Source: a virus
DNA length: 64,000 nt
IMG/VR virus record: IMGVR_UViG_3300035698_035303
Location: 1-64,000 of that record
Direction: 5' to 3' (one strand)
Positions 1 to 64,000 of the stretch are shown here, one piece after another; within the stretch, counting starts at the first letter, position 1, and each line of letters starts with the position of its first letter. The notes beneath the pieces were generated by a model. The model saw nothing but the letters and a program-made list of their open reading frames with translations, did no database searches and was not told the origin of the DNA. A program made the translations under genes and the position numbers.

Positions 1-3000
1 ATGGCTGATAGAAATAACCCACTAGGACAGACTGACCCTCCCCCAATAGATTCGGGCGAAAATCCGAATTCTCCATCATCTGGATGGGATGGTGATCAAG
101 AGGAATCTCCATCGCAATGGGTATCAGGGACTCTTAAAGATTCTAGATTATACCGAGAATTTATTGACGGTGTGGAAGACGTACGTCAAACAGTGTGGGA
201 TTCTTTCCAAGCCTTAATTGAGGTTATGGAAATAATTATAGCTTTAATGGAAACAGTTAAAATTCTTTTACAATTAGTAGACAGTCTAATTGCTCTAGCT
301 ATTAAAGCAGAAATAGAACTTTTACAAGCTATTAAAGACGCTTTTATCCAATGGTTAAATGATATGCTTGGGATAGGTTTTTACTTTTTGCCTCATTTCC
401 TTGAATACGATTGGGAACGGGCAATTAGAATTATGCTTCTTGATCCATACGCGGGTCAGGCAGCGGATCTTACACCCAAACGTTTTGATCCTGGACAAAT
501 TGTTCCAGTACCTGATCTTACAAAGCAAGGAAAATTCACATACAAAACCGTTCAAAGTCCATCAAAACGTGGTGTCGGATATGAACAATTTATTAAAGAT
601 GTAAACAAAGCTTTTGAAAATAAAAATGATAAATTAAGACCAGTATTTAGTACACAAATGGGCGTCTCTGGCGTTGTTATGTGTTTTGGTTTTAATGATG
701 TTTTTATATTTATAAGAATTGTTATATTCTTTATGCAATTAGCGTATCCACAAGGTAATTTTGGGTATAAATTTGCTAGTTGGATTAGCAGTTTGATTTA
801 CCCAGCATTAGCAGAAGCCGAGTCAACAGGGGTAGCAACGCCAGCAGCTTTAGATAGCGCAAGGCAATTCTTAGAGGACGAGGCATTAGGTACTGACGCA
901 ATAATTCACGGAATATCATTAACTAATGATATAGATGATTCAACTTATGTTGAAACAATTAATTACGAGGTATCAGAACCTGGTGGCAATACAGATATGA
1001 ATCTTGCTGCTTTCTTTTGGGGTGGTATTTCAGGCTCCGAAGATGAAGGAAAAATTGTTCGTGATGGTAATTTTGTAGGACAATTAGGTAATTGGAGAGC
1101 TAATTATTATGATTATAGCACTACAATTCATATGCTAAACGGTCCTGGACATCTTTATGTACAGAGACAAGTTGGGTCTGGATTTGCTTATAATAATTCT
1201 AAAAAAGACCCTGACTCTGGTATTGATCTAGGGATATTTTTAGGGGAGTGCCCAGCAGATGAAGCAACTAAATTCTCTGGTATGTCCGCACCTCTCGAAT
1301 TATCATCATCTGTTGACCCAACAGATTTCCCCGATACATTATCAGCAGGAAGCGTTTTAGATATTTTTGCTGCAAACGATGGGGAAACAACATCCGCAGT
1401 TGACGGAAATTGGTATATAAATACACAAACAAATACTATTCGCAAATTTAATGGGTCAAATTGGTATACTGCTGCAAACACTAATGCTTACATATATACT
1501 GTTATAGATGCAACATCCGGTGCAAAGCTCGCCCAATTCACAATTTATGTTGTTAGATTTAAGTTACAGGACGAGGTAGTAACTGTTGGCGGAACAACCG
1601 CATCTTATATATATGGCGATGATTTTCAACAATCAACAAGGTGCTCAGTAGATATGACAGAAGCAACAAAATATGAATTTGCTTTTGATAATGGAATAGC
1701 ACCATCGGACGTTGATAAGACTTTAAGATTACCATTTACTTATGGTGGTGGTGGTGGAGTAATAAGTTTTCAAAATGATGGGCTTGGCTCCTTGTTTGAT
1801 ACCGCACAAATAGACGTTAATGTTCAAATGCCCATAGGGGCAACCGACGAGGAACCATTTAGGATATTTTATAATCATAGATTAGCAGCTGTGGGTGATG
1901 TTTCGTCTATATCCGGGGATTGGTCAGGATATTTTGATCGTATGAGTCGTGTTGGCCCCAAGGCTACTGTTAAATTTTCATCGGTTGAATTAACTGAGGA
2001 TGTTTCCGCTCTTGAAATTTGTTCTGAAGTTGATAAAACAGTTTCGCCTATATTTGGAGGAGCGCCAGCTGGTGGTGGAACTATATCAGGATTAGCGGTT
2101 GATGTTTCTACATTTAGTAGATTAACAACTTATGTTTTAGAGAGAGACCCGCCTTTATCCCAATTAACCATTACATCCCCAACTGAGTTATCACCTACCC
2201 AAATTGATGATATGATCCTTGCTCGACTTGCAGCATTTGCAACTAATGGTCAAGGCTTTAGCGTTTGGGAGTTTATTGGGGATGGTGCTCAAGAAGAATT
2301 TAAAGGTAAGTCAACTGCTCAAAAACTTAAAGACTCTTTAAAATCTCAAAACAAAGAATTTATTGGTAGAATGTTTTGGAGAGGTTATAAACCACAAGGG
2401 TATGGAGTTATAGTTTGGAATACTAAAACTCAAAAAGCATCAATGATTTTACCACCTGACGATAAACCTTATTTTAGAAGCTTTGAACCTCATTTCTTAA
2501 ATATTGGGGAGCATGTTTTTGACATATATGGGTATTCCCCTAATGTTTATAATACTATGAATCAAAGTGTAGATAACATTTTTACTACAGTTGATGGGGC
2601 GTCCCCTGATGGTGTCTTAATAAGTGATTCAGGATACTCGGGATTAACCGAACGCCTAACCCATACCGTTTTAGTTAATGATGAAGTAGATACACGCGAT
2701 ATGCCTAAAGGCTTATCATGGCAAACACTAAATTTGAAAAGATGGTTTAATATTGTTGACCCATTAGACCAACTCTTCCAAGCACTTATTGATTCAATTC
2801 CAATACCACCTAGCCTTTTTCAACCATTAATTAATTGGATTGACAGACAACAAAGACGGATTGAGTATTGGGAAGCAGTTATAAAATCAATTCAGGAATA
2901 TATTGATAGTATTTTAAGATTGTTTGATATTGGTAATACTGGGTTCTATTTTCTAGCAATTGATGAAGCTGCTGGGACTGAAGGGTTTATTAAACGTATG

Positions 3001-3393
3001 AATGACGTTAAAGCGCCGCCAGAATTAACAAACTTGCCTTACGTTACTGGTGCTGTTTTAGTTGCAGCTCGTAATTATGGTGGGCAACAATTACTTGATA
3101 TGCTATTTGATTGGGCACCAAGAGCACCATTACCAGGAGAAGATGGTCCTGCTGACCGTCCTTCAGCTAATGAAATTGTCGATGCTTGGGGTAAGAAGTT
3201 ACAGGAGGACTCACAGGAATTACTTATCGAGGCTGGTGAAGCTTATATGGTTCAACGTAATTTACAAAGTGATCTTGCAACCGACATTGATACTAGAATA
3301 AAAAATATTGGGAGTCGTCATAGTCAAGATGTTGATGGTGGCTCAAAACCTAAAAAGATTTTCCCAAGAATGTTTTATAAGGAAGATAAATAA
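1..3393 (+). CDS. Large virion structural protein, probably tail/baseplate
   Basis: A 1130-aa protein whose ATG is the first base of the window; the true start could lie upstream. I recognise no family. Residues about 60-120 form long hydrophobic amphipathic helices that end in a GFYFL motif (126-130). The middle (about 300-900) is beta-rich, with Gly/Thr/Ser-rich stretches typical of virion proteins. Near residues 940-985 a second helical stretch again ends in GFYFL (981-985), and each copy is followed by a GxExFIK-like segment, so the ends look like diverged copies of one module. The stop is directly followed by the gp25-like wedge gene, which suggests a baseplate role. No signal peptide or enzyme motif is visible. 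That it is a phage structural protein is fairly safe; the exact role is unknown. Confidence 0.7.
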   Translation: MADRNNPLGQTDPPPIDSGENPNSPSSGWDGDQEESPSQWVSGTLKDSRLYREFIDGVEDVRQTVWDSFQALIEVMEIIIALMETVKILLQLVDSLIALAIKAEIELLQAIKDAFIQWLNDMLGIGFYFLPHFLEYDWERAIRIMLLDPYAGQAADLTPKRFDPGQIVPVPDLTKQGKFTYKTVQSPSKRGVGYEQFIKDVNKAFENKNDKLRPVFSTQMGVSGVVMCFGFNDVFIFIRIVIFFMQLAYPQGNFGYKFASWISSLIYPALAEAESTGVATPAALDSARQFLEDEALGTDAIIHGISLTNDIDDSTYVETINYEVSEPGGNTDMNLAAFFWGGISGSEDEGKIVRDGNFVGQLGNWRANYYDYSTTIHMLNGPGHLYVQRQVGSGFAYNNSKKDPDSGIDLGIFLGECPADEATKFSGMSAPLELSSSVDPTDFPDTLSAGSVLDIFAANDGETTSAVDGNWYINTQTNTIRKFNGSNWYTAANTNAYIYTVIDATSGAKLAQFTIYVVRFKLQDEVVTVGGTTASYIYGDDFQQSTRCSVDMTEATKYEFAFDNGIAPSDVDKTLRLPFTYGGGGGVISFQNDGLGSLFDTAQIDVNVQMPIGATDEEPFRIFYNHRLAAVGDVSSISGDWSGYFDRMSRVGPKATVKFSSVELTEDVSALEICSEVDKTVSPIFGGAPAGGGTISGLAVDVSTFSRLTTYVLERDPPLSQLTITSPTELSPTQIDDMILARLAAFATNGQGFSVWEFIGDGAQEEFKGKSTAQKLKDSLKSQNKEFIGRMFWRGYKPQGYGVIVWNTKTQKASMILPPDDKPYFRSFEPHFLNIGEHVFDIYGYSPNVYNTMNQSVDNIFTTVDGASPDGVLISDSGYSGLTERLTHTVLVNDEVDTRDMPKGLSWQTLNLKRWFNIVDPLDQLFQALIDSIPIPPSLFQPLINWIDRQQRRIEYWEAVIKSIQEYIDSILRLFDIGNTGFYFLAIDEAAGTEGFIKRMNDVKAPPELTNLPYVTGAVLVAARNYGGQQLLDMLFDWAPRAPLPGEDGPADRPSANEIVDAWGKKLQEDSQELLIEAGEAYMVQRNLQSDLATDIDTRIKNIGSRHSQDVDGGSKPKKIFPRMFYKEDK

Positions 3394-3789
3394 ATGAGTG
3401 GATATGGAACAACAGGAATAGCTTTTATGTTTTGGAATCAATTTCCAGAATCAGGGACTACAGATAGCTTTGCTCAGATAAAAACTCGTTTTGATACTTA
3501 TGCTGAGTCTGTTCATAGGATTTTACAAACAACACCTATGGAACGTCCACACCAACCAGAAATTGGGTGCTTGATGCGTCGAATGATTTTCGAACCTAAT
3601 GATTTCTATCTCAGAAGGACTACCGATTTTACGGTTCGGGACGCTATAAACAGACAAGAACCAAGATTAAATATATTATCTGTTAATTATGACATAAATG
3701 TTGAGGAACATAGGATAACAGTACATTTGCAATTAATTGAAACTGATACACAAACAAAATTCGTTCTCCAAGAGGAATTTCAGCTATGA
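3394..3789 (+). CDS. Baseplate wedge protein, gp25/GPW-like
   Basis: A 131-aa protein of the small gp25-like baseplate wedge family (T4 gp25, P2 gpW). In T4, gp25 joins gp6 and gp7 in the core wedge complex and helps start sheath assembly. Visible family features are the N-terminal helical half with the segment GCLMRRMIFEPND, followed by EPRLNILSVNYDINVEEH, the conserved Glu-Pro-Arg strand region. The length is typical. Its ATG follows the previous stop codon without a gap, and the end overlaps the next gene by four bases (ATGA), so it is likely co-translated with the wedge protein downstream. The synteny with a baseplate-J/gp6-like gene supports the call. Confidence 0.85.
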   Translation: MSGYGTTGIAFMFWNQFPESGTTDSFAQIKTRFDTYAESVHRILQTTPMERPHQPEIGCLMRRMIFEPNDFYLRRTTDFTVRDAINRQEPRLNILSVNYDINVEEHRITVHLQLIETDTQTKFVLQEEFQL

Positions 3790-5399
3790 GTGACCCTAAC
3801 TTAAATACAACAGTTCAGCCCCAATATAATACATTGTGGACTCCGGATTATACTGCGTTAGATTATGGACCATTACGGGATGAAATAACGGATTACGTTC
3901 GTGCCCGATATGAGGATCAAGGTATTCAAGATGATTATCTTCAATCATCAGCAGCTTTGGTTTTTATTGACGCTATGGGTTATGCAGGTAAATTAATTGG
4001 GCAAAGAGGAGAAGACCTTGTTGGAGAAGTTTGGTTGCCATCAGTCCAGTTAAGAGAAAATTTACTTAAATTAGTTAATTTATTTGGGCAACAACCAAAA
4101 TTGCCTAAATCATCTCAAGTTAGTGTTTCAGCTATTGGAAAATCTGTTCCAACATCGACTATAACATTACCCCGTCTTTTCTCAGTAGATATTCCTGGGT
4201 TAGATGGAAGATTATATAATTTTGAGTTAATGAGCGAAGAAAATGATTATTATACAAGGGTTGTTTTGCCAGCCGCAGTCAGACAAACAGATTTAATATT
4301 CTATCAAGGGACAAGTTATCAAGATGTGTTTCAATCAACTGGTTCGACTCGCCAGACATATCGCATTTCGAGATCCCCTGTAGTTGAAGGAAGCGTATTT
4401 GTTTCAGTACATCCAAAACCCCCATCATTAATTTCTGATGATGAAATTGTTGCCTCAAGGATTCTAGAGGTTCCTTCCCTAGTAACTCCATTAGACCAAA
4501 CAGTTTATAAACGTCAAGTTCTTCAAAATAATGAGGTTTTATTACATTTTGCTATTGACCGTTTTGGACAGGTCCCAGCTCGTGGTTGGTACGTATATAT
4601 TGATTATCGCAGTGGTGGTGGTAAGGAAACAAATGTTACTGTTGGGGCTTTAAATAAAAGCTTTTTCCTTCAAGATGACACAGGCAATGAGATTGGTATA
4701 ACATTTGCCAATACAAATTCACGTGGTATCGGTGGTGATGCAGAGGAAGATCTTGAAACCGTTAAAGAAAGATTACCTGGGACAATTAGGTCAACAGACA
4801 GATTAAGCCAAACAGAAGATTATGAGGCTATCTTAAAGGAAGCATTACCTAATGAAATTGACTCAATATATGCTTTAGATTTTCAAACTGATCGTAGATT
4901 AAGTGGTGGGCTTGCACAACATGTTCCACAAAATACTGTTTATCTTTGGGCGTTACCTCAAAACGGCGAGCAATTAAGTGTTGATCAAAGTCAAATGATT
5001 GCAACAACTTTAGAGGACAAAAATCTTATCGCTATTGAGCATTATATATTTAGTGCTGATTTTAATGATTGGGATATTCGTTGCAGAGTTTATTACAGTA
5101 AAAAAACAGACCCAACAGACCTTTATGATCGGATTAAAGACCGTTTGTTAAGCGAGTATGCTGCTATTGATGGTGCAGGAAATGAAACAGGAGCTTTGAG
5201 GTTTATGCGTATTATCAGAAAATCACGTATTGAAAGATTAATTCAAGAAGAAATAGGGTCGTATGGTTATTTAGACCTTATAACCCCAGATCAAGATATT
5301 GATCCATTTATATCAACACCACCACAATTTGGCCAAGTAGCACGACTTGACCCAGACAGAATCATGCTTGAAATGATTATGAATGAAAAGGATGAATAA
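3786..5399 (+). CDS. Baseplate wedge protein, gp6 / baseplate-J-like
   Basis: A 537-aa protein resembling the baseplate J/gp6 family, which forms the inner ring of wedges around the tail hub in contractile tails. The most telling part is the segment around residues 325-365, with RLPGTIRSTDRLSQTEDYEAI followed by alternating charged and hydrophobic residues, as in the J-family core. The N-terminal half is helical and the C-terminal third is alpha/beta. It overlaps the gp25-like gene at ATGA and the next gene at TAATG (one base), giving a gp25-gp6-gp7-type order. Length is comparable to T4 gp6 (660 aa) and longer than P2 gpJ (302 aa). Confidence 0.8.
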   Translation: MSDPNLNTTVQPQYNTLWTPDYTALDYGPLRDEITDYVRARYEDQGIQDDYLQSSAALVFIDAMGYAGKLIGQRGEDLVGEVWLPSVQLRENLLKLVNLFGQQPKLPKSSQVSVSAIGKSVPTSTITLPRLFSVDIPGLDGRLYNFELMSEENDYYTRVVLPAAVRQTDLIFYQGTSYQDVFQSTGSTRQTYRISRSPVVEGSVFVSVHPKPPSLISDDEIVASRILEVPSLVTPLDQTVYKRQVLQNNEVLLHFAIDRFGQVPARGWYVYIDYRSGGGKETNVTVGALNKSFFLQDDTGNEIGITFANTNSRGIGGDAEEDLETVKERLPGTIRSTDRLSQTEDYEAILKEALPNEIDSIYALDFQTDRRLSGGLAQHVPQNTVYLWALPQNGEQLSVDQSQMIATTLEDKNLIAIEHYIFSADFNDWDIRCRVYYSKKTDPTDLYDRIKDRLLSEYAAIDGAGNETGALRFMRIIRKSRIERLIQEEIGSYGYLDLITPDQDIDPFISTPPQFGQVARLDPDRIMLEMIMNEKDE

Positions 5400-8300
5400 T
5401 GGCTAATTTTTTTAATCCTGTTCTTTCTAATAGTAAGGCTGTAGGATTTGTCTGGAGTGATGATTATGACGCTTATATAACTGAAGCAATAAATCCAACA
5501 TATTATGTGGGTCCAGTAGAAAATATTCATGAAACAGTTGTGAATGGACAAGTAACAGAAAGATTTTCTGAGGATTGTTATTGGTTAAAGCCACAACTCC
5601 TTCGTCGTGAAAAATTCAATACTGACACTAATGATACTGATTTTTTGGCTCGTCATGTTGAGATGAGATCATCTATTTATTATGGTGAATCTGACTTAGT
5701 TCCTGTATCTAATAAGAATATTGTTATTCAAGTTGATGATCTTGACAAGGTTACAGTAATATTTGCAATTGATATGAATCTTCAACAAATTGCAGATTTG
5801 ATTAATTCTAAATTGTCATTTGCCCATAATGATTATAGCTATATAGCTAGAGTTGAAGGTAATGCATTACAATCTCAATTAGTTCTTAATACTGAAACAC
5901 CCGAATTCAACCCAAAAGTAGCCGCTGGTACACGTATTTATATTGACGGTGGTAATGCCGAGGATGCTTTAGGATTTGAAATAGGGCAACAAGTTGTGGG
6001 GGATATCCCTACAGAGTATGATGTCTATGAAGACTTTTATCTTATGCGTTCAAAAACTCAAACATCAGTCAGACCATTTGAAGCATTTATACCAGTAGCA
6101 ATAGGCAATAACCTTGTTGATAGGGCTATGTCAACTTTTGATGCTGATTTAATTAAGAAAAATAAACGATTAAGTTTGTTTTTTGACGGTATTGCGTGGG
6201 CTTTAGACGTTATGGAACGTGAAATGGGAAGGCTTGTTGATTCCCTAGATGTTGATAAAATTGATATTAGGTATTTACAAAATATTGCTGCTACTGTTGG
6301 TTATGATCTTGCAGAGGTCGGACCAATTGATGATGAGGCGAAGCGAGATTTAATTCGTAATATTGTAAATATTTATAGACGAAAAGGGACGCCTACGAGT
6401 TTTGATGTCATGTTTAGATTCCTTGGATTTTTATCCACTGTATGGGAAAGAACATCCGATGAAGAATCAGGCTATCCATTAATTGTTATAATTCCTGATG
6501 CGTCTGATATTGAAGCGTATTATGAAACACATTTAGAAAAAGATACAAGAATTGACTTTTTTGACCAATTCCAATGGTTTTATGTTAATGAGGATGACTC
6601 AGATGAACGGGTTACGGATAAAGCTTGGTGGAACATTGACCTTAAAGAGGGATTTGATTTTGAAGTAAAAGATGTTTCGGGTAATGTATTAGAACCAGCT
6701 TCGATGATTACGACATTACTTGGTCCCTGGGATATTTCCCCGGACAAAGGGGAAATGACTTTACTTAACCCTTGTGTCCCGGCCTTATCGTTGAATGAGG
6801 ATGTTTATGTTAATAATATTTATGTTGGTAGAGTTATTAGAATATTAACAACAAAAAATTATGTCCTCCAATATCGTGATGGTATTTTAGATTTAGCTAT
6901 TCCCGGTGGTGATGTTACTGGGTCTTTTGGGGCTGGTAGTGGAACCCCAGGAAATCTTAATATTTTTAATAATTTCAACCCAAACAATCTTCTTAAAATA
7001 GAAGTTGATGGTTGGGCTATTTGGGAAATAAACTTTTCAAGATATAATGATTTTTATTCTGATGGTCCACGTAAAGTAACAGCGCAGCAATTAGAACAAG
7101 CATTACAACTTTCCGCTGCCGAACAAGGTATCCCCGTTGATGTTAGGGTTGTCGGAGTTGCTATAGAAATATCTTCAAGAATTTATGGATCTGATAGCCG
7201 TTTAAAAATTGTTAAGACAAATTTATCTCTTGGGTGGGTCTTAAATGATGTATACCCAACTATATCATATAATAACGCTTTAAACATATTAGTAAGCAAA
7301 GGGAAGGCCAGAGTCCCTTACAATGGTTCTAAAGTTGATGGCGAGACAAGCGTAACACAAACTTTTGGATTAACCTCAACAAGTGAAATATATTTTTTCC
7401 TTGATGACGTTACTGTTGAAACATCAGCACAATTAATTCCAAGACAAACAGTTGTTGGATCAAAACTTCAAACTGTTTCGTTAGTCTTATCTATAATACA
7501 AAAAAGCCCAGGCAATTTTATTATTATGCCGTCAAAAGTAAGAAGTAATTATAGATTTCCTTTTGTGTCCGAGGTAACTGAGCAACAATATGAACAACTA
7601 AGGGTTTTTAAAAGATATCGTAGAAACGATGTTAACTATTGGACAGCCGCTGGGAATCCTGCAGCCGGTCAACCAACACAAGTTGGACGTGATTTACGTC
7701 TTCCTTGGTTACAAGCTGATTTAGAAACATACCCAGGGTTAGGTAATTCTATTTTTTGTAGATTAGAATTAGATGCTTTTCTAGAGGAAGCGGAAACTAT
7801 AACTTCAGAGGATATTCTTCGTGTTCTATCAATGATTGAATTCCTTAGACCAATACATGTTTGTTTTGACATTATTTTAAAGGTTTTAGACACAAATGAT
7901 AGGATTGTTGATTTACCTTATGATAGAGATTATTTCCTTAGCACAACTTGGCCAGAATTATACAGTGGCCAAGAGGAAGGAAATAATGTTGGTTATTATT
8001 GGGGTAACTTAAAGCCCGGAGTATCTATAGACGAGAAATGGTGGATTCAATGGATGATGCCTCATTGGGATTGGACTGGTGTTTTCCCGCAGCCAGTTGT
8101 AGAAAATTTTAAACCAACAGAAGCAGCCGTATGGACCCCTATTGACCCAGGTGGCGTTGATGAACATTATTATGTTGATCAATATATGCAGCCTTTAAGA
8201 ACAACTGCTGCAGGTGGAACATGGGATATTGCGCCAGCAGCTTTGACACCAGCGCCGCACCGTGTAGCCATGTTTACTTACGAAGGCTATTGGTATAATA

Positions 8301-9688
8301 GGGATGCTACTGGAGCTTGGATTGGCAATGACGTTTTAGATGGGACAATTCATGTTGAACAACCACCTCCCGCGTTACCAACACCAGCTTTATATGGGTA
8401 TTTACCTGTTTGGGATATCGGAACAACAGGCGGATTAGACAAAATAGGTTTTAGCAAAGAGACTTTAATTGGGTCTTTGAGTGGCGCTTATTCCGCTCCT
8501 ACATTTTTTGAGTGGTCTTTATATGACTTTTCTGTTTTCAAACCAGAAACAGCAATATCCGCAGCTGCTGACCCAAAAGTCCCAGCAATTGCAATTATCG
8601 ATATTGTTGATACAAATGATGATAGATTTTTTGGTCATATTATGTGGGATTCCATATATAGCGAGCCAAGGGACAGAGTTTATGTTTATCGTGATATTGA
8701 AGGAAATACTGCTGGTTGGTTTGACGAAGCAGGTGCGGCAGCATTTCCGTTGTCAACTATAAAATCAGTAAAAATATGGCTAGGACATTCCGTTTGGGGC
8801 GATTTTGCTGATAAATTTGAGAGAGAAGTTTCCCATGGTCTTGAAAAAGAATATTATTCATGGCCACCTATGGACTGGTTTTCAGGTAGAGCGGACGCTA
8901 TAGGTTATGGACTATATCCAGAAGCTGGGACATGGAATACTCAATTCCCTAATCCAGCAGGAATTCCTATACCTTATGGCCCAGAAACATCCCCAAGCAA
9001 TCGAACTTGGGGATGGCTTGGTAAGACGACAGTATCGAGCGGTAATGCTATGCTTGACGAAACATACTTAAATCAATATCGTGGTGTTAGGTCGTTTGCT
9101 GATGAATTTTATCCTTTAATACTTTTAAAAGTATCTGTTGACGGGGCAACTAAAGTTTATGATAATACAGCAGGATCTAACTGGACTTATACCCAAGCAA
9201 CGGGTATCGTCCAGTATGCCGGAGTTGTTAATCTGTCAAACGTTAGCCCTGGCGATTTTTTTGAAACAGACTCAGTGGCTTTTCCTGCCCCTGATTGTTA
9301 TTATACAATTATTGGTGTTGATGATGCAAATGATAGAATTTACTTAATGCCAAAAAGAGATCCACTTAAAATATCTAGTGGGGTTGCATCAGCTACATGT
9401 GGTAATATTTTTGCCACTTTAAATGCTTCTGAGGCCGCAACAAATTTGCAAACATCATTTAAGTCTGATTGGAAGACTATGACATTAAATTCATTAACAT
9501 CTTATGATGAATTAACCAATATAAATTTAATGGATCATACAGCAAAATATTATTTACAGGGTGTAATTGAAATCGGAAGTAGTTATGACCCTTTAATTAT
9601 AGCTCCTCCGCACCCCGCACCGTATTTAGTCCCGGAGGCTACTATTAATCAATGGACACATGGTGTGTTTTATGTAGGTGGACCATGA
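5399..9688 (+). CDS. Very large baseplate protein with P2 gpI / gp7-type tail domain
   Basis: A 1429-aa protein. Residues about 255-345 resemble the P2 gpI-like tail-protein domain (a helical stretch, then RDLIRNIVNIYRRKGTPTSF and MFRFLGF; the RxKGT...G pattern is typical). The rest is mostly beta-rich and aromatic, with many Trp/Tyr/Pro residues. By position after the gp25- and gp6-like genes it probably takes the place of the third wedge component (gp7 in T4, gpI in P2), with large extra domains that may carry fibres. No catalytic motif is visible. The start overlaps the preceding stop by one base (TAATG), and its own stop overlaps the next start (ATGA). Confidence 0.7.
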   Translation: MANFFNPVLSNSKAVGFVWSDDYDAYITEAINPTYYVGPVENIHETVVNGQVTERFSEDCYWLKPQLLRREKFNTDTNDTDFLARHVEMRSSIYYGESDLVPVSNKNIVIQVDDLDKVTVIFAIDMNLQQIADLINSKLSFAHNDYSYIARVEGNALQSQLVLNTETPEFNPKVAAGTRIYIDGGNAEDALGFEIGQQVVGDIPTEYDVYEDFYLMRSKTQTSVRPFEAFIPVAIGNNLVDRAMSTFDADLIKKNKRLSLFFDGIAWALDVMEREMGRLVDSLDVDKIDIRYLQNIAATVGYDLAEVGPIDDEAKRDLIRNIVNIYRRKGTPTSFDVMFRFLGFLSTVWERTSDEESGYPLIVIIPDASDIEAYYETHLEKDTRIDFFDQFQWFYVNEDDSDERVTDKAWWNIDLKEGFDFEVKDVSGNVLEPASMITTLLGPWDISPDKGEMTLLNPCVPALSLNEDVYVNNIYVGRVIRILTTKNYVLQYRDGILDLAIPGGDVTGSFGAGSGTPGNLNIFNNFNPNNLLKIEVDGWAIWEINFSRYNDFYSDGPRKVTAQQLEQALQLSAAEQGIPVDVRVVGVAIEISSRIYGSDSRLKIVKTNLSLGWVLNDVYPTISYNNALNILVSKGKARVPYNGSKVDGETSVTQTFGLTSTSEIYFFLDDVTVETSAQLIPRQTVVGSKLQTVSLVLSIIQKSPGNFIIMPSKVRSNYRFPFVSEVTEQQYEQLRVFKRYRRNDVNYWTAAGNPAAGQPTQVGRDLRLPWLQADLETYPGLGNSIFCRLELDAFLEEAETITSEDILRVLSMIEFLRPIHVCFDIILKVLDTNDRIVDLPYDRDYFLSTTWPELYSGQEEGNNVGYYWGNLKPGVSIDEKWWIQWMMPHWDWTGVFPQPVVENFKPTEAAVWTPIDPGGVDEHYYVDQYMQPLRTTAAGGTWDIAPAALTPAPHRVAMFTYEGYWYNRDATGAWIGNDVLDGTIHVEQPPPALPTPALYGYLPVWDIGTTGGLDKIGFSKETLIGSLSGAYSAPTFFEWSLYDFSVFKPETAISAAADPKVPAIAIIDIVDTNDDRFFGHIMWDSIYSEPRDRVYVYRDIEGNTAGWFDEAGAAAFPLSTIKSVKIWLGHSVWGDFADKFEREVSHGLEKEYYSWPPMDWFSGRADAIGYGLYPEAGTWNTQFPNPAGIPIPYGPETSPSNRTWGWLGKTTVSSGNAMLDETYLNQYRGVRSFADEFYPLILLKVSVDGATKVYDNTAGSNWTYTQATGIVQYAGVVNLSNVSPGDFFETDSVAFPAPDCYYTIIGVDDANDRIYLMPKRDPLKISSGVASATCGNIFATLNASEAATNLQTSFKSDWKTMTLNSLTSYDELTNINLMDHTAKYYLQGVIEIGSSYDPLIIAPPHPAPYLVPEATINQWTHGVFYVGGP

Positions 9689-9861
9689 CAGACTTTAAAG
9701 ACAAAATTCCTCCATCCGGAGAAAATTTAAACGTTATAACTTTGAGTAGAGAAGGTAAAGAAATCTCTACATTACACAATGTTGGAACGTTAAACGAAAT
9801 ACAAATCAGCAAAGACCCTATTTTTAGTCGTCCATTAGCTGAAAAATTGGAGAAAAAATGA
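9685..9861 (+). CDS. Small hypothetical protein in baseplate operon
   Basis: A 58-aa acidic/basic mixed protein (starts MTDFKDKIPPSGENLNV). I choose the ATG at 9685 because it overlaps the preceding stop as ATGA; an upstream in-frame ATG at 9652 would run deep into the previous gene. The end overlaps the next start, again ATGA. No domain, membrane segment or cysteine is visible. Its tight coupling on both sides suggests a small structural or chaperone-like protein made together with the baseplate proteins. The function is unknown. Confidence 0.6.
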   Translation: MTDFKDKIPPSGENLNVITLSREGKEISTLHNVGTLNEIQISKDPIFSRPLAEKLEKK

Positions 9862-11138
9862 TTGATAAAATTGATTTTAAGTTAAAAGGGCGGTTAACAG
9901 TTAATGTCCTTTCAGATGACGGGTCAGTGATTGAGACAATTGATTTAGGTAATAATACAATTATGCCTCGATCTCGTTTAGTCGCATCTCGTTTATTTGC
10001 CCAGAATCTCAAAGCATGGACGACTGCAGGTTTTCAAGCTGATTGGACTGCATATGCTGGTCAAGACTATTTAGGCGGTACTGATGTTGGGTCATATAAT
10101 TATCCATTTTCAGAAGATGTTTATGGATTAGGAAACTCATTAAGTAGGCTTGATGTTTTTGGTGGTGTACCCACATCAACGGATGTTTTGACAGGTGACG
10201 TTGTTGCACTTATTGATCAGAATACTAATCGTTGTTACTGGCATGAACCAACAGGTGCAGCCGTCAACGCCGCTATTTTGATGTCATTAGGTATTACAGG
10301 TATGAGTTTTGGCAATATGGGACATTTAGTTGACCCATCTGATGTTACCGCTAACGCTAATGATTCTAATGGATTAGTTGCGACAGATTATAACCCAGCA
10401 GCATCTCATGATATTCCAACATTACCAGCTGAACCGTATGACGCAACAACGCCAGGTTATTCATGGCCAGGTGGTGGAACAGTCGCCAGATATCCTAACT
10501 TACATCAGCCAAATGCTTTTTCATATGAGCCTGTCCTTAATGGCGTTGTTCCTTGGGGTTATTCAGGACTAGCAACGGTTACTGATAATAGATTTACAGT
10601 GCAAGGTGGTAATCCTGCAATGTATGAAGGCAATTCTGCTTTATTTAGCGAGACAGGCAGATATCCATTAGATCGTGATGATGGAGTATCTTTCCCTGAT
10701 GGCAGCTCGGTTCAGTTTAAATGCACTGTTCCAGCTGATTCCGAGATAAACCAGGAACGAAATTATGGTTATGGACAGCGTCCTCGAAATTGGATTACTG
10801 AAGCAGGGTTGATTACAGGAGAAAACATTATTGTTCAATCTCCTGATGATAGGGCAGGTGTAACTGTTGACCCGACATCAACAGGAGTAAGTAATATAAA
10901 TGGGGCGCAATTAACATCTGCGGGGACTTTTGCTGCAGGAGCTTATAGGGCTTTACCTAAAGATTATTTCTCAAGACTAAGAGACCCCTTAAACGCAATA
11001 TGGTTTTTGGATTCAGACGGGCAGTTAAATAGTTCCCATAACAATACATGGAATTTAGTCGCACGCAAAGTTTTTGGCGTAATTACAAAGACTCAAGCTG
11101 TCGCATATTCGTTTCTTTGGACGATCTCGTTTGGTTAG
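9858..11138 (+). CDS. Virion structural protein, unknown
   Basis: A 426-aa protein that I do not recognise. It begins with a short beta-rich segment (LTVNVLSDDGSVIETIDLGNN), then a helical piece with RSRLVASRLF. The remainder is rich in Gly, Asn, Pro and aromatic residues, like surface-exposed tail or fibre-associated proteins. Its start overlaps the 58-aa gene as ATGA. It lies between the wedge genes and the giant fibre gene, so it may link fibre and baseplate. The 73 bases after its stop hold two Shine-Dalgarno-like stretches (about 11168-11175 and 11199-11205) before the next small ORF. Confidence 0.6.
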   Translation: MIDKIDFKLKGRLTVNVLSDDGSVIETIDLGNNTIMPRSRLVASRLFAQNLKAWTTAGFQADWTAYAGQDYLGGTDVGSYNYPFSEDVYGLGNSLSRLDVFGGVPTSTDVLTGDVVALIDQNTNRCYWHEPTGAAVNAAILMSLGITGMSFGNMGHLVDPSDVTANANDSNGLVATDYNPAASHDIPTLPAEPYDATTPGYSWPGGGTVARYPNLHQPNAFSYEPVLNGVVPWGYSGLATVTDNRFTVQGGNPAMYEGNSALFSETGRYPLDRDDGVSFPDGSSVQFKCTVPADSEINQERNYGYGQRPRNWITEAGLITGENIIVQSPDDRAGVTVDPTSTGVSNINGAQLTSAGTFAAGAYRALPKDYFSRLRDPLNAIWFLDSDGQLNSSHNNTWNLVARKVFGVITKTQAVAYSFLWTISFG

Positions 11139-11211
11139 CGAAATCAAGTACTTACAGAGTTTTTTGAGAGGAGGTAACAAGTTATATTAATTGGGTCAAA
11201 GGAGTAATATT

Positions 11212-11280
11212 ATGACCGATAAGCCAGATAAATCGACAATAAAATTTAGTAAGATAAACCTTGGAGGAGAGAATAAATGA
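11212..11280 (+). CDS. Putative 22-aa small protein or leader peptide
   Basis: A short ORF, MTDKPDKSTIKFSKINLGGE then NK. It is preceded by a good ribosome-binding site (AAAGGAG, about 7 bases before the ATG), and its stop overlaps the next start as ATGA (11277-11280), the same coupling used by accepted genes in this operon. It has no recognisable domain and is basic. It could be a real microprotein, a leader that couples translation to the 197-aa gene, or the remnant of a longer gene. A second, unused Shine-Dalgarno-like GAGGAGGT about 40 bases upstream hints at a past rearrangement. Confidence 0.4.
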   Translation: MTDKPDKSTIKFSKINLGGENK

Positions 11281-11870
11281 GTATACAAACTGGAACAAAA
11301 ATTGAAATAGCGGTTGGGGTTGATTATGTTATTCGTCCTGAAATAAGTCTTGCTGGCGTATCAGTTGACCCAACACCATTAATTGCAGGAGATTTTATGG
11401 TGGATTATTATCCCGCTAATGTTGTTTTAGCTAATATTGTTGGTGGTCTTCCAATGACTGCACTTGTTGTAGTGGCTGGGGTTAACATTTCAGTATTAAC
11501 TCCAAGTATTTCGCCATGGTTAACACTTCCAAATGGAGTTTATATCCTTTTGGATGCGGCAACGTTTGCTGTAACAACTGCGGATCTTGGACGTAATGGT
11601 AAAATTAGAATAGGCTCCGCTTCTGGTGCTTTCGATGATATCTGGATTGACTTTGATGTTGTTCGTTTTACAGACAGCGCATTCCAGAATTTGCAAATGG
11701 GTGAAGAACAAATTGACGCAGCTTCCAATGAACTTCGCAAATTTGGTCAGGGTGATCTTGCGGCTGGAAGTCATATTGATTTTGAATTACAAGACGCCAA
11801 TGGAAATGCTACGACGATTCAACCCTCAAGAAGGGTTTACAAAGCAAAAACAGGCGTTATCCCTGACTAA
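11277..11870 (+). CDS. Virion structural protein, unknown (197 aa)
   Basis: A 197-aa, mostly beta-strand protein of alternating hydrophobic and small residues, without Cys, signal peptide or enzyme motif. It starts at an ATG with a strong Shine-Dalgarno (GGAGGAG) inside the preceding 22-aa ORF. It sits just before the 2191-aa beta-helix gene, so a fibre-attachment or adaptor role is plausible, but I do not recognise the family. Confidence 0.6.
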   Translation: MSIQTGTKIEIAVGVDYVIRPEISLAGVSVDPTPLIAGDFMVDYYPANVVLANIVGGLPMTALVVVAGVNISVLTPSISPWLTLPNGVYILLDAATFAVTTADLGRNGKIRIGSASGAFDDIWIDFDVVRFTDSAFQNLQMGEEQIDAASNELRKFGQGDLAAGSHIDFELQDANGNATTIQPSRRVYKAKTGVIPD

Positions 11871-11886
11871 AGAATAGAGGTCGCTT

Positions 11887-14800
11887 ATGCCTGGATTAGT
11901 AACATGGGGGCTTGGTTCCCCATCGTCTTATATTTTAACTCATGGATTAGGAACATTGAGTCTATCCCCAACGGGCTGGGCTGATGATTTTATTCGTGAC
12001 CCACATTTAGTTGGACAGACCGAAACAGGTACGTCTTTACTTTTTAACCAATGGCATCCTCAAACTGGGGCTATCGTTGCTCCTTCTATTGGTGGTATCT
12101 ATAATATTGGGACAAGGTTTGGTAGAGCTGGAACTAATGTTGTAAAAACTGGTTTAGCTGACTTAGCATTCCGTAATATTGATATTACTCTTAACGAGCC
12201 AACAGGTGTTGGTGTTATTACTGGATCGTTTACATTTGATCCAACGGTTGCCCCTTTGAACACAGCCGGTGCACCTTATGATTGGACACCAGCAATTATT
12301 ACTCAGTTTCTCCAGCAAGAAACAACAGGGATTGCAGGTGCGATTGGTGGAACATATTGGTCTTTAAGCGGAACTACACTTGGAAGATTAATTTTTTCAG
12401 GTGTTGATGCTGCTTCTGGCGCTTATATCAGAGTTGATACAACTACAGATCAGTGGGTTGTTGACATTCTTGGATTTTATTCAGGACAGATGCAACTTGC
12501 TCAAGTCCCATACGGAATAAGATCAGATGAACCTGGAAATTTAGAGTGGGGTCTTGAATTAAGGGCTGAAGGTGATAGTCATTATGCACCTGTTTCAAAT
12601 CGTTACTTATTAAATTTCGCAGATGATATGAGAACCATACGTCGCGACATCCTTGAGATGAGAGACGGAATTATTTGGGGGTCAGATGACGTCGTCCAAT
12701 CCGCCTTCCTTGGCGAAAAGAGATTCGATGACGCTGTTTTAATTAGTACATCTGATTTCTCTAAAGGTATAAAATTTGAGGGAGATCCTACAAATACAGC
12801 AACTTCACAAGTTGGTATTCAATGGTTTACTAAAATGCCAGAAGGATCTGTAATAGGGGACGGAGGCCCAATTAGTGGCGTTTTATATAGTGCGACTGAA
12901 CCATTACGGGTTGAATATATAATGACAGCAGATAATTCAACAGGGACCCCTGATTCATGGGCGTGGACAATATTAGGAGAAAATGTTTCAATTGGTGGGG
13001 TTGAATTATTCACACATAGAGGCAATGAATTTTCCTTTAGTGGTATAATTGAAAGCTCAAGTGGCGATTATGATTATGAGCCAGCACATTTAATGCTTCA
13101 TGAAGGAACAGATTTTAGCGTTATAACATTTGATAATGTTGCAGATGTTGAAGTTGAGTTAGAATATTCCGGGACAGGTGCGACTTCAAAATTTCAATAT
13201 GAATTTTCTTTTCTTGCTGGTGTTAATTTAGCATACGAACATAATGCTCTATCTCATAGTTTTTGGTTAAATACTGCTGGATTAACGAGATTTTTAGCAT
13301 ATTCACACACTAATCTCCAAATTGATGATAGAGTTGAAACAAATATTGGGGCAGGAAGTGTCCCAACTCGTCAAGTTACAAACATGAACACAACTTGGTT
13401 TGCAGAATCAGACCTTGCTGCGGTTACCCAACCATTTGAATGGCAGATTGATTCAGTTGTCCGTGCTTCTTTCGAACCAGCTGGGGCAGCAGGAACACCA
13501 TTTGCCTTCTTTTTGACATATGATACTGTTGGCGCAGATCAAACTCAATTGGTTTTTGAGGCTAATGTAGCCGCACGGACTATTGTTCAATGGCAAGAAG
13601 GAACTAGCTTTGGTGTTTATTCAGACATTGATCCAGCGACAAATGTTGGGGACATAAGACATACAATTCCTCAATTTGACGCAGTGAATGGGAATAGCTC
13701 GTTTGTTATTTATGCTGATGGGGCTAGTCCACATAGAATTGTTACAGTCACAGAAGACGAATCCGATAATTATGTTGGCATTGCTCGAGAATTAGTTCTT
13801 GGTGATATTAGCGATAATAGCATGGTCCTTCTCTTTGGAGCAAGGACTGATTTTAGTGACTCAGCTGCTATCGCTTGGAACATACAAGAACAACGTCCAC
13901 ACGGATACGCAGCATCTAGTGATACAGGAGGTTTGCTTGTCAAACGTGGTGGCGATTCTAACCGTGAGCTGGTTGGTGAATTAGCAGATTATTATAGAAT
14001 ATTCACGCCAAATGATTATTGGTGGGATATCGCAGCCTCCTTTTGCAATACAGTTGATACAGCGGTTAGTCCAGATGGACGTTTCGGTTATGTTACCCTT
14101 GACGGTCCTTTGGCTGGCGCGGGTAGTATGGCAGCACCACGCCAGATACTTTCAAAGAATGTGGCAGCAGCTGCAGCCTATATTGAACATAATTTTTTGA
14201 TTGTTGGTGCGGCAGCAGCACCATGGCCAGCAAATACATATAAGTATTTGATGGAAGGGTCAAGAGTTATAATAGGGGATGTTATTCAAGACACCCTTAG
14301 TACAGCAACATTTACTATTGTTGATGTTAAACAACAACCAAAAGGGACTATTTTATTTAAGGCTGGGCAATATTTCCCACGCCATCGAATGACATTTACA
14401 GGGACTATTGGGGCACTTTTTACTGTAGGATTAAAAGTTTATACTTCTGATGGTGCTGCAGGAGACCCTGATTATAACGCACATGGTCATGTAGTGGAGC
14501 GTTTTGACAATGTTGTAGAATCATGGGTTGATGTTGTTTTATCAGTAGGTAGATTTAATACAGGCGATTATCTTACGCATGGTGGGGCACCCGCAAGTAC
14601 ACAAGAAATTAAAACCGTTACATACCCGTTTGACCACGAAGGAGATTTCAGCAGAGAGATGTCTGAGATTAAAATTTTAGGAGAAAACGGAGTAATTTTC
14701 AATACCCATGCTGGTTTAATTAAACTTGATGGGGCAAGTGGTGGTCTCGACATAAGTACCATCATGACAGGTACGTCTGCGAATGAAACATCAGACAAAA

Positions 14801-17800
14801 GAATTAAAGGGTTAGATGTTGGATTATCATTCGATAATATTACGTTTGGCGGTTGGCTTCCTTATGAAGTATTTGAAGATACTCACAATGAGCATGGTAT
14901 TGTAGTTGCTGAGAAAGTTAATGGTAACCAATCATGGTTTTATGGACTAAAATTTAAAAATTGCAAGTTTAATGATCGTCTTGTTTGGTTCCACGATGAG
15001 GACATAACCACACCAAATAATGGTAGATTTAATATTGGTATTAAGGTCGAGGACTGTACTGTTGACCCAACATTCTTCCTCGGTTTAGAAGAGGAATCTG
15101 CCTATTTGGTTGATATGCCTCATGATATTCTTGATTATGGAAGTTTTAGAAAATATGATTATGATATATCAGAATACCGTATCGGTCCTGCATTGGTAGA
15201 TAGTTCCTTCAAAAACATTGAAGTATTTTCTCCCACAATGAGATCATTTGAGCCAATAGAGGTAGTCCCATTTTGTATTACAGGAATGTTAAACACAACA
15301 TTCGACAATGTTAAAGAACTTTGGCAATCATATACTGGGTCAACAGATGCAGATTTAGGATTTGCATCGGCTAAAGTCAATAATTACGCTGATGTAACTA
15401 TTACAAATTGCGATTTCAGAGCAAAAAATGTCGAAATGGGCATGTTGTTCTGTGAGAAAACATATGATGCTGATGTGAGTGGTCTTGGCTTGGGTGAAAA
15501 TGATTTCTTGTTCTTTGGTAATGGTCAAGCTGGACAAATTGTTGAAATAACTGGTCCAGCAGTTAATACTGTTGCTATTATTAAATTATTCAATGATGGA
15601 TGGCCAGGAAGAGGTACTTCTGTAGGTGACGACTTAATGTATTCAGGGGAGACAGTTACTAGCGACAAATATATCGCTATAAATGCTGGATTCCAAGTTG
15701 CGTCTGAAAATGATTATTCTTATCAGCAAGGGTCATTACGATTCTTAGACAATAAATGTTTATGCATCAGAGGGGTTAGTGGCCAATTCGCAACTACCAT
15801 TGGGGACGTGGAACAATATGATTATGACAATATAGCTATAATACTAGATAATACCTTTAGTGGTAAATACTGGATTCCGCCAGAAGCTGGAGAACGTTGG
15901 CTTAATCCCATGTGTATGCGTGGCATTTGTGCTGATTTTATTGGGCTTAATGAAGTTATTTGGCACAATAATATATGTTCTAATGTTGGTTTTGATGATT
16001 ATACGGGTGATGTATGGACACGTGATGATGGATTATTCCATGCACTAGTAACATTTAAAAGCTGCTTGTCTTTCAATGCAGATAAAAATATATATAAGAA
16101 AATTGGATCCCCATATACTCATGAAGTATTTTTTGCGGCTGATGCTAAAACAGATGGTGACGAATTATGTGTATACCGTGGATTCTTTAGTGATGATGTC
16201 CGTATTGAAAATGATAATGCAAGCAATATCATAGCAGGTAATGCATCCGCCACTGATATTTATAGCCAGGGTGGAGCTGCATTACCAGTTGTCGGTGGGA
16301 ATGTTGCTTTTGCAGCATTAACTGGCGTTAAAAATTATAAAATTGATAATAATGACATAACTGGTTTTGAATCAGGCTATGGCTCAGGCGCAGAAGTTAC
16401 ATATTCACGAGCTGGAACTTGTTCTATTGTTGCAAATCTAAGGTACCCTGGGAATACCTGGGAGATAGGTAGTACCGCGACATCCGATGACGGCATTATC
16501 ACAAGGGCAGAATACAATAGGGTAGCAAGCGTTCAAGACAATACTATTAAAGATTGTATCGCTAAACGTGGAACAAATATTGAAGTTGCAACTGACTTTG
16601 ATGCTGGCGAATATATAAGTACTAATGGAGATAATACAGGACCAGGGCAAGGTGGGTTTTTTGTCCCGTTCCTTTCTAATTCGGCACCGGAGAGTACTTA
16701 TGAACATTTCGATGAATTAACCGTTGATAACAATGATTTTATAAATTGTGTATCCGGTGATTCTGGCGTTAGTACGGTTGGCAATCAAATGGCGGGTGGC
16801 CGTGGTGGCTCATGGATTGGTACTTTCCATACTCAAGGTACTTATACAGAGATGAGGAATTTTAGTTTCTCGGATAATAAATTAAGGAACTGCAAAGCTG
16901 GTAATGGAAGTGATGCGAGAATAGGTACAGGGGCTGGGGATTTAGATGGTGGGCTCGGTGGTAATATTTTATTATCATATCTTGACGGTTTCCAATCAGC
17001 TACAGGCGTTGTTACTACAGGGAAAATATCTAACTCTAAAATTAATGATAATCAATTAGAACGTTGTTTCTCAGGTGATGGGGCATTAAGTAATGTAGCA
17101 GTCGGAGATCCATCGCCTGGATACCCAGGATCTTTCAATCTTTGTCGTTTAGAAGCTTTCAGAGGCGTTTTTAGTAGAACAGATGTTGTTGGGCTAGATA
17201 TTGGGAACAATACATTAGTTGATTGTTGGATGGGCAATAACCCAGATTATGCGTTTAGAAACATTCCTATAGTTAAATGGTATGAGTACAATGGTACAAC
17301 CAAAGATGGGGTCATGAAAGATGAAATGGCTTTCGTTTATGGTGGGTCGGTTGTTTCATGGTCATTTTTATGTATGGAAACTCCTGACTTAGTAGCGACA
17401 TTATCACCTAAAATTATGGGAACAGGTATTAATGTTCATGATAATAAAGTAATATCTTATTATACAAGCCTATCAGATTATAACCGCCCTGACGTAGTTA
17501 AAGGGATTCCTTTTGCAAGCGTTCACTGTTTTAGCGAAATAGGTTTAACTGTTGCTAAAGATTGGGCATGGAATGATCTTAATGTTGTTGATAACGAAAT
17601 TAAGATTGATTGGCCTACAGCGGGTACATATGATAATATTCAAACTCATTTTCTTTTCACAAATAATATAGCTTCTGCTACAGATTCGGCGAACCTATCG
17701 GATTTCGATAATGTTGACGTTTTGGTACAAAGGAATTTGATGCAAGAAGCGCGTGACAATGTTATTGGATCAAATTATTCAAATCCTATCATCCCTCAAT

Positions 17801-18462
17801 GGGTAGGTGGCTCCACATCTTTTGGGCCGGACCAATTAGCTCTTACTCTCAGTGGGACTGGAGCTAATGGATTAAAGTTTTTTATTAATAATATGGTACT
17901 TAATTCAGTAGGATTTAAATTTATTATGTCATTAAGTTACTATGACAGTTACGTACAATTTACTTGTGAAAATGGTGCCCAACATATTTTTGATACTGCT
18001 ACAATTAATACGGATTTGAATTTAGCGAGTAGTTTGGATTATGATGATTCAGTAGTGAGACCATTAGAGTCGTATACCAATAATATGGCCATAATTGCTC
18101 ACGTTATTGAAAATGCTTTTGTAAGAATTGGAATGAATGTATCTGTAGGATATCATCTACATGGTACTATAGGGGACCCTTCCCCAGAAATAATAGTTAG
18201 ATTAGATAAAGGGTATTGGGGAACAATATCACAAAAAGTTGCAGTTGGGGATGAAGCTACATTCCAATTGGGATTAAGAACTCTGTCCGGAGCCCCAGCC
18301 TACATTTTATTTGATATAGCTAAGTTTGGATCTAACGGAACGTTAGAACAACATCATTATACATATAGTTCCACATCGCCTCGCCCGTCTATAAGTACAT
18401 GGGCAATTAAATCTATTGATGATAATGGATCTCGTGGCATCCTTGTAAAAGATAATTATTAA
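11887..18462 (+). CDS. Giant tail-fibre/tailspike-like protein with parallel beta-helix
   Basis: A 2191-aa protein. The N-terminal 900 or so residues are beta-rich. From about residue 970 to 1950 there is a right-handed parallel beta-helix signature: recurring rungs of hydrophobic-x-Asp-Asn-x-hydrophobic-x-x-Cys, for example NTIKDCIAK, NNDFINCVSGD, DNKLRNCKAGNG, DNQLERCFSGDG, NNTLVDCWMGNN, DNKVISYY and DNEIKIDW. Such repeats occur in tailspikes and pectate-lyase-like proteins that bind or cut surface polysaccharide. Five consecutive rungs (about 16510-17260) carry a Cys at the same place, followed by Gly-rich loops. Catalytic residues cannot be assigned. The C-terminal 300 aa lack the repeats and may be the trimerisation or tip domain. 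Likely a receptor-binding spike on the baseplate. Confidence 0.75.
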   Translation: MPGLVTWGLGSPSSYILTHGLGTLSLSPTGWADDFIRDPHLVGQTETGTSLLFNQWHPQTGAIVAPSIGGIYNIGTRFGRAGTNVVKTGLADLAFRNIDITLNEPTGVGVITGSFTFDPTVAPLNTAGAPYDWTPAIITQFLQQETTGIAGAIGGTYWSLSGTTLGRLIFSGVDAASGAYIRVDTTTDQWVVDILGFYSGQMQLAQVPYGIRSDEPGNLEWGLELRAEGDSHYAPVSNRYLLNFADDMRTIRRDILEMRDGIIWGSDDVVQSAFLGEKRFDDAVLISTSDFSKGIKFEGDPTNTATSQVGIQWFTKMPEGSVIGDGGPISGVLYSATEPLRVEYIMTADNSTGTPDSWAWTILGENVSIGGVELFTHRGNEFSFSGIIESSSGDYDYEPAHLMLHEGTDFSVITFDNVADVEVELEYSGTGATSKFQYEFSFLAGVNLAYEHNALSHSFWLNTAGLTRFLAYSHTNLQIDDRVETNIGAGSVPTRQVTNMNTTWFAESDLAAVTQPFEWQIDSVVRASFEPAGAAGTPFAFFLTYDTVGADQTQLVFEANVAARTIVQWQEGTSFGVYSDIDPATNVGDIRHTIPQFDAVNGNSSFVIYADGASPHRIVTVTEDESDNYVGIARELVLGDISDNSMVLLFGARTDFSDSAAIAWNIQEQRPHGYAASSDTGGLLVKRGGDSNRELVGELADYYRIFTPNDYWWDIAASFCNTVDTAVSPDGRFGYVTLDGPLAGAGSMAAPRQILSKNVAAAAAYIEHNFLIVGAAAAPWPANTYKYLMEGSRVIIGDVIQDTLSTATFTIVDVKQQPKGTILFKAGQYFPRHRMTFTGTIGALFTVGLKVYTSDGAAGDPDYNAHGHVVERFDNVVESWVDVVLSVGRFNTGDYLTHGGAPASTQEIKTVTYPFDHEGDFSREMSEIKILGENGVIFNTHAGLIKLDGASGGLDISTIMTGTSANETSDKRIKGLDVGLSFDNITFGGWLPYEVFEDTHNEHGIVVAEKVNGNQSWFYGLKFKNCKFNDRLVWFHDEDITTPNNGRFNIGIKVEDCTVDPTFFLGLEEESAYLVDMPHDILDYGSFRKYDYDISEYRIGPALVDSSFKNIEVFSPTMRSFEPIEVVPFCITGMLNTTFDNVKELWQSYTGSTDADLGFASAKVNNYADVTITNCDFRAKNVEMGMLFCEKTYDADVSGLGLGENDFLFFGNGQAGQIVEITGPAVNTVAIIKLFNDGWPGRGTSVGDDLMYSGETVTSDKYIAINAGFQVASENDYSYQQGSLRFLDNKCLCIRGVSGQFATTIGDVEQYDYDNIAIILDNTFSGKYWIPPEAGERWLNPMCMRGICADFIGLNEVIWHNNICSNVGFDDYTGDVWTRDDGLFHALVTFKSCLSFNADKNIYKKIGSPYTHEVFFAADAKTDGDELCVYRGFFSDDVRIENDNASNIIAGNASATDIYSQGGAALPVVGGNVAFAALTGVKNYKIDNNDITGFESGYGSGAEVTYSRAGTCSIVANLRYPGNTWEIGSTATSDDGIITRAEYNRVASVQDNTIKDCIAKRGTNIEVATDFDAGEYISTNGDNTGPGQGGFFVPFLSNSAPESTYEHFDELTVDNNDFINCVSGDSGVSTVGNQMAGGRGGSWIGTFHTQGTYTEMRNFSFSDNKLRNCKAGNGSDARIGTGAGDLDGGLGGNILLSYLDGFQSATGVVTTGKISNSKINDNQLERCFSGDGALSNVAVGDPSPGYPGSFNLCRLEAFRGVFSRTDVVGLDIGNNTLVDCWMGNNPDYAFRNIPIVKWYEYNGTTKDGVMKDEMAFVYGGSVVSWSFLCMETPDLVATLSPKIMGTGINVHDNKVISYYTSLSDYNRPDVVKGIPFASVHCFSEIGLTVAKDWAWNDLNVVDNEIKIDWPTAGTYDNIQTHFLFTNNIASATDSANLSDFDNVDVLVQRNLMQEARDNVIGSNYSNPIIPQWVGGSTSFGPDQLALTLSGTGANGLKFFINNMVLNSVGFKFIMSLSYYDSYVQFTCENGAQHIFDTATINTDLNLASSLDYDDSVVRPLESYTNNMAIIAHVIENAFVRIGMNVSVGYHLHGTIGDPSPEIIVRLDKGYWGTISQKVAVGDEATFQLGLRTLSGAPAYILFDIAKFGSNGTLEQHHYTYSSTSPRPSISTWAIKSIDDNGSRGILVKDNY

Positions 18463-18481
18463 AAACACGTAGGAGAATAAA

Positions 18482-18718
18482 ATGACTAAAGCAAAAAAAG
18501 ATAAAAAGCCTGAAGTTATTCAGCTTAATACAGCAGAGAAACATGGGATAACATCTTTATTACAGAGACGAGAAACCGCTGTTAATGAATTAAATCAAGT
18601 TACTCAACAAATTGAGGAATCCCAAAAGTCTATTATAACAACTAGAGGCTATAAAAATATGGATAATTGGCGTTTAGATACTCAGACATGGGTTATGACA
18701 AGGAATGATGAAAAATAA
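18482..18718 (+). CDS. Small coiled-coil protein, unknown
   Basis: A 78-aa protein with a Lys-rich N-terminus and a predicted helical, Gln/Glu-rich centre (LLQRRETAVNELNQVTQQIE) that looks like a short coiled coil, followed by a Trp-containing tail. It has a good ribosome-binding site (TAGGAG) 20 bases after the giant fibre gene. It could be a fibre-assembly chaperone or a small structural subunit; neither can be shown. Confidence 0.55.
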   Translation: MTKAKKDKKPEVIQLNTAEKHGITSLLQRRETAVNELNQVTQQIEESQKSIITTRGYKNMDNWRLDTQTWVMTRNDEK

Positions 18719-18777
18719 AATGGTTTACTATTGCGTTAAATAGCCGTATTAAATCCGTTAATTTTTTCTAATTAAAA

Positions 18778-18813
18778 ACGACAATTTTTTTAATTGAGTT
18801 TATGACAAGATAA
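18778..18813 (+). promoter_or_regulatory. Promoter-like element upstream of the 356-aa gene
   Basis: The 114-base gap 18719-18832 is one of the longest non-coding stretches here and is very AT-rich. It holds ACGACA (18778-18783), then 17 bases, then TATGACAAGATAA (18801-18813). The same arrangement (TCGACA, 17 bases, TATACAAGATAA) occurs at 34679-34713 in the other notable gap. The spacing fits a sigma70-type -35/-10 pair, but a phage-specific element is equally possible. No downstream start point can be shown. Confidence 0.4.
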
Positions 18814-18832
18814 AAAGGGAGAAGGAGTTTTA

Positions 18833-19903
18833 ATGGCAATTTACCGTTTAGATAAACATAATCTTAGAAGAATAGCACCTCTTGCATCTGAGGATTTTGG
18901 ACAAGTTCATAATCCCACTTTGTCTGCAGAGGGATATTATATAGAAGTCGATGTTCATATTCCGCTTCTCCCTCAATCCCCATTACAACCAACAACTTGT
19001 GTAAGTTATCAATTTTTAACTAACCCTGGATTTACTCCGGGGGAATATATTACAGGTGCGCCAGGATTAGGTGTTGAGGAACTTGATTTCACTGCTAATA
19101 TTCCTGTTCCTGGATTTGTCCGGGGCGAGGTAATAACCGATGCAGTATTAGGAACGGCTATTGTCGCGAGAAGATACAGCAATAATAAATATTTAGTTTA
19201 TAATGTTACCGCTGTTTGGGGTGGCGGTGCTGTTACTGGGGCGTTAGGTGGCGGTGGAACAACACCTGGTATTGTTGCTGGAAATGTTGCAGCATCAGCC
19301 AGATTTGCTTCCGTACACCAAAGAAATAATGAGGATAATACAAATTTGTTTTATGAAAACAATATGTTTTTTCCTCCAGGTTGTACCTTAGCAGGCGTAA
19401 CATCTGGAATTATTGCTAACCCTTTAGTTCTAATGGCACCTCAGCTTACTGCTGAGTTAAAAGATATTAAACATCAGGTTGATACTGTTATGTCCTCCCA
19501 AGTTCAAGGAGTCATGTTTAAAGCAGTTCTTCTTTATGGTGATTTGGCGCAATTAATGAATTCATTAGCTGCTGCGGCAGACTTCGGACAACGTCGTGTT
19601 ACACGTGGTGAAATGGCATGGAATGCTGATGTTTGGCAAGGCGTTACTGAAACAACTGCTACAACATCATTTGATATGCAATTAATGCGATTACCAGGTA
19701 ATTATGATTCTACAGTTCCGGCTCCAACCACTGCATTCAATACAGATATACCCGCTTATAAAGATGGAGCGATTCTTCGTCTTTATGTTGGGGAGGCAAA
19801 AGCTGGCGCTGTTGCTGCATTAGTTGAGCTACTTGTTGCTAGACAAATTACTTATAATGAACTTTGGAATTTCCAAAGTGTTATTCATAGGAATGGACAA
19901 TAA
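18833..19903 (+). CDS. Virion structural protein, unknown (356 aa)
   Basis: A 356-aa protein with a strong ribosome-binding site (GGGAGAAGGAG) after the longest intergenic gap of this part, so it may head a transcription unit. The sequence is beta-rich and Gly-rich in the first half (GGGAVTGALGGGG), then more helical (LTAELKDIKHQVDTV; LVELLVARQITYNELW). I recognise no family. The stop overlaps the next start by one base (TAATG). It probably encodes a tail or fibre component, judged only from the neighbours. Confidence 0.6.
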   Translation: MAIYRLDKHNLRRIAPLASEDFGQVHNPTLSAEGYYIEVDVHIPLLPQSPLQPTTCVSYQFLTNPGFTPGEYITGAPGLGVEELDFTANIPVPGFVRGEVITDAVLGTAIVARRYSNNKYLVYNVTAVWGGGAVTGALGGGGTTPGIVAGNVAASARFASVHQRNNEDNTNLFYENNMFFPPGCTLAGVTSGIIANPLVLMAPQLTAELKDIKHQVDTVMSSQVQGVMFKAVLLYGDLAQLMNSLAAAADFGQRRVTRGEMAWNADVWQGVTETTATTSFDMQLMRLPGNYDSTVPAPTTAFNTDIPAYKDGAILRLYVGEAKAGAVAALVELLVARQITYNELWNFQSVIHRNGQ

Positions 19904-20370
19904 TGGCGGATAGAGTATATCATAGATTAGGGCAGACATATATGCTTCAAGTAATACCTATTGATGCATTGGGAGCCTTTTTGTCTGGTCTTCAAATTTA
20001 TGCTTATGTTCAACGCAATAGTGACCAAGCAATGTTCAATTTTGCTGTTTATAATTCGGATCCATCAGGACAAGTCTGGGTGGGTGGTCAAACAGGAAAC
20101 CCTATTCCTTCTTATCCGGATCTCGCAGGGGAACTACCAGAGTTTAAATTAGATACTATATCCCTTGCTTATCAAGAATCTTGGAATTTTCCCGAAAACA
20201 AAGACACAGAGGATTCTGATCCTCAAGTTTATACAATTTGGTATTATAGTCCGGGGTCCTTAGGACTCATAGGTAGTGAACAAGTAGTGTTTATGCCCAA
20301 AGCACTATCGTTCAATGCTTATTACGCTTCACCAGTTAGCGAAGGGCAATTTACGGTTAGACAAAGTTAA
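19903..20370 (+). CDS. Virion structural protein, unknown (155 aa)
   Basis: A 155-aa protein, starting MADRVYHRLGQTYMLQVIPI. It is beta-rich with several aromatic residues and a central acidic region (FPENKDTEDSDPQ). No known domain is visible. It is translationally coupled to the preceding gene by TAATG and lies 12 bases before the LamG protein gene, so it probably belongs to the same fibre module. Confidence 0.55.
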   Translation: MADRVYHRLGQTYMLQVIPIDALGAFLSGLQIYAYVQRNSDQAMFNFAVYNSDPSGQVWVGGQTGNPIPSYPDLAGELPEFKLDTISLAYQESWNFPENKDTEDSDPQVYTIWYYSPGSLGLIGSEQVVFMPKALSFNAYYASPVSEGQFTVRQS

Positions 20371-20382
20371 GGAGAAACTATA

Positions 20383-23300
20383 ATGGCTAATTACCCAGAA
20401 TTCAACAAAGCTTCTATTTGGAATGCATTGTTTGACAGTGATCCAAGTTGGATCAAAAGACCCGCTCTAAGAGGATTATCATGGTACCGTGAGGTTCTAA
20501 GTGGGTCTCATGAAACTCAAGCGCCTTCTGACAAATTGTTGGTAGGTAACAACGATGATCAAGTTTGGCTTATTGATCCAGTGACAAATCAGACTTGGAT
20601 GATGTTCAAACTTCCTGATGCTACTGGTGATATGAATATTCTTATGGCTGCTGCTAAAACAGCCGATAATGTAATTACTGACGCCAAAATGCTAAATGCA
20701 ACATTGTTTGTAACTGTTTCTGGTACAAACGGTGACGGACTTTACGCAATTGACTTTTTGAATGACTCTGCGTTGTTCTTTGACGAAAATGGCGTATTTC
20801 AATATCGTGAACCAATATCAGGACGTGACAGTGGCTTATGGTCACAGATTTCATCCGCCCTTACAGGTATTGAATCAGGAACACCAACAGGTATTGAGGT
20901 ACAAGCGGCTAGTCCCCCTATATTGGTTTATACTCAGGAAACAAAAGAGACTTTCATCAAATGGGAAGGTATCGAAAGTGTTTGTCTTACCCTTAAAGAT
21001 GCTACATTTTTGTTTAGCGATGCTCAGTGGATTCCAAATACATTTAAACCATTAGTTTTTGGAACAATTGCAGCAACGGGCGTTACTGAAATGGGTATCG
21101 GACCAATAATAAATTCCGACTCGTTTGTTGTCAATACATCACCAATAGACATTTCAGATTATGGTGAAATTGCCCTTTTTGGTTTTAATGGTGATTTAGT
21201 ATCTGGAGTTGATAGACCGAGCCTCCACGGATATAATTTGATTGATACTATCGAATCCCATGCATCTGTTACTTATACAAGAAATGATGAGATTAGTAGT
21301 TCTGATATCTCAATTATGACATCAACTGATAGCCGTTTGACTATGACTCATATAGATAATGATAATGAACCAACTATGAGATATATTGATGCTCATTCCG
21401 TTCGCCCTCATACTTATTTCAGTATTGACGCTGATATTTTATGGGCACGTTTCGGTTATCCGTCTGCTGAATTTTCAAATGAGTGGGGTCCATTCGGATC
21501 ATGGATTTGGAATGACGGTACAACCGATATTTCTACCCAAGCTAATGACATGACATATGTTGGGGCTGGAGCAGTATTCGCAAATCTTATTATGCCATTT
21601 ACTGGTATTGCTGGAACTAGCGATTATGGTCATGCTGATAGCGACATGGACTTTATATCCGCTGGCTTTACGTTGTTTGGATCAATACTCCCACAATCAT
21701 TAACAGGAACACAAGCTGTTTTTTGTAAGTACGATGCTGGCGTTGCTGCAGCAGCCGATGAGAAAACATTCAGACTATATTTTGACGGAAATGATTTAAT
21801 TTTTAATGTTTTTGATAATAGTGTTTGTCAAGCTGGTACTGATACCTATCTTGGTAGAAAAGTATCTGACTTGCTTACAGCAGTTACTGGTAAAATTGGA
21901 TTAGATAATTGGTTTCATTTCTTGGCTATTTATAGAGGTAACCAAGGCGATTCAGAAAGCTCATGCGAGATTTGGATTAATGGCCAGCGCATGGATGATA
22001 CTGACGACGAGAACAATGTTGCCAACTTTGTAGAAGTTGAATCAACTGCAACTGATATTTCTATTGCAGCGGATTATGCAGCAGGAGCAGCAGATAATTT
22101 TGCGTATATGACTGCGTCTAAAGTAGGTATCAAATACGGCCCAATCGCAACAAACACAATTGCTCGCTTTTATGAAGCAACTGCCTTTGTTATGCCAACT
22201 GAAACTGGTCGTCATTATGACGCATATTTAATTCCTGATACTTTTTCTGCAGGTAATTCAAGTTGGGATGAGACCGGAGCTGGCCCAGGAAATGCGTTCT
22301 TTGACTTTGACGGAATAAGTACACACCTTGTTGGTGAAGGTGCGACGGCAGCATTTAGACCAACTGACGGTTTGTACACGAGTTTTTGGTTTAAGACGGC
22401 AGACGCCGATGCATCAAACCAAACCTTGATAAGTAAAGGTATCGCACGATATGAAATCGGACTTGGTGACTTAGCTGGTGGTGCCGCAGACAACTTTGTT
22501 CATGTTCAGTTTAATACAAACGCAATTGCTGGTGAGTTAATTTCATCCTATTCCGTTCCTGATGATACATGGGTTCATGTTGCATTATATTGGTCGACTG
22601 ATGAAGGTAATGTTTATTTATGGGTAAATGGGGAAGAAGATTCCACAGCCTTTGCTGGTCCTATAAATAATACAACTGCCGATGTTATTTTTGGAGCAAG
22701 AGATGATGGCGCAGCAAGTTTTGAAAATTACCTTGACGGTTCAATGGCTTGTTTCCGTACTTCAATCCATACAGAGGATGCTGAAATAGAGGTCGGTGCT
22801 ATAACCGAAATGGTTCATAAAGAATACATTGACGGCGTTCGTAATATGGGTGATATTTACAGGTTGGTAGAACCCTTAAAAGTTGAATTGTTTGATAACC
22901 AACAAACAGGCGTTATTACAGGTTGTAGCACAAGAACAAAATATTTGTTTGGAGCTGACGGTCATATAATTGATGCTGATACTTTGGCTGATAATGCTGA
23001 AGATTACAGCATGGACTTGTACTTTAACGAGAATGAAGATGTTATCATATATGATGACGGAACCCGTACAGTTAACACAGTTACTCTTGATTCAAGAGAA
23101 TCAATTGCTTTATCTGAAAGATCTGTTTTAACTAGTGTTGGATTTGAAAACGCAACTACACCTCCTGTTGAAACAGCACTAAGAAGTTATCAGGTTGACC
23201 TTAGTGCGTTTAATTTAACTATTACAAATCCCCCAGGTATGACACTTGAGGATGACTTTACAACTCTTGATTTTGATCCTACAACTGATGAACAAGTTAA

Positions 23301-23688
23301 GTTTGCTTTTAGAATACCAAATGATTTTACTCCAAAACAAGATATGCTTATTGGTTTAGACTGGTTTGGGGACTCACCCGATGCTGGTGATACTACTGTT
23401 GGTTTTAAAATTGAATACAAAGCTGTTAATATAGCTGATGCATTTACCTTTGGTGCTGGGACAACAACAACTGACGTTGAGGAAGAAACAGTATCATTAG
23501 CTGAATCAAATTTGACGGTTCATAATACATTAATTGAAATTGACACCGATGATATGACATCTGACAAAATGGCTTTGATTAGGATATTCCGTGACAATAC
23601 TGTAGCCGCTAATTATTCAAAAGATGTTCGTCTCTTGAAAGTGTATATTGAATACTCAAGCAATCGTCGTGGTAAATTAATATCTTAA
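20383..23688 (+). CDS. Fibre/adhesin protein with two LamG-like domains
   Basis: A 1101-aa protein. Residues about 405-595 and 640-800 look like two laminin-G/concanavalin-type jelly-roll domains: the pattern 'xxWxHxxxxYxxxxgxxxxWxNGxxxD' is visible as DNWFHFLAIYRG...IWINGQRMD in the first and DDTWVHVALYWSTDEGNVYLW...VNGEEDS in the second, each followed by a 'sIAAD/IFGARDDG' strand. Such domains bind carbohydrate in many surface proteins, so a host-recognition role on a tail fibre is likely. The N-terminal 400 aa and C-terminal 250 aa are beta-rich without recognised domains. A good ribosome-binding site (AAGGAG) precedes the ATG. Confidence 0.7.
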   Translation: MANYPEFNKASIWNALFDSDPSWIKRPALRGLSWYREVLSGSHETQAPSDKLLVGNNDDQVWLIDPVTNQTWMMFKLPDATGDMNILMAAAKTADNVITDAKMLNATLFVTVSGTNGDGLYAIDFLNDSALFFDENGVFQYREPISGRDSGLWSQISSALTGIESGTPTGIEVQAASPPILVYTQETKETFIKWEGIESVCLTLKDATFLFSDAQWIPNTFKPLVFGTIAATGVTEMGIGPIINSDSFVVNTSPIDISDYGEIALFGFNGDLVSGVDRPSLHGYNLIDTIESHASVTYTRNDEISSSDISIMTSTDSRLTMTHIDNDNEPTMRYIDAHSVRPHTYFSIDADILWARFGYPSAEFSNEWGPFGSWIWNDGTTDISTQANDMTYVGAGAVFANLIMPFTGIAGTSDYGHADSDMDFISAGFTLFGSILPQSLTGTQAVFCKYDAGVAAAADEKTFRLYFDGNDLIFNVFDNSVCQAGTDTYLGRKVSDLLTAVTGKIGLDNWFHFLAIYRGNQGDSESSCEIWINGQRMDDTDDENNVANFVEVESTATDISIAADYAAGAADNFAYMTASKVGIKYGPIATNTIARFYEATAFVMPTETGRHYDAYLIPDTFSAGNSSWDETGAGPGNAFFDFDGISTHLVGEGATAAFRPTDGLYTSFWFKTADADASNQTLISKGIARYEIGLGDLAGGAADNFVHVQFNTNAIAGELISSYSVPDDTWVHVALYWSTDEGNVYLWVNGEEDSTAFAGPINNTTADVIFGARDDGAASFENYLDGSMACFRTSIHTEDAEIEVGAITEMVHKEYIDGVRNMGDIYRLVEPLKVELFDNQQTGVITGCSTRTKYLFGADGHIIDADTLADNAEDYSMDLYFNENEDVIIYDDGTRTVNTVTLDSRESIALSERSVLTSVGFENATTPPVETALRSYQVDLSAFNLTITNPPGMTLEDDFTTLDFDPTTDEQVKFAFRIPNDFTPKQDMLIGLDWFGDSPDAGDTTVGFKIEYKAVNIADAFTFGAGTTTTDVEEETVSLAESNLTVHNTLIEIDTDDMTSDKMALIRIFRDNTVAANYSKDVRLLKVYIEYSSNRRGKLIS

Positions 23689-23702
23689 ATAGGTGATTTA
23701 AC

Positions 23703-24155
23703 ATGACTGAAGAAGAAAAATTAAAAGAAGAAAATAGGGATCTAAAAGATAAATATAAGCACGCCAAGAAGATTAGAGACCTTCTTGGCGGCTATGAATC
23801 TAATCGCATTCTTAGGGCTATGCTTACGTTGTTTGACGAATTAGATGAAACTGTTATCTTTATTGGGTCAGAACTTAAAATTAAATGGTTAAATAAATAT
23901 GCATACGGCATAATAAAAAAATCAGATAGCCCTTTGAAAAATAGTAAAGATATGGTAGGGATAAAATGCTGGGAATTATTAGGAAATGAAAAACCTTGTG
24001 ATAATTGTATAGCACTTGAGTCCATGAAAAAAAACGAATTGATTAAAAAAGACAATTACGTAGCCCCACTGTCAGGAGGGGAGGCAGAAATAATCGCTAT
24101 TCCGGTCCCTAATGGGGAACCAGGATGTTTGATTATTTTAAAATATAAAAAATAG
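23703..24155 (+). CDS. PAS-domain protein with N-terminal coiled coil
   Basis: A 150-aa protein. Residues 1-28 are a charged coiled coil. Residues about 40-148 resemble a bacterial PAS sensor domain: DETVIFIGSELKIKWLN (core strands), MVGIKCWELLGNEKPCDNC with the 'GxxCyxxx...pCxxC' cysteine signature (C89, C99, C102), then IAIPVPNGEPGCLIILKY as the final strands. In bacteria such PAS domains sense redox state, metals, haem or small ligands. No kinase, GGDEF or DNA-binding output is attached. It sits between a LamG adhesin gene and a coiled-coil membrane protein, an unusual place for a sensor domain. It could be a structural co-option. PAS identity is reasonably firm; the role is unknown. Confidence 0.6.
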   Translation: MTEEEKLKEENRDLKDKYKHAKKIRDLLGGYESNRILRAMLTLFDELDETVIFIGSELKIKWLNKYAYGIIKKSDSPLKNSKDMVGIKCWELLGNEKPCDNCIALESMKKNELIKKDNYVAPLSGGEAEIIAIPVPNGEPGCLIILKYKK

Positions 24156-24168
24156 AAGGGGCGTTATT

Positions 24169-24588
24169 ATGTCCGAACATGACCTATTGGAAACTCAAAA
24201 CTCCACGTTGAAAAATCAAATTAAGCAGCTAGAACGCGAAGCCCAAGAAGAAAAAATACGGGTTGAAGAAAAATTCAGAGACTTAGTAGAAAAAACTTTA
24301 GGCACTTTGAAGAACAAAATTAATGGGTATCCAGAAGACAGCGTTCATAAGCTGGAACAAATTGAAAAAAAGCTTGATGAAAAGATTGACGCTTGTTTGA
24401 AAATAAAAGAAGAACAGATGCCACCATGGTTAAAGAAAATTTTAATTATAGCTGTATCTGCAGTAGCTGTTTCTACTGGTGGACTATTTACAGCATGGCT
24501 GAAGTTTTCTGAGTTTGGGAGAATTATGTCTCTACTTTCTGAGCAGCTCCCTACACTATTTGAACTAATAGAAAAAGCCCCAAAATAA
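24169..24588 (+). CDS. Coiled-coil protein with one membrane segment, possible lysis protein
   Basis: A 139-aa protein. Residues 1-75 are a long charged coiled coil (LETQNSTLKNQIKQLEREAQ), then MPPWLKK, then a single hydrophobic segment of about 20 residues (ILIIAVSAVAVSTGGLFTAWL), then a short amphipathic tail. The topology resembles XhlA-type holin-associated proteins, so membrane permeabilisation or lysis is one possibility; a membrane-anchored partner of the adjacent PAS protein is another. No endolysin is in the window to support lysis. The ATG has a plausible ribosome-binding site (AAGGGGCG). Confidence 0.5.
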   Translation: MSEHDLLETQNSTLKNQIKQLEREAQEEKIRVEEKFRDLVEKTLGTLKNKINGYPEDSVHKLEQIEKKLDEKIDACLKIKEEQMPPWLKKILIIAVSAVAVSTGGLFTAWLKFSEFGRIMSLLSEQLPTLFELIEKAPK

Positions 24589-24597
24589 AGGTTCGTA

Positions 24598-27500
24598 ATG
24601 TCATATATCCATGACCGTTATAATGCAAGGGAGGGGAACTTAGTTCGTTTATTTATGAGATTTTATCGTAATGGCGAATTAGTAGACCCTGATAGTTTTG
24701 GACCAATAATAATAACTCCTGAAAACAATCAGACAAGTGTCCTTGTATCATTTAGTGGTCCAATACGTTATGAGACTGGGACTTATTATGTTGAATGGAG
24801 AGTCCCATCAACAGATGAAAACAACTCGCATTATGATATTCTTTTTGATGAAATTGTTACTAATCAAATGGAACGTAACTTTAGGGACACATGGAACAAT
24901 ATTTCTATTGACGGTCTTATTTTCAATCAACAAGGTAATTTGTTTGTCAGAAGTGAAGATGCAATATCAGATTTTGACGCAAACAACCTACTATCGTTTG
25001 AGTATACTCTTAAAAGTGCTGAAATACCAAAGGGATCTCAAGATTATTTAGTATTTCAATGTGGCGAGTTAGATGGTAAGTTAGTTAATGGAGTTACTGG
25101 CTGGCCCGACGGTTCGGTATCCATTCGCAAGGATAAAAGAACTGTCCTTAATTGGACGCCAGCAAATCATTTATCTTCATCAAATCAATATGCTGTTTTC
25201 ATCGATACTATTGGTATGTCAACAGGGACTTATGAAGCCCAATTAAAATTTGGTATTAATGAGGATTCGATTGACAAACAAGCAGTTATCACTGGACTAA
25301 GGTCGCTTCCTGTAGGTTATCAACCACCACCTGGAACTAACCAACATTTAGTTTTAGATGTTGACGGACAACTTACAGACATAGAATTTGATAGTAGTGC
25401 AACAAGAGGAAAAGTATCTGGTGCCGGAGTTGTTTGGGGCGTATCCGCAATAGTTGAAGGGGCTGCATTATCGGATGGTATAGTGGTTCTTGATGGTGTT
25501 AGTGCTAATATTTTAATTGATGATGTCACTATAACGGTTGTTTTTTCAGGAGCAAATTTACTTATAAGTGATGTTGTTGGACAAATAAATGCAGCAGCAC
25601 TTGCTCAATTAGGGTACGCAGTAGTTGAATCGATTTTAGTATCGTCCCCACCAGCTTATCAAGCTAAAATTAAATTATTTAGTAATTCCAGATCAACTGC
25701 AACATCATTTGGGGTATCCCATGTGAGAGTTGTATCATCATCAAACCCCGCTGCTTTATTAACAGGAACGGGATTTAATGTAGGTGATGAAGCATACGGA
25801 ACAGACATAAATCATACAGTCACAACTGGTGACGTAAATAGTCATTTGCTTATAAAGGTACAGCCTACAGGAGCAATATCAGAATATCAACATGTTGAAA
25901 TACCATTTGGGTATTGGACGCCAGCAGAAATTGTTGATTTTTTAAATGGCGATGGATCATTTTCTCAAGCGGGTGTTGTAGCGTCTCAATATGCATCAAA
26001 CCCTGGTATCGATCTTTATCCCGTTGTTGGATTAAGCATTGTAGTTGAATCAAATACAGCAACTGCCACAGCGCAGGAAACTTGTACATTTACAGAAGTT
26101 GCTTCCCCAGCCACCGGGACTTTAACCCAAACCCAAATTATTACTCAGCTCAGATCTCAGCTTACTATTTTGGGAACTGGCTCATTAACGATGGTTGTTG
26201 ATAATATAACTTTTACATTCGGAGCACCTCCTGTAGCTAATTATTTTCTTCGTTTTAGATCAAGTGTTGTGGGAGCATCATCGACTATTACTATAATAAG
26301 TGGGAATGCATTACCAACTCTCGGATTTATAGAAGGTCAGGGTTCCCAAGGTGGTGACCCTATTATTGGGGCTACAGTCTCATTATTAGGCGATGGGCGT
26401 TTGCAATTTATTGGGGATACAGCAGGGGCGTCTAGTGAATTACAAATTGGCCCATTAAGTGATGGAAGTACAGCAAACGAATTTCTTGGATTCTCAACAG
26501 TTGGGACATCTTTAGAACCCGGGAGTGACGCAGGGTCAGCATTAATTAATGGCGAAACAGGTATCTTAGAACCATTTGCTATAGTTGCCAGTACATCAGC
26601 ACAATTAACAAGCGATGTTCAACCTGCTCCTGGTTGGAACATAGGTGGCAAAAACTTAAAGCTTAAAGTTGACAATACAACATTTACTACTAATTTTATA
26701 GAGGGGTCCACAAGCGCAACAATTATTGGCGCATTAACCCTGCTATCGGTAAACTTTAATGAGGATCATAAATTTTATTATACTCCTTTAGCAGGAAACC
26801 CAGAAGCAGGACGTATTTACTCAAACAGAGGACGTTTTGAGATTGAGTTAAGTGGTTCCTCCGGCATATATTTTGAGCAAAGTCCAGGTATTATGGCAAC
26901 TGAACCAGTTGCTGTTATGCCAACTGAAACTTATCAGTCATGTAGTTGCTATGTTGATGGGGCTACAATATCAGGTGTCTTTGGAACAACAAGTACATTA
27001 ACTGGTGGAACGTCTAGTTCACAAGCTGTTTTGAAAAGAGTTTTGTTTGCTATGACCGCTGGGATGAATGATAGATTTTTGATTTCAGGTGGCGTCCCAA
27101 CTACAAATGGTGGATTTACTGGTGGTGGAACCCCCGAAGCTATTTCAAGTAGCTCAGGTGGTACAGGAATAATCTCATCTGGAAATGTCCACGATGAGAT
27201 GAATTGGTTTCTCGCTGCAGTAAAAGTAACTGCCCCAATCGGAACAATAAGACCTTACATAGCTGGAACAGTTTTAGCTGGTTCTGGTAGTGCAACGGGT
27301 GTTGTACAACATGATTATTATACAGGTCCTGGCTTGTCAGAGTGGATGACATTAAAATCTTATGGAAACCCATTTGTTGTTGGTGGGACATTATGGGCTG
27401 GCGTTGATTTAGCAAGTGCAGTTGATCAATGGTTACCAAATTCAGATAGTTTTACTTTAGACTCATCTGACTTAACTGATAATAAAATGATTATTCAATT

Positions 27501-30500
27501 GAATAGTGGGGCTGATAGGACTGTTGATTTTGATGTATCTTTGAATCCATGGCCAGTATCAAATGTCGTTAGCCGTATTAATAGCGTATTGTCATCATAT
27601 GGCGATCAGGGAAGAGCTGAGTATACTGGCGGAGCAATAAAATTAGAAAGTGACATAACTGGTCCAACATCTCAATTAGCTTTACAAAATGGTTGTAATG
27701 GGTCAGGCGCGAATATACCATTAGGACATGAGGCAGCACCTGTACATTTTGAATTAATGTTACCCGCTGTTGACCCTGATTTACGTATAGCATCTTTTGT
27801 CCTTACAACAGGGTTAGAAGAAGTTTGGGCAGCAAGACAAGGTATTGCTGGCCTTCCAATGCTTGGAACAGCATCAGCAGCACAAGGGGAAATACTTGAT
27901 ATTCATTATTTCCAAAGTGATTTAGCAACTACAGAATATTTAATTTTATATAGATGGGATAATGCAACTGCACCAGTCATACCTGGAGAAAATTTCACTG
28001 TGGGTGGATCGTCAATCGGTAATTTAATAAATGATCTTAGCCGTGTTGACCCCGCTACTCCTTCCACTTACCCACGTGTAGGAGATAAACTAGGTGAAAT
28101 ACTCTGGTGGGATGTTGGTGGTGGCTTACCTTATAATACGACTTTTGCATCGGGCTTTGTTCAATCCTTCAATATTGTATCAGGCGATTTGGACTTAGCC
28201 ATTTATGCGGATGTTCCTCCGTCAGCTATAGCGGGAGGAGTTCTTATTGATTCTGCTATTGGATACTGGTATCCAATTAATGCGGTTGACTTGTACGCCA
28301 TAACATCCACTGGTGCAGTTACATTACTTTCATCTATAGAAGTTGCAAATCAAATTAATAGTGAGGCGGTAGCTTCTGGCTTAAATTATAGTCCAGCAAG
28401 CGTAAGTGGAACAGACGAAGTAATTCTTACAAGTCAAATCGCTGGCCGGTCAAGTTGCACGCTTATATGGGATAGTACAAATAACGCCCATAGCGACCTT
28501 GGATTTTATAAAGATATGCAACAATTAGCTGCATATGAAACAGATATTACGAATCTTAATAGTTGGGGAACATCTATTTTAAATTTCTTAGATGGACGTT
28601 ATGTCGCGCCAAATCAAGATCGTGCTACTGTTAATAAAATACGAAACGCTGGTGGTACGTTAGTTGCATGGGATGTGACTTTTGGTAGCTTTACAACGTT
28701 AGATCCATGGCCAATGACACTTACCCTTTGGGAAGATACTGGAGCTGGTACTCATACAAATGGTGCAGTTGCTGGTAGTGATTGGGGCTATGGTTCTGTT
28801 GGCATTGATGGTAATGACCTTTTTGGTGTAATATTAAACGGAAATACAAGTATCGTTCAAGTATCCCCAACTGCCACGACTTATACGGCATTAGCTTCGT
28901 CTTTAAACTCTTTAGTTGGCGGATTAGCTGCTGGTTCGACTGGTGGATCAAATCCGGAATTAAATCTTGAGACAGTAAGCTCAGGGACATCAGCATCATT
29001 GCTTATATTAAGTGATCTGGGGACTTGCGTTGCTGAATCATTTGGTTGGGGAAGTACAAGGCTATGGCTAAATGATGCTAGTGGTAGCGCGGTTGGTGCG
29101 GGTGACGTTTTATATGATTCATCTGATCCTAATTGGGCTGCTTATATTATGCGCGATGAAAGTGCTTTTACTCTTAACATGAGTAAACCTTATACAAATC
29201 TCCCAAGTCTTACCGTGTTAACAAGTTATTTAACAGGTAATATCGTTAATACATCAGTTATACCTATGAATCCAGTTGCTCAATGGAATTTTGCTGGAGT
29301 AAGTGGCGGATTAGCTGTAGCTGCATCAGTATTATTTACACCAACAACCGACTCATTACAATTGTTTACAAGTAATGGCGAGGAAACAAATATTAGATTT
29401 TGTGATTGGAGTGTTACAGCTTCAACATTTATCGATACAGTTAAAACCCCAACAGAAATAGTAACTCATTTAAACAAACCACGGGTTGGCTTGGATGCAT
29501 TACCAGTTGTATGGCCAGGACTATTAGCTGAAGATTATTTTATTATTGATTCTACAACTGGTTGTGGTGCAATAATAGAAGATTTTGAAGGTCAACATAC
29601 AGTTAGGCTTAAAGGGCAGGTCATTCGTCGATTTAATATTACGAATGGAGGTAGCCCAAACATTGGGGCATTTGTTGTTGGGGATCAAGTTACATGGACA
29701 CACGCAACTGTTTTGCAATACGGTTGGGTAGTAAGTATAACAGGAGCAGGAACACCAAACGGTGAAATGATAGTTTTATCTGACCCAAGTTCAACAACTA
29801 TTTCGCCTGCAATAGGTGACGGAATTATTAATAGAGTTTTAGCCGCAGGAACTGACGCAACAATATCAACAGTTATTACTGACGCTGGAGTTCGTTTCGG
29901 ATTTTCAAACCTTGTTGAAGTTTATCAAATTGACGGAAATAGTGAATATAAAATCCCGATTTATACCGTTGCTAATAATATTAGAACAACCCACGTCCCT
30001 TATGAATATACTGCATCATTAGACGCAGGTGTTTTAGTTATAACCGATAATATGTTCGCAGGTATAGCACCTGATACACTAGCAGCAGTATACCTTGGGT
30101 CAATTAGAGTTAGCTCAACTTCCGCATCATCAGCATGGTATAATCTTGGTCTTGATGCTGGTTATGCAAATATTGGGTTATATGAAAGAATTGGTGGTGG
30201 TCATAATTATGCAGGTCCAACATTTGGTCCAATTGCTTATGGTTTAGCATCATCTCCCCCTATACTTACAGCAACAACTCCATTAACAACCGATTGGATA
30301 TTATCTGTTACAAATTCGATCTTACAATCTAGGTTGGACGGGGATATAGGAACTTGGAAAGAGTTAGACCTCAACGGAGGAACTGACCCAGTTTATAGAA
30401 CATTATGGGATATAATTGACAGAATAAATGGTATGGGTATAATAGTTGGACATATCACATATCCCGTTGTATTTCCATTAACATACGGCGATTTGAAATT

Positions 30501-31299
30501 AAGAATAGACCAATCTCAGGATGTAACAGTCAACTTTGGGGTTACTCCACAAGAATATACTTTGGATGAAATAGTATCAACAATTAACGCTGCTTTTGAA
30601 AACCAATTGAACTTGGTGGCACCTTTCTGGCCATTAGACGAACTGCCAGTTGCTTATAACTGGGAAGGAAATCTTCTTATTATGTCAGGACGTATTGGGA
30701 TAACATACCCAAGCGAAATAAAGCTTTATAGTATGAGCGAAAGTAGCAAGGCAAACGGTTGGTTAGGCCTTCCTGTTTGTGGCGCAGTTTCAACGGCAGT
30801 TGGGGATCCAATGTTTGCATCAGCAGTTATCGGACAAGATTTAGACGGTATAGCTTATGCGTCTGATTGGATAGCAAATAGTGCACAACTTGTTATTTCA
30901 TCCGTTCGTGTTCAAACAAGTCAAAATGATAGTGCTGTTGAAATAAATTCTGTTAGTGGTGGGAGTACATCAAACTCTTTATTGGGATTTAACATAGATG
31001 GCGTTGGCCCTATTTTTGGTAATCTTGGTGACACCGTATTTGAGATCACAGGGACAGGTGGAGTTGTCGAAAAAATAAATGCAGCTTTTGGTGGTTTAGT
31101 AGTTGCGGATGCAGCTGGTAATAATCTAAGGCTGACTAGCTTAAACTCAGGTGTTAGTGGCTATATTCAAATTATGCCTGAAACAACTTGGGATTTCCAA
31201 TCTAAATTCGGTATTGGACCCCAAAAAGTATACGGAACTTCATTGATAACGGTTTCGCAAGTTGTCGCTTCTCCATGGTTGATTTTTAAGGTATTATAA
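24598..31299 (+). CDS. Giant modular virion protein with repeated 'IN-like' beta modules
   Basis: A 2233-aa protein. The N-terminus (YNAREGNLVRLFMRFYRNGE and ETGTYYVEWRVP) resembles the N-terminal beta-sandwich of other phage structural proteins. After residue 260 a loose module of about 70-120 aa recurs perhaps eight to ten times: a strand, a helix with the consensus 'xxIvxxINxx' (SDVVGQINAA, PAEIVDFLNG, SNVVSRINSV, LDEIVSTINAA, GGVVEKINAA), then 'G.l.l.s...G.sS.l.l....' and often LGF/LGL. The pattern is reminiscent of flagellin/hook IN repeats. It is probably a long fibre, whisker or tail-decoration protein. The ribosome-binding site is weak (AAAGG). Confidence 0.65.
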   Translation: MSYIHDRYNAREGNLVRLFMRFYRNGELVDPDSFGPIIITPENNQTSVLVSFSGPIRYETGTYYVEWRVPSTDENNSHYDILFDEIVTNQMERNFRDTWNNISIDGLIFNQQGNLFVRSEDAISDFDANNLLSFEYTLKSAEIPKGSQDYLVFQCGELDGKLVNGVTGWPDGSVSIRKDKRTVLNWTPANHLSSSNQYAVFIDTIGMSTGTYEAQLKFGINEDSIDKQAVITGLRSLPVGYQPPPGTNQHLVLDVDGQLTDIEFDSSATRGKVSGAGVVWGVSAIVEGAALSDGIVVLDGVSANILIDDVTITVVFSGANLLISDVVGQINAAALAQLGYAVVESILVSSPPAYQAKIKLFSNSRSTATSFGVSHVRVVSSSNPAALLTGTGFNVGDEAYGTDINHTVTTGDVNSHLLIKVQPTGAISEYQHVEIPFGYWTPAEIVDFLNGDGSFSQAGVVASQYASNPGIDLYPVVGLSIVVESNTATATAQETCTFTEVASPATGTLTQTQIITQLRSQLTILGTGSLTMVVDNITFTFGAPPVANYFLRFRSSVVGASSTITIISGNALPTLGFIEGQGSQGGDPIIGATVSLLGDGRLQFIGDTAGASSELQIGPLSDGSTANEFLGFSTVGTSLEPGSDAGSALINGETGILEPFAIVASTSAQLTSDVQPAPGWNIGGKNLKLKVDNTTFTTNFIEGSTSATIIGALTLLSVNFNEDHKFYYTPLAGNPEAGRIYSNRGRFEIELSGSSGIYFEQSPGIMATEPVAVMPTETYQSCSCYVDGATISGVFGTTSTLTGGTSSSQAVLKRVLFAMTAGMNDRFLISGGVPTTNGGFTGGGTPEAISSSSGGTGIISSGNVHDEMNWFLAAVKVTAPIGTIRPYIAGTVLAGSGSATGVVQHDYYTGPGLSEWMTLKSYGNPFVVGGTLWAGVDLASAVDQWLPNSDSFTLDSSDLTDNKMIIQLNSGADRTVDFDVSLNPWPVSNVVSRINSVLSSYGDQGRAEYTGGAIKLESDITGPTSQLALQNGCNGSGANIPLGHEAAPVHFELMLPAVDPDLRIASFVLTTGLEEVWAARQGIAGLPMLGTASAAQGEILDIHYFQSDLATTEYLILYRWDNATAPVIPGENFTVGGSSIGNLINDLSRVDPATPSTYPRVGDKLGEILWWDVGGGLPYNTTFASGFVQSFNIVSGDLDLAIYADVPPSAIAGGVLIDSAIGYWYPINAVDLYAITSTGAVTLLSSIEVANQINSEAVASGLNYSPASVSGTDEVILTSQIAGRSSCTLIWDSTNNAHSDLGFYKDMQQLAAYETDITNLNSWGTSILNFLDGRYVAPNQDRATVNKIRNAGGTLVAWDVTFGSFTTLDPWPMTLTLWEDTGAGTHTNGAVAGSDWGYGSVGIDGNDLFGVILNGNTSIVQVSPTATTYTALASSLNSLVGGLAAGSTGGSNPELNLETVSSGTSASLLILSDLGTCVAESFGWGSTRLWLNDASGSAVGAGDVLYDSSDPNWAAYIMRDESAFTLNMSKPYTNLPSLTVLTSYLTGNIVNTSVIPMNPVAQWNFAGVSGGLAVAASVLFTPTTDSLQLFTSNGEETNIRFCDWSVTASTFIDTVKTPTEIVTHLNKPRVGLDALPVVWPGLLAEDYFIIDSTTGCGAIIEDFEGQHTVRLKGQVIRRFNITNGGSPNIGAFVVGDQVTWTHATVLQYGWVVSITGAGTPNGEMIVLSDPSSTTISPAIGDGIINRVLAAGTDATISTVITDAGVRFGFSNLVEVYQIDGNSEYKIPIYTVANNIRTTHVPYEYTASLDAGVLVITDNMFAGIAPDTLAAVYLGSIRVSSTSASSAWYNLGLDAGYANIGLYERIGGGHNYAGPTFGPIAYGLASSPPILTATTPLTTDWILSVTNSILQSRLDGDIGTWKELDLNGGTDPVYRTLWDIIDRINGMGIIVGHITYPVVFPLTYGDLKLRIDQSQDVTVNFGVTPQEYTLDEIVSTINAAFENQLNLVAPFWPLDELPVAYNWEGNLLIMSGRIGITYPSEIKLYSMSESSKANGWLGLPVCGAVSTAVGDPMFASAVIGQDLDGIAYASDWIANSAQLVISSVRVQTSQNDSAVEINSVSGGSTSNSLLGFNIDGVGPIFGNLGDTVFEITGTGGVVEKINAAFGGLVVADAAGNNLRLTSLNSGVSGYIQIMPETTWDFQSKFGIGPQKVYGTSLITVSQVVASPWLIFKVL

Positions 31300-31332
31300 T
31301 AATGCAAAGGAACCAACAACATGCACAGGGTA

Positions 31333-31426
31333 TTATCGACAAAGCCTATGAGGACGAAACATGCCTTGCTTCGGAGCGAGAACAGCATGAAAAAAGTTTT
31401 ATCGACAGCCAGCAGATTGAAGAAAC
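31333..31426 (+). repeat. Imperfect direct repeat in the gap before the 115-aa gene
   Basis: TTATCGACA occurs at 31333-31341 and 31399-31407, exactly 66 bases apart, each followed by a similar segment containing GAAACRTGYCT and GGAG. A weaker third start (TTATAGACA) lies near 31451. The stretch 31300-31445 stays open in two frames (ATG at 31302 in frame with the next gene; ATG at 31321 with AAAGGA upstream, 60 aa, basic), and both translations show the duplication. It may be an N-terminal extension, a small overlapping gene or an untranslated leader. Confidence 0.5.
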
Positions 31427-31445
31427 GTGTCTCGAAGGAGGAGAA

Positions 31446-31793
31446 ATGTCTTATAGACAAACACAATGGGATATCGCACGCTCAGCACAAAAGTTGTTCA
31501 TAGTAAATCTTGAAAACGAAGAAGATGTTAGCGCAGCGAGAAGTATTACTATGACAGTTAAAAGTGTTGCAAGTGACCCAGATAGCCAAATAATTTATCA
31601 AAAAAGTTACGATCAAATAGAATCAGATTTAACTAAAGGTAAAATTATTTTTAAATTTGTACCAGCTGATACAAAAGATTTAGAACCAATGACGTATTGG
31701 TTTGATATATGGGTAGAGATGACTACAGACGAAAGATACCAAATAGTAATAGGAACTATAGGAGTTCGTAAAAATGTGTGGAGGAAATTCTAA
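31446..31793 (+). CDS. Small virion-associated protein, unknown (115 aa)
   Basis: A 115-aa protein starting MSYRQTQWDIARSAQKLFIV. I prefer the ATG at 31446 because a near-perfect Shine-Dalgarno (AAGGAGGAG) lies just before it; an in-frame ATG at 31302 has no clear site and would add 48 residues of duplicated sequence. The rest is a likely Ig-like beta domain (SITMTVKSVAS, IIFKFVPADTKD, MTYWFDIWVEM, YQIVIGTIGV), as in small tail accessory proteins. The stop lies one base before the next start. Confidence 0.6.
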   Translation: MSYRQTQWDIARSAQKLFIVNLENEEDVSAARSITMTVKSVASDPDSQIIYQKSYDQIESDLTKGKIIFKFVPADTKDLEPMTYWFDIWVEMTTDERYQIVIGTIGVRKNVWRKF

Positions 31794-31794
31794 G

Positions 31795-32013
31795 ATGACA
31801 ACTGTTGATGAGTCTATCAAATTGCATATGAAAGTTTTAGTAGAGGATGCATCAGATTATTTAGATCGTTTTAATTTCCCTGATAGATGGAGGGATTTAT
31901 CAAAGTTATCTAACATTAAGAAAATTATTAAATATCTTGAAAAATTGTCTCCTAGTTACCCAGAAAGAAATAAAGCATTGGCAGCAGTACGCTCTATTGA
32001 GGACAGACTATAA
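31795..32013 (+). CDS. Small helical protein, unknown (72 aa)
   Basis: A 72-aa protein starting MTTVDESIKLHMKVLVEDAS. The ATG at 31795 is chosen because a GGAGG site lies at the right distance; the upstream in-frame ATG at 31774 lies inside the preceding gene. It is predicted to be all helical and charged, with no cysteine or known motif. Its stop overlaps the sigma-factor start by one base (TAATG), so it is translationally coupled to it and could assist it; this is only positional. Confidence 0.5.
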   Translation: MTTVDESIKLHMKVLVEDASDYLDRFNFPDRWRDLSKLSNIKKIIKYLEKLSPSYPERNKALAAVRSIEDRL

Positions 32014-32573
32014 TGGCAAATTACTTTGATGAATTAACTGTGTCAAGTGCTGTTAGGGAGTTTCAAGCAACACATGACTCATCTGTTATAAATCCTTATA
32101 CTAAGCAATTTCAAGACCTTATTAAAGGAGTTATCAATCGTCATCAAATTCATAGATTCTGGGACAATACTGCGGAGTTAGAACAAGAAGGTTATAGGAC
32201 AGTCCTTGAATGTATTTTGCGCTTTGATGCTACAATGGGGTCAAAACTATTCAGTTATTTATCTTTAGCAGTTAAATGGAGTCTTATAAATTTTACGTCT
32301 GGCCATAATAAACGAGCATATAAAGAAACAGAAATAAATGACGATGTATGTCAAATAGAAGATAAACCTAAGTCACCTATGTGTGGAATTAATTTAGCTT
32401 GTGGTAAATGTGACGGAGAATTTCTAATTATATGTAAAAAATTAGAAAAGTCACTATATGACGGGATAACCCATGAATCTGATTTAATATCTTCAGTCAT
32501 GGATGAGTTACCCCACACAGAGGGGCGTATAAAATATATTTTAAGTTGTATGAGGAAAAATTGTGTGCAATAA
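32013..32573 (+). CDS. Late sigma factor, T4 gp55-like
   Basis: A 186-aa protein close in length to T4 gp55 (185 aa), the sigma factor for late promoters. Residues about 33-95 look like sigma70 region 2: a helical start (FQDLIKGVINRHQIHRFW), ELEQEGYRTVLECILRFDAT, then SKLFSYLSLAVKWSLINF, matching the 'eG...l...i..fd...g.kf.tY....ir..i' pattern. There is no recognisable region 4, as in gp55. Residues 124-141 hold four cysteines (C124, C130, C133, C141) in a CG-x5-CGKC arrangement that I do not know from gp55 and that could bind a metal. It likely directs host RNA polymerase to late virion genes with a sliding-clamp coactivator that is not in this window. Confidence 0.65.
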   Translation: MANYFDELTVSSAVREFQATHDSSVINPYTKQFQDLIKGVINRHQIHRFWDNTAELEQEGYRTVLECILRFDATMGSKLFSYLSLAVKWSLINFTSGHNKRAYKETEINDDVCQIEDKPKSPMCGINLACGKCDGEFLIICKKLEKSLYDGITHESDLISSVMDELPHTEGRIKYILSCMRKNCVQ

Positions 32574-33000
32574 AGACGAAAAGCTTATTAAATTACCAAG
32601 TTTAAGTGGTAAAACTAGAGTTAAGAATAGTGAGCCTATTTCATTAACTGGCGATCGAACTATGGACTCATTGATTGGTCAATTACTTGAGCAATTAAGT
32701 GGGGACAGGGATGAAGCAGATGATCTTTATGAACAAGTAAAAGAATTATCTGAAAACCAGCCAGATAACGCACAAATGCAGAATGCGGCTATATCCGCAC
32801 TTAAATTAAAGAATACAACAACACAAGGTGCCACAAAATTAGTTGAGATGGCAGCACGAATTAAAATGTCAAATAACCGTAGAAGTGGATTCAAAAATTC
32901 ACGCAGTGTTAATGCTGGTGACAATAAAGAAGATGAAAACATTTTAGATATTATTAATGATAGTAACGACGAAGAGGAGGATAATAATGAGACTTGCTGA
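32563..33000 (+). CDS. Hypothetical protein, possible small terminase-like
   Basis: A 145-aa protein with a GTG start at 32563, inside the end of the sigma gene, preceded by TGAGGA. The central region (about 30-95) is helical and likely coiled (MDSLIGQLLEQLSGDRDEAD, then repeated Gln/Ala/Leu helices); the tail is very acidic (NDEEEDNNE). Size, helical core and location upstream of the large terminase would fit a small terminase subunit or a core protein, but no helix-turn-helix is clear, and a gap of nearly 3 kb separates it from the large subunit. I regard the function as open. Confidence 0.45.
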   Translation: MCNKDEKLIKLPSLSGKTRVKNSEPISLTGDRTMDSLIGQLLEQLSGDRDEADDLYEQVKELSENQPDNAQMQNAAISALKLKNTTTQGATKLVEMAARIKMSNNRRSGFKNSRSVNAGDNKEDENILDIINDSNDEEEDNNETC

Positions 33001-33421
33001 TGTTGTGAGTATTTCACATCCTGCTCTAAGAAATGCCTTTCCAACAATGATGGATACTATGTCTACATTATATGGTGGACAAGCCCATTTGTTCCTACAA
33101 GGAAAAGGTGCCTATCCATCTGATTTTACAATAAGTTTTGATGGACAATCAAATGATCCAAAAACAGGCGAGCCTCGCCCAGGTATTTTATATTTTTTAG
33201 AACAATTAATAAGTAAAAAACGTAATTTATCTGATATGAATAGTAGAGAAAAAGTTATTGCTGATCAACTCAGTCAAATGGGTTTAGTTGATATAAAAGA
33301 TGGAAAAGTTTCTATAGCTGAAACTGGTAAAATTTACTTACATAGATTCCTTGAGCGTATGAGTGATTTGAGATCATTTAACCAACAATGGGGAACCGGC
33401 TCTGTATGGGGTGCAAAATAA
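32987..33421 (+). CDS. Hypothetical protein, possible winged-helix fold
   Basis: A 144-aa protein starting MRLADVVSISHPALRNAF. The ATG at 32987 has a strong GAGGAGG site and overlaps the end of the previous gene by 14 bases; an earlier in-frame start at 32957 lacks a site. Residues about 90-120 (REKVIADQLSQMGLVDIKDG, then SIAETGKIYLHRF) resemble the end of a winged helix: recognition helix, GLV, turn, 'TexGkxyl'. It could therefore bind DNA or regulate transcription next to the sigma factor. The evidence is weak and no family is recognised. Confidence 0.45.
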   Translation: MRLADVVSISHPALRNAFPTMMDTMSTLYGGQAHLFLQGKGAYPSDFTISFDGQSNDPKTGEPRPGILYFLEQLISKKRNLSDMNSREKVIADQLSQMGLVDIKDGKVSIAETGKIYLHRFLERMSDLRSFNQQWGTGSVWGAK

Positions 33422-33431
33422 GGAGAACGTT

Positions 33432-34202
33432 ATGCCACAGAATACAAAAACAGGTAATTACTACCATATTAAAATTGCTAACTCACAAGAAGGTAATGAG
33501 TTTAGGACAATAGATATCTCTTCAGATAAAGGTATCAAGGCTACTTATGATGTAACAGGTAAAAAAATTACATCATATTTGTTTGCAAAAGATAAGTGGA
33601 GCGAAGGTGATGCTAAAGAAAAAGCAAGCAAGATGAAAACAGAGGGTGTTGTTACTACTGAGTCTGTAATAGATTTAGCAAAACAACTGTCTGAGAACAT
33701 TAAATCGGATATCGGTAAAATAATTGACGGAAGTAAATTGTTTTCTGAGGGAACTACCCATGATTATAATAAATCCCAGCATGTCATGGGGATTAAGAAG
33801 GGTGACAACCTCATAACTAAATCTGGAAGTAAGATTTCAATTACGGATATTGAATTTAATATTTCTGGTCCCCGTGGACCTCGAACGATTGTTCATTATA
33901 AATATAAAACTGTTGATGGGAAACAAGGAAAAGAAAAAAATACTGTAGACGTAGTAGCACAAATGTTTGGGGAATCCAAAGGGATAACTGATAATGATAC
34001 TATTGACGAGGGCAAATATCTTAAAAATAGATATGATAATGTAGTTACTTTTAAAAAACAGCTTAATAAAGTACTTAAACAATTAGTAGATGACATTGAC
34101 TCACCTCACGCTCATGCTTTAACAACAGGTGATGATGAGACTTCGACATTAGCTAAAAAAGCCAAAATAGCACTTGGTAAATTAGGTAAACTTACTCAGT
34201 AA
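33432..34202 (+). CDS. Hypothetical protein with possible prohead-protease sites
   Basis: A 256-aa protein starting MPQNTKTGNYYHIKIANSQE, from the ATG at 33432 with AAGGAG upstream; an in-frame ATG at 33411 is less well placed. It is lysine-rich and alpha/beta, without a known domain. Sequences of the type used by the T4 prohead protease occur at LFSE|GTTH and TIDE|GKYL (E193). These resemble the many sites in the polyprotein and cargo genes downstream, so it could be a head-internal protein. Such short motifs also occur by chance. Confidence 0.5.
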   Translation: MPQNTKTGNYYHIKIANSQEGNEFRTIDISSDKGIKATYDVTGKKITSYLFAKDKWSEGDAKEKASKMKTEGVVTTESVIDLAKQLSENIKSDIGKIIDGSKLFSEGTTHDYNKSQHVMGIKKGDNLITKSGSKISITDIEFNISGPRGPRTIVHYKYKTVDGKQGKEKNTVDVVAQMFGESKGITDNDTIDEGKYLKNRYDNVVTFKKQLNKVLKQLVDDIDSPHAHALTTGDDETSTLAKKAKIALGKLGKLTQ

Positions 34203-34210
34203 GGGATACT

Positions 34211-34675
34211 GTGAACAGAAGACAAGTAGAAGCTCAAAGTAGACGGAATGCCCGACTAATAATAAAAGGGAAAGATAACTTAAAAAGTTGGGGGAAGAGT
34301 GGTTCGATTTATTTACCTAGACTTAAAAAGTATATGAAATATCGTAGTAATTTAGAGAGAAATACGTTTTTAGCAGTCGACAAAATTTCAGATATTGTTG
34401 ATATACAGGGTGAGCCAATACGTATTGAGTATTGGTGGAAAGGTGCAACTCTTAACTATGTTCCAGATTTAATTTGTAAAATGAAAAGTGGATTAGTCTG
34501 GATTTTAGAGGTTAAACCAAAAAGTAGAGTTGATGATGTTAGAAATAAAGCCAAGTTTAGGGCAGGGGTAAAATTTTGTCGGACTAATGGTACCCATTTA
34601 CAATTTGGTGTAGTAACAAACCCAAAGCTTGTTCGTGAATTCCTTAAAACCCATGTCGGTTTTATAAATAGTTAA
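34211..34675 (+). CDS. TnsA-like PD-(D/E)XK nuclease, possibly head-completion
   Basis: A 154-aa protein with a GTG start (34211) after TAAGGGA. It shows the TnsA-N/PD-(D/E)XK layout: RSNLERNTF with E49, then PD at 85-86 (YVPDLI), then E100-V-K102 in WILEVKPKS, followed by a helix and VVTNPK. These are the usual metal-binding and catalytic residues, and all are present. In T4-type phages a nuclease of similar size (the gp4 group) acts in head completion, and the gene lies in a head/packaging region here, so that role is likely. A free nuclease acting on host or competitor DNA cannot be excluded. Confidence 0.6.
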   Translation: MNRRQVEAQSRRNARLIIKGKDNLKSWGKSGSIYLPRLKKYMKYRSNLERNTFLAVDKISDIVDIQGEPIRIEYWWKGATLNYVPDLICKMKSGLVWILEVKPKSRVDDVRNKAKFRAGVKFCRTNGTHLQFGVVTNPKLVREFLKTHVGFINS

Positions 34676-34713
34676 AAATCGACAAAATTTAAAACATTAT
34701 ATATACAAGATAA
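34663..34713 (+). promoter_or_regulatory. Promoter-like region: TATAAATA plus -35/-10-like element
   Basis: At the end of the nuclease gene lies TATAAATA (34663-34670), identical to the T4 late-promoter consensus, 75 bases before the next start. Just after it is TCGACA (34679-34684), 17 bases, then TATACAAGATAA (34702-34713), which matches the element at 18778-18813. The window encodes a gp55-like sigma, so late promoters are expected. TATAAATA also occurs inside several genes by chance, so only the position favours it. Confidence 0.45.
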
Positions 34714-34744
34714 GACTGATAGATTTTATTAATTGGAGGCTATT

Positions 34745-35215
34745 GTGGTTACAAAAGATAACAGAGGTGTTGAACAAGTTTTAAAAGGTTTTATCGGTGA
34801 AAGCACTGATGAAAAAGAACCTAAAGATACTCCTATACCTGGATCACAAATTAAACCAGATAAAAAATCAAAAGAAAAATACGACGATGATGATTCTAGA
34901 GAAGATGACTCTGAGGAAGATGACTCTGAGGAAGATGGAGAGGAGCCAGATGGCTCTGATGATGTTGGCAGTGATGACGACCCTGAGGAAAAAGATGAGT
35001 TTGAAAGCGATGTTGATGAATTCAGAAATGAAGATCAATTTATTCGTTATGCTAAAGATGGTGTCGTACAATTGGAAAGATGTGCTAAGAAACTATCTGA
35101 ATTGAAAAAATTATTGGAGTCAGGCGAAGCACTAAAAGCCAAGAAGCTTATGCTTAAAGTTTCCAGCCTTGCTAATATTGGGCTTTCAAAGTTCAATAAG
35201 GCACATATATCATGA
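34745..35215 (+). CDS. Very acidic protein with leader, candidate prohead core protein
   Basis: A 156-aa protein from the GTG at 34745, which has TTGGAGG upstream. It begins with a leader-like stretch, VTKDNRGVEQVLKGFIGES, whose FIGE|S resembles a prohead-protease site. Residues about 40-95 are almost all Asp/Glu/Ser, with a tandem EDDSEEDDSEED. The C-terminal 50 aa are helical and lysine-rich. Small, highly acidic proteins such as T4 gp67 form the prohead core and are degraded during maturation, so a similar role is plausible. The stop overlaps an orphan leader ORF as ATGA. Confidence 0.5.
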   Translation: MVTKDNRGVEQVLKGFIGESTDEKEPKDTPIPGSQIKPDKKSKEKYDDDDSREDDSEEDDSEEDGEEPDGSDDVGSDDDPEEKDEFESDVDEFRNEDQFIRYAKDGVVQLERCAKKLSELKKLLESGEALKAKKLMLKVSSLANIGLSKFNKAHIS

Positions 35216-35292
35216 AAGACAACAGACCATTAAATGAAGTAGCTGATAATATGAGTTCTGAAAAAGCACGAACTATATTTACACCCAAATAA
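35212..35292 (+). pseudogene. Orphan cargo-leader ORF (26 aa)
   Basis: A 26-codon ORF (MKDNRPLNEVADNMSSEKAR, then TIFTPK). Its first 12 residues match the leader shared by the cargo genes at 55-64 kb, but it has neither the cleavage site nor a payload. It overlaps the preceding stop as ATGA, exactly as several intact leader genes do. It may be a decayed cargo gene whose payload was lost by recombination, or a landing site for new payloads. It lies about 20 kb from the main cassette. Confidence 0.55.
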
Positions 35293-35310
35293 AGTAATTA
35301 GGAGATAATC

Positions 35311-35655
35311 ATGGCCGATAAAGATATTTATGATCTTATGGAAAAATTTAAAAAGAATCCTGGTCCTTTGACTGATATGGATGAATCTATTCATATTCAA
35401 GGTGAAATAAATCGTTCAACTTGGGTTGGCGAAGAAGAAATTGTTGAGGTAGTTCCTGCATCACGTATTTCTGTTTTTGCTATTGATGACCGTGATCAAG
35501 GTCCATGGGTTATTATGGATTCATATACTAATGCTTTTTGGGGTGGAAAAGAGTGGGTAAAGGGGAGAAATAACGCTAAAGAGTTTAAGTCCGAAAGCGC
35601 TGCAAATCGTGCTAGTGGAGCCGCAAGAAGAAAAGAACCGTCAATGGCAAGGTAG
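35311..35655 (+). CDS. Hypothetical protein (114 aa)
   Basis: A 114-aa protein starting MADKDIYDLMEKFKKNPGPL. The N-terminal 25 residues end in DMDE|S, again of the prohead-protease type. The central part (ISVFAIDDRDQGPWVIMDSY) is beta-like and the C-terminus is basic. TAGGAG precedes the ATG. No family is recognised. It lies just before the large terminase and may be a head-internal or packaging accessory protein. Confidence 0.5.
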   Translation: MADKDIYDLMEKFKKNPGPLTDMDESIHIQGEINRSTWVGEEEIVEVVPASRISVFAIDDRDQGPWVIMDSYTNAFWGGKEWVKGRNNAKEFKSESAANRASGAARRKEPSMAR

Positions 35656-35667
35656 GGTCAAACAAAC

Positions 35668-37383
35668 ATGGTTAGAACGTCGAAACAAAAAGCAGAGATA
35701 GCTAAATGTAAGAAGAATGCTTCTTACTTTATTGAGAACTACTGCAAGATTCGGCACCCTTTGCATGGTGTTATACCATTTCATATGCATTCGTTTCAAA
35801 CGAAATTAGCTGATGATTTCATGAATTATCAGAATCATATAATTAACAAATCAAGGCAGACGGGAATCTCGACTATAACAGCATGTTACAGCCTTTGGAT
35901 GCTTCAATTTCAAATGCATAAAGAAATAACTGTTATATCAAGAAAAGACGAAGAGGCAATGGCATTTATTGATAAAGTTAGATTAGCTTGGGAACACTTA
36001 CCAGATTGGATGAGAGTACCTAAAGGCGGGTCTAACAATATGCATAATTTTCAATTAGTTACACATAGTAAAATTAAAGCCGAAGCCAAATCAAAATCCG
36101 CAGGTCGTTCAGCATCATTAAATATGTTGATACTTGATGAGGCTGCACATATTGACGTTATTAGAGATATTTGGAAATCAGCTATGCCAACATTAAGTCG
36201 TGGTCATGGTAAATGCATTATGATTTCGACCCCAGACGGAATGGGTAACTTGTTCCACGAGACAGTTGAGAAAGCAAAGCTAGAAGGTACGCCAGAATGG
36301 AATGAATTTAGATTCACATTTTGTCATTGGACAGACGTCCCTGAGTATGATGAGGCGTGGTATAAAAAAGAACGACCAAAATGGAATGATCGTGACTGGG
36401 CACAAGAATATGAAGGTGACTTCCTTGGTTCCGGTAATACAGTTATCCCAGCAGATATGTTAAAGATTTTAGAAAAGAAGCTTAAACCACCAATCGGTTA
36501 TTTGAATCTTGATATGAAGCCATGTTCAAATGGTGAAGTTTGGGTTTGGTCTCTGCCAGCTCCTAAACATCAATATATTATTGGTGCTGATACTGCATCC
36601 GGTGATGGAAAAGATTTTTGCGCTGCCCTTGTAATGGACATGAATACAGGCGAACAAGTAGCTGAATTCAAGAATAAAACAGTATCGCCAAAACGATTCG
36701 CAAAATTACTTTATGACCTTGCGAATTATTATAATGAAGCTTATGTAATCCCAGAAAACAATAATATGGGTATTCTTACATGCGAAGAGATTTATAACGT
36801 GCTTGGGTATTGGAATATATATTTAGAGCGTAATCCCCAGACCAATAAGGTCAATTATAGGAAGCCTGGGTTTAACACAACTGCAAAAACTAGGCCAATT
36901 CTTATTGAAGGACTTAAAACATTATTTGACCCTAATGGTATGTGGACTATTCGTAGTCAACGATTTTTCTTGGAAGCTACAACGTTTACATGGCGTGGTG
37001 GCAAAGCTCAAGCAGAAAACAACTATAATGATGACTTAATGATATCTGGTGGGCTGATAGGTGGAAATATTGATTCCATTTTGTTAGATAATCCCCTTGC
37101 CGAGATAAAGCAAGAAGACGAGGGGTCAGAAACAGATATATGGGGTAATCAAGTAGAGTTTAATATGGCTGATACAAATCCGCCAGATGCTGCTATGTTT
37201 TCAATCGGTGATGATGATAATGATTCTAATAATGAACCAAGTCCTGAACCTAATGATTTTGAAGTTGACCCGTTTAATCCTCAACATCAAAGGTTACTTG
37301 GATTTGAAAATACAAACAAAATAAAAGATCAAATGACAGAATTTAGTTGGTTATACAATCAACAAAATAATAGGGGAAATTAA
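35668..37383 (+). CDS. Terminase large subunit, gp17-like
   Basis: A 571-aa packaging motor and nuclease. The N-terminal ATPase shows KSRQTGIST (61-69) in the Walker A position, LNMLILDE (151-158) as Walker B with D157/E158, and MISTP (185-189) as the coupling motif. The C-terminal RuvC-like nuclease shows GADTASGDGKDF with D308, VIPENN with E363, and NYNDD with D455/D456. The usual P-loop Lys of T4 gp17 (SRQLGKT) is Ile here, so this is a deviant Walker A in which K61 may substitute. The C-terminal 90 aa are acidic and variable. It cuts concatemers and pumps DNA through the portal encoded downstream. Confidence 0.9.
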   Translation: MVRTSKQKAEIAKCKKNASYFIENYCKIRHPLHGVIPFHMHSFQTKLADDFMNYQNHIINKSRQTGISTITACYSLWMLQFQMHKEITVISRKDEEAMAFIDKVRLAWEHLPDWMRVPKGGSNNMHNFQLVTHSKIKAEAKSKSAGRSASLNMLILDEAAHIDVIRDIWKSAMPTLSRGHGKCIMISTPDGMGNLFHETVEKAKLEGTPEWNEFRFTFCHWTDVPEYDEAWYKKERPKWNDRDWAQEYEGDFLGSGNTVIPADMLKILEKKLKPPIGYLNLDMKPCSNGEVWVWSLPAPKHQYIIGADTASGDGKDFCAALVMDMNTGEQVAEFKNKTVSPKRFAKLLYDLANYYNEAYVIPENNNMGILTCEEIYNVLGYWNIYLERNPQTNKVNYRKPGFNTTAKTRPILIEGLKTLFDPNGMWTIRSQRFFLEATTFTWRGGKAQAENNYNDDLMISGGLIGGNIDSILLDNPLAEIKQEDEGSETDIWGNQVEFNMADTNPPDAAMFSIGDDDNDSNNEPSPEPNDFEVDPFNPQHQRLLGFENTNKIKDQMTEFSWLYNQQNNRGN

Positions 37384-37385
37384 AT

Positions 37386-40300
37386 ATGGATTACGGACGT
37401 AAAACAAATTTGAATGATGCTGCTATTAACAGAGGTCTATCAGAAAAAATTGATCAAGATATTATGGACCGTAGCGCAAATATTCTTGAAACAGTTGACA
37501 GAAGTAAGCTTACTGTATCTGATATATTGGGGAGAACGAATACTGAACCCCCAGTTGACGAAGGGACGACTCTTCGTAAGATAGTTAAAGAGCTAAGAGG
37601 TAAGAAACATCGCAAATGGGTATCTAAAAACGAAATACGCGAGTATATGCGCGAGAAAATGCCTGACGATGAGACTTTTGATGCTTTTTGGAGCAGTGCA
37701 AAACAATCGAATGCAGGACATCGTAATTATGAATTTGGGAAACGCGGAGACGATGAGATAGTAACAAACGGCAAAAAACGTTATGCCGAGTCAATAGATG
37801 ACCCTAATTGTCATTTTCTACCAGATGACTTAAAATTTAGTCATGGTGACAATCAGGACCTTACTAAGCTTATGGAAGATAACCCAAATATGGGTCTAGG
37901 CTTTTTAGAGGGGTTCGGTGAAAAACCAGTCTTTGCCAAAATTGAGGAAAACAAACGTTTCTCATCCGATGCTGATGTTAACATGATTCTTGAGGGAGTT
38001 GATGAAGGTGCGTATACAAATAAGCAATGGACATTAGCTGCAAAAATGATAGCAGATGCTGCAAAAAATATTGTTAGAGCCTCTGATTGGGTTCAAGTAA
38101 AAGCAGCCGTAAATAAAATTGATGAACCAACCGGAGTTTATAGACATCCCAAACGTCCTAAAGGTTTAGCAAAAGCAATTGACGCTGTTTATAAAATGTC
38201 TAAAGATGGCAAAGATTGGCAGCAAATGAAAGCAAGCGTTATTAAATCATGGAAAGAATTAGACACTGCATATGCAAAAGCTGCTGAGAGAAGTCTTGCT
38301 TTAGAAGGTGATGCCCCTGGCGTTCCTGACGGAACTGGCCCAAGAAGCAAAAAAGGGAATTGCCCAATGAGCGAGTCTGGGCTTTCTTATGAGACATTAG
38401 CCAAAAACATTAAAAACGGTAATATAAAATCTGGAGCTACTATATTTGCTGCGGATAAAGAGTTTAAGGTCAAATCAGCTAGTGTTCAAGGCGATACTGT
38501 TTACATTGAAACAGACACACGTGTTTTTAAAGTTAAAAACGAAAAAGATGGTGATTCTGTTATTACAAAGTTTGATATGTCTGCTAATGAGTCTATAAAT
38601 GAATCAATTTCAGTTGTTGACGAAGCTGGGCTTTCTTATGAGACATTAGCTAAAAATATTAAAAATGATAATATAAAATCTGGAGCCACTATATTTGCTG
38701 GAGATAAAGAATTTAAAGTTAAATCTGCTAGCGTTCAAGGTGATACAGTTTATATTGAAACAGATAAACGTGTTTTTAAAATCAAAAATGAAAAGGATGG
38801 CGATTCTGTTATTACAAAGTTTGATATGGGCGTTGATGAGGCCAAATTTGAATACAATATTCCTCACTTAAATAAAGCCAAAACCCGTAAAGGGCAGATT
38901 ATTCAGGTTGTAACAAAATCTCCTAAAGTCTTTCATTATTGGACTGGTAAAGCGTGGACTAAATCTTTGGATGGAGCCAAAGAGCTTGTATCCGGGCCAG
39001 AAGCTAAAAGTGATCTTAAAAAAGCTCTCGCAAGTTGGGATGTATCAACAGTAGAGAACGTTGATGAATATATAAAGCTTGGTCCTAAAGACAAACGGGT
39101 TATTAAAGACTTCATGGCAGGCAAATCTAGTTCCAGCAAGAATTTAGATACAGACGGCAAAAAACTTGATGGTGTTTGGATGGGTGGAAATAAATTAGCA
39201 ACTCGTGGTTCTGATAAGATGATTTCATTTAGCGATACAGGCGGTAAATCGGCACAGATTATTAAGAATTTTGCAAAGAAACTCAACCCTGCCGTTATTC
39301 ATGAAGATATTGATGAAGCAAATCGTGTGAACACTGACGCATATATGCGCTCCCACGGTAAAAAACCCAAAGGTCGTGGCAGATGGTTGTTCTTCTTCGG
39401 TGAAAAAGCTCACAAAGACTGGCCAAAAAAGACTGACGGATCATTTGCTTCCTCTAACACCACCTTCGGTGATGCTGTAAAGCAAGCAAAAATCGAAGTT
39501 AAAAAACGTGGTTTAAAAGATATTGAAATTATTGTTGGTGAGTCCACAACAGAGAGCGTTGAAGACGCTATTGAATCCTTATCATTATCTTTATTTGGTG
39601 AGGATAGGAATCGCCCTTTTGACCGAATTGTGGATGAGGCCAAAGGTCTTGTTTACACAGTATCATTTGATAGTGATCGTGATTTAGAAAAATTTGAAAA
39701 GAAATATAAGAGTCCTATTGGTGGTGTAACGTGGAAGAAAATTACCACTAAGCCCAGGATTACCCAATCAATCAATGTTTTTTACAAAGGTGGACAGGCT
39801 GGGAAAGAAGAAGGAAGCAAATTCATAGGAAAGATAAAAGACGAATTCACCAGAGTTTTTGTTACTTCCAATAAACGTTCTGATGCTAAGGATGAAGCTA
39901 TTGAATCTTTATCATTATCTTTGTTTGGAGAAGCTAAATATGAGCATCCTCCATCAAATATACATAAGGAACCATTTGGTACTCAGGTTTACTTCGCGAT
40001 TAAACCTCTGGAGAAAACTCTTCCTGAGAAAGATGCATACGCCAGTATAACTAATCAGGATCTTTCGACTAGGAACCCAGAAATTCAAATCGCCTTCTAC
40101 TCTAAGAAGGGTAGGGATTTATTGGGGTGGATTACCTTCAAGGTGTCTTTCTCTGGTAAGAATGTAAAAACCAAAGTTCTTGACACACATAAGTACGGCA
40201 AGGATAACCAAAGGGCATTAACTAAAGAAGTTGAAGACGCCTTGAAAAAAGCTAAGGTTCAACCGTTATCCGAAGACGTTGATGAAGCTGGGTTATTAAG

Positions 40301-41027
40301 AGCTCCCGCACATGTTAAACAAATTCTTGTACAATTAGCTAAAAAAATTAAAGGCGTTAAAATTACGAAATCCAGTCGTGGTAATTACATGTTTGGTGGT
40401 AATAATCTAGCTAAAGGTCCTGCTGAAAAAATTGTTAAAGCCTTGAAAGATTTAGGCAAAACAGGTAGAGTAGCAGAAATAGATGGTAAATTTTTTGCTC
40501 AAACTTCCCTTGGCGAATCTGTAGATGAAGGCAAGAAGCCTACAGGCGCAAAACTTGAAGCTGCAAAAAGATTATTAGCAAGATTCAAAAAAGAAAAAGG
40601 TGATACTGCTGAAGCATCAGCAGACTTTATTAATGCATATATTAAGGGCGATGAAAAGTTTATGCGTCGTATTTTATATGCCCCAGGTAACTCTCGTAGA
40701 GGTGCTTTATATGCCCAGGAACGATTAAGAATGATGACCGAGGATATAAACGATTTACTTGAAGAATTAATGATAATGTGCGAAGATATAGATGATATTT
40801 ATACTATTGAATTTCCAAAAAGTAATCAAGATTCTGACTACTCAAAGATTATAGACTTACTTACAAAACACCCACAAGCAAAAAAGCTTGGCAAAAAAGC
40901 TTGGATCAAAGCTGGCAAGCTTCTTATTAAAGGATTTGATGTCAAAGGATTAACTAGTCTTATTAAAAATCCAGGTATTAATTTAATGAGTAAAATAAAT
41001 CAGACAAAAATAACTTTGTTAAGTTAA
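37386..41027 (+). CDS. Putative internal-head polyprotein with multiple protease sites
   Basis: A 1213-aa, lysine-rich protein made of separate, mostly short alpha/beta segments joined by acidic linkers of the type [V/I]-D-E followed by A or G: after E59, E207, E413, E485, E644, E751, E967 and E1048. Further candidates are LFGE at E739 and E849, and NVDE at E561. This matches the T4 gp21 prohead-protease rule (hydrophobic-x-Glu, then small residue). Two segments are near-identical 67-aa copies, and one 13-aa linker is duplicated. I see no enzyme motif. By analogy with T4 internal proteins it may be packed in the prohead and cut into about ten peptides; it lies between terminase and portal genes. 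A plain multidomain structural protein is the alternative. Confidence 0.55.
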   Translation: MDYGRKTNLNDAAINRGLSEKIDQDIMDRSANILETVDRSKLTVSDILGRTNTEPPVDEGTTLRKIVKELRGKKHRKWVSKNEIREYMREKMPDDETFDAFWSSAKQSNAGHRNYEFGKRGDDEIVTNGKKRYAESIDDPNCHFLPDDLKFSHGDNQDLTKLMEDNPNMGLGFLEGFGEKPVFAKIEENKRFSSDADVNMILEGVDEGAYTNKQWTLAAKMIADAAKNIVRASDWVQVKAAVNKIDEPTGVYRHPKRPKGLAKAIDAVYKMSKDGKDWQQMKASVIKSWKELDTAYAKAAERSLALEGDAPGVPDGTGPRSKKGNCPMSESGLSYETLAKNIKNGNIKSGATIFAADKEFKVKSASVQGDTVYIETDTRVFKVKNEKDGDSVITKFDMSANESINESISVVDEAGLSYETLAKNIKNDNIKSGATIFAGDKEFKVKSASVQGDTVYIETDKRVFKIKNEKDGDSVITKFDMGVDEAKFEYNIPHLNKAKTRKGQIIQVVTKSPKVFHYWTGKAWTKSLDGAKELVSGPEAKSDLKKALASWDVSTVENVDEYIKLGPKDKRVIKDFMAGKSSSSKNLDTDGKKLDGVWMGGNKLATRGSDKMISFSDTGGKSAQIIKNFAKKLNPAVIHEDIDEANRVNTDAYMRSHGKKPKGRGRWLFFFGEKAHKDWPKKTDGSFASSNTTFGDAVKQAKIEVKKRGLKDIEIIVGESTTESVEDAIESLSLSLFGEDRNRPFDRIVDEAKGLVYTVSFDSDRDLEKFEKKYKSPIGGVTWKKITTKPRITQSINVFYKGGQAGKEEGSKFIGKIKDEFTRVFVTSNKRSDAKDEAIESLSLSLFGEAKYEHPPSNIHKEPFGTQVYFAIKPLEKTLPEKDAYASITNQDLSTRNPEIQIAFYSKKGRDLLGWITFKVSFSGKNVKTKVLDTHKYGKDNQRALTKEVEDALKKAKVQPLSEDVDEAGLLRAPAHVKQILVQLAKKIKGVKITKSSRGNYMFGGNNLAKGPAEKIVKALKDLGKTGRVAEIDGKFFAQTSLGESVDEGKKPTGAKLEAAKRLLARFKKEKGDTAEASADFINAYIKGDEKFMRRILYAPGNSRRGALYAQERLRMMTEDINDLLEELMIMCEDIDDIYTIEFPKSNQDSDYSKIIDLLTKHPQAKKLGKKAWIKAGKLLIKGFDVKGLTSLIKNPGINLMSKINQTKITLLS
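38379..38828 (+). repeat. Tandem 67-aa domain duplication in the polyprotein
   Basis: Two in-frame copies of a 201-base unit, 38379-38579 and 38628-38828, both encoding GLSYETLAKNIKN...VITKFDM with few changes. The 48-base spacer encodes a linker with two candidate sites (SINE|S and VVDE|A), and the second copy is followed by GVDE|A. Many differences are at third codon positions, so the copies have been kept under protein-level selection. Confidence 0.85.
39564..39932 (+). repeat. Duplicated linker motif in the polyprotein
   Basis: The 13-residue sequence [D/E]AIESLSLSLFGE is encoded at 39564-39602 and again at 39894-39932. Each copy ends in a Glu that could be a protease site (FGE|D and FGE|A). 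The copies flank one segment of about 98 aa, as expected for a repeated inter-domain processing linker. Confidence 0.8.
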
Positions 41028-41037
41028 GTCGGAGCTT

Positions 41038-41475
41038 ATGTTGAAACACCCCGATTTAGAATTAAAACTTGCTGAAGGATCTGAACTTTTACGTAATTCT
41101 ATTTTAGCCGATGGCATGACGATAAAAGAAGAACGTCAGAAGAGTGGGCGGTTGCTATTGCGCTGTTCAAAGCACAATAAGCTTTTTAATGCAAGTCTTG
41201 CTTTGGATACTTTGGGTTGGAGATTGTCCATTATAAGTAATAATGGCATCTTAGAAAATGCAACTTTCAAGGTAAATAATTGTACTACAACCGGATTAAA
41301 AAAACTTATTGAACGTGCCGGATTGAAAATAGTTTTAATAGCCAAACCAATAATTGAAGATAAGCCTTTACCCAATGTTTTAGAATTTAAATTAAAAGAG
41401 AAAAGAGTTTCGTATGAAAGAAACTCCAAAGAAATGACAGTCAAAGATGTTTTACAAAAGGTGAAAAATGACTGA
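41038..41475 (+). CDS. Hypothetical protein (145 aa)
   Basis: A 145-aa alpha/beta protein (MLKHPDLELKLAEGSELLRN), starting at an ATG with CGGAG upstream and overlapping the next gene by eight bases. The N-terminus contains a leader-like LKLAE|GSE, but the pattern is weak. No known domain is visible. It links the polyprotein gene to the hub-like gene. Confidence 0.5.
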   Translation: MLKHPDLELKLAEGSELLRNSILADGMTIKEERQKSGRLLLRCSKHNKLFNASLALDTLGWRLSIISNNGILENATFKVNNCTTTGLKKLIERAGLKIVLIAKPIIEDKPLPNVLEFKLKEKRVSYERNSKEMTVKDVLQKVKND

Positions 41476-43087
41476 TACCTTTACTGACAATATTACTTTA
41501 GACCCTGAATTTCTTTGGTTGCCAAAACCAACAGGGGAACTAGGGAGCCTTGCAGGTAAAGTTGGTAATTTCATGCCTTATTGTAATATAAAATTTGCTG
41601 ATCTTCCTTTGTTTCATATTCCCAATGAACATCTTATTGATATGTCATTAGGACTTGGTATAGGTAGTGGCGGTGGTGTTGGTGGAACAACAATAAATTT
41701 GACATTACTTGACCCAACGAACTTTATTCTTGAGCGTGTTATGCGTTATGCAATAATGAGAAACAACTATGGTGGTTGGGCATTCTTATTAGTTCAATTT
41801 GGGTGGACAGACGGAATAACAAATTATGGAATGCAACCTGATGAATTCCTCAAATTTTCTGTTAGCAATTGGGTCCAAACTGTTGATACAGGGGTAACAA
41901 GATATACACTTACAGGGGTGTCTCAAGGACAAATGTTGCTTCGCAATGTTAGAGTCCCTGATACTATAGCTCTGCCTTTTGTGGATTCTGTACCAGTAAG
42001 TGGAAAAGCTTATAAAACTCAAACTGGGTATGTTTTAGATGAAATGCTAAATAGACTCATTCCCAACTTGCCTAATAAAGTAAAAGTTATTGGTAATATA
42101 AGTGATAGAGGGATAGCAGATATCGCTGGTTTTTTCAATCAAGCTGGTAATCAACGTGGCATAACTCTGTTTAAAGAATTAGCAAATAAATACTTAACAA
42201 CAACAAGCGGTGGTTATTTTCAATGGTGTTTTGTTAGCCATGTTAATGAAAAATCTGCGGTTAAAGATGCAAAGAGTAGTGACGAAGTAACTGCCCCAGT
42301 TAATAATGGTGTTTACATATTATTTTATGACCCAAGTTATGTTGACGACTTACGAAAACAAAATGCAATTGTTCGTAACTCATCAATGCCATCTGAATAT
42401 TCAATTTACAAATCTTGTGAGGCGTTAATTAGATGGCCAAATCATATGGGTTATGCTTTAGAACTACAAATTGGTGGAAATACCGATTGGCTTGGAAATG
42501 CATTTGATTTAACACGAACATCTATTACGGCTGCAGGACAAGTAAGTCCAGGTCCCACTGTTAAAACAAAAACCCCAACAAACGAATCAGTCATTCAAGA
42601 TGGCGCATTAAATACTATCGATAGAAGTCATAATGCAGATCAGATGGGTGGCGGTGCAGGGCAAACCACAACAGGTAAAGCATCAAACATGGGTACTATC
42701 AACGCAGCAAAAGGTCAAAGGTCACAGGCTTTTGCTAATCAAATGACCCTGACAACTAAAGGGGAACCATGGTTTGTTAATCAAGCAATGTTCGCTGGTA
42801 TGCATTTTGGCGTTTTGTTTGATAATAAAACAAATTTATCGAGGGTTATGGTCCCTTACGCAGCAAATGACCCAGACCAATTAAAAAATTCAATTCCGAT
42901 GTTACGATCATTAACCCCTGAAAATTTTCAATTCTTAATGGATGGAGGCTTTTTTGACCCTGAACAATTCCCAAGCCCCTTAACAGGAACATGGGCAATC
43001 CAAGGTGTTACTCAACGGATCTCTGGCGGTACATTTACGACGTCATTTCAATTACTAAGGGACTTAGAACAGGAGACAAGCATATGA
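41468..43087 (+). CDS. Putative baseplate hub / tail protein
   Basis: A 539-aa protein. Near residues 75-125 it has a beta-rich domain ending LLVQFGWTDG, a pattern seen in hub-type tail proteins, where a strand with F-G-[WY] follows membrane-distal loops. The last 25 residues (GTWAIQGVTQRISGGTFTTS) resemble the end of gpD/gp27-like hub proteins. A Gly-rich insertion (LGIGSGGGVGGTT) lies near residue 75, and a low-complexity linker at 375-420. In T4 the hub gene is far from the portal; here it overlaps the portal start as ATGA. The hub assignment is tentative; tail structural protein is safer. Confidence 0.5.
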   Translation: MTDTFTDNITLDPEFLWLPKPTGELGSLAGKVGNFMPYCNIKFADLPLFHIPNEHLIDMSLGLGIGSGGGVGGTTINLTLLDPTNFILERVMRYAIMRNNYGGWAFLLVQFGWTDGITNYGMQPDEFLKFSVSNWVQTVDTGVTRYTLTGVSQGQMLLRNVRVPDTIALPFVDSVPVSGKAYKTQTGYVLDEMLNRLIPNLPNKVKVIGNISDRGIADIAGFFNQAGNQRGITLFKELANKYLTTTSGGYFQWCFVSHVNEKSAVKDAKSSDEVTAPVNNGVYILFYDPSYVDDLRKQNAIVRNSSMPSEYSIYKSCEALIRWPNHMGYALELQIGGNTDWLGNAFDLTRTSITAAGQVSPGPTVKTKTPTNESVIQDGALNTIDRSHNADQMGGGAGQTTTGKASNMGTINAAKGQRSQAFANQMTLTTKGEPWFVNQAMFAGMHFGVLFDNKTNLSRVMVPYAANDPDQLKNSIPMLRSLTPENFQFLMDGGFFDPEQFPSPLTGTWAIQGVTQRISGGTFTTSFQLLRDLEQETSI

Positions 43088-46000
43088 GCTTGCTACCAAC
43101 ATTTTTTAATGATATCCAACAAAATATTGATAAGTTTGGCTATGTCGGACATGACGATATCATTTCAGCTCCTTTAACACCAAAAGACAATTATCATGCA
43201 CCTATTCCAGTTCATGATGAATCAGATTGGTATCAAAACTTTATGTTTGTTGGGGAAGATCGTCTCCAAAGATATACTGATTTTGTTGGGATGGACGCAC
43301 ATCCTCTTATGTCATCCGCTCTTGACATTTATGCTGAAGAGTCATCACAAAAAGACGCATGGGGAAATGTTCTTCAAATTCATACAGATGACCAAGTCAT
43401 TAAAGAAGAATTAGAACATTTATTGTTTAAACGTTTAAATATCAACCATAATCTTTTCCGTATTGTAAGAGAAACATGTAAATATGGTGATAAATATCAA
43501 TACCTTGTTTTAGAGAAAAACCGAAAAGGCGTTTTATTCTTAAAAGATATGCCTGTTCAATCAGTTTGGCGTTTGGAATGGCAAGGAAAACTACTTGCAT
43601 TTGTACAACAGACACCAGCAGGTATTACTCCCCCACTTGACCCATTTAGTGTCGTTCATTGGAGAATTGCTTTAAATCAAGAACGCTACAAACCTTATGG
43701 AACATCTATATTTGATCCATGTCGTCGCCATTACCGTCAATTAGTTTTGATGGAAGACGCTATGGTCGTATATCGAATTACTAGAGCTCCGGAAAGAAGA
43801 GTGTTCTTTGTTAATTGTGGACGTTTGCCAACTCCTAAAGCCGAAGAATATATGAAGAAAATTACAGGCAGATTTCGTAAACGTTCTATTGTTAACCCAG
43901 TTAATGGTGAAATTGACTGGAGATCGAATCCGCTTGCCCCTGATGAAGATTTTTACATTCCCATAAGAGATGGGAATGACGGAACAAGGATTGAACAACT
44001 TGCAGGAGCCCAAAATCTTGGTGAAGTTGACGATGTTGTTTGGTTTAAAGACCAAATTCTGGCTTACCTCAAAATCCCCCGTGTTTATTTACAAGATACA
44101 GATGGGGGTTCGTCTGAACGCAGAGAAAATCTGTGTTTAGACGGCGATACTAAAATTGCACTTTTAGATGGGACTTCGCCTACTATCAAGGAACTTTCAG
44201 AAAAAGATGAAGATTTTTGGGTATATTCCATAAATGAGCATAATAAAGTTGTTCCTGGATTGGCGTCGGGGGTTAAGTTAACAAGGTCAAATACAGAAGT
44301 TGTTGAGGTTGAACTTGATAATGGTGAAAAGGTTATATCAACACCTGATCATCCATTTATGAAACGTGATGGAACATATTGTAAAGCTGAAGACCTCAAA
44401 TCAGGTGAATCATTAATGCCTTTATATAGAAAAATATCTGGTGTTGATGACGATAGTTGTCTAAAGGGATATGAAAAGGTTTACAATCCAAAATCGGGTA
44501 AATGGCCATTTACCCATAGGATGGTTGAGGAATCATTACATAACCAAATCCCAAAGGATTGTGTTGTTCATCATTGTAATTTCAATAAGCGTGACAATAG
44601 CCCAAATAATTTAAAAGTAATGAATACTCAAGATCATGCAAAATATCATATTGAATTAGCATCTAAAAACATAACACCTGAAGTAATAGCTAAAAGAAAT
44701 AAATCAATTAAAAGATTTTATAATACAGAAGAAGGAAAACGTAAAATTGAATTAACTCGATTGGCAGGGGTAGAGAATCAACAAAAATGGTTAAAATCTA
44801 AAAAACATAGAGATTTTAAAAGTAAATTACGTAAACAAAGATATGTTCCTGGTGATGCATTTTATGATTTTCAACATTCAGATAAGAATGTAGAGTTGGG
44901 TAGAGAACGAGGACGACTAAATGTCATCAACGGTGCTATTTCAAAGATGATTCAGAAAGCGGCGGATGCAAACAGGCGTAATGACATAACCTTTGACAAA
45001 GTTGTTGCAGCTGCTGAAAGTGGGGGTTATAGCCGGAATACCCTCAGAGATCATCTAGGATGTTCTATTGGTCTGATTATTGCTGCAATCAAAAGTAATG
45101 GATTGACTTATAAAGAATTCCACAGGATTTACATAGCTCTACCAAGGATGAACTATCTTATAAAAATTGCGAAGGGCTGTCACTGTCAAAATATGGTTGA
45201 TCTTATAAAATGGTCGAAGTTTTCAAAACCAGAAATTATAAGAAGTATTAATAGTTATGGAATGAAAGTTCCTGAATTTATGAAAAAGTATTGTGACTTC
45301 ACTCCAATGGATATATCCGAACAATGTAAGAACCATAAAGTTGTGGCTGTACGGAAATTAGAACAAAAAAGAGATACTTACTGTATGACCGTAAAAAAGT
45401 ATCATAATTTTGCCCTAAGTAGCGGAATATACGTTAGAAATTCGATGCAAGATATTCGTTTTGCGCGAACAATAGAGAGAGTTCAAACGGAGATCCTTGA
45501 GGGGATAACTAAGATTTGTATTATCCATTTAATGCTTCGTGGTTATAATAAAACTCGTGCGTTAAATTTTGCAATTCAAACAACATCACCCTCATACGCG
45601 CACGAACGTGCGGAACAAGAAGTTGAAAGCAGCAGATTAAGTCTTGCAGATTCATATTTTGAAACGGGTTTCCCTCGTGAGTATACATGGGAACGAATTC
45701 TCAAACTTACTAAAAGAGAAACACGTAAATTACAGAAAAAACGTAGACAAGAAGATTTAATTTTAGCTGAGAGAGAAGCACAAGTCGAAGCTTATAGGAC
45801 AAAAGCGACTGAATTTTATGAGGAGTTGTACTCAAATAAATGGGGTCTTGTTAAAGATACTGACGGGGATGATGATCAACAAACTAAAGATACCCATAAG
45901 TCAGGGGATGTCCCAAAGACATCCCAAGAACCTTATAGCGGTCATGGCAAAGGTAAAGAAATTGAACCAGCTAGAGAACAACCAGATGTAACAGCGCCAC

Positions 46001-46524
46001 CAAAAAGTGAAACAGCGCAAAAAGAGACTATTAACCAACTTATTAAAAAAGATGGGGATGAATCCGATCAAGAACAAATAATAATTGATCAGCCAGCTAA
46101 CCCTACTAGGCTAAAGCAATCTTCTACACCTGATAAAGATAAAAAAGTAAGAACTAAGGAACAAATAGAAGAAGAATTCAAAGTTATGCGTTCAAAATTT
46201 CTTGGAGATGATGGTGAGGAATTACGCGAGGATATGTTGTTTAATGGAATCGACAATAAAACATCGACAATACATCGAAATGGCATTAATCAAAATTTAG
46301 AAGATACTGCAAGAAGGCAAAGAGGACCAAAGTCTAATTGCCATATTGAGCTACTTGCCCACGGTGAACTAGCTCCATTGAATTTAGCAGGTGGTAAATT
46401 AGCCATTACAACTAAAGGACCGTTAATGAGATCTATTCAGGCATTTCGCCAATTACAAAATAGCCAACGAAATGAGTGGTTATTAGGGACTGGGGAAAAT
46501 GATGATAAAGAGATTAAACAGTAA
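43084..46524 (+). CDS. Portal protein, gp20-like, interrupted by an intein
   Basis: A 1146-aa precursor starting at the ATG at 43084 (CAGGAG upstream, ATGA overlap); in-frame sequence before it lies in the previous gene. Extein residues 1-350 and 787-1146 (710 aa joined) match T4-type portals: SALDIYAEESSQKDAWGNVL, YKPYGTSIFDPCRRHYRQL, and the junction SSERRENL | SMQDIRFARTIERVQTEILE. The portal forms the head-vertex ring through which terminase packs DNA and to which the neck binds. The C-terminal 170 aa are charged and not typical of T4. An intein occupies residues 351-786. Confidence 0.85.
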   Translation: MSLLPTFFNDIQQNIDKFGYVGHDDIISAPLTPKDNYHAPIPVHDESDWYQNFMFVGEDRLQRYTDFVGMDAHPLMSSALDIYAEESSQKDAWGNVLQIHTDDQVIKEELEHLLFKRLNINHNLFRIVRETCKYGDKYQYLVLEKNRKGVLFLKDMPVQSVWRLEWQGKLLAFVQQTPAGITPPLDPFSVVHWRIALNQERYKPYGTSIFDPCRRHYRQLVLMEDAMVVYRITRAPERRVFFVNCGRLPTPKAEEYMKKITGRFRKRSIVNPVNGEIDWRSNPLAPDEDFYIPIRDGNDGTRIEQLAGAQNLGEVDDVVWFKDQILAYLKIPRVYLQDTDGGSSERRENLCLDGDTKIALLDGTSPTIKELSEKDEDFWVYSINEHNKVVPGLASGVKLTRSNTEVVEVELDNGEKVISTPDHPFMKRDGTYCKAEDLKSGESLMPLYRKISGVDDDSCLKGYEKVYNPKSGKWPFTHRMVEESLHNQIPKDCVVHHCNFNKRDNSPNNLKVMNTQDHAKYHIELASKNITPEVIAKRNKSIKRFYNTEEGKRKIELTRLAGVENQQKWLKSKKHRDFKSKLRKQRYVPGDAFYDFQHSDKNVELGRERGRLNVINGAISKMIQKAADANRRNDITFDKVVAAAESGGYSRNTLRDHLGCSIGLIIAAIKSNGLTYKEFHRIYIALPRMNYLIKIAKGCHCQNMVDLIKWSKFSKPEIIRSINSYGMKVPEFMKKYCDFTPMDISEQCKNHKVVAVRKLEQKRDTYCMTVKKYHNFALSSGIYVRNSMQDIRFARTIERVQTEILEGITKICIIHLMLRGYNKTRALNFAIQTTSPSYAHERAEQEVESSRLSLADSYFETGFPREYTWERILKLTKRETRKLQKKRRQEDLILAEREAQVEAYRTKATEFYEELYSNKWGLVKDTDGDDDQQTKDTHKSGDVPKTSQEPYSGHGKGKEIEPAREQPDVTAPPKSETAQKETINQLIKKDGDESDQEQIIIDQPANPTRLKQSSTPDKDKKVRTKEQIEEEFKVMRSKFLGDDGEELREDMLFNGIDNKTSTIHRNGINQNLEDTARRQRGPKSNCHIELLAHGELAPLNLAGGKLAITTKGPLMRSIQAFRQLQNSQRNEWLLGTGENDDKEIKQ
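44134..45441 (+). mobile_element. Intein with HNH homing endonuclease in the portal gene
   Basis: A 436-aa in-frame insertion. It starts with Cys in CLDGDTKIALLDG (block A), has STPDHPF with Thr70 and His73 (block B), and ends KKYHNFALSSGIYVRN (blocks F/G), followed by Ser as the +1 extein residue. The residue before the terminal Asn is Arg, where most inteins have His. Residues about 127-175 form an HNH endonuclease (VVHHCNFNKRDNSPNNLKV, then H168 and H172), followed by helical DNA-binding-like segments. It should splice itself out of the portal protein and copy itself into intein-free portal alleles at a highly conserved site. Confidence 0.88.
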
Positions 46525-46547
46525 AGAAATATACCGGGAGGATAACT

Positions 46548-48443
46548 ATGTCAGATAAGTATACTACAACATCTATGAGAATTCTTCAAAAAAGAAGTAT
46601 TCAAGGTAGAATATCTACACTAGAGGAAGCAGCGCGAAGAGTTGAGCAGCCTTTAGTTGTTGAAGCGACTTTTGATAATCATTGTTTTTTGCTTAATACA
46701 GATACAAACGAACGTCTCCGTGTTGAGTATGAAATATCTGAAAATGGGTTTGAAGTTACATTTTCAAATCCTCAATTCGTTAAAGTCGAATCAGAGCTTG
46801 ATGAAGTACGTAATAGACGATCTGATTTTTCTACTTTGTTAGTCGACTCCATTTCTCGTGACGATGTGGCCGCAACATCATACATTACCGAAGGCATCCT
46901 TGACGGTATCAAAACAGAAATAAGAGAGTCCGAAACTCATGGTACGCATAAGTCATTGCGGGACATTGTAGACGAAGCTTTGGCAGAAACAAGCAAAGAC
47001 TTAGATAGAGTAATTGTTAAAATGTCTGCTCATCTTTGCGAAAAGAACGAAAAACAACCTGCTGGCGTTACTATAATACCCAGTATAACAATTGATCTGC
47101 GAGAAGTAAAGACAAAACGCGATCAATCTGATCTTGATATTATCAAACGGTATCGAATTCTCAGCGCTCGTCAACTTGGCAAAAAGCTTGACGAGAATAC
47201 AAAATTTATTCCTCTTGTAAAATCATTGTTTGAGGACATTGATGATACAGAAGGCTATAAAGAAATTTGTGAACAGTTTGGTGGGGAATTCCTTACATTA
47301 AGTGGTGATGAACAGCGAACCATTTTAGAAACAATAATGCTTGATGATGATGAAGCTGATATTGGGGTAGTTGTAAAAAACTTTAAAAATTATTCAAAAC
47401 AATTTCATAATGAAGAAATTATGGTCCTACATCGTTTAGTTGGTAATTGTGAGCATAGACCTTATAGTGAAGCAATTAAACATCTAGAGGAAACCCTTGA
47501 CTTGACAACCATGGGGAATGTTGATGTAAACGAGCTCCGTGATGTTATGAAAACTGTTTTAGAAAACTCAAAAGGTGGAAGATTCATGTCTGCCCACCTT
47601 GCTTCAAAATTCCGTCAAACTATATCTGATTTATCCGAGATGCTTAAATCAGGCAATATTGATGGTGGACATGTTGCAGTTGCAGTTGGGATGCTTTCTC
47701 AGTTTGCCCCTTATACATATTACCCAGGCCAACAAATTTCTAACGCAGTATCCCCTCAACAATATGCTGCCGCAAATGAAGATAAAGATAACCCAGCCGA
47801 TGATGAAGGTGAAGCCGGTGAAGAGCCTATTGGTGGTGATGAAGCTGATGAGGGTAGTAAAGAAGATAGAACAGAAAAACAAATGAAATTAAAAGGGTAT
47901 AAATACCGTATTGATTTTTCAAAAAAGTCTAATATTCAGCCTTTATATACCAAAACTATGCAAAATGCTCTTGATTTAATGCGTGCTGATTATAAAAATG
48001 AAAAAGGTTATAAGATTGTAATGCTGGATGAAGACGATGATGACGGTGACGAAACTGATGAATCTAACGATCAAGGCAAAGCAACTGAAACACCCACTAA
48101 AGCCAATTTGCCTGACAAAAAAGATGCTGCTCCCCAAGGTCCAAAAGATAATGATAAAGCAGAATCAGGCATAAAATCTAAATCCAAAGAAGCAATAGAT
48201 TTGGGGAAAACTAAATGGAAGGGTGACGGACAAGCACCTCAAACTGCTGTTGACAAATGGGGAAAAGAAGGATTAGTAAATAAAGCTACAGGCAAAAACA
48301 AAGCCCCTAAAAAAGGTGGTGAAGGTGATGCCAATATACCTAATTACTTTGATAAAGCAGATACTACACAAGATGCTGAGGACAAACTTGGGAAAGCACC
48401 ATTAGCAAGAAAAGCAACCGGTGTTAATGCCCCTAAAAAATAA
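46548..48443 (+). CDS. Prohead-associated protein, unknown (631 aa)
   Basis: A 631-aa protein between portal and protease genes, where T4 has the core genes 67 and 68. Candidate processing sites include LVVE|A (E39), YITE|G and DIVDE|A. The middle is helical and charged. Residues about 420-470 and 505-560 are highly acidic. The last 90 aa contain two related Lys-rich copies, ending NKATGKNKAPKK and RKATGVNAPKK. No enzyme motif is visible. It could be a core or internal protein of the prohead. The start has CGGGAGG upstream. Confidence 0.55.
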   Translation: MSDKYTTTSMRILQKRSIQGRISTLEEAARRVEQPLVVEATFDNHCFLLNTDTNERLRVEYEISENGFEVTFSNPQFVKVESELDEVRNRRSDFSTLLVDSISRDDVAATSYITEGILDGIKTEIRESETHGTHKSLRDIVDEALAETSKDLDRVIVKMSAHLCEKNEKQPAGVTIIPSITIDLREVKTKRDQSDLDIIKRYRILSARQLGKKLDENTKFIPLVKSLFEDIDDTEGYKEICEQFGGEFLTLSGDEQRTILETIMLDDDEADIGVVVKNFKNYSKQFHNEEIMVLHRLVGNCEHRPYSEAIKHLEETLDLTTMGNVDVNELRDVMKTVLENSKGGRFMSAHLASKFRQTISDLSEMLKSGNIDGGHVAVAVGMLSQFAPYTYYPGQQISNAVSPQQYAAANEDKDNPADDEGEAGEEPIGGDEADEGSKEDRTEKQMKLKGYKYRIDFSKKSNIQPLYTKTMQNALDLMRADYKNEKGYKIVMLDEDDDDGDETDESNDQGKATETPTKANLPDKKDAAPQGPKDNDKAESGIKSKSKEAIDLGKTKWKGDGQAPQTAVDKWGKEGLVNKATGKNKAPKKGGEGDANIPNYFDKADTTQDAEDKLGKAPLARKATGVNAPKK

Positions 48444-48461
48444 CTTAATCTTGAGGTAAAA

Positions 48462-48743
48462 ATGTCAAAAGTTGATAAAAAATTAGATAAAGAAGTTGAT
48501 AATGAGGCAACGGGAGACGTTGATCAACTGCGGTCTCATATGGATGCATTAAATACAAAGTTTAAAGACGTTTTACCTCAAGGGCATAAAAATAATAGAG
48601 ATGAGACTATTAAAGATTTTAAAAAAACCTTAAAAGAAGCCAAAAAATTAATATTAGCAGGTGGCCAAAGTATTAAATTCATTCAAGAAGTATTCGACTT
48701 TGAGGACAATTTAATAATGTTTTGTTTAAACCTGAACAAATAA
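48462..48743 (+). CDS. Small charged protein, candidate prohead core component
   Basis: A 93-aa, highly charged helical protein starting MSKVDKKLDKEVDNEATGDV. The leader ends in VDNE|A, of the prohead-protease type. In size, charge and position just upstream of the protease it matches T4 gp67/gp68-type core proteins, but I see no direct sequence similarity. TTGAGG precedes the ATG. Confidence 0.5.
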   Translation: MSKVDKKLDKEVDNEATGDVDQLRSHMDALNTKFKDVLPQGHKNNRDETIKDFKKTLKEAKKLILAGGQSIKFIQEVFDFEDNLIMFCLNLNK

Positions 48744-48753
48744 TGGAGCAAAA

Positions 48754-49599
48754 ATGACAGAACAGCAAAGCATTATTGATTTATTAACGGAAACTCGTGG
48801 GGTTCTATCAGAACTTCACAGGTTAGGTCTCCCAGGGCTTGACCCAAGATTACCACCTGAAATATTGGAACATAATCTTTATACAGACCCAAAAGATCAT
48901 ATTCTCTTATTAGAAGAAACTATGGTCCTTGCTCCGTATTTTGATGTTGAAGTCAATGAGTCAATTGACCCTTATGAACAGGCTATGATATTGATGGAGG
49001 CTAACGGGGATGGACGGCTTCTTATGCGTGGGGTTTTCCAACGCGCTGGGAAGAAAAATCAAAATGGTAGAATATATTCCAACGAACTTTTGCAAAGAGA
49101 AGTTAAAAGGTTGCAAGATTCTATCGATGATAACAGACTTGGTGGTGAATTAGACCATCCACAAAGTGCTAAAATTCGCGTCCCTGTCACAAGTCATTTA
49201 ATAACTAAACTATGGATACCTAACAATTCAGATGAGGTTTATGGGGAGTTAACTCCTACTCACAATTCATCTGGTAGGGATTTGTTTAATTTAATAACTA
49301 AAGACAAAATGAGATTAGGCGTTTCAAGTCGTGGTACTGGAACTCTCAAAGAGACAGACAACGGGCTTCTTGTACAGCCTAATTATAATATGATTACTTT
49401 TGATATTGTTGCGGACCCATCAACTCACGGAGCTTTTCCAACTGAAGTTAACAACAGTAACAAAAAAATCGACAAAAAATCAACAACTGAAGAAAAACAA
49501 GATAATAATGATTCCAGTGTAGAATTACTGGAAATAACAACAGAATTAATTACCCGGATGAAAAACGTATTCGGTCAAAGGCCAGGAGATAAAAAATGA
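48754..49599 (+). CDS. Prohead maturation protease, gp21-like
   Basis: A 281-aa serine protease of the T4 gp21 type that removes the scaffold and trims capsid and internal proteins. The family core is clear: RGVFQRAGKKNQNGRIY, then GGELDHP with His135, SHLITKLW, then LGVSSRGTGTL with Ser191/Ser192, and FDIVADPSTHGAF. The N-terminus has candidate self-cleavage sites at EVNE|S (E69) and LME|A (E82), which would free the core domain. The C-terminal 50 aa are Lys/Asn/Gln-rich and probably removed. It overlaps the scaffold gene as ATGA, as fits their shared role. It is the enzyme expected to act on the leaders described further on. Confidence 0.88.
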   Translation: MTEQQSIIDLLTETRGVLSELHRLGLPGLDPRLPPEILEHNLYTDPKDHILLLEETMVLAPYFDVEVNESIDPYEQAMILMEANGDGRLLMRGVFQRAGKKNQNGRIYSNELLQREVKRLQDSIDDNRLGGELDHPQSAKIRVPVTSHLITKLWIPNNSDEVYGELTPTHNSSGRDLFNLITKDKMRLGVSSRGTGTLKETDNGLLVQPNYNMITFDIVADPSTHGAFPTEVNNSNKKIDKKSTTEEKQDNNDSSVELLEITTELITRMKNVFGQRPGDKK

Positions 49600-50855
49600 A
49601 AAAAGTCTTAGAGAATGCACTTGGAGACGTTATAAACGTTCTTGGAGAAGAAAAAGCTTCACTAGTCGCCTTTGTTAGTGAAAAGGTCAAAGAAGCTGAA
49701 GAAAAAGTCGAAAAGATGAAAGGTGACTATGACGATAAAGTTGCTGAATTAAAAAGTGATAAAGAAAAGGCAGTCAAAGAGGCTGAAGATGAAGATGATG
49801 ACGATAAAGTCAAAGAGGCTGAAGAAGAATTTGAAAAGAAAATTGAAAAAGTTAAAGAGTCTTTTGATGCAAAAATTGCTGAAATGAAAGACGACTTTGA
49901 AAATAAAATTAAAGATGAAGCTGACGATGATGACGATGATGACGATGATGACGATGATGACGATGAAGAAACTGACGAAGGTGAACTACCTCCGGCTTTG
50001 AAAAAAGCAATAGAGTTAAAGAAAGCCATCACAAAAAGTAAAAATGAAGCTGACGATGATGACGATGAAGAAACTGATGAAGGTGAATTGCCACCAGCTT
50101 TGAAAAAAGCAATAGCGAAAAAGAAAGCCGAATCAGGAGACGATGAATGTAAAGAATGTGATGACAAAGAAGAAAAAATTGAAAAGCTTGAAAAAGAGGC
50201 TGTAGAAAAAGAAGACGAAATTGAAAAGATTAAAGAGGGATTAGCAGAAAAGGTTAATTCATTTTTAACAAACATCCTCCCTCGTCTACACAACATTGTT
50301 AAAGAAGAAAAAACATTATCTCCAGACAATATGAATGCTGAGAATATTCTCGAAAGCATTAAAACATTGGTTGGAGAAGGTAATTTACCATCCTCGAGCC
50401 TTTCTGAGGAAGTTAATAAAGATGAGTTCAGTGAAAAAATTGCTGAATTTGAAACTAAGTTCGAAGAACTCACAGAAACACAAGAAGATCTCAAGGGGAG
50501 ATTAAGGCGTAAATCTAACAAGCTTAATGAGGGCTTGACTGATAACGCACAACTCAATGCGCAGTTGAAAGTGTGGGAGCTTTGTGCAGATGATCCGGAT
50601 CGTGATTTCATTATGACACGACTTGCCGAATGCGCAACCGTTGATGATGTGGAAGAACAGTTCCCGATTCTCAAGGAAAAAATTAGACGTGATGCTGAAG
50701 AGGATCTTATTGAAGAATTTGGGGACCCCAATTTTGAGGGACCTGGTTCTAACATCAATGAGGAAGTTCCAACAAAGCCAAGTGATTTATCACCTTTGAA
50801 TGAAAGTGACAAAAATAGATTGGCTGAACTTGCTGGGATTATGCCTATTAAGTAA
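49596..50855 (+). CDS. Major scaffold / prohead core protein, gp22-like
   Basis: A 419-aa, extremely acidic coiled-coil protein with the order and character of T4 gp22, which forms the core inside the prohead and is degraded by the protease. Residues 20-105 are Glu/Lys coiled coil. Residues 107-180 hold two tandem copies of an Asp-run followed by EETDEGELPPALKKAI. The C-terminal 100 residues are more globular. Candidate protease sites are VLGE|E (E18), TLVGE|G and others. It is flanked by protease and major capsid genes. The long opposite-strand open frame here is only a consequence of Asp codons. Confidence 0.85.
   Translation: MKKVLENALGDVINVLGEEKASLVAFVSEKVKEAEEKVEKMKGDYDDKVAELKSDKEKAVKEAEDEDDDDKVKEAEEEFEKKIEKVKESFDAKIAEMKDDFENKIKDEADDDDDDDDDDDDDDEETDEGELPPALKKAIELKKAITKSKNEADDDDDEETDEGELPPALKKAIAKKKAESGDDECKECDDKEEKIEKLEKEAVEKEDEIEKIKEGLAEKVNSFLTNILPRLHNIVKEEKTLSPDNMNAENILESIKTLVGEGNLPSSSLSEEVNKDEFSEKIAEFETKFEELTETQEDLKGRLRRKSNKLNEGLTDNAQLNAQLKVWELCADDPDRDFIMTRLAECATVDDVEEQFPILKEKIRRDAEEDLIEEFGDPNFEGPGSNINEEVPTKPSDLSPLNESDKNRLAELAGIMPIK
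49917..50130 (+). repeat. Tandem acidic repeat with variable Asp tract in scaffold gene
   Basis: Two in-frame copies (from 49917 and from 50046) encode EADDDD...EETDEGELPPALKKAI. They differ mainly in the length of a GAT/GAC run: about 14 Asp codons in the first and 5 in the second. Such trinucleotide runs can change length by slippage without breaking the frame. Confidence 0.85.
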
Positions 50856-50897
50856 CACAAGGCACAGACACAAACACTAACGCTTTTAGGAGCAAAC

Positions 50898-52739
50898 ATG
50901 AGTAACACAAACGCATATCGCCAGGTTGGTCGTAGACTAATCGAAAGATGGTATCCTCTATTAGAGGGTCTCAGGGGCGAAGAAAACATCATTAACATGG
51001 CAATACTCTTGGAAAATGAGTGGCGTGAGGGTGGAAACCTTCTCCCAGAATCTGACCAAATTATTGCTGAGTTCACCGCTTCAACTTTGGCTGGTCCTTC
51101 TGGACAGACCCCACAGGTCGCAACATTCAGACATTACCTAATGCCTTTGATTCGAAGAGTATATCCTAACCTATTTACTAACCAACTTGTTGGCGTTCAG
51201 CCAATGACTGGTCCATCAGCTCAGATTTTCTATTTGAAATACTTTTATTCTGGTATCTCAAACATGCAAGACCCTTGGGGAACAACTCCAACAAGTAAGG
51301 GTGGAACTGCTCCTGGTACTGAGTATGGTAACTTTAGTGGAGATTCATGGTTCGTCGATCCATATTACTCCATGCAAACAGTTCGTCGTGAACCTATAGC
51401 TGCATTTGCAGGATCAGATTTTTCTGGTGCGCCAGCCACAGTAACTCATGATATGGTTGCTGCTAACGGTCAGCCTCCTGTTTTTGATAATACTTCAAAA
51501 TGGTATTTCCTTGCAGCAGATGCTAATACATACGCAGTTGCTACAACTGTAACACTTATTGAGTTAACTGGCTTTGTAAATGGTGTAACCCCAGGTTCCG
51601 CTATTACAGCTACATCAATTGCTACTATCAAAGGTACAACCGCATTTACTAATACAGTAACAGGTTGGATTGATAGAACAGGTGCTTCTAGCGCAAATCA
51701 GTGGAACATTGTTACAAGTAATGTTGGTTCCCATGATTTCTTCTTATCCGCCACAGAATCTGCTGCAGCTGTAACTGCTGGATCTGATTACTTGGGTGTT
51801 AATACTGTTACTTATGACTTCAATATGGAAAACAGACCAGAAATGCCTGAACTTTCCTTAGAAATCGCAAGCGATACAGTAGGCGTTCAGACTCGTAAAT
51901 TGCGCACCGTATGGTCCGTTGAGTCTAGCCAAGATATGAAAGCTATGCATCAAATTGATGCTGAAAAAGAGCTTATTAGTCTTCTAGCTGCTGAACTAGC
52001 TGCTGAGATTGATCGTGAAACTTTGAATAACCTTATCATGAATGCTGGACAAAGACGCGATTACAACTATTCCCATCCTGGAATCGTTGGTGGTTTTGCT
52101 CAAGCAAATGGTGCTGGTTACTTGAACTGGGATCAGCAAGCAAGTATTCCTGCTGCCGGTGCTGGAGCATGGTTCCCCGTACCAGGATCTGGTAATTACG
52201 ATGATCGTAACAAATCATTGATGTATCAAACAATTGAAATGGCTAATGACATTTATCGCCAATCGCTTCGTGGTTCTGCTAACTGGATTGTTACTTCCCC
52301 AAGTATCGCCAGCAAGTTTGAAGCAATGAGTGAATTCGAATCCACTGCAACTTCTGAGACTCTATACAATATTGGTATTCAGGAAAGTGGCATCTTGGCA
52401 AGTAAGTTTAAGTTGATTAAAGACCCTCTATTCCCTGAAGATTTAATTCTCATGGGTTATAAAGGCCCTTCATTTATGGACAGTGGTTACTTCTATTGCC
52501 CATACGTACCAATTCAGCTTACTCCAACAGTTGTTGACCCACGTACCTTCAATCCTGTAAAAGGTGTAATGACTCGTTACGGCAAATTGATGGTTGAAAA
52601 TGGGGAGAGAATGTACGGACTTATTAAGGTTGACAATCTTAATTCAGTTGGTAGTTCAACTCCTGCAGGGTTCCCAATCCAGACCAGCTCGACTGTAAGT
52701 GGCAGCGATATGATCAGTGGCGATACGAACCTAGTATAA
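50898..52739 (+). CDS. Major capsid protein, gp23-like
   Basis: A 613-aa T4-type major capsid protein with HK97 fold. The family stretch is clear around residues 80-115: FRHYLMPLIRRVYPNLFTNQ, LVGVQPMTGPSAQIFYLK. Further matches are ENRPEMPELSLEIASDTVGV with TRKLRTVWSVE, and PSIASKFEAM near the C-terminus. The N-terminal 58 residues are helical and end QIIAE|F, the likely protease cut (T4 gp23 loses 65 residues). Residues about 190-300 hold a beta-rich insertion. The gene has a good ribosome-binding site (TTAGGAG) and ends at a strong hairpin terminator, fitting very high expression. Confidence 0.92.
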   Translation: MSNTNAYRQVGRRLIERWYPLLEGLRGEENIINMAILLENEWREGGNLLPESDQIIAEFTASTLAGPSGQTPQVATFRHYLMPLIRRVYPNLFTNQLVGVQPMTGPSAQIFYLKYFYSGISNMQDPWGTTPTSKGGTAPGTEYGNFSGDSWFVDPYYSMQTVRREPIAAFAGSDFSGAPATVTHDMVAANGQPPVFDNTSKWYFLAADANTYAVATTVTLIELTGFVNGVTPGSAITATSIATIKGTTAFTNTVTGWIDRTGASSANQWNIVTSNVGSHDFFLSATESAAAVTAGSDYLGVNTVTYDFNMENRPEMPELSLEIASDTVGVQTRKLRTVWSVESSQDMKAMHQIDAEKELISLLAAELAAEIDRETLNNLIMNAGQRRDYNYSHPGIVGGFAQANGAGYLNWDQQASIPAAGAGAWFPVPGSGNYDDRNKSLMYQTIEMANDIYRQSLRGSANWIVTSPSIASKFEAMSEFESTATSETLYNIGIQESGILASKFKLIKDPLFPEDLILMGYKGPSFMDSGYFYCPYVPIQLTPTVVDPRTFNPVKGVMTRYGKLMVENGERMYGLIKVDNLNSVGSSTPAGFPIQTSSTVSGSDMISGDTNLV

Positions 52740-52744
52740 GAGAA

Positions 52745-52758
52745 GCAGCTAACGCTGC
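52745..52758 (+). other. Small hairpin after the capsid gene
   Basis: GCAGC-TAAC-GCTGC forms a perfect 5-bp stem with a 4-base loop six bases after the capsid stop. It has no T-run, so it is not a terminator alone; it may protect or pause the capsid mRNA ahead of the larger terminator. Confidence 0.5.
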
Positions 52759-52771
52759 CTAATTGAAACCT

Positions 52772-52811
52772 AAAAGGGTGGGGCGGACTTCAAAACCCGC
52801 TTCACCCTTTT
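52772..52811 (+). terminator. Rho-independent terminator of the major capsid gene
   Basis: AAAAGGGTGGGGCGG (52772-52786) pairs with CCGCTTCACCCTTTT (52797-52811) as a 15-bp stem with two G-U pairs and a 10-base loop. The stem's 3' arm ends in T residues and continues into TT. It is the clearest terminator in the window and lies directly after the most highly expressed gene expected. Confidence 0.85.
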
Positions 52812-52829
52812 TAATTTGAGGAGTTAAAA

Positions 52830-53432
52830 ATGCCTAGATACATTAATCATCATGCAGGAACATGTATAGTTAGAACAGCTATAAATACTACTGTTAAAGT
52901 TCACCCACATATGATCGTTGATTGTAGTGCAGGTGAAGCAGCCAGATTTGGCTTTAAATTATTTGAGGAAGATGAAAACGGTAAAGTTAAAAACATCATG
53001 CCTCCGATAAAACCAGCTGTTCGTGATGCTGAATTGAATAATTCTAAATCATATCATCATGGTGCTAAAATTGATGAAGCAAAAGCTTCCGCAACCATAG
53101 CAGCAGAAGCTGCAGTTAAATCCGCACCATCTGAAACTAAGTCAGCAGTTATTCCAGCCCCAGTTGAATCTCCAGAAGTTGCAGCAGTTGTGGCTGACGA
53201 AAAAGTTGAACTAGAAGTTCCTGAAACAGCTACAGTAGCCGAGCCTGATGCACAGCCTATAGAAGCCCCTATTGATGAAGAAAAAGCTGATGATATTGCT
53301 ATAGCCCTTGATTTAGATACCCTGTCTAAATCAGCGCTCAAGGCTAAAGCTAAAGAATTAGGGCTAAGTGACAAGGGAAGCAAAGACGATCTTCTTTCTC
53401 TTATTACTGGTACTTTAAAATCTGAGGAGTAA
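52830..53432 (+). CDS. Head-associated protein with C-terminal SAP-like domain
   Basis: A 200-aa protein. The N-terminal 65 residues form a small beta domain. Residues about 80-160 are Ala/Pro/Glu-rich and probably disordered. The C-terminal 35 residues (DLDTLSKSALKAKAKELGLS, then GSKDDLLSLI) match the SAP/HeH helix-extension-helix pattern, a small nucleic-acid-binding module. It starts after the capsid terminator with GAGGAG. It may be a head-vertex or neck protein that contacts DNA. AKIDE|AKA could be a protease site. Confidence 0.6.
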   Translation: MPRYINHHAGTCIVRTAINTTVKVHPHMIVDCSAGEAARFGFKLFEEDENGKVKNIMPPIKPAVRDAELNNSKSYHHGAKIDEAKASATIAAEAAVKSAPSETKSAVIPAPVESPEVAAVVADEKVELEVPETATVAEPDAQPIEAPIDEEKADDIAIALDLDTLSKSALKAKAKELGLSDKGSKDDLLSLITGTLKSEE

Positions 53433-53435
53433 ACA

Positions 53436-53597
53436 ATGAGTGACGAAAAACAATTATTAATTGACAGTGTAGGTTCACCCCTAAACCCAGTTATTAATGA
53501 AGAAATTTTGCTTAAAGCAAAGAATCTTTTGAAACCAAAATTAAGAGTAGTAGCTGAGCCAATTAAAGAACAGAAAAAGAAAGCTAAAAAGAAATAA
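53436..53597 (+). CDS. Small basic protein (53 aa)
   Basis: A 53-aa ORF, MSDEKQLLIDSVGSPLNPVI, with a very basic C-terminus (EQKKKAKKK). It has a perfect ribosome-binding site (GAGGAG) that overlaps the end of the SAP-like gene, and fills the space before the neck gene. It resembles small basic head proteins that touch DNA. No family is recognised. Confidence 0.55.
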   Translation: MSDEKQLLIDSVGSPLNPVINEEILLKAKNLLKPKLRVVAEPIKEQKKKAKKK

Positions 53598-53609
53598 TTG
53601 AGGTAATTA

Positions 53610-54323
53610 ATGTCAAATCTCACACCAGGGCGAGGCGTTAGAGGTCGTATTAAACAAGAGATAATGTATGATCTTGGCTATCCTGTTGTTCGTGTTGAGG
53701 TTATAGAACCATGGGTTGACTCGGCTATTGATAGAGCTTTAAGAGAATTCTCAAGGATAACCCCACAAGCTGAGGTGTGGGAATCATTCCCCACACAAGC
53801 CGGTGTTCATAGGTATTTGGTACCTGATGATTATGTAGCCATCCGTGAATGTGTTTATACGCCAAGTAATTGGGGTTTGTTTTATTATGATATGTTCCCT
53901 GGATGGGGAGCATGGTATGATTGGCTGAGAAGCTATTCAAGTATGACTGATTATACAATATCAGATATGTATATTAATATGTCTGAACGTGTTTTTGGGA
54001 AACAAGCCACGTGGGAATTTCATCACCCTTATATATACCTTTATCCAATGCCACGACAATCAGGTCCCGTTTGGATAAAAGTTCAAAAAGTAATTACAGA
54101 GGACGCAATCCGAGAAGAGGATTGGGTCAGAGAATATGCTTTAGCCGTTGTTAAACAGCGATTAGGGCGTGTTCGTGGTAAATATCAAAGCTTACCTGGT
54201 CCACGAGGAGATATAAGTCTTGACGGAGCGGATTTAATAAGCGACAGTAAAGAAACAATATTGCGTCTTGTTGACGATTTAAGAGCAGAATATCAAGAAC
54301 CATTGGGATTCTACACAGGTTAA
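53610..54323 (+). CDS. Putative neck / head-tail connector protein, gp13-like
   Basis: A 237-aa protein. The N-terminus has the pattern RGRIKQEIMYDLGYPVVRVE, then DSAIDRALREFSRITP, seen in neck or head-completion proteins of T4-like and larger phages, where helices near the start contact the portal. The middle is aromatic-rich (WGLFYYDMFPGWGAWYDWLR); the C-terminus is helical. The location after the capsid genes agrees with T4 genes 13/14. A start at the ATG with TTGAGG upstream is clear. The exact T4 counterpart is an inference. Confidence 0.5.
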   Translation: MSNLTPGRGVRGRIKQEIMYDLGYPVVRVEVIEPWVDSAIDRALREFSRITPQAEVWESFPTQAGVHRYLVPDDYVAIRECVYTPSNWGLFYYDMFPGWGAWYDWLRSYSSMTDYTISDMYINMSERVFGKQATWEFHHPYIYLYPMPRQSGPVWIKVQKVITEDAIREEDWVREYALAVVKQRLGRVRGKYQSLPGPRGDISLDGADLISDSKETILRLVDDLRAEYQEPLGFYTG

Positions 54324-54339
54324 AACTAAAGGAGTTAAA

Positions 54340-54759
54340 GTGAATTTAAGTAACATGAATGATACAGGAAAAAACAAAACTGTAGCAGACATTTTAAATG
54401 AGTTGCGAGAAAAAGACAAAGCATTTGAACAAACGCCTCAAATAGCTGACGAAGTTGACTCTAAAGACGTAAAAGGGTCTCGTCGTATCAAAGAGGATTT
54501 GGATCCATTGCCACATGAAAATCAACTAACTGACGAACATATAGACCTTATGAAACGATTGGGTTGTTCAGGGAGTGATAATAGTGGTGTTAAGCAACAG
54601 CCAATGGATGAAAGCAAATCATTAGCAAACTTACTAAATTCACAAAAACCAAAATTCACTGTAGAAAGTGTAGCAGCAAGTATTAAAAAAGCTATTCCCC
54701 AAATTGAGGATGGTCCAGCTAATAAACTTGCAGCTGTAATTGTCACAGATCATTCGTGA
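54340..54759 (+). CDS. Hypothetical protein (139 aa)
   Basis: A 139-aa, mostly disordered or helical, charged protein with a GTG start (54340) after AAAGGAG; an ATG 15 bases later is possible. Leader-like features are KTVADILNELREKD and PMDE|SKSLANLL. No known domain. It could be the first of the head-internal proteins, but lacks the standard leader. Confidence 0.45.
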   Translation: MNLSNMNDTGKNKTVADILNELREKDKAFEQTPQIADEVDSKDVKGSRRIKEDLDPLPHENQLTDEHIDLMKRLGCSGSDNSGVKQQPMDESKSLANLLNSQKPKFTVESVAASIKKAIPQIEDGPANKLAAVIVTDHS

Positions 54760-54767
54760 GGTAAATT

Positions 54768-55178
54768 ATGGCCCAGACATTATTAAATATTAAAAAAGAT
54801 GGTCAAGGTTCATCGTATTCAGCCACAATAAGCCTTCGTTGTACCGATATGGGACATCAAATTCTATTAGAACAACATGGTCCAGTCGAGGTTGAATGTG
54901 GTGGTTCTTTTACGGAGACAATTGCTGGCCCAACTGTTGTTAATGTAGTTTTGTCTTCTACCCTTAGAGATTTCCCTGATCAATTCGCTTATACACAAAC
55001 TTTTACCGCCGATCAATTTGCTGGTGATCACCAAATCGCTATGAATCAGCTAGATGCTTGGGTACAACATATGACAAAATCAGATGGTATTATACAAACG
55101 GCATTAGACGTATTATGGACATCAGTTGGTGGTGTTGATTACGATGATGATGATACAGTGGTATTAACCACACCATAA
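54768..55178 (+). CDS. Hypothetical beta-rich virion protein (136 aa)
   Basis: A 136-aa protein starting MAQTLLNIKKDGQGSSYSAT, probably a beta-sandwich (EVECGGSFTETIAGPTVVNV), with a helical stretch and an acidic tail (DYDDDDTVV). It lacks a cargo leader. The end of its coding sequence is duplicated just downstream. It may be a capsid decoration or neck protein; no family is recognised. Confidence 0.5.
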   Translation: MAQTLLNIKKDGQGSSYSATISLRCTDMGHQILLEQHGPVEVECGGSFTETIAGPTVVNVVLSSTLRDFPDQFAYTQTFTADQFAGDHQIAMNQLDAWVQHMTKSDGIIQTALDVLWTSVGGVDYDDDDTVVLTTP

Positions 55179-55198
55179 TAAAGTGGTATTAACCACAC
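55157..55198 (+). repeat. 25-base tandem repeat with hairpins at the head/cargo boundary
   Basis: AGTGGTATTAACCACAC occurs at 55157-55173, covering the last codons of the 136-aa gene, and again at 55182-55198, 25 bases later. Each copy holds a perfect inverted repeat GTGGT-ATTA-ACCAC. The first stem overlaps the stop region. It marks the start of the leader-gene cassette and may slow transcription or be a duplication scar. Confidence 0.8.
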
Positions 55199-55219
55199 AA
55201 TAACAAAGGATAATAAGTT

Positions 55220-55711
55220 ATGAAAACTAGTAAAAAATTGAATGAAATTATTGACAGATTTGAGAAAGAACTTGATGAGTTTATTGGAATTAACGAGGCG
55301 CAGGAGTTAACTCCTACTATAATGAAAAAAATAGCCACAAATCTTAGCAAAGTAATAAAAGATCAGAATCCCTGGCGTATTGCAAAATTTAAGGTTACTA
55401 AGGATGGGGATACTTTTAAGGCTGTATCTGACGATTATGCAGATAAATACAATAAAATGTTTGTGGACAAAGAAATAGCTAAATACCCATCAAATGCCGA
55501 ATATTTAATGCGACAAAAAAAGTATTATCATGAAACCAAAAAAGTCATTCGCAAAGGTGATGAACGTAATTATTCTTATGTAGTTGACTTAGTACAAGTA
55601 ATTGTAAATAAAAACGGGACCCATCGGGATAAATCAGCATTTATTGTATTTGATTCAAAAGGAAACATGAAATCTGTTAAGCAATATAGCCCTGAGCCTT
55701 TTGGGGTTTAA
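55220..55711 (+). CDS. Putative capsid-cargo protein with long leader (163 aa)
   Basis: A 163-aa protein. The leader (26 aa) starts MKTSKKLNEIIDRFEKELDE and ends FIGINE|A, a prohead-protease-type site. It is the long variant of the leader family and has the same length as that of the next gene. The payload is a lysine-rich alpha/beta protein (ATNLSKVIKDQNPWRIAKFK) similar in layout to the payload at 55742, so the two are probably paralogues. No enzyme motif. Likely packed into the head and trimmed there. Confidence 0.55.
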   Translation: MKTSKKLNEIIDRFEKELDEFIGINEAQELTPTIMKKIATNLSKVIKDQNPWRIAKFKVTKDGDTFKAVSDDYADKYNKMFVDKEIAKYPSNAEYLMRQKKYYHETKKVIRKGDERNYSYVVDLVQVIVNKNGTHRDKSAFIVFDSKGNMKSVKQYSPEPFGV

Positions 55712-55741
55712 TATCAATTAAATTTATTTAAAGGATAAATT

Positions 55742-56203
55742 ATGAAAAACAACATAACATTAGATGAAATTATTGATAGGTTTGGGGCTGATGTTGGCGA
55801 TAACTTTAAAGTTAATGAAGCGAACGAGCCATATAATACCACCGACCCAAAAGCAGTAGTAACAAATATGCCCCTTAGTGAAATGGCTAAAAATCTTTCA
55901 AAGACAGTCTCAAAAATGATTGGTATGCCTGTGACGTTCAAATTAACTGTTAAGAATAATATTATTAACATAGAGTCAAACGACTTGGCACCAAAAGTTA
56001 AACCCAAATTATTTAAACGGTTAATAATTAAGAGTGACGGTGGTAGTGTTAGGCCTCACGAACAAGACAAAGTATTATGCTATCTTGCCCAGTTGTATTA
56101 TCGGTGGGATCAATACGGTGGCGGTTCTAATGGGTTAAACATTGGTCTTTTTCAGATTAATCAAGAGGGATTCATTATTGGTTATAGAGAAGATTTAAAG
56201 TAA
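55742..56203 (+). CDS. Putative capsid-cargo protein with long leader (153 aa)
   Basis: A 153-aa protein. The 26-residue leader starts MKNNITLDEIIDRFGADVGD and ends FKVNE|A. The payload begins with a helix (MAKNLSKTVSKM), then alternating strands (VTFKLTVKNNIINIES), as in the gene before it. No known domain or catalytic residues. AAAGGA precedes the ATG. Its function inside the virion or after injection is unknown. Confidence 0.55.
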   Translation: MKNNITLDEIIDRFGADVGDNFKVNEANEPYNTTDPKAVVTNMPLSEMAKNLSKTVSKMIGMPVTFKLTVKNNIINIESNDLAPKVKPKLFKRLIIKSDGGSVRPHEQDKVLCYLAQLYYRWDQYGGGSNGLNIGLFQINQEGFIIGYREDLK

Positions 56204-56215
56204 AAGGACATTAAA

Positions 56216-56491
56216 ATGAAAGACAATAGAACATTAAACGAAGTGACTGAAAATTTTGGGATGAGTGAAGGCGTGGACAAGATTTCTATACCTGGTACGG
56301 ATTTTGTTTTTACTATTCCTCTGTTTTATAAGGATAAACCAGCTAAAAAGAAATCTGGGCATGTCCAACATAAATCGGGTCATCCACGCGGCGAATGGTT
56401 TGTTAACAAAAAAGGTAAAGTGACTTTCTTAGATGATTGGGATAAAGAGAAGAAAATGGCTGCATTCATAACGAAGGAAATAGGGCTATGA
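56216..56491 (+). CDS. Putative capsid-cargo protein with standard leader (91 aa)
   Basis: A 91-aa protein with leader MKDNRTLNEVTENFGMSE|G. The payload is a small basic beta-rich protein with a His/Lys/Gly segment (KKKSGHVQHKSGHPRGEWFV) that could bind metal or nucleic acid. The stop overlaps the ferritin gene as ATGA, so the two should be made together. No family is recognised. Confidence 0.55.
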   Translation: MKDNRTLNEVTENFGMSEGVDKISIPGTDFVFTIPLFYKDKPAKKKSGHVQHKSGHPRGEWFVNKKGKVTFLDDWDKEKKMAAFITKEIGL

Positions 56492-57108
56492 AAGACAATA
56501 GAGACCTAAACGAAATTGCTGGTAATTTTGGAATCAATGAATCTGAATCTGAAATTGATACCGATGAATGCGAAATTGATACCGATGATTTGTCTGAATC
56601 AATTATAGAGGAAGCTTCAACAACTCCAATGCCTGATGACGTATTTAAAGCTTTAAATGAACAGGTTAAGAATGAGTTTGAAGCGTTTTATGCATATTAC
56701 GGTATGGCTAATTCTATGGACTCTATTGGATTTAAGGGTATGGCTTGTTGGCTTCGTAAGTCAGCAAAAGAGGAATTAAACCATGCATATAAAGTTAATG
56801 ATTATATCCTTGAGCGTGGCAAAGATGTGAAGCTAATTCCTATTCAACCGTCAAAAGAAAAATGGAATACCCCAAAAGCAGCTTTTGAGTCAGCAAACAA
56901 GCATGAAATTAGTGTTACTGCTAATTACAATAACTTGAAAAAATTAGCTGAAAGTGGCGGCGATCATCAAACTTGTGAATTCATTAACTTCTTCCTTCGT
57001 GAGCAAACAGAGGAAGAAGACAAAACTTTTGAAATTTGCCAAAAGCTTGATAAAGCTGGCAATGATCCAGCAGCTCTTTTGCAAATTGATAATCATCTTG
57101 GTTGTTAA
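56488..57108 (+). CDS. Ferritin with a capsid-cargo leader
   Basis: A 206-aa protein. Residues 52-204 match bacterial non-haem ferritin (FtnA type), which oxidises Fe(II) and stores it in a 24-subunit shell. All ferroxidase ligands align: E63 (LNEQVKNEFEAF), E96 and H99 (KSAKEELNHA), E140 (KHE), Q173 and E176 (REQTEEE). Unlike cellular ferritins it starts with the shared leader, MKDNRDLNEIAGNFGINE|S, followed by an acidic linker with a repeated EIDTD and a second candidate site, IIEE|A (after E42), just before the ferritin fold. I infer targeting to the prohead and trimming to mature ferritin. It overlaps both neighbours by one to four bases. Confidence 0.85.
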   Translation: MKDNRDLNEIAGNFGINESESEIDTDECEIDTDDLSESIIEEASTTPMPDDVFKALNEQVKNEFEAFYAYYGMANSMDSIGFKGMACWLRKSAKEELNHAYKVNDYILERGKDVKLIPIQPSKEKWNTPKAAFESANKHEISVTANYNNLKKLAESGGDHQTCEFINFFLREQTEEEDKTFEICQKLDKAGNDPAALLQIDNHLGC

Positions 57109-57440
57109 TGAAATTAACAAACATCATATTATACGAAGAGCCAGATGTTTGTATGCCCATGATGGAGTTTGTAGAAGTTTGGGTTGATGAAAATGGTGAT
57201 GAAATCAATGAAATATCACCTATAAGAAAACGTGTAAGAAAAAAACGTAAATGGAAAATAAGGTATTTTTGCCCTAAAGGGTATAGACATAAATCCCCAC
57301 CAGGCAAGCCCAGACAGAAGGGGAAATGCGTTAAAATACCTCCTGCGGTACTTGCTAAGATGAAAAGAAACGCACGCCGTGGGGCTAAAATACGAGGCAA
57401 AAAAGCAGCCAGAACAAGAAAAAGACTTTATGGTAAATGA
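57108..57440 (+). CDS. Putative capsid-cargo protein, strongly basic (110 aa)
   Basis: A 110-aa protein from the ATG at 57108 (TAATG overlap with ferritin). It begins MKLTNIILYE|E, a short second-type leader, then has an acidic piece ending EINE|I (E35). What follows is extremely basic: KRVRKKRKWK, CPKGYRHKSPPGKPRQKGKC, KRNARRGAKIRGKK. The Cys residues (in FCPKG and GKC) may bind metal. After cleavage this would be a DNA-binding peptide, like basic internal proteins packed with phage DNA. It sits directly behind ferritin. Confidence 0.55.
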   Translation: MKLTNIILYEEPDVCMPMMEFVEVWVDENGDEINEISPIRKRVRKKRKWKIRYFCPKGYRHKSPPGKPRQKGKCVKIPPAVLAKMKRNARRGAKIRGKKAARTRKRLYGK

Positions 57441-57452
57441 TAAGGATTAATT

Positions 57453-58142
57453 ATGATTAAATTAAGACCAGCGCCTCTCCCAACAATAACTGTAAAAGAT
57501 GTTTTGAAAGATTTTTCGGATATAGGACCACAAACCAAAGATTTTGATTTTGGTAATCCACTTGGGTATCTTAGGGAAGATGACGACGATGACGAAGAAG
57601 AAACCACGGTTGGAGACGCTGACCCTGAGGACTTTCCGGATGATACAGTTGTCCCAAAACACTTATCTATTGAGGGAGCAAGTAGAATAATGAAGCTTAT
57701 TCGTGCTCACCAAAAAGAAATGCATTCCCCATCCGAAGTAGGAGAGTTTAAGTATGAATTACGCGGCAAAGATGTAACTTTTCGCGTAAAAGATTTTATG
57801 GAGGGTGTCATTGTTACAATAAATGACCCCGATGTATCCACCGCTAAAACGTTTAAGTTTCCTTTGGATTGGCAAGGTGGTAAGGTTATGGACTCAATTA
57901 ATACAGCTATAGCGGAATTAGAACTGGGGGAAGCAACCAATAAATTTACTACTGATGATGTTGGTTTCGATATTCGTGATATGGCGACTGATTTAATTTG
58001 GCTTGGGAAGAAAGGCAGTGAAATTGCCCGATTCCTTGATGGGGATAAAAATTTTCCCCAGATGAAAATTCTTCTGAAACAAGCGAATGATCAAGCTAAC
58101 AGAATGATGAAGCAAATACCAAAGATTTTAAAAAGGATGTGA
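57453..58142 (+). CDS. Hypothetical head-region protein with protease-type sites (229 aa)
   Basis: A 229-aa protein with an N-terminal region (MIKLRPAPLPTITVKDVLKD) unlike the leader family, then an acidic tract (REDDDDDEEETT) and an alpha/beta segment. A candidate site at LELGE|A (E160) would separate a helical C-terminal domain of about 69 aa. No known domain is visible. AAGGA precedes the ATG. It may be a two-part internal protein. Confidence 0.5.
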   Translation: MIKLRPAPLPTITVKDVLKDFSDIGPQTKDFDFGNPLGYLREDDDDDEEETTVGDADPEDFPDDTVVPKHLSIEGASRIMKLIRAHQKEMHSPSEVGEFKYELRGKDVTFRVKDFMEGVIVTINDPDVSTAKTFKFPLDWQGGKVMDSINTAIAELELGEATNKFTTDDVGFDIRDMATDLIWLGKKGSEIARFLDGDKNFPQMKILLKQANDQANRMMKQIPKILKRM

Positions 58143-58146
58143 TATA

Positions 58147-58401
58147 ATGGATAAAAAAACAATTGAAGCATTTAAGGTTTTTATGATTGGCGAAGCTAAT
58201 ATTGAAAATACTGATGATTTCATAGACCGTGCTATGGATGTATTCCAAGCTAACATTAAGTTGGGCAAGGAAGGGTCGAAGGCTCTCCGATTAGTTGATT
58301 ATGATAAGAATATCGATAAAATGGCTTATTCCCTGAAACAAGCTAAAAAAGAAATGTTGAGCACTATTGCAATAATCGATAAAGCATTAAAGATTAAGTA
58401 A
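58147..58401 (+). CDS. Putative capsid-cargo protein, small helical (84 aa)
   Basis: An 84-aa protein. The leader-like start MDKKTIEAFKVFMIGE|A has the expected hydrophobic-x-Glu-Ala ending. The payload is entirely helical and charged. The stop of the previous gene lies only four bases upstream, so they are probably translationally coupled. No family is recognised. Confidence 0.5.
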   Translation: MDKKTIEAFKVFMIGEANIENTDDFIDRAMDVFQANIKLGKEGSKALRLVDYDKNIDKMAYSLKQAKKEMLSTIAIIDKALKIK

Positions 58402-58436
58402 CCGGAAATACAATAATATTCCTGTGGATAAAGAAC

Positions 58437-58751
58437 ATGAAAGATAACCGATTATTAAATGAAATTGCTGAGGCTTTCGGTCTTGACCCAAAAGACGAAA
58501 AGATTAAAACAGTAAAAGATCATATAAAACCTCTTTTAGAAGTTTTAGAAAAAAGGTTTAAATTAAAAGTAAAATATATTGACGTTCATAATGCAGCTAT
58601 AAGTATTTTTGAAGGAAGAAAAAAAGTTGGTGGTTTTCAATTAGGCATCATGAATAGAACGCCTATTCACAATTATTCAGGTATAGCAGGAGAATATTCT
58701 ACTAGTTTAGAATATGCTTATAGAATATACAAAAAGAAAAATAAATTATAA
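58437..58751 (+). CDS. Leader-family protein lacking the usual cleavage site (104 aa)
   Basis: A 104-aa protein whose first 15 residues are the family leader (MKDNRLLNEIAEAFG), but the following sequence is LDPKDEK instead of [IV]NE-A. The payload has an alpha/beta pattern (FKLKVKYIDVHNAAISIFEG). If packed it may keep its leader. It ends in TAATG, overlapping the neck-like gene downstream. No known domain. Confidence 0.5.
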   Translation: MKDNRLLNEIAEAFGLDPKDEKIKTVKDHIKPLLEVLEKRFKLKVKYIDVHNAAISIFEGRKKVGGFQLGIMNRTPIHNYSGIAGEYSTSLEYAYRIYKKKNKL

Positions 58752-59464
58752 TGGGTAAAGGCATTTACAAAGAAATAACAGATGATGACAAGAAGCTTGA
58801 TAAGCAAAAGCCTTCTATATCAAACTTCGGTGGTCAGCATTTCCCTGATAAGGTAAATTACTATCGCCCTGCATTTGAGGGATCAGGTATTGCAGATGGG
58901 ACATTTCGTTTATTTGATATGGCTAATCCTGATGATGCTTTGTTTGATGCAGTAGAGCAAGAGCAAATTGCTATTACATCGCCGCCAATTCTTTTATATA
59001 GATTAAATACCGATCGTACTGAAGTTGATGAAGTAACTGGTGAATCGCAAATACGTTTTTATAACAAATTTGATAGGATTGTTGGTAATTATGAGGCACC
59101 GGATGTCGAACAACAATTATCTCGTTTCGGTATTGCGGAACAAGAAGAAATTGAAATTATTTTTAATCTTAATTATTTGTTTGTAGAAGTTGGTGGACAA
59201 ATAGATGAAGGCGATTTAATCAGAACTGTTGACGGCAAGATGTGGGAAGTAATCGATAGTGTTGTTGGGGATGAAGCTCTTTGGACTAAGGGACATAACA
59301 AGTGCGTTCTTAAACGTGTTCAGGGAGAGGGTTATTTAATCCCTGATGATAAAAACCCTGGAAAATACATTGATATAAGTGATAGCCCTAATACCGGAAG
59401 TCGAACAGGTCGTGATAAAAAAGGCGAAGATAGCGATTTAGGCAGTGGTCATGAACCACTTTAA
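58751..59464 (+). CDS. Putative neck protein (gp14-like) inside the cargo cassette
   Basis: A 237-aa protein without a cargo leader. Residues about 60-200 (ITSPPILLYRLNTDRTEVDE, then IRFYNKFDRIVGNYE and GDLIRTVDGKMWEVIDSVVG) resemble neck or head-closure proteins of T4-like phages in being beta-rich with a 'PP[IV]xxYR' entry strand. The C-terminal 40 residues are disordered (SPNTGSRTGRDKKGEDSD). It is the one probable structural gene among cargo genes. The gp14 comparison is tentative. Confidence 0.45.
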   Translation: MGKGIYKEITDDDKKLDKQKPSISNFGGQHFPDKVNYYRPAFEGSGIADGTFRLFDMANPDDALFDAVEQEQIAITSPPILLYRLNTDRTEVDEVTGESQIRFYNKFDRIVGNYEAPDVEQQLSRFGIAEQEEIEIIFNLNYLFVEVGGQIDEGDLIRTVDGKMWEVIDSVVGDEALWTKGHNKCVLKRVQGEGYLIPDDKNPGKYIDISDSPNTGSRTGRDKKGEDSDLGSGHEPL

Positions 59465-59473
59465 GGAGATAAT

Positions 59474-59947
59474 ATGAAAGACATTAGAACATTAAACGAA
59501 GTTGCTGAACAATTTGGTATCAATGAAGCTGATGATATTAAGGAAATGGGAGCTAAAGAATTTATGACAAGTATTCGCGATGCTTTGGCAAAAGGAAATA
59601 TGCCTAGAATTGCTAATACTTCTGGAGCAGCCATTCGTGGTTGGACAAATTCAATAGGCTCTACTGGTTTTAGCGTTAAGGATAAGGGTAAAGATATTGA
59701 TATTCATATTGTAATAAGTGGGAAAAAAGCTGGGATTAAATATAAAAGAATTTATGACAGGGATGGAAGTGAGTACGATGAACCCGCAAATCAGGATAGT
59801 CTCCATCCAAAGATTAAACAAATTATAAATAAACTTGGAATTCAAGTTAAGAATATTAGGTCAAGTGGCCATTCAGGGTCTTTTGATGATGATGTGACAT
59901 ATAATATTATTGCCAAACGACCTAAATGGCTTATTTCAAAAAATTAA
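59474..59947 (+). CDS. Putative capsid-cargo protein (157 aa)
   Basis: A 157-aa protein with leader MKDIRTLNEVAEQFGINE|A. The payload is lysine/glycine-rich alpha/beta (SGAAIRGWTNSIGSTGFSV; KDIDIHIVISGKKAG). The leader is nearly identical at DNA level to that of the next gene, although the payloads are unrelated, which indicates exchange of payloads behind a fixed leader. No known domain. AAGGAG precedes the ATG. Confidence 0.55.
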   Translation: MKDIRTLNEVAEQFGINEADDIKEMGAKEFMTSIRDALAKGNMPRIANTSGAAIRGWTNSIGSTGFSVKDKGKDIDIHIVISGKKAGIKYKRIYDRDGSEYDEPANQDSLHPKIKQIINKLGIQVKNIRSSGHSGSFDDDVTYNIIAKRPKWLISKN

Positions 59948-59956
59948 GGGCACAGA

Positions 59957-60343
59957 ATGAAAGACATCAGAACATTAAACGAAGTTGCTGAACAATTTGG
60001 TGCTGTTAATGAGGATTCTCTTTTTGATGCTGAATCAGCTGATGAATGGGAAAATAAAATAGAAAAAGGTATAAAAGTCCCTTTTATTAACGTTGGCAAG
60101 TCTACTCTGGGTGGCCCTAAAAATATTGCTCTAATGATAAGGCTATCACTTGATCCACAAAAAGACTGGAGTAATAATATATTTCATAATTCAAGATATG
60201 CTCAATTGAGTTTATCTAATGATGGCAAACTTGAAATGTTTTCTAGCTCATATAATATAAAGAATATGAGGAAAACAAAGGTAAAGACAGCAGATGACGC
60301 AATAAAGAAAATAAATGTTTGGGCTAAAAAGGAGAATTCATGA
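59957..60343 (+). CDS. Putative capsid-cargo protein (128 aa)
   Basis: A 128-aa protein with leader MKDIRTLNEVAEQFGAVNE|D, one residue longer than the standard. The payload begins acidic (SLFDAESADEWENKIEKG) and continues as an alpha/beta protein with Asn/Ser-rich strands. No motif. It overlaps the next gene as ATGA. Confidence 0.55.
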   Translation: MKDIRTLNEVAEQFGAVNEDSLFDAESADEWENKIEKGIKVPFINVGKSTLGGPKNIALMIRLSLDPQKDWSNNIFHNSRYAQLSLSNDGKLEMFSSSYNIKNMRKTKVKTADDAIKKINVWAKKENS

Positions 60344-61002
60344 AAGATATTAGAACATTAAATGAAATAGCTGAACGATTTAATATTAACGAAGGTAAAT
60401 TTGATAAATTTCGTCGTAGTAATTCAATTCCTACTAATGCGGGAGATTGGACTAAATTAGCTAAACAACTTGACGCTGGCATTAATGAATTGGATGATAT
60501 TGCAATTAGTTTTGGTAGTTTTAAAGATTTCGAAGCTTTATATGCAGCTTATAAAAGCCCGTTTGATATATATAATGAGTCTTTAGCTATAACTAATAAA
60601 CTTATTAAAATAATAAAACAAGTTGTCAGTAGTGCAAGTAATATGAGTAAAGGCCAATTTTACTCATTAATTAAAAAATTGGAAGAAGATACTGAGGATA
60701 CTAATGTTGACGAAGGTATGTACCAAAGATTTCGTCGTGGTAATTCAATTCCTACCAATGCTGGTTACGGATGGGGAGCCCTCTGTAAGAAATTAGATGC
60801 TGGAATTCTTGAGCTTGATGCTATCGCTGATGATCTTGGTTATGAAGACTTTGAAGATCTAGATGCAAGCTATAGTAATCCTGCTTATATTCTGAGTTCG
60901 TCTTTGAAAAGTAGATTTATTAAATCTATTAAAAAAGTTGTTAATAAAGGGAATAACATGAGCCCTTCTAAACTTGAGAAAATGATTATAGACTTAAAAT
61001 AG
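60340..61002 (+). CDS. Putative capsid-cargo protein made of two duplicated units (220 aa)
   Basis: A 220-aa protein with leader MKDIRTLNEIAERFNINE|G. Two copies of one helical payload follow: residues 19-125 (GKFDKFRRSNSIPTNAG...) and 126-220 (GMYQRFRRGNSIPTNAG...). The second copy is preceded by NVDE|G at exactly the place where the first is preceded by INE|G. This repeated site is internal support for protease processing into two similar mature proteins. FRR and RFRR give each a basic start. Function unknown. Confidence 0.6.
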   Translation: MKDIRTLNEIAERFNINEGKFDKFRRSNSIPTNAGDWTKLAKQLDAGINELDDIAISFGSFKDFEALYAAYKSPFDIYNESLAITNKLIKIIKQVVSSASNMSKGQFYSLIKKLEEDTEDTNVDEGMYQRFRRGNSIPTNAGYGWGALCKKLDAGILELDAIADDLGYEDFEDLDASYSNPAYILSSSLKSRFIKSIKKVVNKGNNMSPSKLEKMIIDLK

Positions 61003-61013
61003 GAATATTATTA

Positions 61014-62360
61014 ATGAATTTAAAACAAATATTGGTAGAAGGTCCAACAGGCGTCCCATATACTGAGAAAACATTTAAACAAACTATGAATAGTGTTTTG
61101 ACTAAAGAAGGTCTTGGTAGTGAACGTGGAGCATTGCTTACTACTAAAAATGGTATATTTGTGGAAGTTAGACCTTGTTATGAAGATGGTAAGGCTAATG
61201 TTAAAGTATGGGCTTTTAACCCTGATAAACCTAATTCAGATTATCTTGGACGTTGGAAACATCAAAAGTCATTTAATAATATTAAAGAGGCTTACGCATT
61301 TGCCCAATTACATGTTGAACAAAACATATTAGAAGCAAAAGAAGAAGCTGGTAAATTGGCCCCTAAAGCCAAAAAAGCCTTAGCACTTTGGAAAAAAGAG
61401 TACAAAGAGGCTGAGACCCCTATCAAGAAAAAAGGTGGTAAAACATCATGGGGTCGATCTTATTTCTATAAGACATCAATACAAAAACAAATTTCTGATG
61501 GGTTCAAACAAGAGTTTGATGATATAAATAAATATTATTTCAAAGGCTCTGGCTTTAAAGTAGTTCCTGATGGGTCTCCTTGGGATGATTTTAAATCATG
61601 GCCAAAAACAAGCTATTATTGGGTACCGTTTAAAATTGTATCAGAGAATGGAATATCTGAGGTAAAAAAAAATCCATCCAAGGGAACTTGGAATATGAAA
61701 GGTAATGGGTATTCCGTTGTAGCTTATGTAAGTCAGAATAACGATGGTGAAATGAAATCTTCTTCTATGATGCTTACTCCGGGTGAAGGAGCAACGGAGT
61801 TTAATATTTGGAACGATGAGAAATCGTCTCAAAAAGGAGAGTTCTGGTGGGATAAGAATGATATTCAACGAGGTATCAGAAATCTTAATGCTAAGAAACC
61901 AAATTTTGTAGAGACTAAAGCTATGACATCTGATATGAATAAGTTAGTCAAAATTATTGGTTCTGCTTTTAATGCCTATAAAGTTGATGCTGTGAAAAAA
62001 TCCAAGGTTTCTGAGGGTACTGCTAGAAAAGAAATGGACCCAATTAATAAACAGCCTTTGAAGAATATGATTTATAAAAAGATAACCAAAATTACCAAAG
62101 GCATTTACAAAGATCAATATTGGAATGGTGTTAATAAGATTTGGGATGTATTTAATGATTTGGGATTGGACTGGAATATCCAGAAGGCAGAATACGATCA
62201 CAAGAATTCGCCACCAACTTATAAGATTTGGTACATAGAAATTAACTTTACTAACAAGGCTGGGAAACCCCAGAAGATTTTTGGGAATGTCACGGCGGCA
62301 GGAGCTGGGACAGTCAAGGACCCGCTTGATGCTTATGATGTAAACCTAGTAATGGGATAA
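61014..62360 (+). CDS. Putative large capsid-cargo protein (448 aa)
   Basis: A 448-aa protein with a short second-type leader, MNLKQILVE|G. A further candidate site, NILE|A (E107), would split an N-terminal domain of about 98 aa from a 341-aa remainder. The larger part is rich in Lys, Trp, Tyr and Asn (YYWVPFKIVSENG, GEFWWDKNDIQRGIRNL) and has no recognised domain. It is the largest payload in the cassette and could be an injected enzyme or inhibitor, but no catalytic motif is seen. Confidence 0.5.
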   Translation: MNLKQILVEGPTGVPYTEKTFKQTMNSVLTKEGLGSERGALLTTKNGIFVEVRPCYEDGKANVKVWAFNPDKPNSDYLGRWKHQKSFNNIKEAYAFAQLHVEQNILEAKEEAGKLAPKAKKALALWKKEYKEAETPIKKKGGKTSWGRSYFYKTSIQKQISDGFKQEFDDINKYYFKGSGFKVVPDGSPWDDFKSWPKTSYYWVPFKIVSENGISEVKKNPSKGTWNMKGNGYSVVAYVSQNNDGEMKSSSMMLTPGEGATEFNIWNDEKSSQKGEFWWDKNDIQRGIRNLNAKKPNFVETKAMTSDMNKLVKIIGSAFNAYKVDAVKKSKVSEGTARKEMDPINKQPLKNMIYKKITKITKGIYKDQYWNGVNKIWDVFNDLGLDWNIQKAEYDHKNSPPTYKIWYIEINFTNKAGKPQKIFGNVTAAGAGTVKDPLDAYDVNLVMG

Positions 62361-62397
62361 TTTAAAGTTACCCGCAATATTTAAAGAGGATAATATT

Positions 62398-62604
62398 ATG
62401 GATTTAGCAAATTTGGTGAATGAATGCGAAGTTGATGAAGCAACTGATTATGAACCTATTGATACGCTTCTTGATGTTATTGTAGCCACATTGAAGAAAA
62501 ATAAATTTAGTGTATGGCCAGATAAAACAAAAGGGAAATCTTTATTAATTCCCATTAAAGATAAAGAAGGTAACTCTTTTACCGTTAAGATTGTAAAAAG
62601 CTAA
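62398..62604 (+). CDS. Putative capsid-cargo protein, very small (68 aa)
   Basis: A 68-aa protein with a leader-like start MDLANLVNECEVDE|A (VDE|A as in the polyprotein). The payload, about 54 aa, has the pattern helix then three strands (IDTLLDVIVATLKKNKFSVW; LLIPIKDKEGNSFTVKIV). AGAGGA precedes the ATG. No family is recognised. Confidence 0.5.
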   Translation: MDLANLVNECEVDEATDYEPIDTLLDVIVATLKKNKFSVWPDKTKGKSLLIPIKDKEGNSFTVKIVKS

Positions 62605-62630
62605 TTTAATCTCCATTTTAAGGGGAGTTA

Positions 62631-63149
62631 ATGAAAGACAATAGATGTTTAAATGAAGTCGCTGAGTTATTTGGGGTCAATGAGGCTTTGAAGACACCAG
62701 CGATGATGAAAATTGAATTTGATATTTTTGTTAGCTCTGACCAAATGGGTTATTACAGGAATCAAGCCGCAGATGACATAGCTGGCTCAGGCGGTTACAG
62801 CATAAGATCAACCAAGGACCGTAAATATACCGTTGAATTCTTGACAAAAGACGAAAATAAATTTTTACAAGCCTTCAAGAAAACTAAATCTAATGACAAG
62901 GTTATCAAGATTCATAAGTCAAAACCAAGCCCATTAAAAAGAGAAAGTCTCAATTTCAATTATATAAAAGACGAAAAACAATTAAAAGCAATTGAATCTG
63001 ACTTGAAAAAGTCAGGTGCCGTAAAAATTAAAAGGACTGTTAATTGGGACAAAGGTGAGGCATATTTTTATTTTGATTGCGTGGGATTACCTGATGTTTG
63101 GAGAGCTATGCTTAAAACTAAATCAGGTAGGTATATAGACGAGGAATAG
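62631..63149 (+). CDS. Putative capsid-cargo protein (172 aa)
   Basis: A 172-aa protein with leader MKDNRCLNEVAELFGVNE|A. The payload is alpha/beta with two similar halves (MMKIEFDIFVSSDQMGYYR and LNFNYIKDEKQLKAIESDLK), possibly two ferredoxin-like folds. No catalytic motif. AAGGGGAG precedes the ATG. Confidence 0.55.
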   Translation: MKDNRCLNEVAELFGVNEALKTPAMMKIEFDIFVSSDQMGYYRNQAADDIAGSGGYSIRSTKDRKYTVEFLTKDENKFLQAFKKTKSNDKVIKIHKSKPSPLKRESLNFNYIKDEKQLKAIESDLKKSGAVKIKRTVNWDKGEAYFYFDCVGLPDVWRAMLKTKSGRYIDEE

Positions 63150-63159
63150 GACTTGATAA

Positions 63160-63567
63160 ATGAATTTAACACAACTTCTTCTTGAATCCCCTATGACGGT
63201 CTATCAACTTCGTAAAAATAGCAAATCCATGCTTAAAGATACTACTCTGGAGTATGTTAAGGAAAGACGTGGCAAAGATAAGGTACAAGGTCCTTTTAGA
63301 GAGTTCTCTTTTAAAGCTGGCAAAAAAGATTATAAAACACGTGTTAGGGTATTTGGAGAACAATCATCAAGAAGTCCGGTATGGGTCCATTGTACATGCC
63401 CTAACTTTAGATATCAATGGGATTGGGTTTTAACTCAAAAAGAAAGTAGTACTCTTTTTAAAACTAAGGACAAACAGCCAAATGTTCGCAACCCTAAGAA
63501 GAATAAAAGTGTATGCAAGCATGTTGCCAGCGCCCTTGATTGGTTGAAAAAGGATAGAGGAATATGA
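63160..63567 (+). CDS. Putative capsid-cargo protein with SWIM zinc-finger motif (135 aa)
   Basis: A 135-aa protein with a short leader, MNLTQLLLE|S. Residues 74-125 fit the SWIM zinc-finger pattern CxC...CxH: C78 and C80 in VWVHCTCPNFRYQWDWVL, and C119 and H121 in KSVCKHVASAL. SWIM domains bind DNA or proteins. The rest is lysine-rich. A small SWIM protein behind a cargo leader would be carried with the DNA into the host. It overlaps the next gene as ATGA. Confidence 0.6.
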   Translation: MNLTQLLLESPMTVYQLRKNSKSMLKDTTLEYVKERRGKDKVQGPFREFSFKAGKKDYKTRVRVFGEQSSRSPVWVHCTCPNFRYQWDWVLTQKESSTLFKTKDKQPNVRNPKKNKSVCKHVASALDWLKKDRGI

Positions 63568-63920
63568 AAGATAACAGAACATTGAACGAAGTGGCTGAAC
63601 GATTTGGTATCAATGAGGCTAAAGAAGAAAGAGAAATTAGTCCAGAAGCCGAAAAGGTTTATAAGGTACTGATTAATAATGCTAAAGAGGGTTACAGGAT
63701 TATCCATAAGGGTAAAACAATTTGGGGTGGTTTGGGCAATCGGGCTGGTCTACACAGCTATGCAGATACCATTATCGGTGATAAATGGAGGAAGTCTGGC
63801 CCTCGTTTTGAAAAGAAACTAAGGAAACTTACTGGCGATTTTGAATTACATGATTATCGATCTATCAGTAGAGATAAGGGTCGCTGGGTTAAGATTAAAA
63901 CTTTTAAAGTAACTGCATGA
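63564..63920 (+). CDS. Putative capsid-cargo protein (118 aa)
   Basis: A 118-aa protein with the clearest standard leader, MKDNRTLNEVAERFGINE|A. The payload is basic, with helix-strand pattern (ISPEAEKVYKVLINNAKEGY; GDKWRKSGPRFEKKLRKLTG). It overlaps the SWIM gene as ATGA. No domain is recognised. Confidence 0.55.
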   Translation: MKDNRTLNEVAERFGINEAKEEREISPEAEKVYKVLINNAKEGYRIIHKGKTIWGGLGNRAGLHSYADTIIGDKWRKSGPRFEKKLRKLTGDFELHDYRSISRDKGRWVKIKTFKVTA

Positions 63921-63964
63921 TAATTTACCTTTAACCGACTGAATAAGGACAAAAGAATATAAAA

Positions 63965-63997
63965 GTGAAAGATGACAGAGTATTAAAGGAATGTTGA
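63965..63997 (+). pseudogene. Decapitated cargo leader (10 aa) at the window end
   Basis: A GTG-started 10-codon ORF, MKDDRVLKEC, then TGA. It repeats the first ten residues of the leader with an AAGGAC site upstream, but stops before the cleavage site. It is likely a truncated or frameshifted member of the family, and indicates that the cassette may continue beyond the window. Confidence 0.5.
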
Positions 63998-64000
63998 ATA

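Follow-up and report, generated by a model that had tools for sequence, protein, structure and literature searches.

The prohead protease of phage T4, gp21, cuts after L/I-x-E (PMC9026906), and among its substrates the internal head proteins IPI, IPII, IPIII and Alt combine an N-terminal targeting leader with small, mostly basic products (8, 10 and 20 kDa for the IPs; PMC9026906). The three internal proteins inhibit GmrSD Type IV restriction enzymes, each a different one (PMC12373910), and the internal head proteins as a group are poorly conserved between relatives (PMC9026906). The T4 core proteins gp22, gp67 and gp68 have several prohead-protease sites each and are reduced to small peptides, most of which leave the head. 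Several Glu sites per protein are also cut by the prohead protease in the head proteins of SPN3US and phiKZ that have long propeptides, but 13 of the 14 cuts mapped in SPN3US remove N-terminal propeptides and leave one mature product (PMC10052503). Many domains on one chain for delivery to the host are also found in the polyvalent proteins (Iyer et al., 2017; PMC5512222), which, where they are processed, are thought to rely on a peptidase domain of their own embedded in the chain. We found no description in the open-access literature of a tailed-phage internal-protein polyprotein that is cut by the prohead protease.

We propose that the gene described here encodes such a precursor. It lies in a stretch of 64,000 bases (herein the window) from a record of 64,638 bases that represents a fragment of an uncultivated T4-like phage. 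The head module of the window is of the T4 type, and the candidate polyprotein gene, which is preceded by a GGGGA-type ribosome-binding site, is located between the large terminase and the portal (Table 1). The gene order is large terminase, candidate polyprotein gene, two small or unknown genes and an intein-bearing portal, followed 3′ by a 631-aa gene, a 93-aa gene, the S77 protease, a scaffold-like gene and the major capsid gene. The corresponding order in T4 is 17-18-19-20-67-68-21-22-23, and hence the candidate gene occupies the place of the T4 tail sheath and tube genes. The candidate resembles the T4 internal head proteins in its small, mostly basic predicted products, of comparable size to the IPs, in their proposed release by a gp21-type protease and in its poorly conserved modules, and its leader-like N-terminus may correspond to their targeting leader. 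Each T4 internal protein, though, has a gene and a leader of its own, whereas the candidate has many modules on one chain with internal sites. Like the T4 core proteins it has multiple putative sites, but these are domain-spaced and the predicted fragments are the size of folded domains; the proposed release of many products also differs from the single mature product in SPN3US, and the head protease is proposed to act in trans rather than as an embedded domain of the polyvalent type. The most economical interpretation is a capsid-targeted precursor from which the head protease would free the modules, alongside the separately encoded leader proteins, and we regard it as a variation on T4-type internal head proteins.

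TABLE 1 Features of the window and of related loci (a slash marks a putative cleavage position; residue numbers are those of the candidate polyprotein).
Feature	Position	Strand	Details
Small gene with leader-like N-terminus (DIYDLMEKF...MDE/S)	35311..35655	+	Motif common with residues 486-556
Large terminase (gp17-like)	35668..37383	+	
Candidate cargo polyprotein P0001, 1213 aa	37386..41027	+	Single open ATG frame
N-terminal leader-like stretch, residues 1-20, NLNDAAINRGLSE/K at 8-21	37386..37445	+	Likeness to array leader
Second leader-like element LTVSDILGRTNTEPPVDE, residues 41-59, ends at site E59	37506..37562	+	V.D[LI]L form of G001 leaders
Conserved core domain, residues 61-130, predicted winged-helix fold	37566..37775	+	Sole part common to all known relatives
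Site VDE207/G, ILE203/G just upstream	38004..38006	+	
Duplicated module copy 1, residues 331-402, bounded by MSE330/S and ANE402/S	38376..38591	+	
Site VDE413/A between duplicated copies	38622..38624	+	Low-confidence linker 402-415
Duplicated module copy 2, residues 414-485, ends VDE485/A	38625..38840	+	
Module 486-556	38841..39053	+	YWTGKAW motif also in leader-like gene 35311-35655
Module 557-644 (KLGPKD...LDTDG), ends IDE644/A	39054..39317	+	Similar module after VNE300/S in separate G001 leader-bearing gene
Module 645-751, ends VDE751/A	39318..39638	+	First AIESLSLSLFGE at 39567-39602
Modules 752-849 and 850-967, ends VDE967/A	39639..40286	+	Second AIESLSLSLFGE between them at 39897-39932
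Module 968-1048, ends VDE1048/G	40287..40529	+	
C-terminal segment 1049-1213	40530..41024	+	
Portal (gp20-like), intein with HNH domain inside	42991..46524	+	
Prohead protease (gp21-like, Peptidase_S77)	48754..49599	+	Proposed processing enzyme, with intact GELDHP and GVSSRG active-site motifs
Scaffold-like protein, acidic and helical by sequence	49596..50855	+	Position before capsid gene
Major capsid protein (gp23-like)	50898..52739	+	E58 aligns with T4 gp23 cleavage residue E65
Array of about ten separate small leader genes	55220..63920	+	MKD[NI]RTLNE[VI]AE.FGINE/[AGS] or divergent form
Variable-length gene before protease, relatives	L040 5308-7635; L020 4610-6739; L083 5514-7682; L043 7333-8154		

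The original prediction placed [VI]DE[AG] sites after eight Glu residues, and exactly these eight are present, after Glu 59, 207, 413, 485, 644, 751, 967 and 1048, with adjacent sites 72–216 aa apart. Shuffled versions of the protein (20,000) contained a mean of 0.13 and a maximum of three such sites, and all other ORFs of the window taken together (∼50, 19,502 aa) contain six (Fisher p = 3e-7 versus the candidate). Both codons and flanks differ among the eight, so most of the sites do not stem from recent duplication. Additional probable sites, missed in the original prediction, are MSE330/S, ANE402/S and INE406/S, together with Glu 203, 640, 963 and 1044, each in tandem with and upstream of one of the eight, and in many linkers adjacent sites are paired, as in LSE963/DVDE967/A and LGE1044/SVDE1048/G of the candidate and LGE386/SIDE390/A of its relative in the phage G001 (below). 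The LFGE sequences that had also been put forward, at E739 and E849, are indeed present at the ends of a repeated linker, but they are weaker candidates because F at P3 violates the L/I-x-E rule. That linker, described as 13 aa, consists of 12 identical residues (AIESLSLSLFGE, residues 728–739 and 838–849), or of 13 if one D/E difference is allowed. The protein is Lys-rich overall, as claimed (162 K, pI 9.2), and its predicted fragments (7–24 kDa) are mostly basic, but fragments 1–59, 60–207 and 414–485 are predicted to be acidic.

The protease of the window matches Peptidase_S77 (E = 6.7e-14) and retains the gp21 motifs GELxHP and GVSSRG. When 67 related capsid proteins are aligned with T4 gp23, the column of E65 (E65/A66, the known gp23 cleavage site) contains Glu in 66 of them, the other having a gap, while P3 is dominated by V, L or I and P1′ is mostly A, S or Q. 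Given the conserved Glu of the capsid column and the retained gp21 motifs, the sites of the candidate polyprotein appear, by homology, to fit the rule of the protease family: the eight [VI]DE[AG] sites and the looser ones are of the L/I-x-E type if V is accepted at P3, as the capsid homologs indicate. The capsid protein of the window itself has IIAE58/F at the aligned site, making its P1′ (F rather than A, G or S) unusual. An alternative capsid site, LLPE51/S, was chosen at first because the G001 phage has LLDE/A there, but it was dropped as the alignment with T4 gp23 places the site seven residues later at E58.

The two 67-aa segments reported as near-duplicates (residues 332–398 and 415–481) proved to be just that, with 62 of 67 residues and 179 of 201 nucleotides identical. 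Their differences are mostly synonymous (dN 0.026, dS 0.64), which argues that both copies have been kept by selection as protein, and judged from these substitutions the duplicated modules are under purifying selection. The duplicated unit spans MSE330/S to ANE402/S and then VDE413/A to VDE485/A, so each copy directly follows one xxE and closes with another. AlphaFold, run without an alignment for this region, modeled each copy as a compact alpha/beta domain, most blocks having a pLDDT of about 80, and between the two a low-confidence linker, residues 402–415, that holds E406 and E413. The expectation that the sites fall in linkers is therefore clearly borne out for residues 325–485, but the rest of the model is too poor to support it. 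For residues 1–1200 the mean pLDDT is 51, and while seven of the eight sites are in stretches with pLDDT below 50, so is 54% of the chain, so this placement proves little and is not significant alone. Residues 54–131 are predicted to adopt a winged-helix arrangement, with likeness to BlaI, forkhead and linker-histone folds (Z of 6 to 7), and neither of the two models had a Foldseek match at E 0.001. A likeness of residues 858–966 to BPI-like and other folds had middling Z and was set aside as a common arrangement.

The suggestion that one precursor is an alternative to separate leader genes does not stand, as the same phage also carries about ten separate leader genes (Table 1), and it thus appears to use both arrangements. 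The genes of the array have a common leader, or a divergent form of it, and a different downstream part in each. The leaders have the look of capsid-targeting sequences with a protease site at the end, and the gene products are likely separate capsid-targeted proteins. The N-terminus of the candidate polyprotein, whose likeness to the array leader was spotted by eye before it was scored, ranks after nine array genes and above all other ORFs of the window (shuffle p = 0.0006); the stretch ends in LSE20/K, with Lys at P1′. Residues 41–59 resemble the G001 leaders (RTVDDLLREW...LDE/A), a form that is also found inside the long G001 protein. Similarity to leader-bearing genes extends to two of the modules. 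Module 557–644 aligns with a G001 leader-bearing gene after VNE300/S with a score of 67 (the best of 3000 shuffles reached 63), and part of module 486–556 recurs in the small leader-like gene of the window (3 of 10,000 shuffles). These matches are weak (phmmer E of 0.012 and 0.049) and are suggestive of the recurrence of both modules in separate leader-bearing genes.

A search with the capsid protein yielded 80 IMG/VR loci, only three of which contain the core of the candidate (residues ∼60–134; WV.K.[DE]I...F..[FY]W...KQ.N..HR.YEFG...EIV..G), in each case directly 3′ of the terminase. Core-domain patterns retrieved only G001, G002 and G003 across IMG/VR and nothing from genome contigs. In G001 (IMGVR_UViG_3300035698_027773) the syntenic protein is 1560 aa and has the same kind of sites between different modules, such that nearly all modules differ between the two proteins, while the counterpart in G002 and G003 is 257 aa and is the core alone, lacking both the sites and the tail. 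Two genomes, those of the window phage and G001, thus show the multi-module form, and its tail was therefore gained or lost within one clade. Among the 1519 ORFs of all fetched loci, which were surveyed for proteins with at least four [VIL][DN]E[AG] sites, domain-sized spacing is found only in the candidate (gaps of 72–216 aa) and its G001 counterpart (99–330 aa). The ten other proteins with at least four sites are 387–470 aa long with median gaps of 7–30 aa, and those whose genomic position was checked proved to be the scaffold-like ORF that directly precedes the capsid gene. A protein destined for shredding should have close sites and one that yields domains should have distant sites, as does the candidate. 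Relatives of the whole protein were not found in 50,697 phage records, PHROGs, Pfam and PDB sequences, or by peptide patterns in IMG/VR. Searches with modules 486–637, 645–720, 414–481 and 968–1041 gave nothing convincing (top hit a Rhizobium phage protein, E = 0.05), and module-alignment scans of IMG/VR gave no match. Module matches to proteins of the huge phage LR756508 were weak and unconvincing and were dropped.

These results bear on several ways of interpreting the protein. It might belong to the prohead core, as do T4 gp22, gp67 and gp68, and be shredded by the protease and mostly leave the head, its modules not being cargo, and it is true that gp21 cuts the T4 core proteins into multiple fragments (PMC9026906) and that the scaffolds of many relatives have several VDEA motifs. 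We nevertheless regard this as unlikely, because the close spacing of scaffold-type proteins is not seen in the candidate, because its predicted fragments are mostly basic and of 7–24 kDa with compact predicted domains, and because a separate scaffold gene exists in the window. An uncut, polyvalent-type multidomain virion protein that arose from fused leader genes, with the VDE motifs as leader relics, is quite unlikely. The vRNAP of phage N4 is packaged unprocessed and internal leader-like VDDLM stretches occur in the G001 protein, both of which count in favor of such a protein. So does the existence of polyvalent phage proteins with 2–15 domains (PMC5512222). Against it, the two proteins differ in most of their modules yet both retain sites that obey the protease rule, and most linkers of the candidate retain the site alone, without the rest of the leader. 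A Pfam search of the candidate gave no domain at a usable score, the polyvalent types that were sought including ART, MPTase, ParB-like nuclease and primase, and so it has no recognised peptidase or known polyvalent domain, although its modules may be distantly related to polyvalent effector domains. Finally, the one internal duplication and the one repeated linker could mean that VDE[AG] is a linker spread by duplication that has nothing to do with proteolysis, the protein itself being perhaps absent from the virion, but this is very improbable given the differing codons and flanks of the sites and the location of the gene within the head module in three lineages.

We consider it fairly probable, from the sequence comparisons, that the protein is a head-targeted precursor of small folded modules that is cut by the gp21-like protease. 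The computed observations in its support are the site pattern and its domain-sized spacing, the synteny and design of one relative, the absence of the tail in another, the site-bounded duplicates and the leader likeness, and the nearby gp21-type protease and the match of module borders to sites likewise point to a many-site precursor. Of the original prediction of a polyprotein of about ten internal-head proteins, the precursor with many sites between folded modules finds good support in the comparisons, while we infer the internal-head identity and the actual cutting, as we do packaging and virion location, ejection, function as cargo and any role in host takeover or counter-defence. In the proposed mechanism, the leader-like N-terminus and the conserved, predicted winged-helix domain would bring the chain into the prohead core. 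As the head matures, the neighboring gp21-like protease would cleave the [VIL]xE/[AGS] linkers on the C-terminal side of Glu. The head would then contain equal numbers of some eight to ten different proteins of 8–24 kDa, most of them basic, and the released modules would be ejected together with the DNA. Since IP1-3 of T4 each block a different GmrSD enzyme, a counter-defence role for some of the modules is plausible by analogy. We see about an even chance that this is a Gag-like polyprotein, in which one targeting domain would deliver exchangeable effector modules in equal number, the prohead protease would release them, and nearly the whole module set would be replaced from one related phage to another, with the targeting domain and the cleavage rule retained. 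If true, a single precursor, cleaved by the protease that matures the head, can supply a tailed phage with many head-borne proteins for delivery, and it would both fix the protein ratio and permit cassette-like swaps of modules. Such precursors could then be a compact source of new counter-defence proteins whose borders are readable from sequence.

Several other features of these loci were noted. The intein of the portal, with its HNH endonuclease domain, comprises residues about 390–817, and a related phage has a 572-aa prohead protease (L084 7131-8849) with an intein-like insert apparently just after the active-site motif GELDHPE. The scaffold-like proteins of T4-like relatives (L018 8499-9899; L063, L066, L069, L025) have tandem VDEA motifs 7–20 aa apart, as if designed for shredding by the protease. 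A leader-like motif, TV.D[LV]L, is C-terminal rather than N-terminal in the small gene at 41038-41475 of the window and in that at the same position in L006 (5065-5565). A huge-phage fragment (LR756508.1, L005 about 25724-31603) contains a row of genes that start with M[KR][LF]K.LL.E, possibly another leader family. In other relatives the gene directly 5′ of the protease has a common N-terminal domain but a total length of anywhere between about 244 and 775 aa, and is perhaps another precursor of variable length. The gene before the protease in G001 (L002 1784-6454) encodes 1556 aa, and the genes just 5′ of the protease in the window and G002 encode 631–655 aa.

Follow-up and report, generated by a model that had tools for sequence, protein, structure and literature searches.

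Ten genes with a common N-terminal leader in the head/neck region of a T4-like viral contig: candidate internal head proteins

The window analysed here comprises 64,000 nucleotides (positions 1 to 64,000) of the IMG/VR record IMGVR_UViG_3300035698_035303, a 64.6-kb fragment whose contig runs on to 64,638, beyond the window. A preliminary description of this DNA had listed ten genes sharing the start MKxxxxL[ND]E[IV]. All ten open reading frames were present at the starts given, and a search with MK.{4}L[ND]E[IV] returned exactly these 10 among the 58 tiled ORFs. They are listed below, with a slash marking the predicted cleavage point.

55220..55711, + strand, leader-bearing gene; leader of 26 aa, MKTSKKLNEIIDRFEKELDEFIGINE/A; cargo pI 9.6
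55742..56203, + strand, leader-bearing gene; leader of 26 aa ending KVNE/A; cargo pI 9.3
56216..56491, + strand, leader-bearing gene; leader of 18 aa ending MSE/G; cargo pI 9.7
56488..57108, + strand, ferritin gene with leader MKDNRDLNEIAGNFGINE/S; an acidic linker reaches about residue 49 and the complete ferritin spans 50-205
58437..58751, + strand, leader-bearing gene lacking a Glu site at residue 18; IAE/A at 12 only
59474..59947, + strand, leader-bearing gene; leader of 18 aa ending INE/A; cargo pI 9.6
59957..60343, + strand, leader-bearing gene; leader of 19 aa ending VNE/D; match to phrog_3308 (E 1.5e-17)
60340..61002, + strand, leader-bearing gene; leader of 18 aa ending INE/G; cargo a tandem duplication
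62631..63149, + strand, leader-bearing gene; leader of 18 aa ending VNE/A; cargo pI 9.5
63564..63920, + strand, leader-bearing gene; leader of 18 aa ending INE/A; cargo pI 10.0

When residues 2–31 were shuffled in 2000 trials, the motif was matched 0.0015 times on average and once at most, and it occurs internally at 1 of 18,269 positions. The leader consensus is MKDNRTLNEVAERFGINE/A, and the leaders are acidic (pI 4.3–5.1). The amphipathic helix that had been proposed to follow the motif held up in part: helical moments exceeded the shuffled mean in all 9 variants tested, though modestly (62nd–98th percentile). Two single-sequence structure models, of 62631 and 59474 (pLDDT 60 and 55), placed an isolated helix at residues 5–13 and 7–13 with low confidence.

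A hydrophobic-x-Glu ending followed by Ala, Gly, Ser or Asp had been described for all leaders but that of 58437, and this was found in nine of the ten genes. Expressed as [IVM][NS]E plus A/G/S/D, its Glu is residue 18 in six genes, residue 19 in 59957 and residue 26 in 55220 and 55742, and the sole such string in 58437 is IAE/A at residue 12, with none at residue 18. Judged by sequence, these nine endings are candidate gp21-type cleavage sites. The P1' residue is small or Asp in all nine (Asp in 59957), and the position of the site is kept despite variable spacers, the two leaders that are 8 residues longer nevertheless ending INE/A and VNE/A. Such a site is present by chance in 15% of internal 28-aa windows and, since the leaders are homologous, the nine sites do not amount to nine independent trials.

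Alignment at the DNA as well as the protein level upheld the common leader. Between genes, the leader DNA shows 74% identity, while the DNA on both sides is at 30%, the chance level, and the rise in identity starts at the ATG. The leaders gave a pN/pS of 0.26 with a pS of 0.59; retention of the amino acids while synonymous sites diverged indicates that the leader peptide itself is selected. In 59474 and 59957, the first 14 codons are almost identical. No conservation was detected in the 42 bases upstream of the leader genes, a search of Rfam gave no match, and no second contig carrying the leader DNA pattern was found in IMG/VR. Matches to the T4 late promoter TATAAATA (8 on the plus strand and 6 on the minus strand) were unrelated to gene starts.

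Downstream of the leaders, the proteins had been called mostly unrelated, and indeed no pair among the ten reached an E value of 0.1. Most of them are basic: the mature cargo has a pI above 9 (9.3–10.0) in 8 of the 10 genes, compared with 6 among 36 other genes (Fisher p 4e-4), the two non-basic cargos being the ferritin and 60340. In the latter, VDE/G at residue 125 precedes the second copy of the duplicated cargo. Residues 41–124 of the 59957 product match stand-alone cyanophage proteins of 81–88 aa, which are leaderless. The 56488 product matched PF00210 over a full-length four-helix ferritin domain (E 4e-34) and residues 6–161 of the Thermotoga maritima ferritin 1z4a (E 3e-36), and the alignment kept all six positions of the ferroxidase centre (E63, E96, H99, E140, Q173 and E176). 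On the strength of these alignments, 56488 is an intact ferritin to which a leader has been added.

The leader genes are grouped in runs inserted at junctions within a conserved head/neck module of the T4 type, and between them stand conserved anchor genes, in the vicinity of the head-tail connector gene 53610. The surrounding features are as follows.

48754..49599, + strand, gp21-like prohead protease (phrog_207, E 2e-41), the presumed leader peptidase
49596..50855, + strand, very acidic scaffold-like protein between protease and major capsid protein, the presumed leader-binding core
50898..52739, + strand, gp23-like major capsid protein (phrog_138, E 7e-74)
54768..55178, + strand, conserved anchor gene without leader, flanking the first insertion run on its left
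58751..59464, + strand, conserved anchor gene without leader, between the two insertion runs
63160..63567, + strand, conserved anchor gene without leader, with a CxC...CxH motif, on the right side of the second run
58147..58401, + strand, small inserted gene; MDKKTIEAFKVFMIGE/A; shares homology with the C-terminal region of 57453
61014..62360, + strand, inserted gene with the short N-terminus MNLKQILVE/G, possibly a second leader type; pI 9.5
62398..62604, + strand, small inserted gene; MDLANLVNECEVDE/A, possibly another leader
34745..35215, + strand, possible degenerate relative of the leader genes; GTG start preceded by TTGGAGG, VVTKDNRGVEQVLKGFIGE/S; the cargo is acidic
35212..35292, + strand, leader-only 26-aa ORF MKDNRPLNEVADNMSSEKARTIFTPK, probably a remnant, directly upstream of the terminase block (large terminase)

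The protease gene is located 5.6 kb upstream of the leader genes, and its motifs GELDHP and GVSSRG, with the catalytic His and Ser, align with GELNHP and GVSSRG of T4 gp21. The scaffold-like protein has a pI of 4.3 and is homologous to the gene at the same position in three relatives. Within the major capsid protein, a conserved hydrophobic-x-Glu (IIAE/FT) was observed close to the T4 gp23 cleavage region; a search with this protein across bacterial genomes for clues to the host found nothing. In two relatives, L113 and L193, the junctions occupied by the leader genes are empty or nearly so; in a third, L010, genes bearing a leader particular to that phage occupy both the equivalent junction and the one ahead of the terminase. 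The 63160 product was considered as a short-leader cargo and rejected, as the gene is conserved in relatives (a counterpart in one of them has 38% identity, E 8e-30) and hence a core gene.

This arrangement resembles that of the T4 internal proteins IPI, IPII and IPIII, in which a short N-terminal leader is common to otherwise unrelated, mostly basic proteins, the leader ends in hydrophobic-x-Glu/Ala, a gp21-family protease is encoded in the head module, and the loci are variable. In our T4 control, the leader was MKTYQEFIAE/A for IPII and IPIII and MKTFKEFTSTTTPVSTITE/A for IPI, and mature IPII and IPIII had pI values of 9.6 and 9.7. Ten residues are enough for targeting in T4 (PMC9026906). 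On inspection, the window leader is not recognizably related to MKTYQEFIAE, the M-K start and the terminal Glu being all that they have in common. The window further differs from T4 in carrying at least 10 copies in one contig where T4 has three, in the location of the genes within the head/neck block, and in having a ferritin among the cargos. The preliminary statement that known T-even phages possess only a few such proteins fits T4 itself, but at least 10 internal proteins have been reported across T-even phages (PMC12373910). A model for an enzyme cargo is T4 Alt, an ADP-ribosyltransferase with propeptides that is packaged, protease-processed and injected (PMC9026906), although no leader-bearing ADP-ribosyltransferase was confirmed in this analysis. 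In the giant phages phiKZ and SPN3US, too, a gp21-related protease strips N-terminal propeptides from several proteins of the head, the ejection proteins (PMC5694885); in SPN3US, however, the propeptides often exceed 100 residues, there is no single common short leader, and the protease site differs.

We consider it quite probable that the products of the ten genes are internal proteins of the head in a myophage of the T4 superfamily, with the leader as their capsid-targeting sequence. During prohead assembly, the leader would bind the scaffold core, such that any protein fused to it would be enclosed; the gp21-like protease would then cleave after hydrophobic-x-Glu, the cut leader would depart together with fragments of the core, and the head would retain the mature cargo alongside the DNA, probably for injection. 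Basic and diverse cargos are what would be expected of DNA-associated, injected proteins for host takeover or counter-defence. Prohead loading with gp21-type cleavage, as the preliminary description had proposed, stands as the best-supported reading given the T4-like architecture, the protease, the basic cargos, the insertion into the head module, the leader-bearing ferritin and the leaderless homologue; core binding, packaging, cleavage, injection and the cargo functions are steps that we infer. The leader is thus best read as working like those of the T4 internal proteins, with a different sequence and in a larger set. A ferritin cargo would be tagged multivalently and, as the assembled cage is wider than the tail tube allows, it would either stay in the head or travel as subunits. 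Mass spectrometry of Vi01-like phages has been reported to detect a ferritin-like protein (PMC10892097).

The leader could instead be a docking helix that is retained for good and fastens accessory proteins to head, neck or tail, the hydrophobic-x-Glu being a mere part of the helix end. Retention of the helix without the site in 58437, the interleaving with anchor genes near the connector gene and the chance frequency of the site would all suit such a helix, but we judge it unlikely given the constant position of the site in nine leaders with a small residue or Asp at P1' in each, the gp21-type protease encoded nearby, and the ferritin and cyanophage-type domains that begin well past the site. 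An address elsewhere in the infected cell (the membrane, a compartment for phage replication or a partner from the host, for instance) is more doubtful still. It would gain from the fact that scaffold and leaders are both acidic, so that an appeal to plain charge attraction would not account for core binding; against it, the leader genes all lie in or beside the virion-structure block (the head/neck junctions and upstream of the terminase), and the layout matches proven T4 capsid-targeting sequences (PMC9026906).

Two further explanations operate at the level of the DNA. A conserved 5' segment serving as a recombination target for gene shuffling or as a translation-start signal would account for high identity from the ATG onwards between flanks at the chance level, and common segments could aid the exchange of cargos by recombination. 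Silent-site divergence with the amino acids retained argues that the protein is what selection has kept and, with the unconserved upstream bases and the lack of an Rfam match, makes such an element very improbable. That the leaders are recent duplicates of one gene, with divergence still to come, is scarcely credible: the near-identical first codons of 59474 and 59957 would agree with it, but the pN/pS value and the comparison of flanks already contradict it, with strong silent-site divergence among leaders and downstream DNA at the chance level, and the cargos match different families or none.

A profile of the window leader, which had been suggested as a means of finding it in related genomes, yielded no convincing match to the N-termini of other loci, the best hit among the leaders of relatives being non-significant (E 0.04, in a distant locus), and nothing pertinent to the IIREE-type leader turned up in the literature searched. 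Arrays of other leaders were found, including MIKLKELLNE-type arrays in T4-like loci of IMG/VR and a MKLTERKLRRIVKEEI-type array in LR756508, a huge phage of 484 kb, that is larger than the window's. As in the window, many unrelated proteins near protease, scaffold and major capsid protein genes bear one N-terminus; the leader sequences differ, and the LR756508 cargos are mostly non-basic (2 of 21 basic). As a side observation, an R-S-E-like pattern reminiscent of ADP-ribosyltransferases was noted by eye only in the ORF at 64051, beyond the window, and in the LR756508 short-leader family; neither had an ADP-ribosyltransferase match in Pfam, PHROGs or PDB sequences. With arrays in several other T4-like phages and a bigger one in a huge phage, the window is a large example and not a unique one, which tempers the earlier claim that its number of such proteins far exceeds that of known T-even phages.

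Leader arrays therefore form a broader pattern that appears to be under-described. A wider proposal, to which we give appreciable but less than even credence, is that lineage-specific capsid tags serve as a general plug-in code in huge phages and in environmental phages of the T4 superfamily, bringing tens of different proteins, including whole enzymes and, in the window, a ferritin with its ferroxidase centre intact, into the head for DNA protection or host delivery. A packaged ferritin, if true, would be a new kind of head cargo as far as our searches show, an iron-handling enzyme with a head address. Since the three internal proteins of T4 are restriction enzyme inhibitors (PMC12373910), each array may be regarded as a catalogue of proteins that are candidates for counter-defence or takeover. 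If the capsid-targeting reading is right, the leader would allow the injected arsenal to be read from sequence, each tagged protein being a predicted head passenger, and the leader tags could double as new encapsidation signals.

Ten ORFs within 55220–63997 had been described as starting with M-K-x-x-x-x-L-[ND]-E-[IV], and this observation was confirmed: all ten carry this N-terminus (the leader). The motif occurs in 10 of 58 tiled ORFs against a shuffle mean of 0.0015, and it was matched internally at 1 of 18,269 positions. Nine of the leaders end in hydrophobic-x-Glu followed by Ala, Gly, Ser or Asp at residue 18, 19 or 26; the gene at 58437 is the exception, having the leader without this site. 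The parts behind the leader (the cargos) had been called mostly unrelated, and they indeed share no significant mutual similarity; the set is also, as proposed, unusually large for one genome block. An amphipathic helix within the leader was only weakly indicated.

Alignment of the leaders at the DNA level gave an average identity of 74% between genes over codons 1–14, and the flanks, taken as 42 bases before and 120 bases after the leader, were near chance at approximately 30%. For eight core leaders, pN/pS was 0.26 at a pS of 0.59, which together with the chance-level flanks points to long divergence at silent sites with retention of the amino acids. On these patterns, the leader is a peptide under selection; it is neither a promoter nor a recombination scar, nor the product of a recent duplication. 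An extra copy was found in the 26-aa ORF at 35212, in which only a short tail follows the leader (MKDNRPLNEVADNMSSEKARTIFTPK), and the gene at 34745, with the N-terminus VVTKDNRGVEQVLKGFIGE and predicted cleavage before Ser, is likely a degenerate relative. Both are sited just upstream of the terminase block.

The IMG/VR record is 64,638 bases long, and its first 64,000, the window, encode a T4-superfamily virion block recognized by the following family matches:
35668, large terminase
42991–46524, portal (phrog_213 in three stretches)
48754, gp21-like protease
50898, major capsid protein
53610, connector protein

The portal gene is split by an in-frame insert that resembles an intein and includes an HNH endonuclease region (HNH family matches). 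A 449-aa minus-strand ORF (49727–51076), antisense to the acidic scaffold gene, is most likely a composition effect and no gene. A search of GenBank phage records returned no near-identical phage; the nearest capsid proteins there are approximately 30% identical, the top two belonging to uncultured huge phages of 595 kb and 484 kb. Relatives in IMG/VR include L010 and L113 (capsid protein identity 65% and 60%) and L193–L195 (connector protein identity approximately 55%).

The leader genes interrupt a conserved gene module. Homologues of the genes at 54768, 58751 and 63160, all three leaderless, are present in relatives. The homologues of 54768 and 58751 are adjacent in L113 and L193, and the window has eight intervening genes, five of them leader-bearing. 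Six genes, four of them with the leader, lie between 58751 and 63160 in the window; the corresponding interval is empty in L193 and has a single small ORF in L113. At the pre-terminase junction, L113 has no genes, the window holds the leader remnants, and L010 has five genes, three with its own leader by inspection. The gene at 63160 was considered as a short-leader protein and rejected, being a conserved anchor gene with homologues in relatives. Two adjoining genes of the first insertion run, 57453–58142 and 58147–58401, are homologous in part (40% over 70 aa, E 3e-6).

By sequence, the product of 56488 is a ferritin: residues 50–205 align to residues 6–161 of the 164-residue Thermotoga maritima ferritin (45% identical, E 3e-36) with six of six ferroxidase positions retained, and residues 1–49, made up of the leader plus an acidic linker, form an additional N-terminus relative to it. 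No ferritin was found in a search of the related records, and other IMG/VR ferritins are only 25–30% identical and lie outside any leader cassette. Residues 41–124 of 59957 match phrog_3308 (E 1.5e-17); cyanophage homologues of this cargo, 81–88 residues long, begin at the domain and are leaderless. These two cases show that the leader is an add-on to complete domains. Family database searches gave no confident match for the other cargos. Within 60340–61002 a tandem duplication was observed, with each of the two copies of one domain behind hydrophobic-x-Glu and Gly, and hence the protease might release both, splitting the protein in two. The mature pI is 9.3–10.0 in eight of the ten cargos; a pI above 9 occurs in 6 of 36 other genes (p 4e-4).

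T4 internal proteins, which are injected, enter the prohead core by means of a 10-residue leader that the protease gp21 removes by cutting behind a short Glu-terminated motif; T4-related phages have the same kind of leader with differing bodies (PMC9026906, PMC3012670, PMC12373910). As read from the T4 genome, the leaders MKTYQEFIAE and MKTFKEFTSTTTPVSTITE, each cut before Ala, are 10–19 residues long, a range near the 18–26 in the window. Both GELDHP and GVSSRG are retained in the protease at 48754 when it is aligned to T4 gp21. In the window's clade, the major capsid protein has hydrophobic-x-Glu before FT[AG]S, near the T4 gp23 cleavage region, which is consistent with the same protease specificity class, with the P1' residue differing. 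From the T4 model, the protease motifs and the capsid-protein site we infer a loading mechanism whereby the leader would bind the core and the cargo would thereby be enclosed; the protease would cut the leader, which would leave, and the cargo would remain with the DNA, with most of the cargos probably being injected. Prohead loading with gp21-like cleavage, as put forward in the preliminary description, is retained as the most likely, though inferential, reading. A ferritin cage, at about 12 nm across, is too wide for a contractile tail tube, and we speculate that the 56488 ferritin would either work inside the head or move as separate subunits.

Several L010 genes have a different, similar-looking N-terminus, RTVDDLLREW, with WGVEP before Ser in one, and include an AstE/AspA-type hydrolase (PF24827, E 2e-7); three neighbouring genes of L193 have N-termini like MSSINEVFGNAYADLLIDE before Ala. 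A profile of the window leader run against the relatives gave no statistical support for leader-to-leader homology; what recurs across the window, L010 and L193 is the arrangement. Among 94 non-redundant T4-like loci, picked via protease or capsid genes and thus biased toward that neighbourhood, N-terminal segments were common to unrelated protein pairs in 119 of 13,277 comparisons (internal-segment controls: 16/12,237, 10/9,271 and 12/6,476). The window has the largest shared-N-terminus group among them and accounts for much of the excess. Other loci carry MIKLKELLNE-type or MKKSEIRxMIKEEL-type leaders. At L175:10430–14550, four genes are near-identical over their first 30 residues (FLESLKGxGQDxLIESxKxGFxxCFE).

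In huge phage LR756508 (484 kb), an LRxIIREE-type N-terminus is common to 21 genes (shuffle mean 0.04; none of 2,712 internal windows); most of these genes lie near those for the protease and capsid, and their bodies are mutually unrelated. Approximately 20 further genes start with MKLKxLLxE; the two leader types together are found on about 41 genes within ~152–338 kb (L012–L032). At least 13 of the short-leader proteins belong to a single divergent family that conserves R, S-x-F-A and E; its likeness to ADP-ribosyltransferases was seen by eye only and not confirmed by database searches. The prohead protease of this phage (L012:4508–6232) has an in-frame, intein-looking insert that splits the conserved region midway. 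The final ORF of the window's own record (64051–64638; L009:10052–10639) starts with MKLKTVIKVEA, contains LYRGMS...KSVAKSYA and is reminiscent of ADP-ribosyltransferases, without database support.

Most likely, the window encodes an internal-protein system of the T4 style that uses a leader of its own and includes a ferritin among its cargos; it exemplifies a pattern seen more widely in uncultured T4-like phages.

Follow-up and report, generated by a model that had tools for sequence, protein, structure and literature searches.

In phage T4, internal proteins reach the scaffold core by means of propeptides of 10-19 residues, of which the first ten are enough in IPIII, and the gp21 protease cuts after L/I-X-E (PMC9026906). 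Foreign proteins enter T4 heads via the same internal-protein address (PMC3012670), and two of the natural cargo proteins, IPI and Alt, function in the host (PMC9026906, PMC3012670). In encapsulins, an HK97-fold shell is loaded via a short terminal peptide with iron-oxidising cargo of the ferritin family, such as FLP or M. tuberculosis BfrB (PMC7355545). With regard to ferritins of phages, a single claim was found in the open-access literature, gp217 of a Vi01-like phage, which was called a 'ferritin' by structure prediction, was detected by mass spectrometry and was proposed to be part of a tail entry system (PMC10892097). No earlier report of a ferritin packed in a virus head was found in the open-access literature, and one may exist in subscription journals. 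To our knowledge, Alt and the IPI inhibitor are among the few natural cargo proteins for which an enzymatic role can be recognised.

In this study, we analyzed a stretch of 64,000 nucleotides (hereafter the window; positions 1 to 64,000 of IMG/VR virus record IMGVR_UViG_3300035698_035303) from a large uncultured phage, which contains a gene for a leader-tagged ferritin of 206 aa (56488..57108, +) near phage head genes. We consider it quite probable that this gene makes a competent ferritin with an 18-residue capsid-targeting propeptide, which would be loaded into the prohead, clipped and kept with the packaged DNA. Like T4 IPI, IPII, IPIII and Alt, the predicted product has a short N-terminal propeptide that is common to unrelated cargo and carries L/I-X-E at its end, and the genome likewise combines a gp21/gp23 head module with a variable set of cargo genes. 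Unlike the T4 capsid-targeting sequence (CTS), however, the leader is 18 residues long and unrelated in sequence, and the cargo differs from that of T4 in being a ferritin, acidic and presumably cage-forming, with a probable cargo polyprotein in addition. The mechanism would be of a known kind, that of the T4 internal proteins, and our searches found no precedent for the cargo. In contrast with encapsulins, the shell is the DNA-packaging gp23 capsid of a phage, the presumed binding partner of the peptide, which has a protease motif, is the scaffold, and the ferritin is of the classical five-helix type rather than the encapsulated-ferritin type. An encapsulin cargo, whose terminal loading peptide docks to the shell of a compartment free of DNA, was rejected because a protease motif closes the leader and the gp23 shell is encoded beside terminase, portal and tail genes, as in a DNA-packaging phage. 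The Vi01-like gp217 can be set beside the window ferritin by description: both are phage-encoded, gp217 having been assigned by fold modelling only.

The ferritin, its active site and the head genes

The ferritin ORF matched PF00210 in a profile search (4.2e-34), and it also matched the ferritin of Thermotoga maritima (TM1128; PDB 1vlg, 1z4a; 2.8e-36, 45% identity). Fold, ferroxidase centre and site C are common to the two proteins, whereas the cellular T. maritima ferritin has neither leader nor linker. When aligned with E. coli FtnA (28% identity), residues E63, E96, H99, E140, Q173 and E176 of the window ferritin corresponded to E17, E50, H53, E94, Q127 and E130 in FtnA numbering. Also kept were Y70, the conserved tyrosine, and E95, E172 and E175 of site C, and the ten centre positions were identical in 79-80 of 80 comparison ferritins from bacterial and archaeal genomes.

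The ferritin domain (residues 48-206; 56629..57105, +) comprises helices A-E with a complete ferroxidase centre and site C. AlphaFold predicted helices with high confidence at residues 50-79, 83-109, 129-156, 160-190 and 194-204, and mostly disorder at residues 1-38; in a Foldseek comparison, the model matched T. maritima ferritin with a TM score of 0.93-0.95 by target length. The five-helix A-E fold, the intra-subunit ferroxidase ligands, the conserved Tyr and site C are those of a classical ferritin (FTN/FtnA). Judged from sequence and model, the ORF is a classical five-helix ferritin, which is probably catalytically competent and presumably forms a cage of 24 subunits. These results bear out an earlier note, made from the letters of the window, which had described an FtnA-type ferritin of 206 aa with all six named ligands; its coordinates and residues were correct, and the structure prediction that it had proposed as a check returned the ferritin fold. 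A Dps identity was rejected, since the E helix (194-204) is present and the ferroxidase ligands are intra-subunit (Dps has no E helix and an inter-subunit site), and an encapsulated-ferritin identity was rejected on fold.

Leader and fold are separated by an acidic linker (residues 19-42; 56542..56613, +) of net charge -12, whose end forms a possible second site, IIEE|A. The computed charge of the mature ferritin would be -18 after the first cut and -6 after the second, and nearly all other cargo is basic. Thus, the acidic mature ferritin does not appear to be a typical DNA-contacting internal protein, and direct DNA binding is unlikely. Immediately 3' of the ferritin, a strongly basic protein (57105-57440, +; net charge +23) is a candidate DNA-binding head protein.

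As in phages with T4-type CTS cargo, the genome that encodes the ferritin also encodes a protease of the gp21 family and a capsid protein of the gp23 family. The prohead maturation protease (gp21 / S77 family; 48754..49599, +) matched PF03420 (6.7e-14) and phrog_207 (2.3e-41), and the major capsid protein (gp23 family; 50898..52739, +) matched PF07068 (4.6e-76) and phrog_138 (7.2e-74). Between these genes lies that of an acidic, coiled-coil protein (49596..50855, +), a probable gp22-like scaffold by position and composition, for which profile searches gave no family match. The terminase (35668-37383) lies upstream of the leader ORFs described below. The portal ORF (42991-46524, +) has an HNH insertion, seen as an in-frame interruption at about residues 383-818 with HNH-endonuclease matches and intein-like ends. 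The T4 late promoter motif (TATAAATA) occurred 14 times versus 8.6 expected, with no clear enrichment.

The shared leader, its proposed cut site and the probable cargo islands

The first 18 codons of the ferritin gene (56488..56541, +) encode the leader MKDNRDLNEIAGNFGINE, which is predicted to be disordered and ends in a gp21-type L/I-X-E motif, INE|S, at residue 18. Eight ORFs within 56216-63920 start with variants of MKD[NI]RxLNE[VI]..., and longer variants were found in two more, so that the leader is common to 8 ORFs by a strict and 10 by a loose definition. All of them are co-directional and lie 3' of the gp21-family protease, the probable scaffold and the gp23 capsid gene. The two longer variants (55220..55711, +, ...FIGINE|A; 55742..56203, +, ...FKVNE|A) are followed by an ORF of 91 aa (56216..56491, +; FGMSE|G) directly 5' of the ferritin, the ATG of which overlaps its stop codon. 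The others encode proteins of 104 aa (58437..58751, +; no E at position 18), 157 aa (59474..59947, +; FGINE|A), 128 aa (59957..60343, +; FGAVNE|D), 220 aa (60340..61002, +), 172 aa (62631..63149, +; FGVNE|A) and 118 aa (63564..63920, +; FGINE|A). A gp21-type motif closes the leader in most of these ORFs.

Over the 53 non-redundant ORFs on the + strand of the window, we observed 41 pairs of similar N-termini, versus a mean of 0.15 and a maximum of 2 after shuffling each N-terminus. Full-length comparison of the leader proteins placed the similarity mainly between residue 1 and about residue 20, and no pair was similar at E<=0.1 once the first 20 residues had been removed. As in T4-type CTS cargo, an N-terminus of about 10-20 aa is common to otherwise unrelated proteins. 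Amino acid identity within the leader was 0.71, nucleotide identity of the 30 nt upstream and of the downstream stretch was 0.30-0.32, and identical leader residues used the same codon in 215 of 329 cases. Since the codons differ and the flanking nucleotide identity is low, it is the leader peptide, not the DNA, that has been conserved. The ferritin's own copy, with differing codons, retains those peptide positions that are conserved, among them the terminal INE|S. The leader that had been assigned to the ferritin before is real in view of the pair count (41 versus at most 2 in shuffles), and its INE|S falls where the other leaders end.

Cut sites were scored as [LIVM]xE|[AGS] (hxE|A/G/S). The head region (proteins from 46548 onwards, leader sites included) contained 37 motifs versus 15.8 expected, and the tail region 31 versus 29.7. 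In three independent duplications, a domain copy begins exactly at the proposed scissile bond. In the 220-aa protein, the first tandem copy begins where the leader stops, at E18|G19, and the second begins at E125|G126. A 229-aa protein (57453..58142, +) has, after LGE160|A161, a C-terminal domain that forms the body of the next ORF (84 aa; 58147..58401, +), where it follows a short N-terminus ending in IGE16|A17. Tandem repeats starting at MSE330|S331 and VDE413|A414 were found in a probable cargo polyprotein of 1213 aa (37386..41027, +), with 13 motifs versus 3.9 expected; this ORF resembles a head-cargo polyprotein in that its tandem modules lie between sites such as VDE|A and MSE|S. As judged from these sequences, the E|A/G/S bond is treated by evolution as a module boundary in all three duplications, and such domain-boundary evidence offers a simple genome-only route to head cargo in uncultured giant phages. 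The P1' residue of the ferritin site, S, is rare among the sites here, A or G being commoner. With regard to the second site proposed earlier, IIEE|A, the motif is present at residue 42; it was rejected as independent evidence because such a motif appears in 25% of random shuffles of the acidic stretch, which is no better than chance.

Among relatives, gp23 identity to the window was 65% for L006, 63% for L115 and 61% for L116. In L115, the homolog of the window gene 54768 lies right next to that of 58751, which in turn adjoins that of 63160; in the window, the first interval comprises 3.5 kb with the ferritin and other leader ORFs, and the second 3.7 kb, in which most of the further ORFs have the leader or a short N-terminus ending in E. 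Because the flanking homologs adjoin in L115, the leader ORFs, including the ferritin, form two inserted islands, and the T4 internal-protein model predicts such insertions of cargo genes into a neck cluster that is conserved. On three ORFs, L115 carries a leader family of its own (M..xLNEVFGNxYADLxxDE), further distinct families were found in LR756508, L095 and L112, and L036 has eight T4-like leaders versus 0.12 expected. The strict pattern of the window leader was found in no other IMG/VR contig. A relaxed pattern gave one match in each of 21 contigs; since these were single matches inside one of three unrelated conserved proteins, they were rejected as chance.

The gp21 and gp23 genes, the leader set in the head cluster, the domain boundaries and the leader families of relatives all point to a head address resembling that of the T4 internal proteins, as the earlier note had suggested. 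That comparison held in function and gene setting and failed in sequence: similarity to the T4 CTS (MKTYQEF-like; aromatic-x-E-aromatic-aliphatic) was absent from the leader, and the window was not among the loci with at least three such leaders. By analogy, the leader would belong with the T4 capsid-targeting sequences in function, though not in sequence.

Probable head loading and competing readings

Because its leader is common to at least seven unrelated neighbours beside head genes, the phage probably packs the ferritin in its own head. During prohead assembly, the leader would bind the scaffold core and so bring the ferritin inside the shell, with the acidic linker spacing the leader off the ferritin surface. 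The N-terminus of a ferritin faces the cage exterior, and thus up to 24 leaders, spaced by the linker, could be displayed. The gp21-type protease would then cut after E18, and perhaps after E42, releasing a mature ferritin (peptides after clipping would start with SESEIDTDEC... or ASTTPMPDDVFK) that would stay in the head with the packaged DNA. The likeliest role would be to oxidise and sequester Fe(II), consuming peroxide or O2 near the genome, which may limit Fenton damage within particles or while they are assembled.

A variant of this head-loading reading, in which subunits are ejected with the DNA and work in the newly infected cell, for example to hold free iron during an oxidative defence response, appears unlikely. 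The 24-subunit ferritin cage is about 12 nm wide, probably too wide for a contractile tail tube of typical dimensions, and ejection would thus need disassembly into dimers or monomers; besides, a few ejected subunits would be trivial beside host ferritin. The closest solved relatives, the T. maritima and A. fulgidus ferritins, are known to disassemble in a salt-dependent manner, which would permit passage as dimers. Precedent for such a role is provided by T4 IPI and Alt, both of which act in the host (PMC9026906, PMC3012670). Since an assembled cage should not exit through the tail, protection of the DNA from Fenton chemistry is favored over delivery. Three functions had been suggested earlier (iron binding next to the DNA, protection against oxidative damage and delivery of an iron buffer to the host), and on size grounds delivery of an assembled cage is the least likely of them.

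There is a small chance that the gene encodes an ordinary auxiliary ferritin, expressed late to manage host iron in the infected cell, with the leader as a passive recombination remnant of the cassette. Islands of such a kind recombine, the acidic linker could be merely tolerated, and stand-alone leaderless ferritins occur in the phage contigs L032, L033, L036 and L051. However, the peptide positions of the leader, INE|S included, are kept though the codons differ, and the gene lies in a run of leader ORFs, its start codon sharing nucleotides with the stop codon of the one before it. Moreover, the MKD leader was found in 0 of the 80 bacterial and archaeal ferritins, the median N-terminal extension of which was 2 residues. 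Finally, it is very improbable that the leader is some other localisation or regulatory peptide of a late operon with no head address: it is not homologous in sequence to the T4 CTS and recurs in no IMG/VR relative, but the gp21-type protease encoded here has a specificity that fits both the leader end and the domain boundaries, all leader ORFs lie among head and neck genes, and analogous leader families occur in relatives with the same head module.

Ferritins and leader-borne enzymes in other phages

A single-sequence ferritin search of IMG/VR returned no relative. The alignment-based search of the same database gave mostly E. coli-type ferritins on isolate contigs, which are probably host flank, plus three metagenomic phage contigs, all with head genes within a few kb and none with the MKD leader. 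On L033 the ferritin lies between the portal and a 608-aa ORF, on L032 it lies upstream of terminase and portal, and on L010 (5644-7581, +; also L198, 7644-9581) a ferritin domain is found within a 645-aa phage protein. A maturation protease with an intein is encoded a few kb downstream of the latter. Two gp23 contigs, L036 (2239-2664, -) and L051 (830-1303, -), encode leaderless ferritin-like proteins (PF00210, 2.5e-19 and 1e-14, respectively). Considering L032, L033, L010/L198, L036 and L051, ferritin near phage head genes is recurrent, and the targeted form is single so far. The search for leader-bearing ferritins in other phages that had been proposed earlier gave none in IMG/VR, and the leader-ferritin fusion is present in one genome only. 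Since the ferritins on other phage contigs are without this leader, ferritin can serve phages without targeting. Six INPHARED ferritin matches were rejected as apparent bacterial contamination, being on faecal scaffolds that were short and unverified or on assembly nodes with the label Staphylococcus phage; in the two examined in full, the neighbours were cellular-looking.

A broader reading, to which we give tentative and less than even credence, is that the virions are iron-handling particles, DNA-filled capsids with leader-loaded ferritin cages for iron oxidation and storage, and the viral counterpart of encapsulin-ferritin compartments, ferritin having been recruited separately by a leader (the window), by fusion (L010) and as a stand-alone protein (L032, L033, L036 and L051). 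An address-tagged ferritin amounts to a concrete, testable claim of iron management inside a virus particle and bears on the iron content of environmental virus particles. Given the parallel with encapsulins, in which a phage-type shell often holds ferritin-like cargo, the question of a phage origin of HK97-shell iron storage becomes approachable.

Enzymes of other kinds were also found behind leaders. In L006, an AstE/AspA-type enzyme (14589-15671, +) follows an N-terminal TVDTLLREWGVE motif, and similar [TS]VDDLL motifs occur on three more ORFs of this contig. T4-like capsid-targeting motifs precede an NADPH-dependent FMN reductase in the gp23 phage L036 (17589-18458, -) and a poly(A)-polymerase/tRNA-nucleotidyltransferase-type protein with an HD domain in the gp23 phage L050 (18418-20601, -). 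The 484-kb phage genome LR756508 (L005, 432-41432) has at least 18 ORFs near head genes with MKxxExKLRxIIKEEI-like N-termini. It also has repeated MRLKEILLE-type proteins; these were suspected by eye to be ADP-ribosyltransferases, an assignment rejected as unsupported by Pfam. Finally, the window ferritin and those of L010 and L033 all matched the unannotated PHROG phrog_16594, which could be labelled as ferritin.

Follow-up and report, generated by a model that had tools for sequence, protein, structure and literature searches.

A phage protein with a duplicated payload behind a single leader and a predicted prohead-protease site between the copies

An open reading frame (ORF) located downstream of the capsid gene of an uncultivated virus was found to encode a 220-aa protein in which a single N-terminal leader is followed by two copies of one payload. 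This ORF lies at 60340-61002 (+) of the analyzed stretch of DNA, hereafter the window, which corresponds to positions 1-64000 of a 64,638-base IMG/VR virus record. Its product is probably packed in the virus head. We lean, with modest confidence, towards a cargo resembling the internal proteins of T4, in which the payload was duplicated and the precursor is cut at both of two sites into two head proteins. It can reasonably be called a predicted polyprotein.

The leader consists of residues 1-18 (MKDIRTLNEIAERFNINE; 60340-60393, +), an N-terminus common to otherwise unrelated ORFs of the window, and is presumed to be a capsid-targeting propeptide. It ends in predicted cleavage site 1, INE↓G (residues 16-19; 60385-60396, +; the arrow marks the cut), at the same position as INE↓A, INE↓S, and VNE↓A in sister cargo. 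Payload copy 1 follows (residues 19-114; 60394-60681, +), then an acidic linker, EEDTEDTNVDE (residues 115-125; 60682-60714, +; net charge -7), which lies outside the repeat. Predicted cleavage site 2, VDE↓G (residues 123-126; 60706-60717, +), aligns with INE↓G and has been retained. Payload copy 2 (residues 126-220; 60715-60999, +) runs to the stop codon at 61000-61002. A sequence-only reading of this DNA had taken residues 19-125 and 126-220 as the copies; its second boundary stands, but copy 1 stops near residue 114. The predicted products, residues 19-125 (12.0 kDa, pI 5.0) and 126-220 (10.6 kDa, pI 8.7), have calculated masses in line with the 11-12 kDa that it had proposed.

The tandem duplication, also proposed in that reading, was confirmed by aligning the two units. 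Local alignment of residues 1-112 with residues 113-220 scored 213, against a mean of 27.9 (sd 5.1) and a maximum of 58 in 2000 shuffles; the aligned spans were residues 7-111 and 114-216, with 50% identity. Payloads 19-125 and 126-220 share 47 of 94 aligned residues (about 50%). The block FRR[SG]NSIPTNAG, said earlier to start about five residues after each cut, starts exactly five residues past both E18↓G19 and E125↓G126, and it is 85% identical between the copies. Without this block, the repeat was still highly significant (score 135; shuffle maximum 64). A profile built from the two payload units and run on the fetched loci gave significant matches to the two copies and no others. The copies differ by a dS of about 1.3, which is near saturation, and a dN of about 0.42. 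The duplication is therefore old, and the copies have been under purifying selection since, which argues that both are used. Divergence is uneven: from the site to NSIPTNAG (60382-60447 versus 60703-60768), synonymous and amino-acid divergence are both far below those of the remaining payload, owing to strong constraint or else to gene conversion within this stretch.

The leader is nearly identical in the ORFs at 59474, 59957, 56488, 62631, and 63564 and in others downstream of the capsid gene, and the best pairs in a leader comparison among window ORFs scored 78-89. Leader ends of the sister cargo are mostly INE↓A, INE↓S, and VNE↓A, with MSE↓G also present; Val at P3 occurs in VNE↓A and VDE↓A. 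The INE↓G of ORF 60340-61002 fits an (L/I)-x-E ending at the motif level. A shorter second leader type was seen at 61014-62360 (MNLKQILVE↓G) and 63160-63567 (MNLTQLLLE↓S). The adjoining upstream cargo, at 59957-60343, carries the leader without a clean hydrophobic-x-E-[GAS] site (GAVNED), and its payload matches phrog_3308, a family of unknown function (E = 1.5e-17). Another leader-bearing ORF, at 56488-57108, encodes a ferritin-like domain (Pfam Ferritin, E = 4.2e-34) preceded by three site-like motifs, INE↓S (16-19), LSE↓S (35-38), and IEE↓A (40-43); it is possibly a packaged ferritin/Dps-like protein whose propeptide is cut several times. A further ORF, from record position 64051 (L032:1051-1638), starts with MKLKTVIKVEAS and runs off the end of the record.

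The head genes of the window, with a prohead protease and a capsid protein alongside the array of leader-bearing cargo, fit the T4 type. The protease, of the T4 gp21 type (Peptidase S77; 48754-49599, +; Pfam PF03420, E = 6.7e-14; phrog_207, E = 2.3e-41), is presumed to be the enzyme that cuts the cargo. An alignment to KVP40 gp21 and the protease of a Microcystis phage shows that it keeps the GELDHP, SSRG, and D-x-V-x-x-PS blocks. We take its catalytic H-S-D residues, after T4 gp21, to be H135 (in GELDHP), S191/S192 (in SSRG), and D217 (before the PS motif). The major capsid protein belongs to the gp23 family (50898-52739, +; Pfam PF07068, E = 4.6e-76), and by this protein two huge-phage genomes without annotation, LR756511 (595 kb) and LR756508 (484 kb), are the closest public records; a terminase comparison likewise puts LR756508 first. 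Since the nearest records are huge, but all distant (28-35% identity), the record is probably a piece of a large phage genome. No promoter or terminator candidates exceeded those of shuffled sequence in a scan.

By analogy with the T4 internal proteins, a first cut after E18 is very likely. Given that cut, a second one after E125 is fairly probable, and its appraisal depends on where site 2 came from. A hydrophobic-x-Glu-Gly motif does occupy the same relative place before each copy, as had been noted. The pattern [ILVM]-x-E-[GAS] occurs in this ORF only as INEG (16-19) and VDEG (123-126), and the pentad N[IV][ND]EG is found at only these two places among the window's predicted proteins (20.7k residues). 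The sequence-only reading had considered the repeated selection of the site at the second copy to be good evidence of function, which was overstated. The pentad codons of the two copies are identical at 13/15 nt (P = 0.02-0.04 against the payload rate), so that site 2 was most likely copied along with the payload. It therefore has no independent origin, and only its retention counts. At the payload amino-acid identity of 0.51, retention of both Glu and Gly is expected in about 26% of cases; elsewhere in the payload, an equally good match (same hydrophobic class, two residues unchanged) survived at 3/17 places (~18%). As an in-payload control, GINE↓L (E50) and GILE↓L (E158), a pair at the same relative place that fits the T4 L/I-x-E rule and is presumed to sit in a helix, was also kept. 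Because of this chance level of 18-26%, and because INE50/ILE158 was kept equally well, a cut cannot be read from retention alone. The site motif would fall at exactly that place with a P of about 0.003-0.005 from composition, a value that supposes no copying.

The claim that no leader is present at the second copy held, as hardly any is left. The leader-like stretch just upstream of site 2 is identical to the leader at 11/24 nt, a weak trace (amino-acid p about 0.02) that 6.6% of local 24-mers equal. We rejected it as a demonstrated leader remnant, which is possible at most. From the contrast between this stretch and both the site (2/15 nt differing) and the FRR..NAG block, the start of the copied segment probably lies at the site or just before it.

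These results bear on a tenable, if doubtful, alternative, a two-domain cargo cut once after E18, in which the 202-aa, 22.6-kDa covalent tandem would stay together and VDEG would be an inherited remnant in a flexible linker. The chance of retaining the motif is in its favor, as is the fact that the two in-payload I-x-E motifs outscore VDE↓G. With a matrix made from the sister cargo sites, which is biased because the leaders that built it share descent, INE50↓L and ILE158↓L both scored higher than VDE↓G, which ranked fifth in the ORF and about 145th of 20,723 window positions. The T4 rule calls for L/I at P3, whereas site 2 has V. However, synonymous divergence is near saturation, yet the site codons differ at only 2/15 nt, and P3, P1, and P1' are all still permissive while the adjacent leader-like residues are gone. 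The small P1' residue, the acidic linker at the exact border between the copies, the low nucleotide divergence, and the P3 Val of sister leaders would likewise be in favor of a genuine site. A cut at site 2 is a plausible prediction, and the position of the site between the copies suggests two separate proteins.

Leader-bearing ORFs of other phages also bear on the single cut. An N-terminal module resembling MKIxxxxLRxIIREE is widespread in viral contigs (at least 120 stretches) and may direct proteins to the capsid in a different group of phages. It heads many otherwise different small ORFs, for instance at 17405-27784 of locus L033 (LR756508.1, 135000-184000) and from locus L035 onwards. Among 308 ORFs of the fetched loci chosen by pattern for this type of module, which are predicted cargo only and may follow a different cutting rule, five contained internal repeats. 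None of these five had [ILVM]-x-E-[GAS] where copy 2 begins, and the order payload-site-payload was found in 0/308. The clearest case, L033:26570-27073, consists of a leader, IGE↓A at residues 39-42, and two 55-residue copies with no site between them. Such duplicated, leader-bearing ORFs lend support to the single-cut alternative. They also indicate that payload doubling alone brings no site and that payload-site-payload is rare in this sample.

It is unlikely that the leader is not capsid-targeting at all, with the repeated N-terminus being a different kind of module, the protein staying out of the head, and both sites left uncut. Exact-pattern scans of IMG/VR did not find this leader outside this genome, which would suit such a module. 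Against this, the S77 protease and gp23 share the gene block, the leaders of many neighbors end in a protease-type motif, the arrangement matches that of the T4 internal proteins, and a similar post-capsid array with short M[RK]LK..L.E leaders is present in a related huge phage. That array, at 42697-48576 of L033, belongs to the 484-kb phage; its genes start with M[RK][LF]K..L, and it looks like a comparable cargo array. Several of its genes have a common YRGT-type payload, and a Pfam search with five of them gave no match. Separate production of copy 2 from an internal start at Met127, whose ATG (60718-60720) is directly 3' of the Gly codon, is very improbable, as this ATG lacks a well-spaced Shine-Dalgarno sequence (TGAGGATACTAATGTTGACGAAGGT-ATG, compared with AAGGAG-AATTC-ATG at M1) and the leaderless product would have no known route into the head.

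Under the favored reading of two cuts, the 18-residue leader would bring the chain into the prohead core, where the S77 protease would remove it after E18, as for T4 internal proteins. The tandem duplication would, long ago, have included the cut-site and, at a minimum, the final residues of the leader. Copy 2 would need no leader because it is carried in by copy 1; any leader-like part before copy 2 could therefore decay, with the site surviving in the acidic linker. A second cut after E125 would most likely follow, and a single targeted precursor would yield two related head proteins. On a slight balance of probability, one leader imports two paralogous payloads that the maturation protease separates in the prohead, so that targeting has been uncoupled from cutting in evolution. 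The steps that we infer are packaging, both cuts, and delivery into the host; judging from its location, the payload would be delivered with the DNA and act early in infection.

The propeptides of T4 internal proteins are 10-19 residues long, and the first 10 residues of IPIII suffice for incorporation; the T4 capsid-targeting sequence (CTS) alone brings fused foreign proteins into the head (PMC9026906; PMC3012670). The protease gp21 cuts after L/I-x-E (PMC9026906), and its substrates gp22, gp67, the gp23 propeptide, and Alt are each cut at multiple places (PMC9026906, PMC5694885). The window cargo resembles IPI, IPII, and IPIII in having a short leader that is common to unrelated small proteins and ends in hydrophobic-x-Glu, together with an S77 protease and a gp23-type capsid. 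In contrast to T4 internal proteins, which have one payload and one cut, it has a doubled payload with a second site between the copies; moreover, its leader sequence is not that of T4, and its payload has no known relative. Searches of PHROGs and tblastn against phages detected no homology of the payload to IPI/IPII/IPIII or Alt. Because T4-like internal proteins have little in common beyond the CTS (PMC3012670), such homology was not taken as defining.

Cutting of one chain at several gp21-type sites is already known, from gp22, gp67, the gp23 propeptide, both ends of Alt, and SPN3US gp53/gp54. Like T4 Alt, with ITE-6 and LTE-619 (PMC5694885), the window cargo has two gp21-type sites far apart in one internal head protein; the second cut of Alt trims its tail, whereas that of the window cargo would part the payload copies. 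Several prohead-protease sites per chain are also found in the T4 core proteins gp22/gp67 and the SPN3US gp53/gp54 propeptides, but there the cuts clear scaffold or propeptide, whereas both pieces of the window cargo look like constrained domains. Phage polyvalent proteins, such as P1 DarA/DdrB, are packaged, multidomain, and maybe proteolytically released, and have been likened to polyproteins by Iyer et al. (2017; PMC5512222). They join different domains, often with a peptidase of their own, whereas the window cargo has one domain twice and no internal peptidase. In a literature search that left most subscription papers outside it, we found no earlier description of an internal head protein duplicated in tandem with a cleavage site separating its copies.

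If both sites are cut, this ORF would provide a natural capsid-targeting leader that imports two proteins joined by a protease-cleavable linker. The needs of targeting (the leader) would be separated from those of cutting (a few residues), which would point to polyproteins as a loading route of T4-type heads besides one leader per protein. The ORF also offers two matched sites on which S77 protease specificity could be measured outside T4.

Relatives of the payload were sought more widely. No homologs were detected in phages by tblastn (E <= 0.01 for the whole ORF, E <= 10 for copy 2), in IMG/VR by degenerate-pattern scans with the ORF and the two-copy alignment, or in GTDB genomes by a degenerate-pattern scan with the two-copy alignment. 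Searches of Pfam, PHROGs, PADLOC, and the PDB gave sub-threshold or chance matches only: a PhoU_div match (E = 0.0038) was rejected as it fell under the curated cut-off, and PDB matches (E > 1) were rejected as chance. Foldseek searches returned nothing below E = 2.4. AlphaFold modeled the single chain with a pLDDT of 40 and, from the two-copy alignment, five helices with a pLDDT of 57; on these models, the payload is probably an all-helical domain of ~95 residues.
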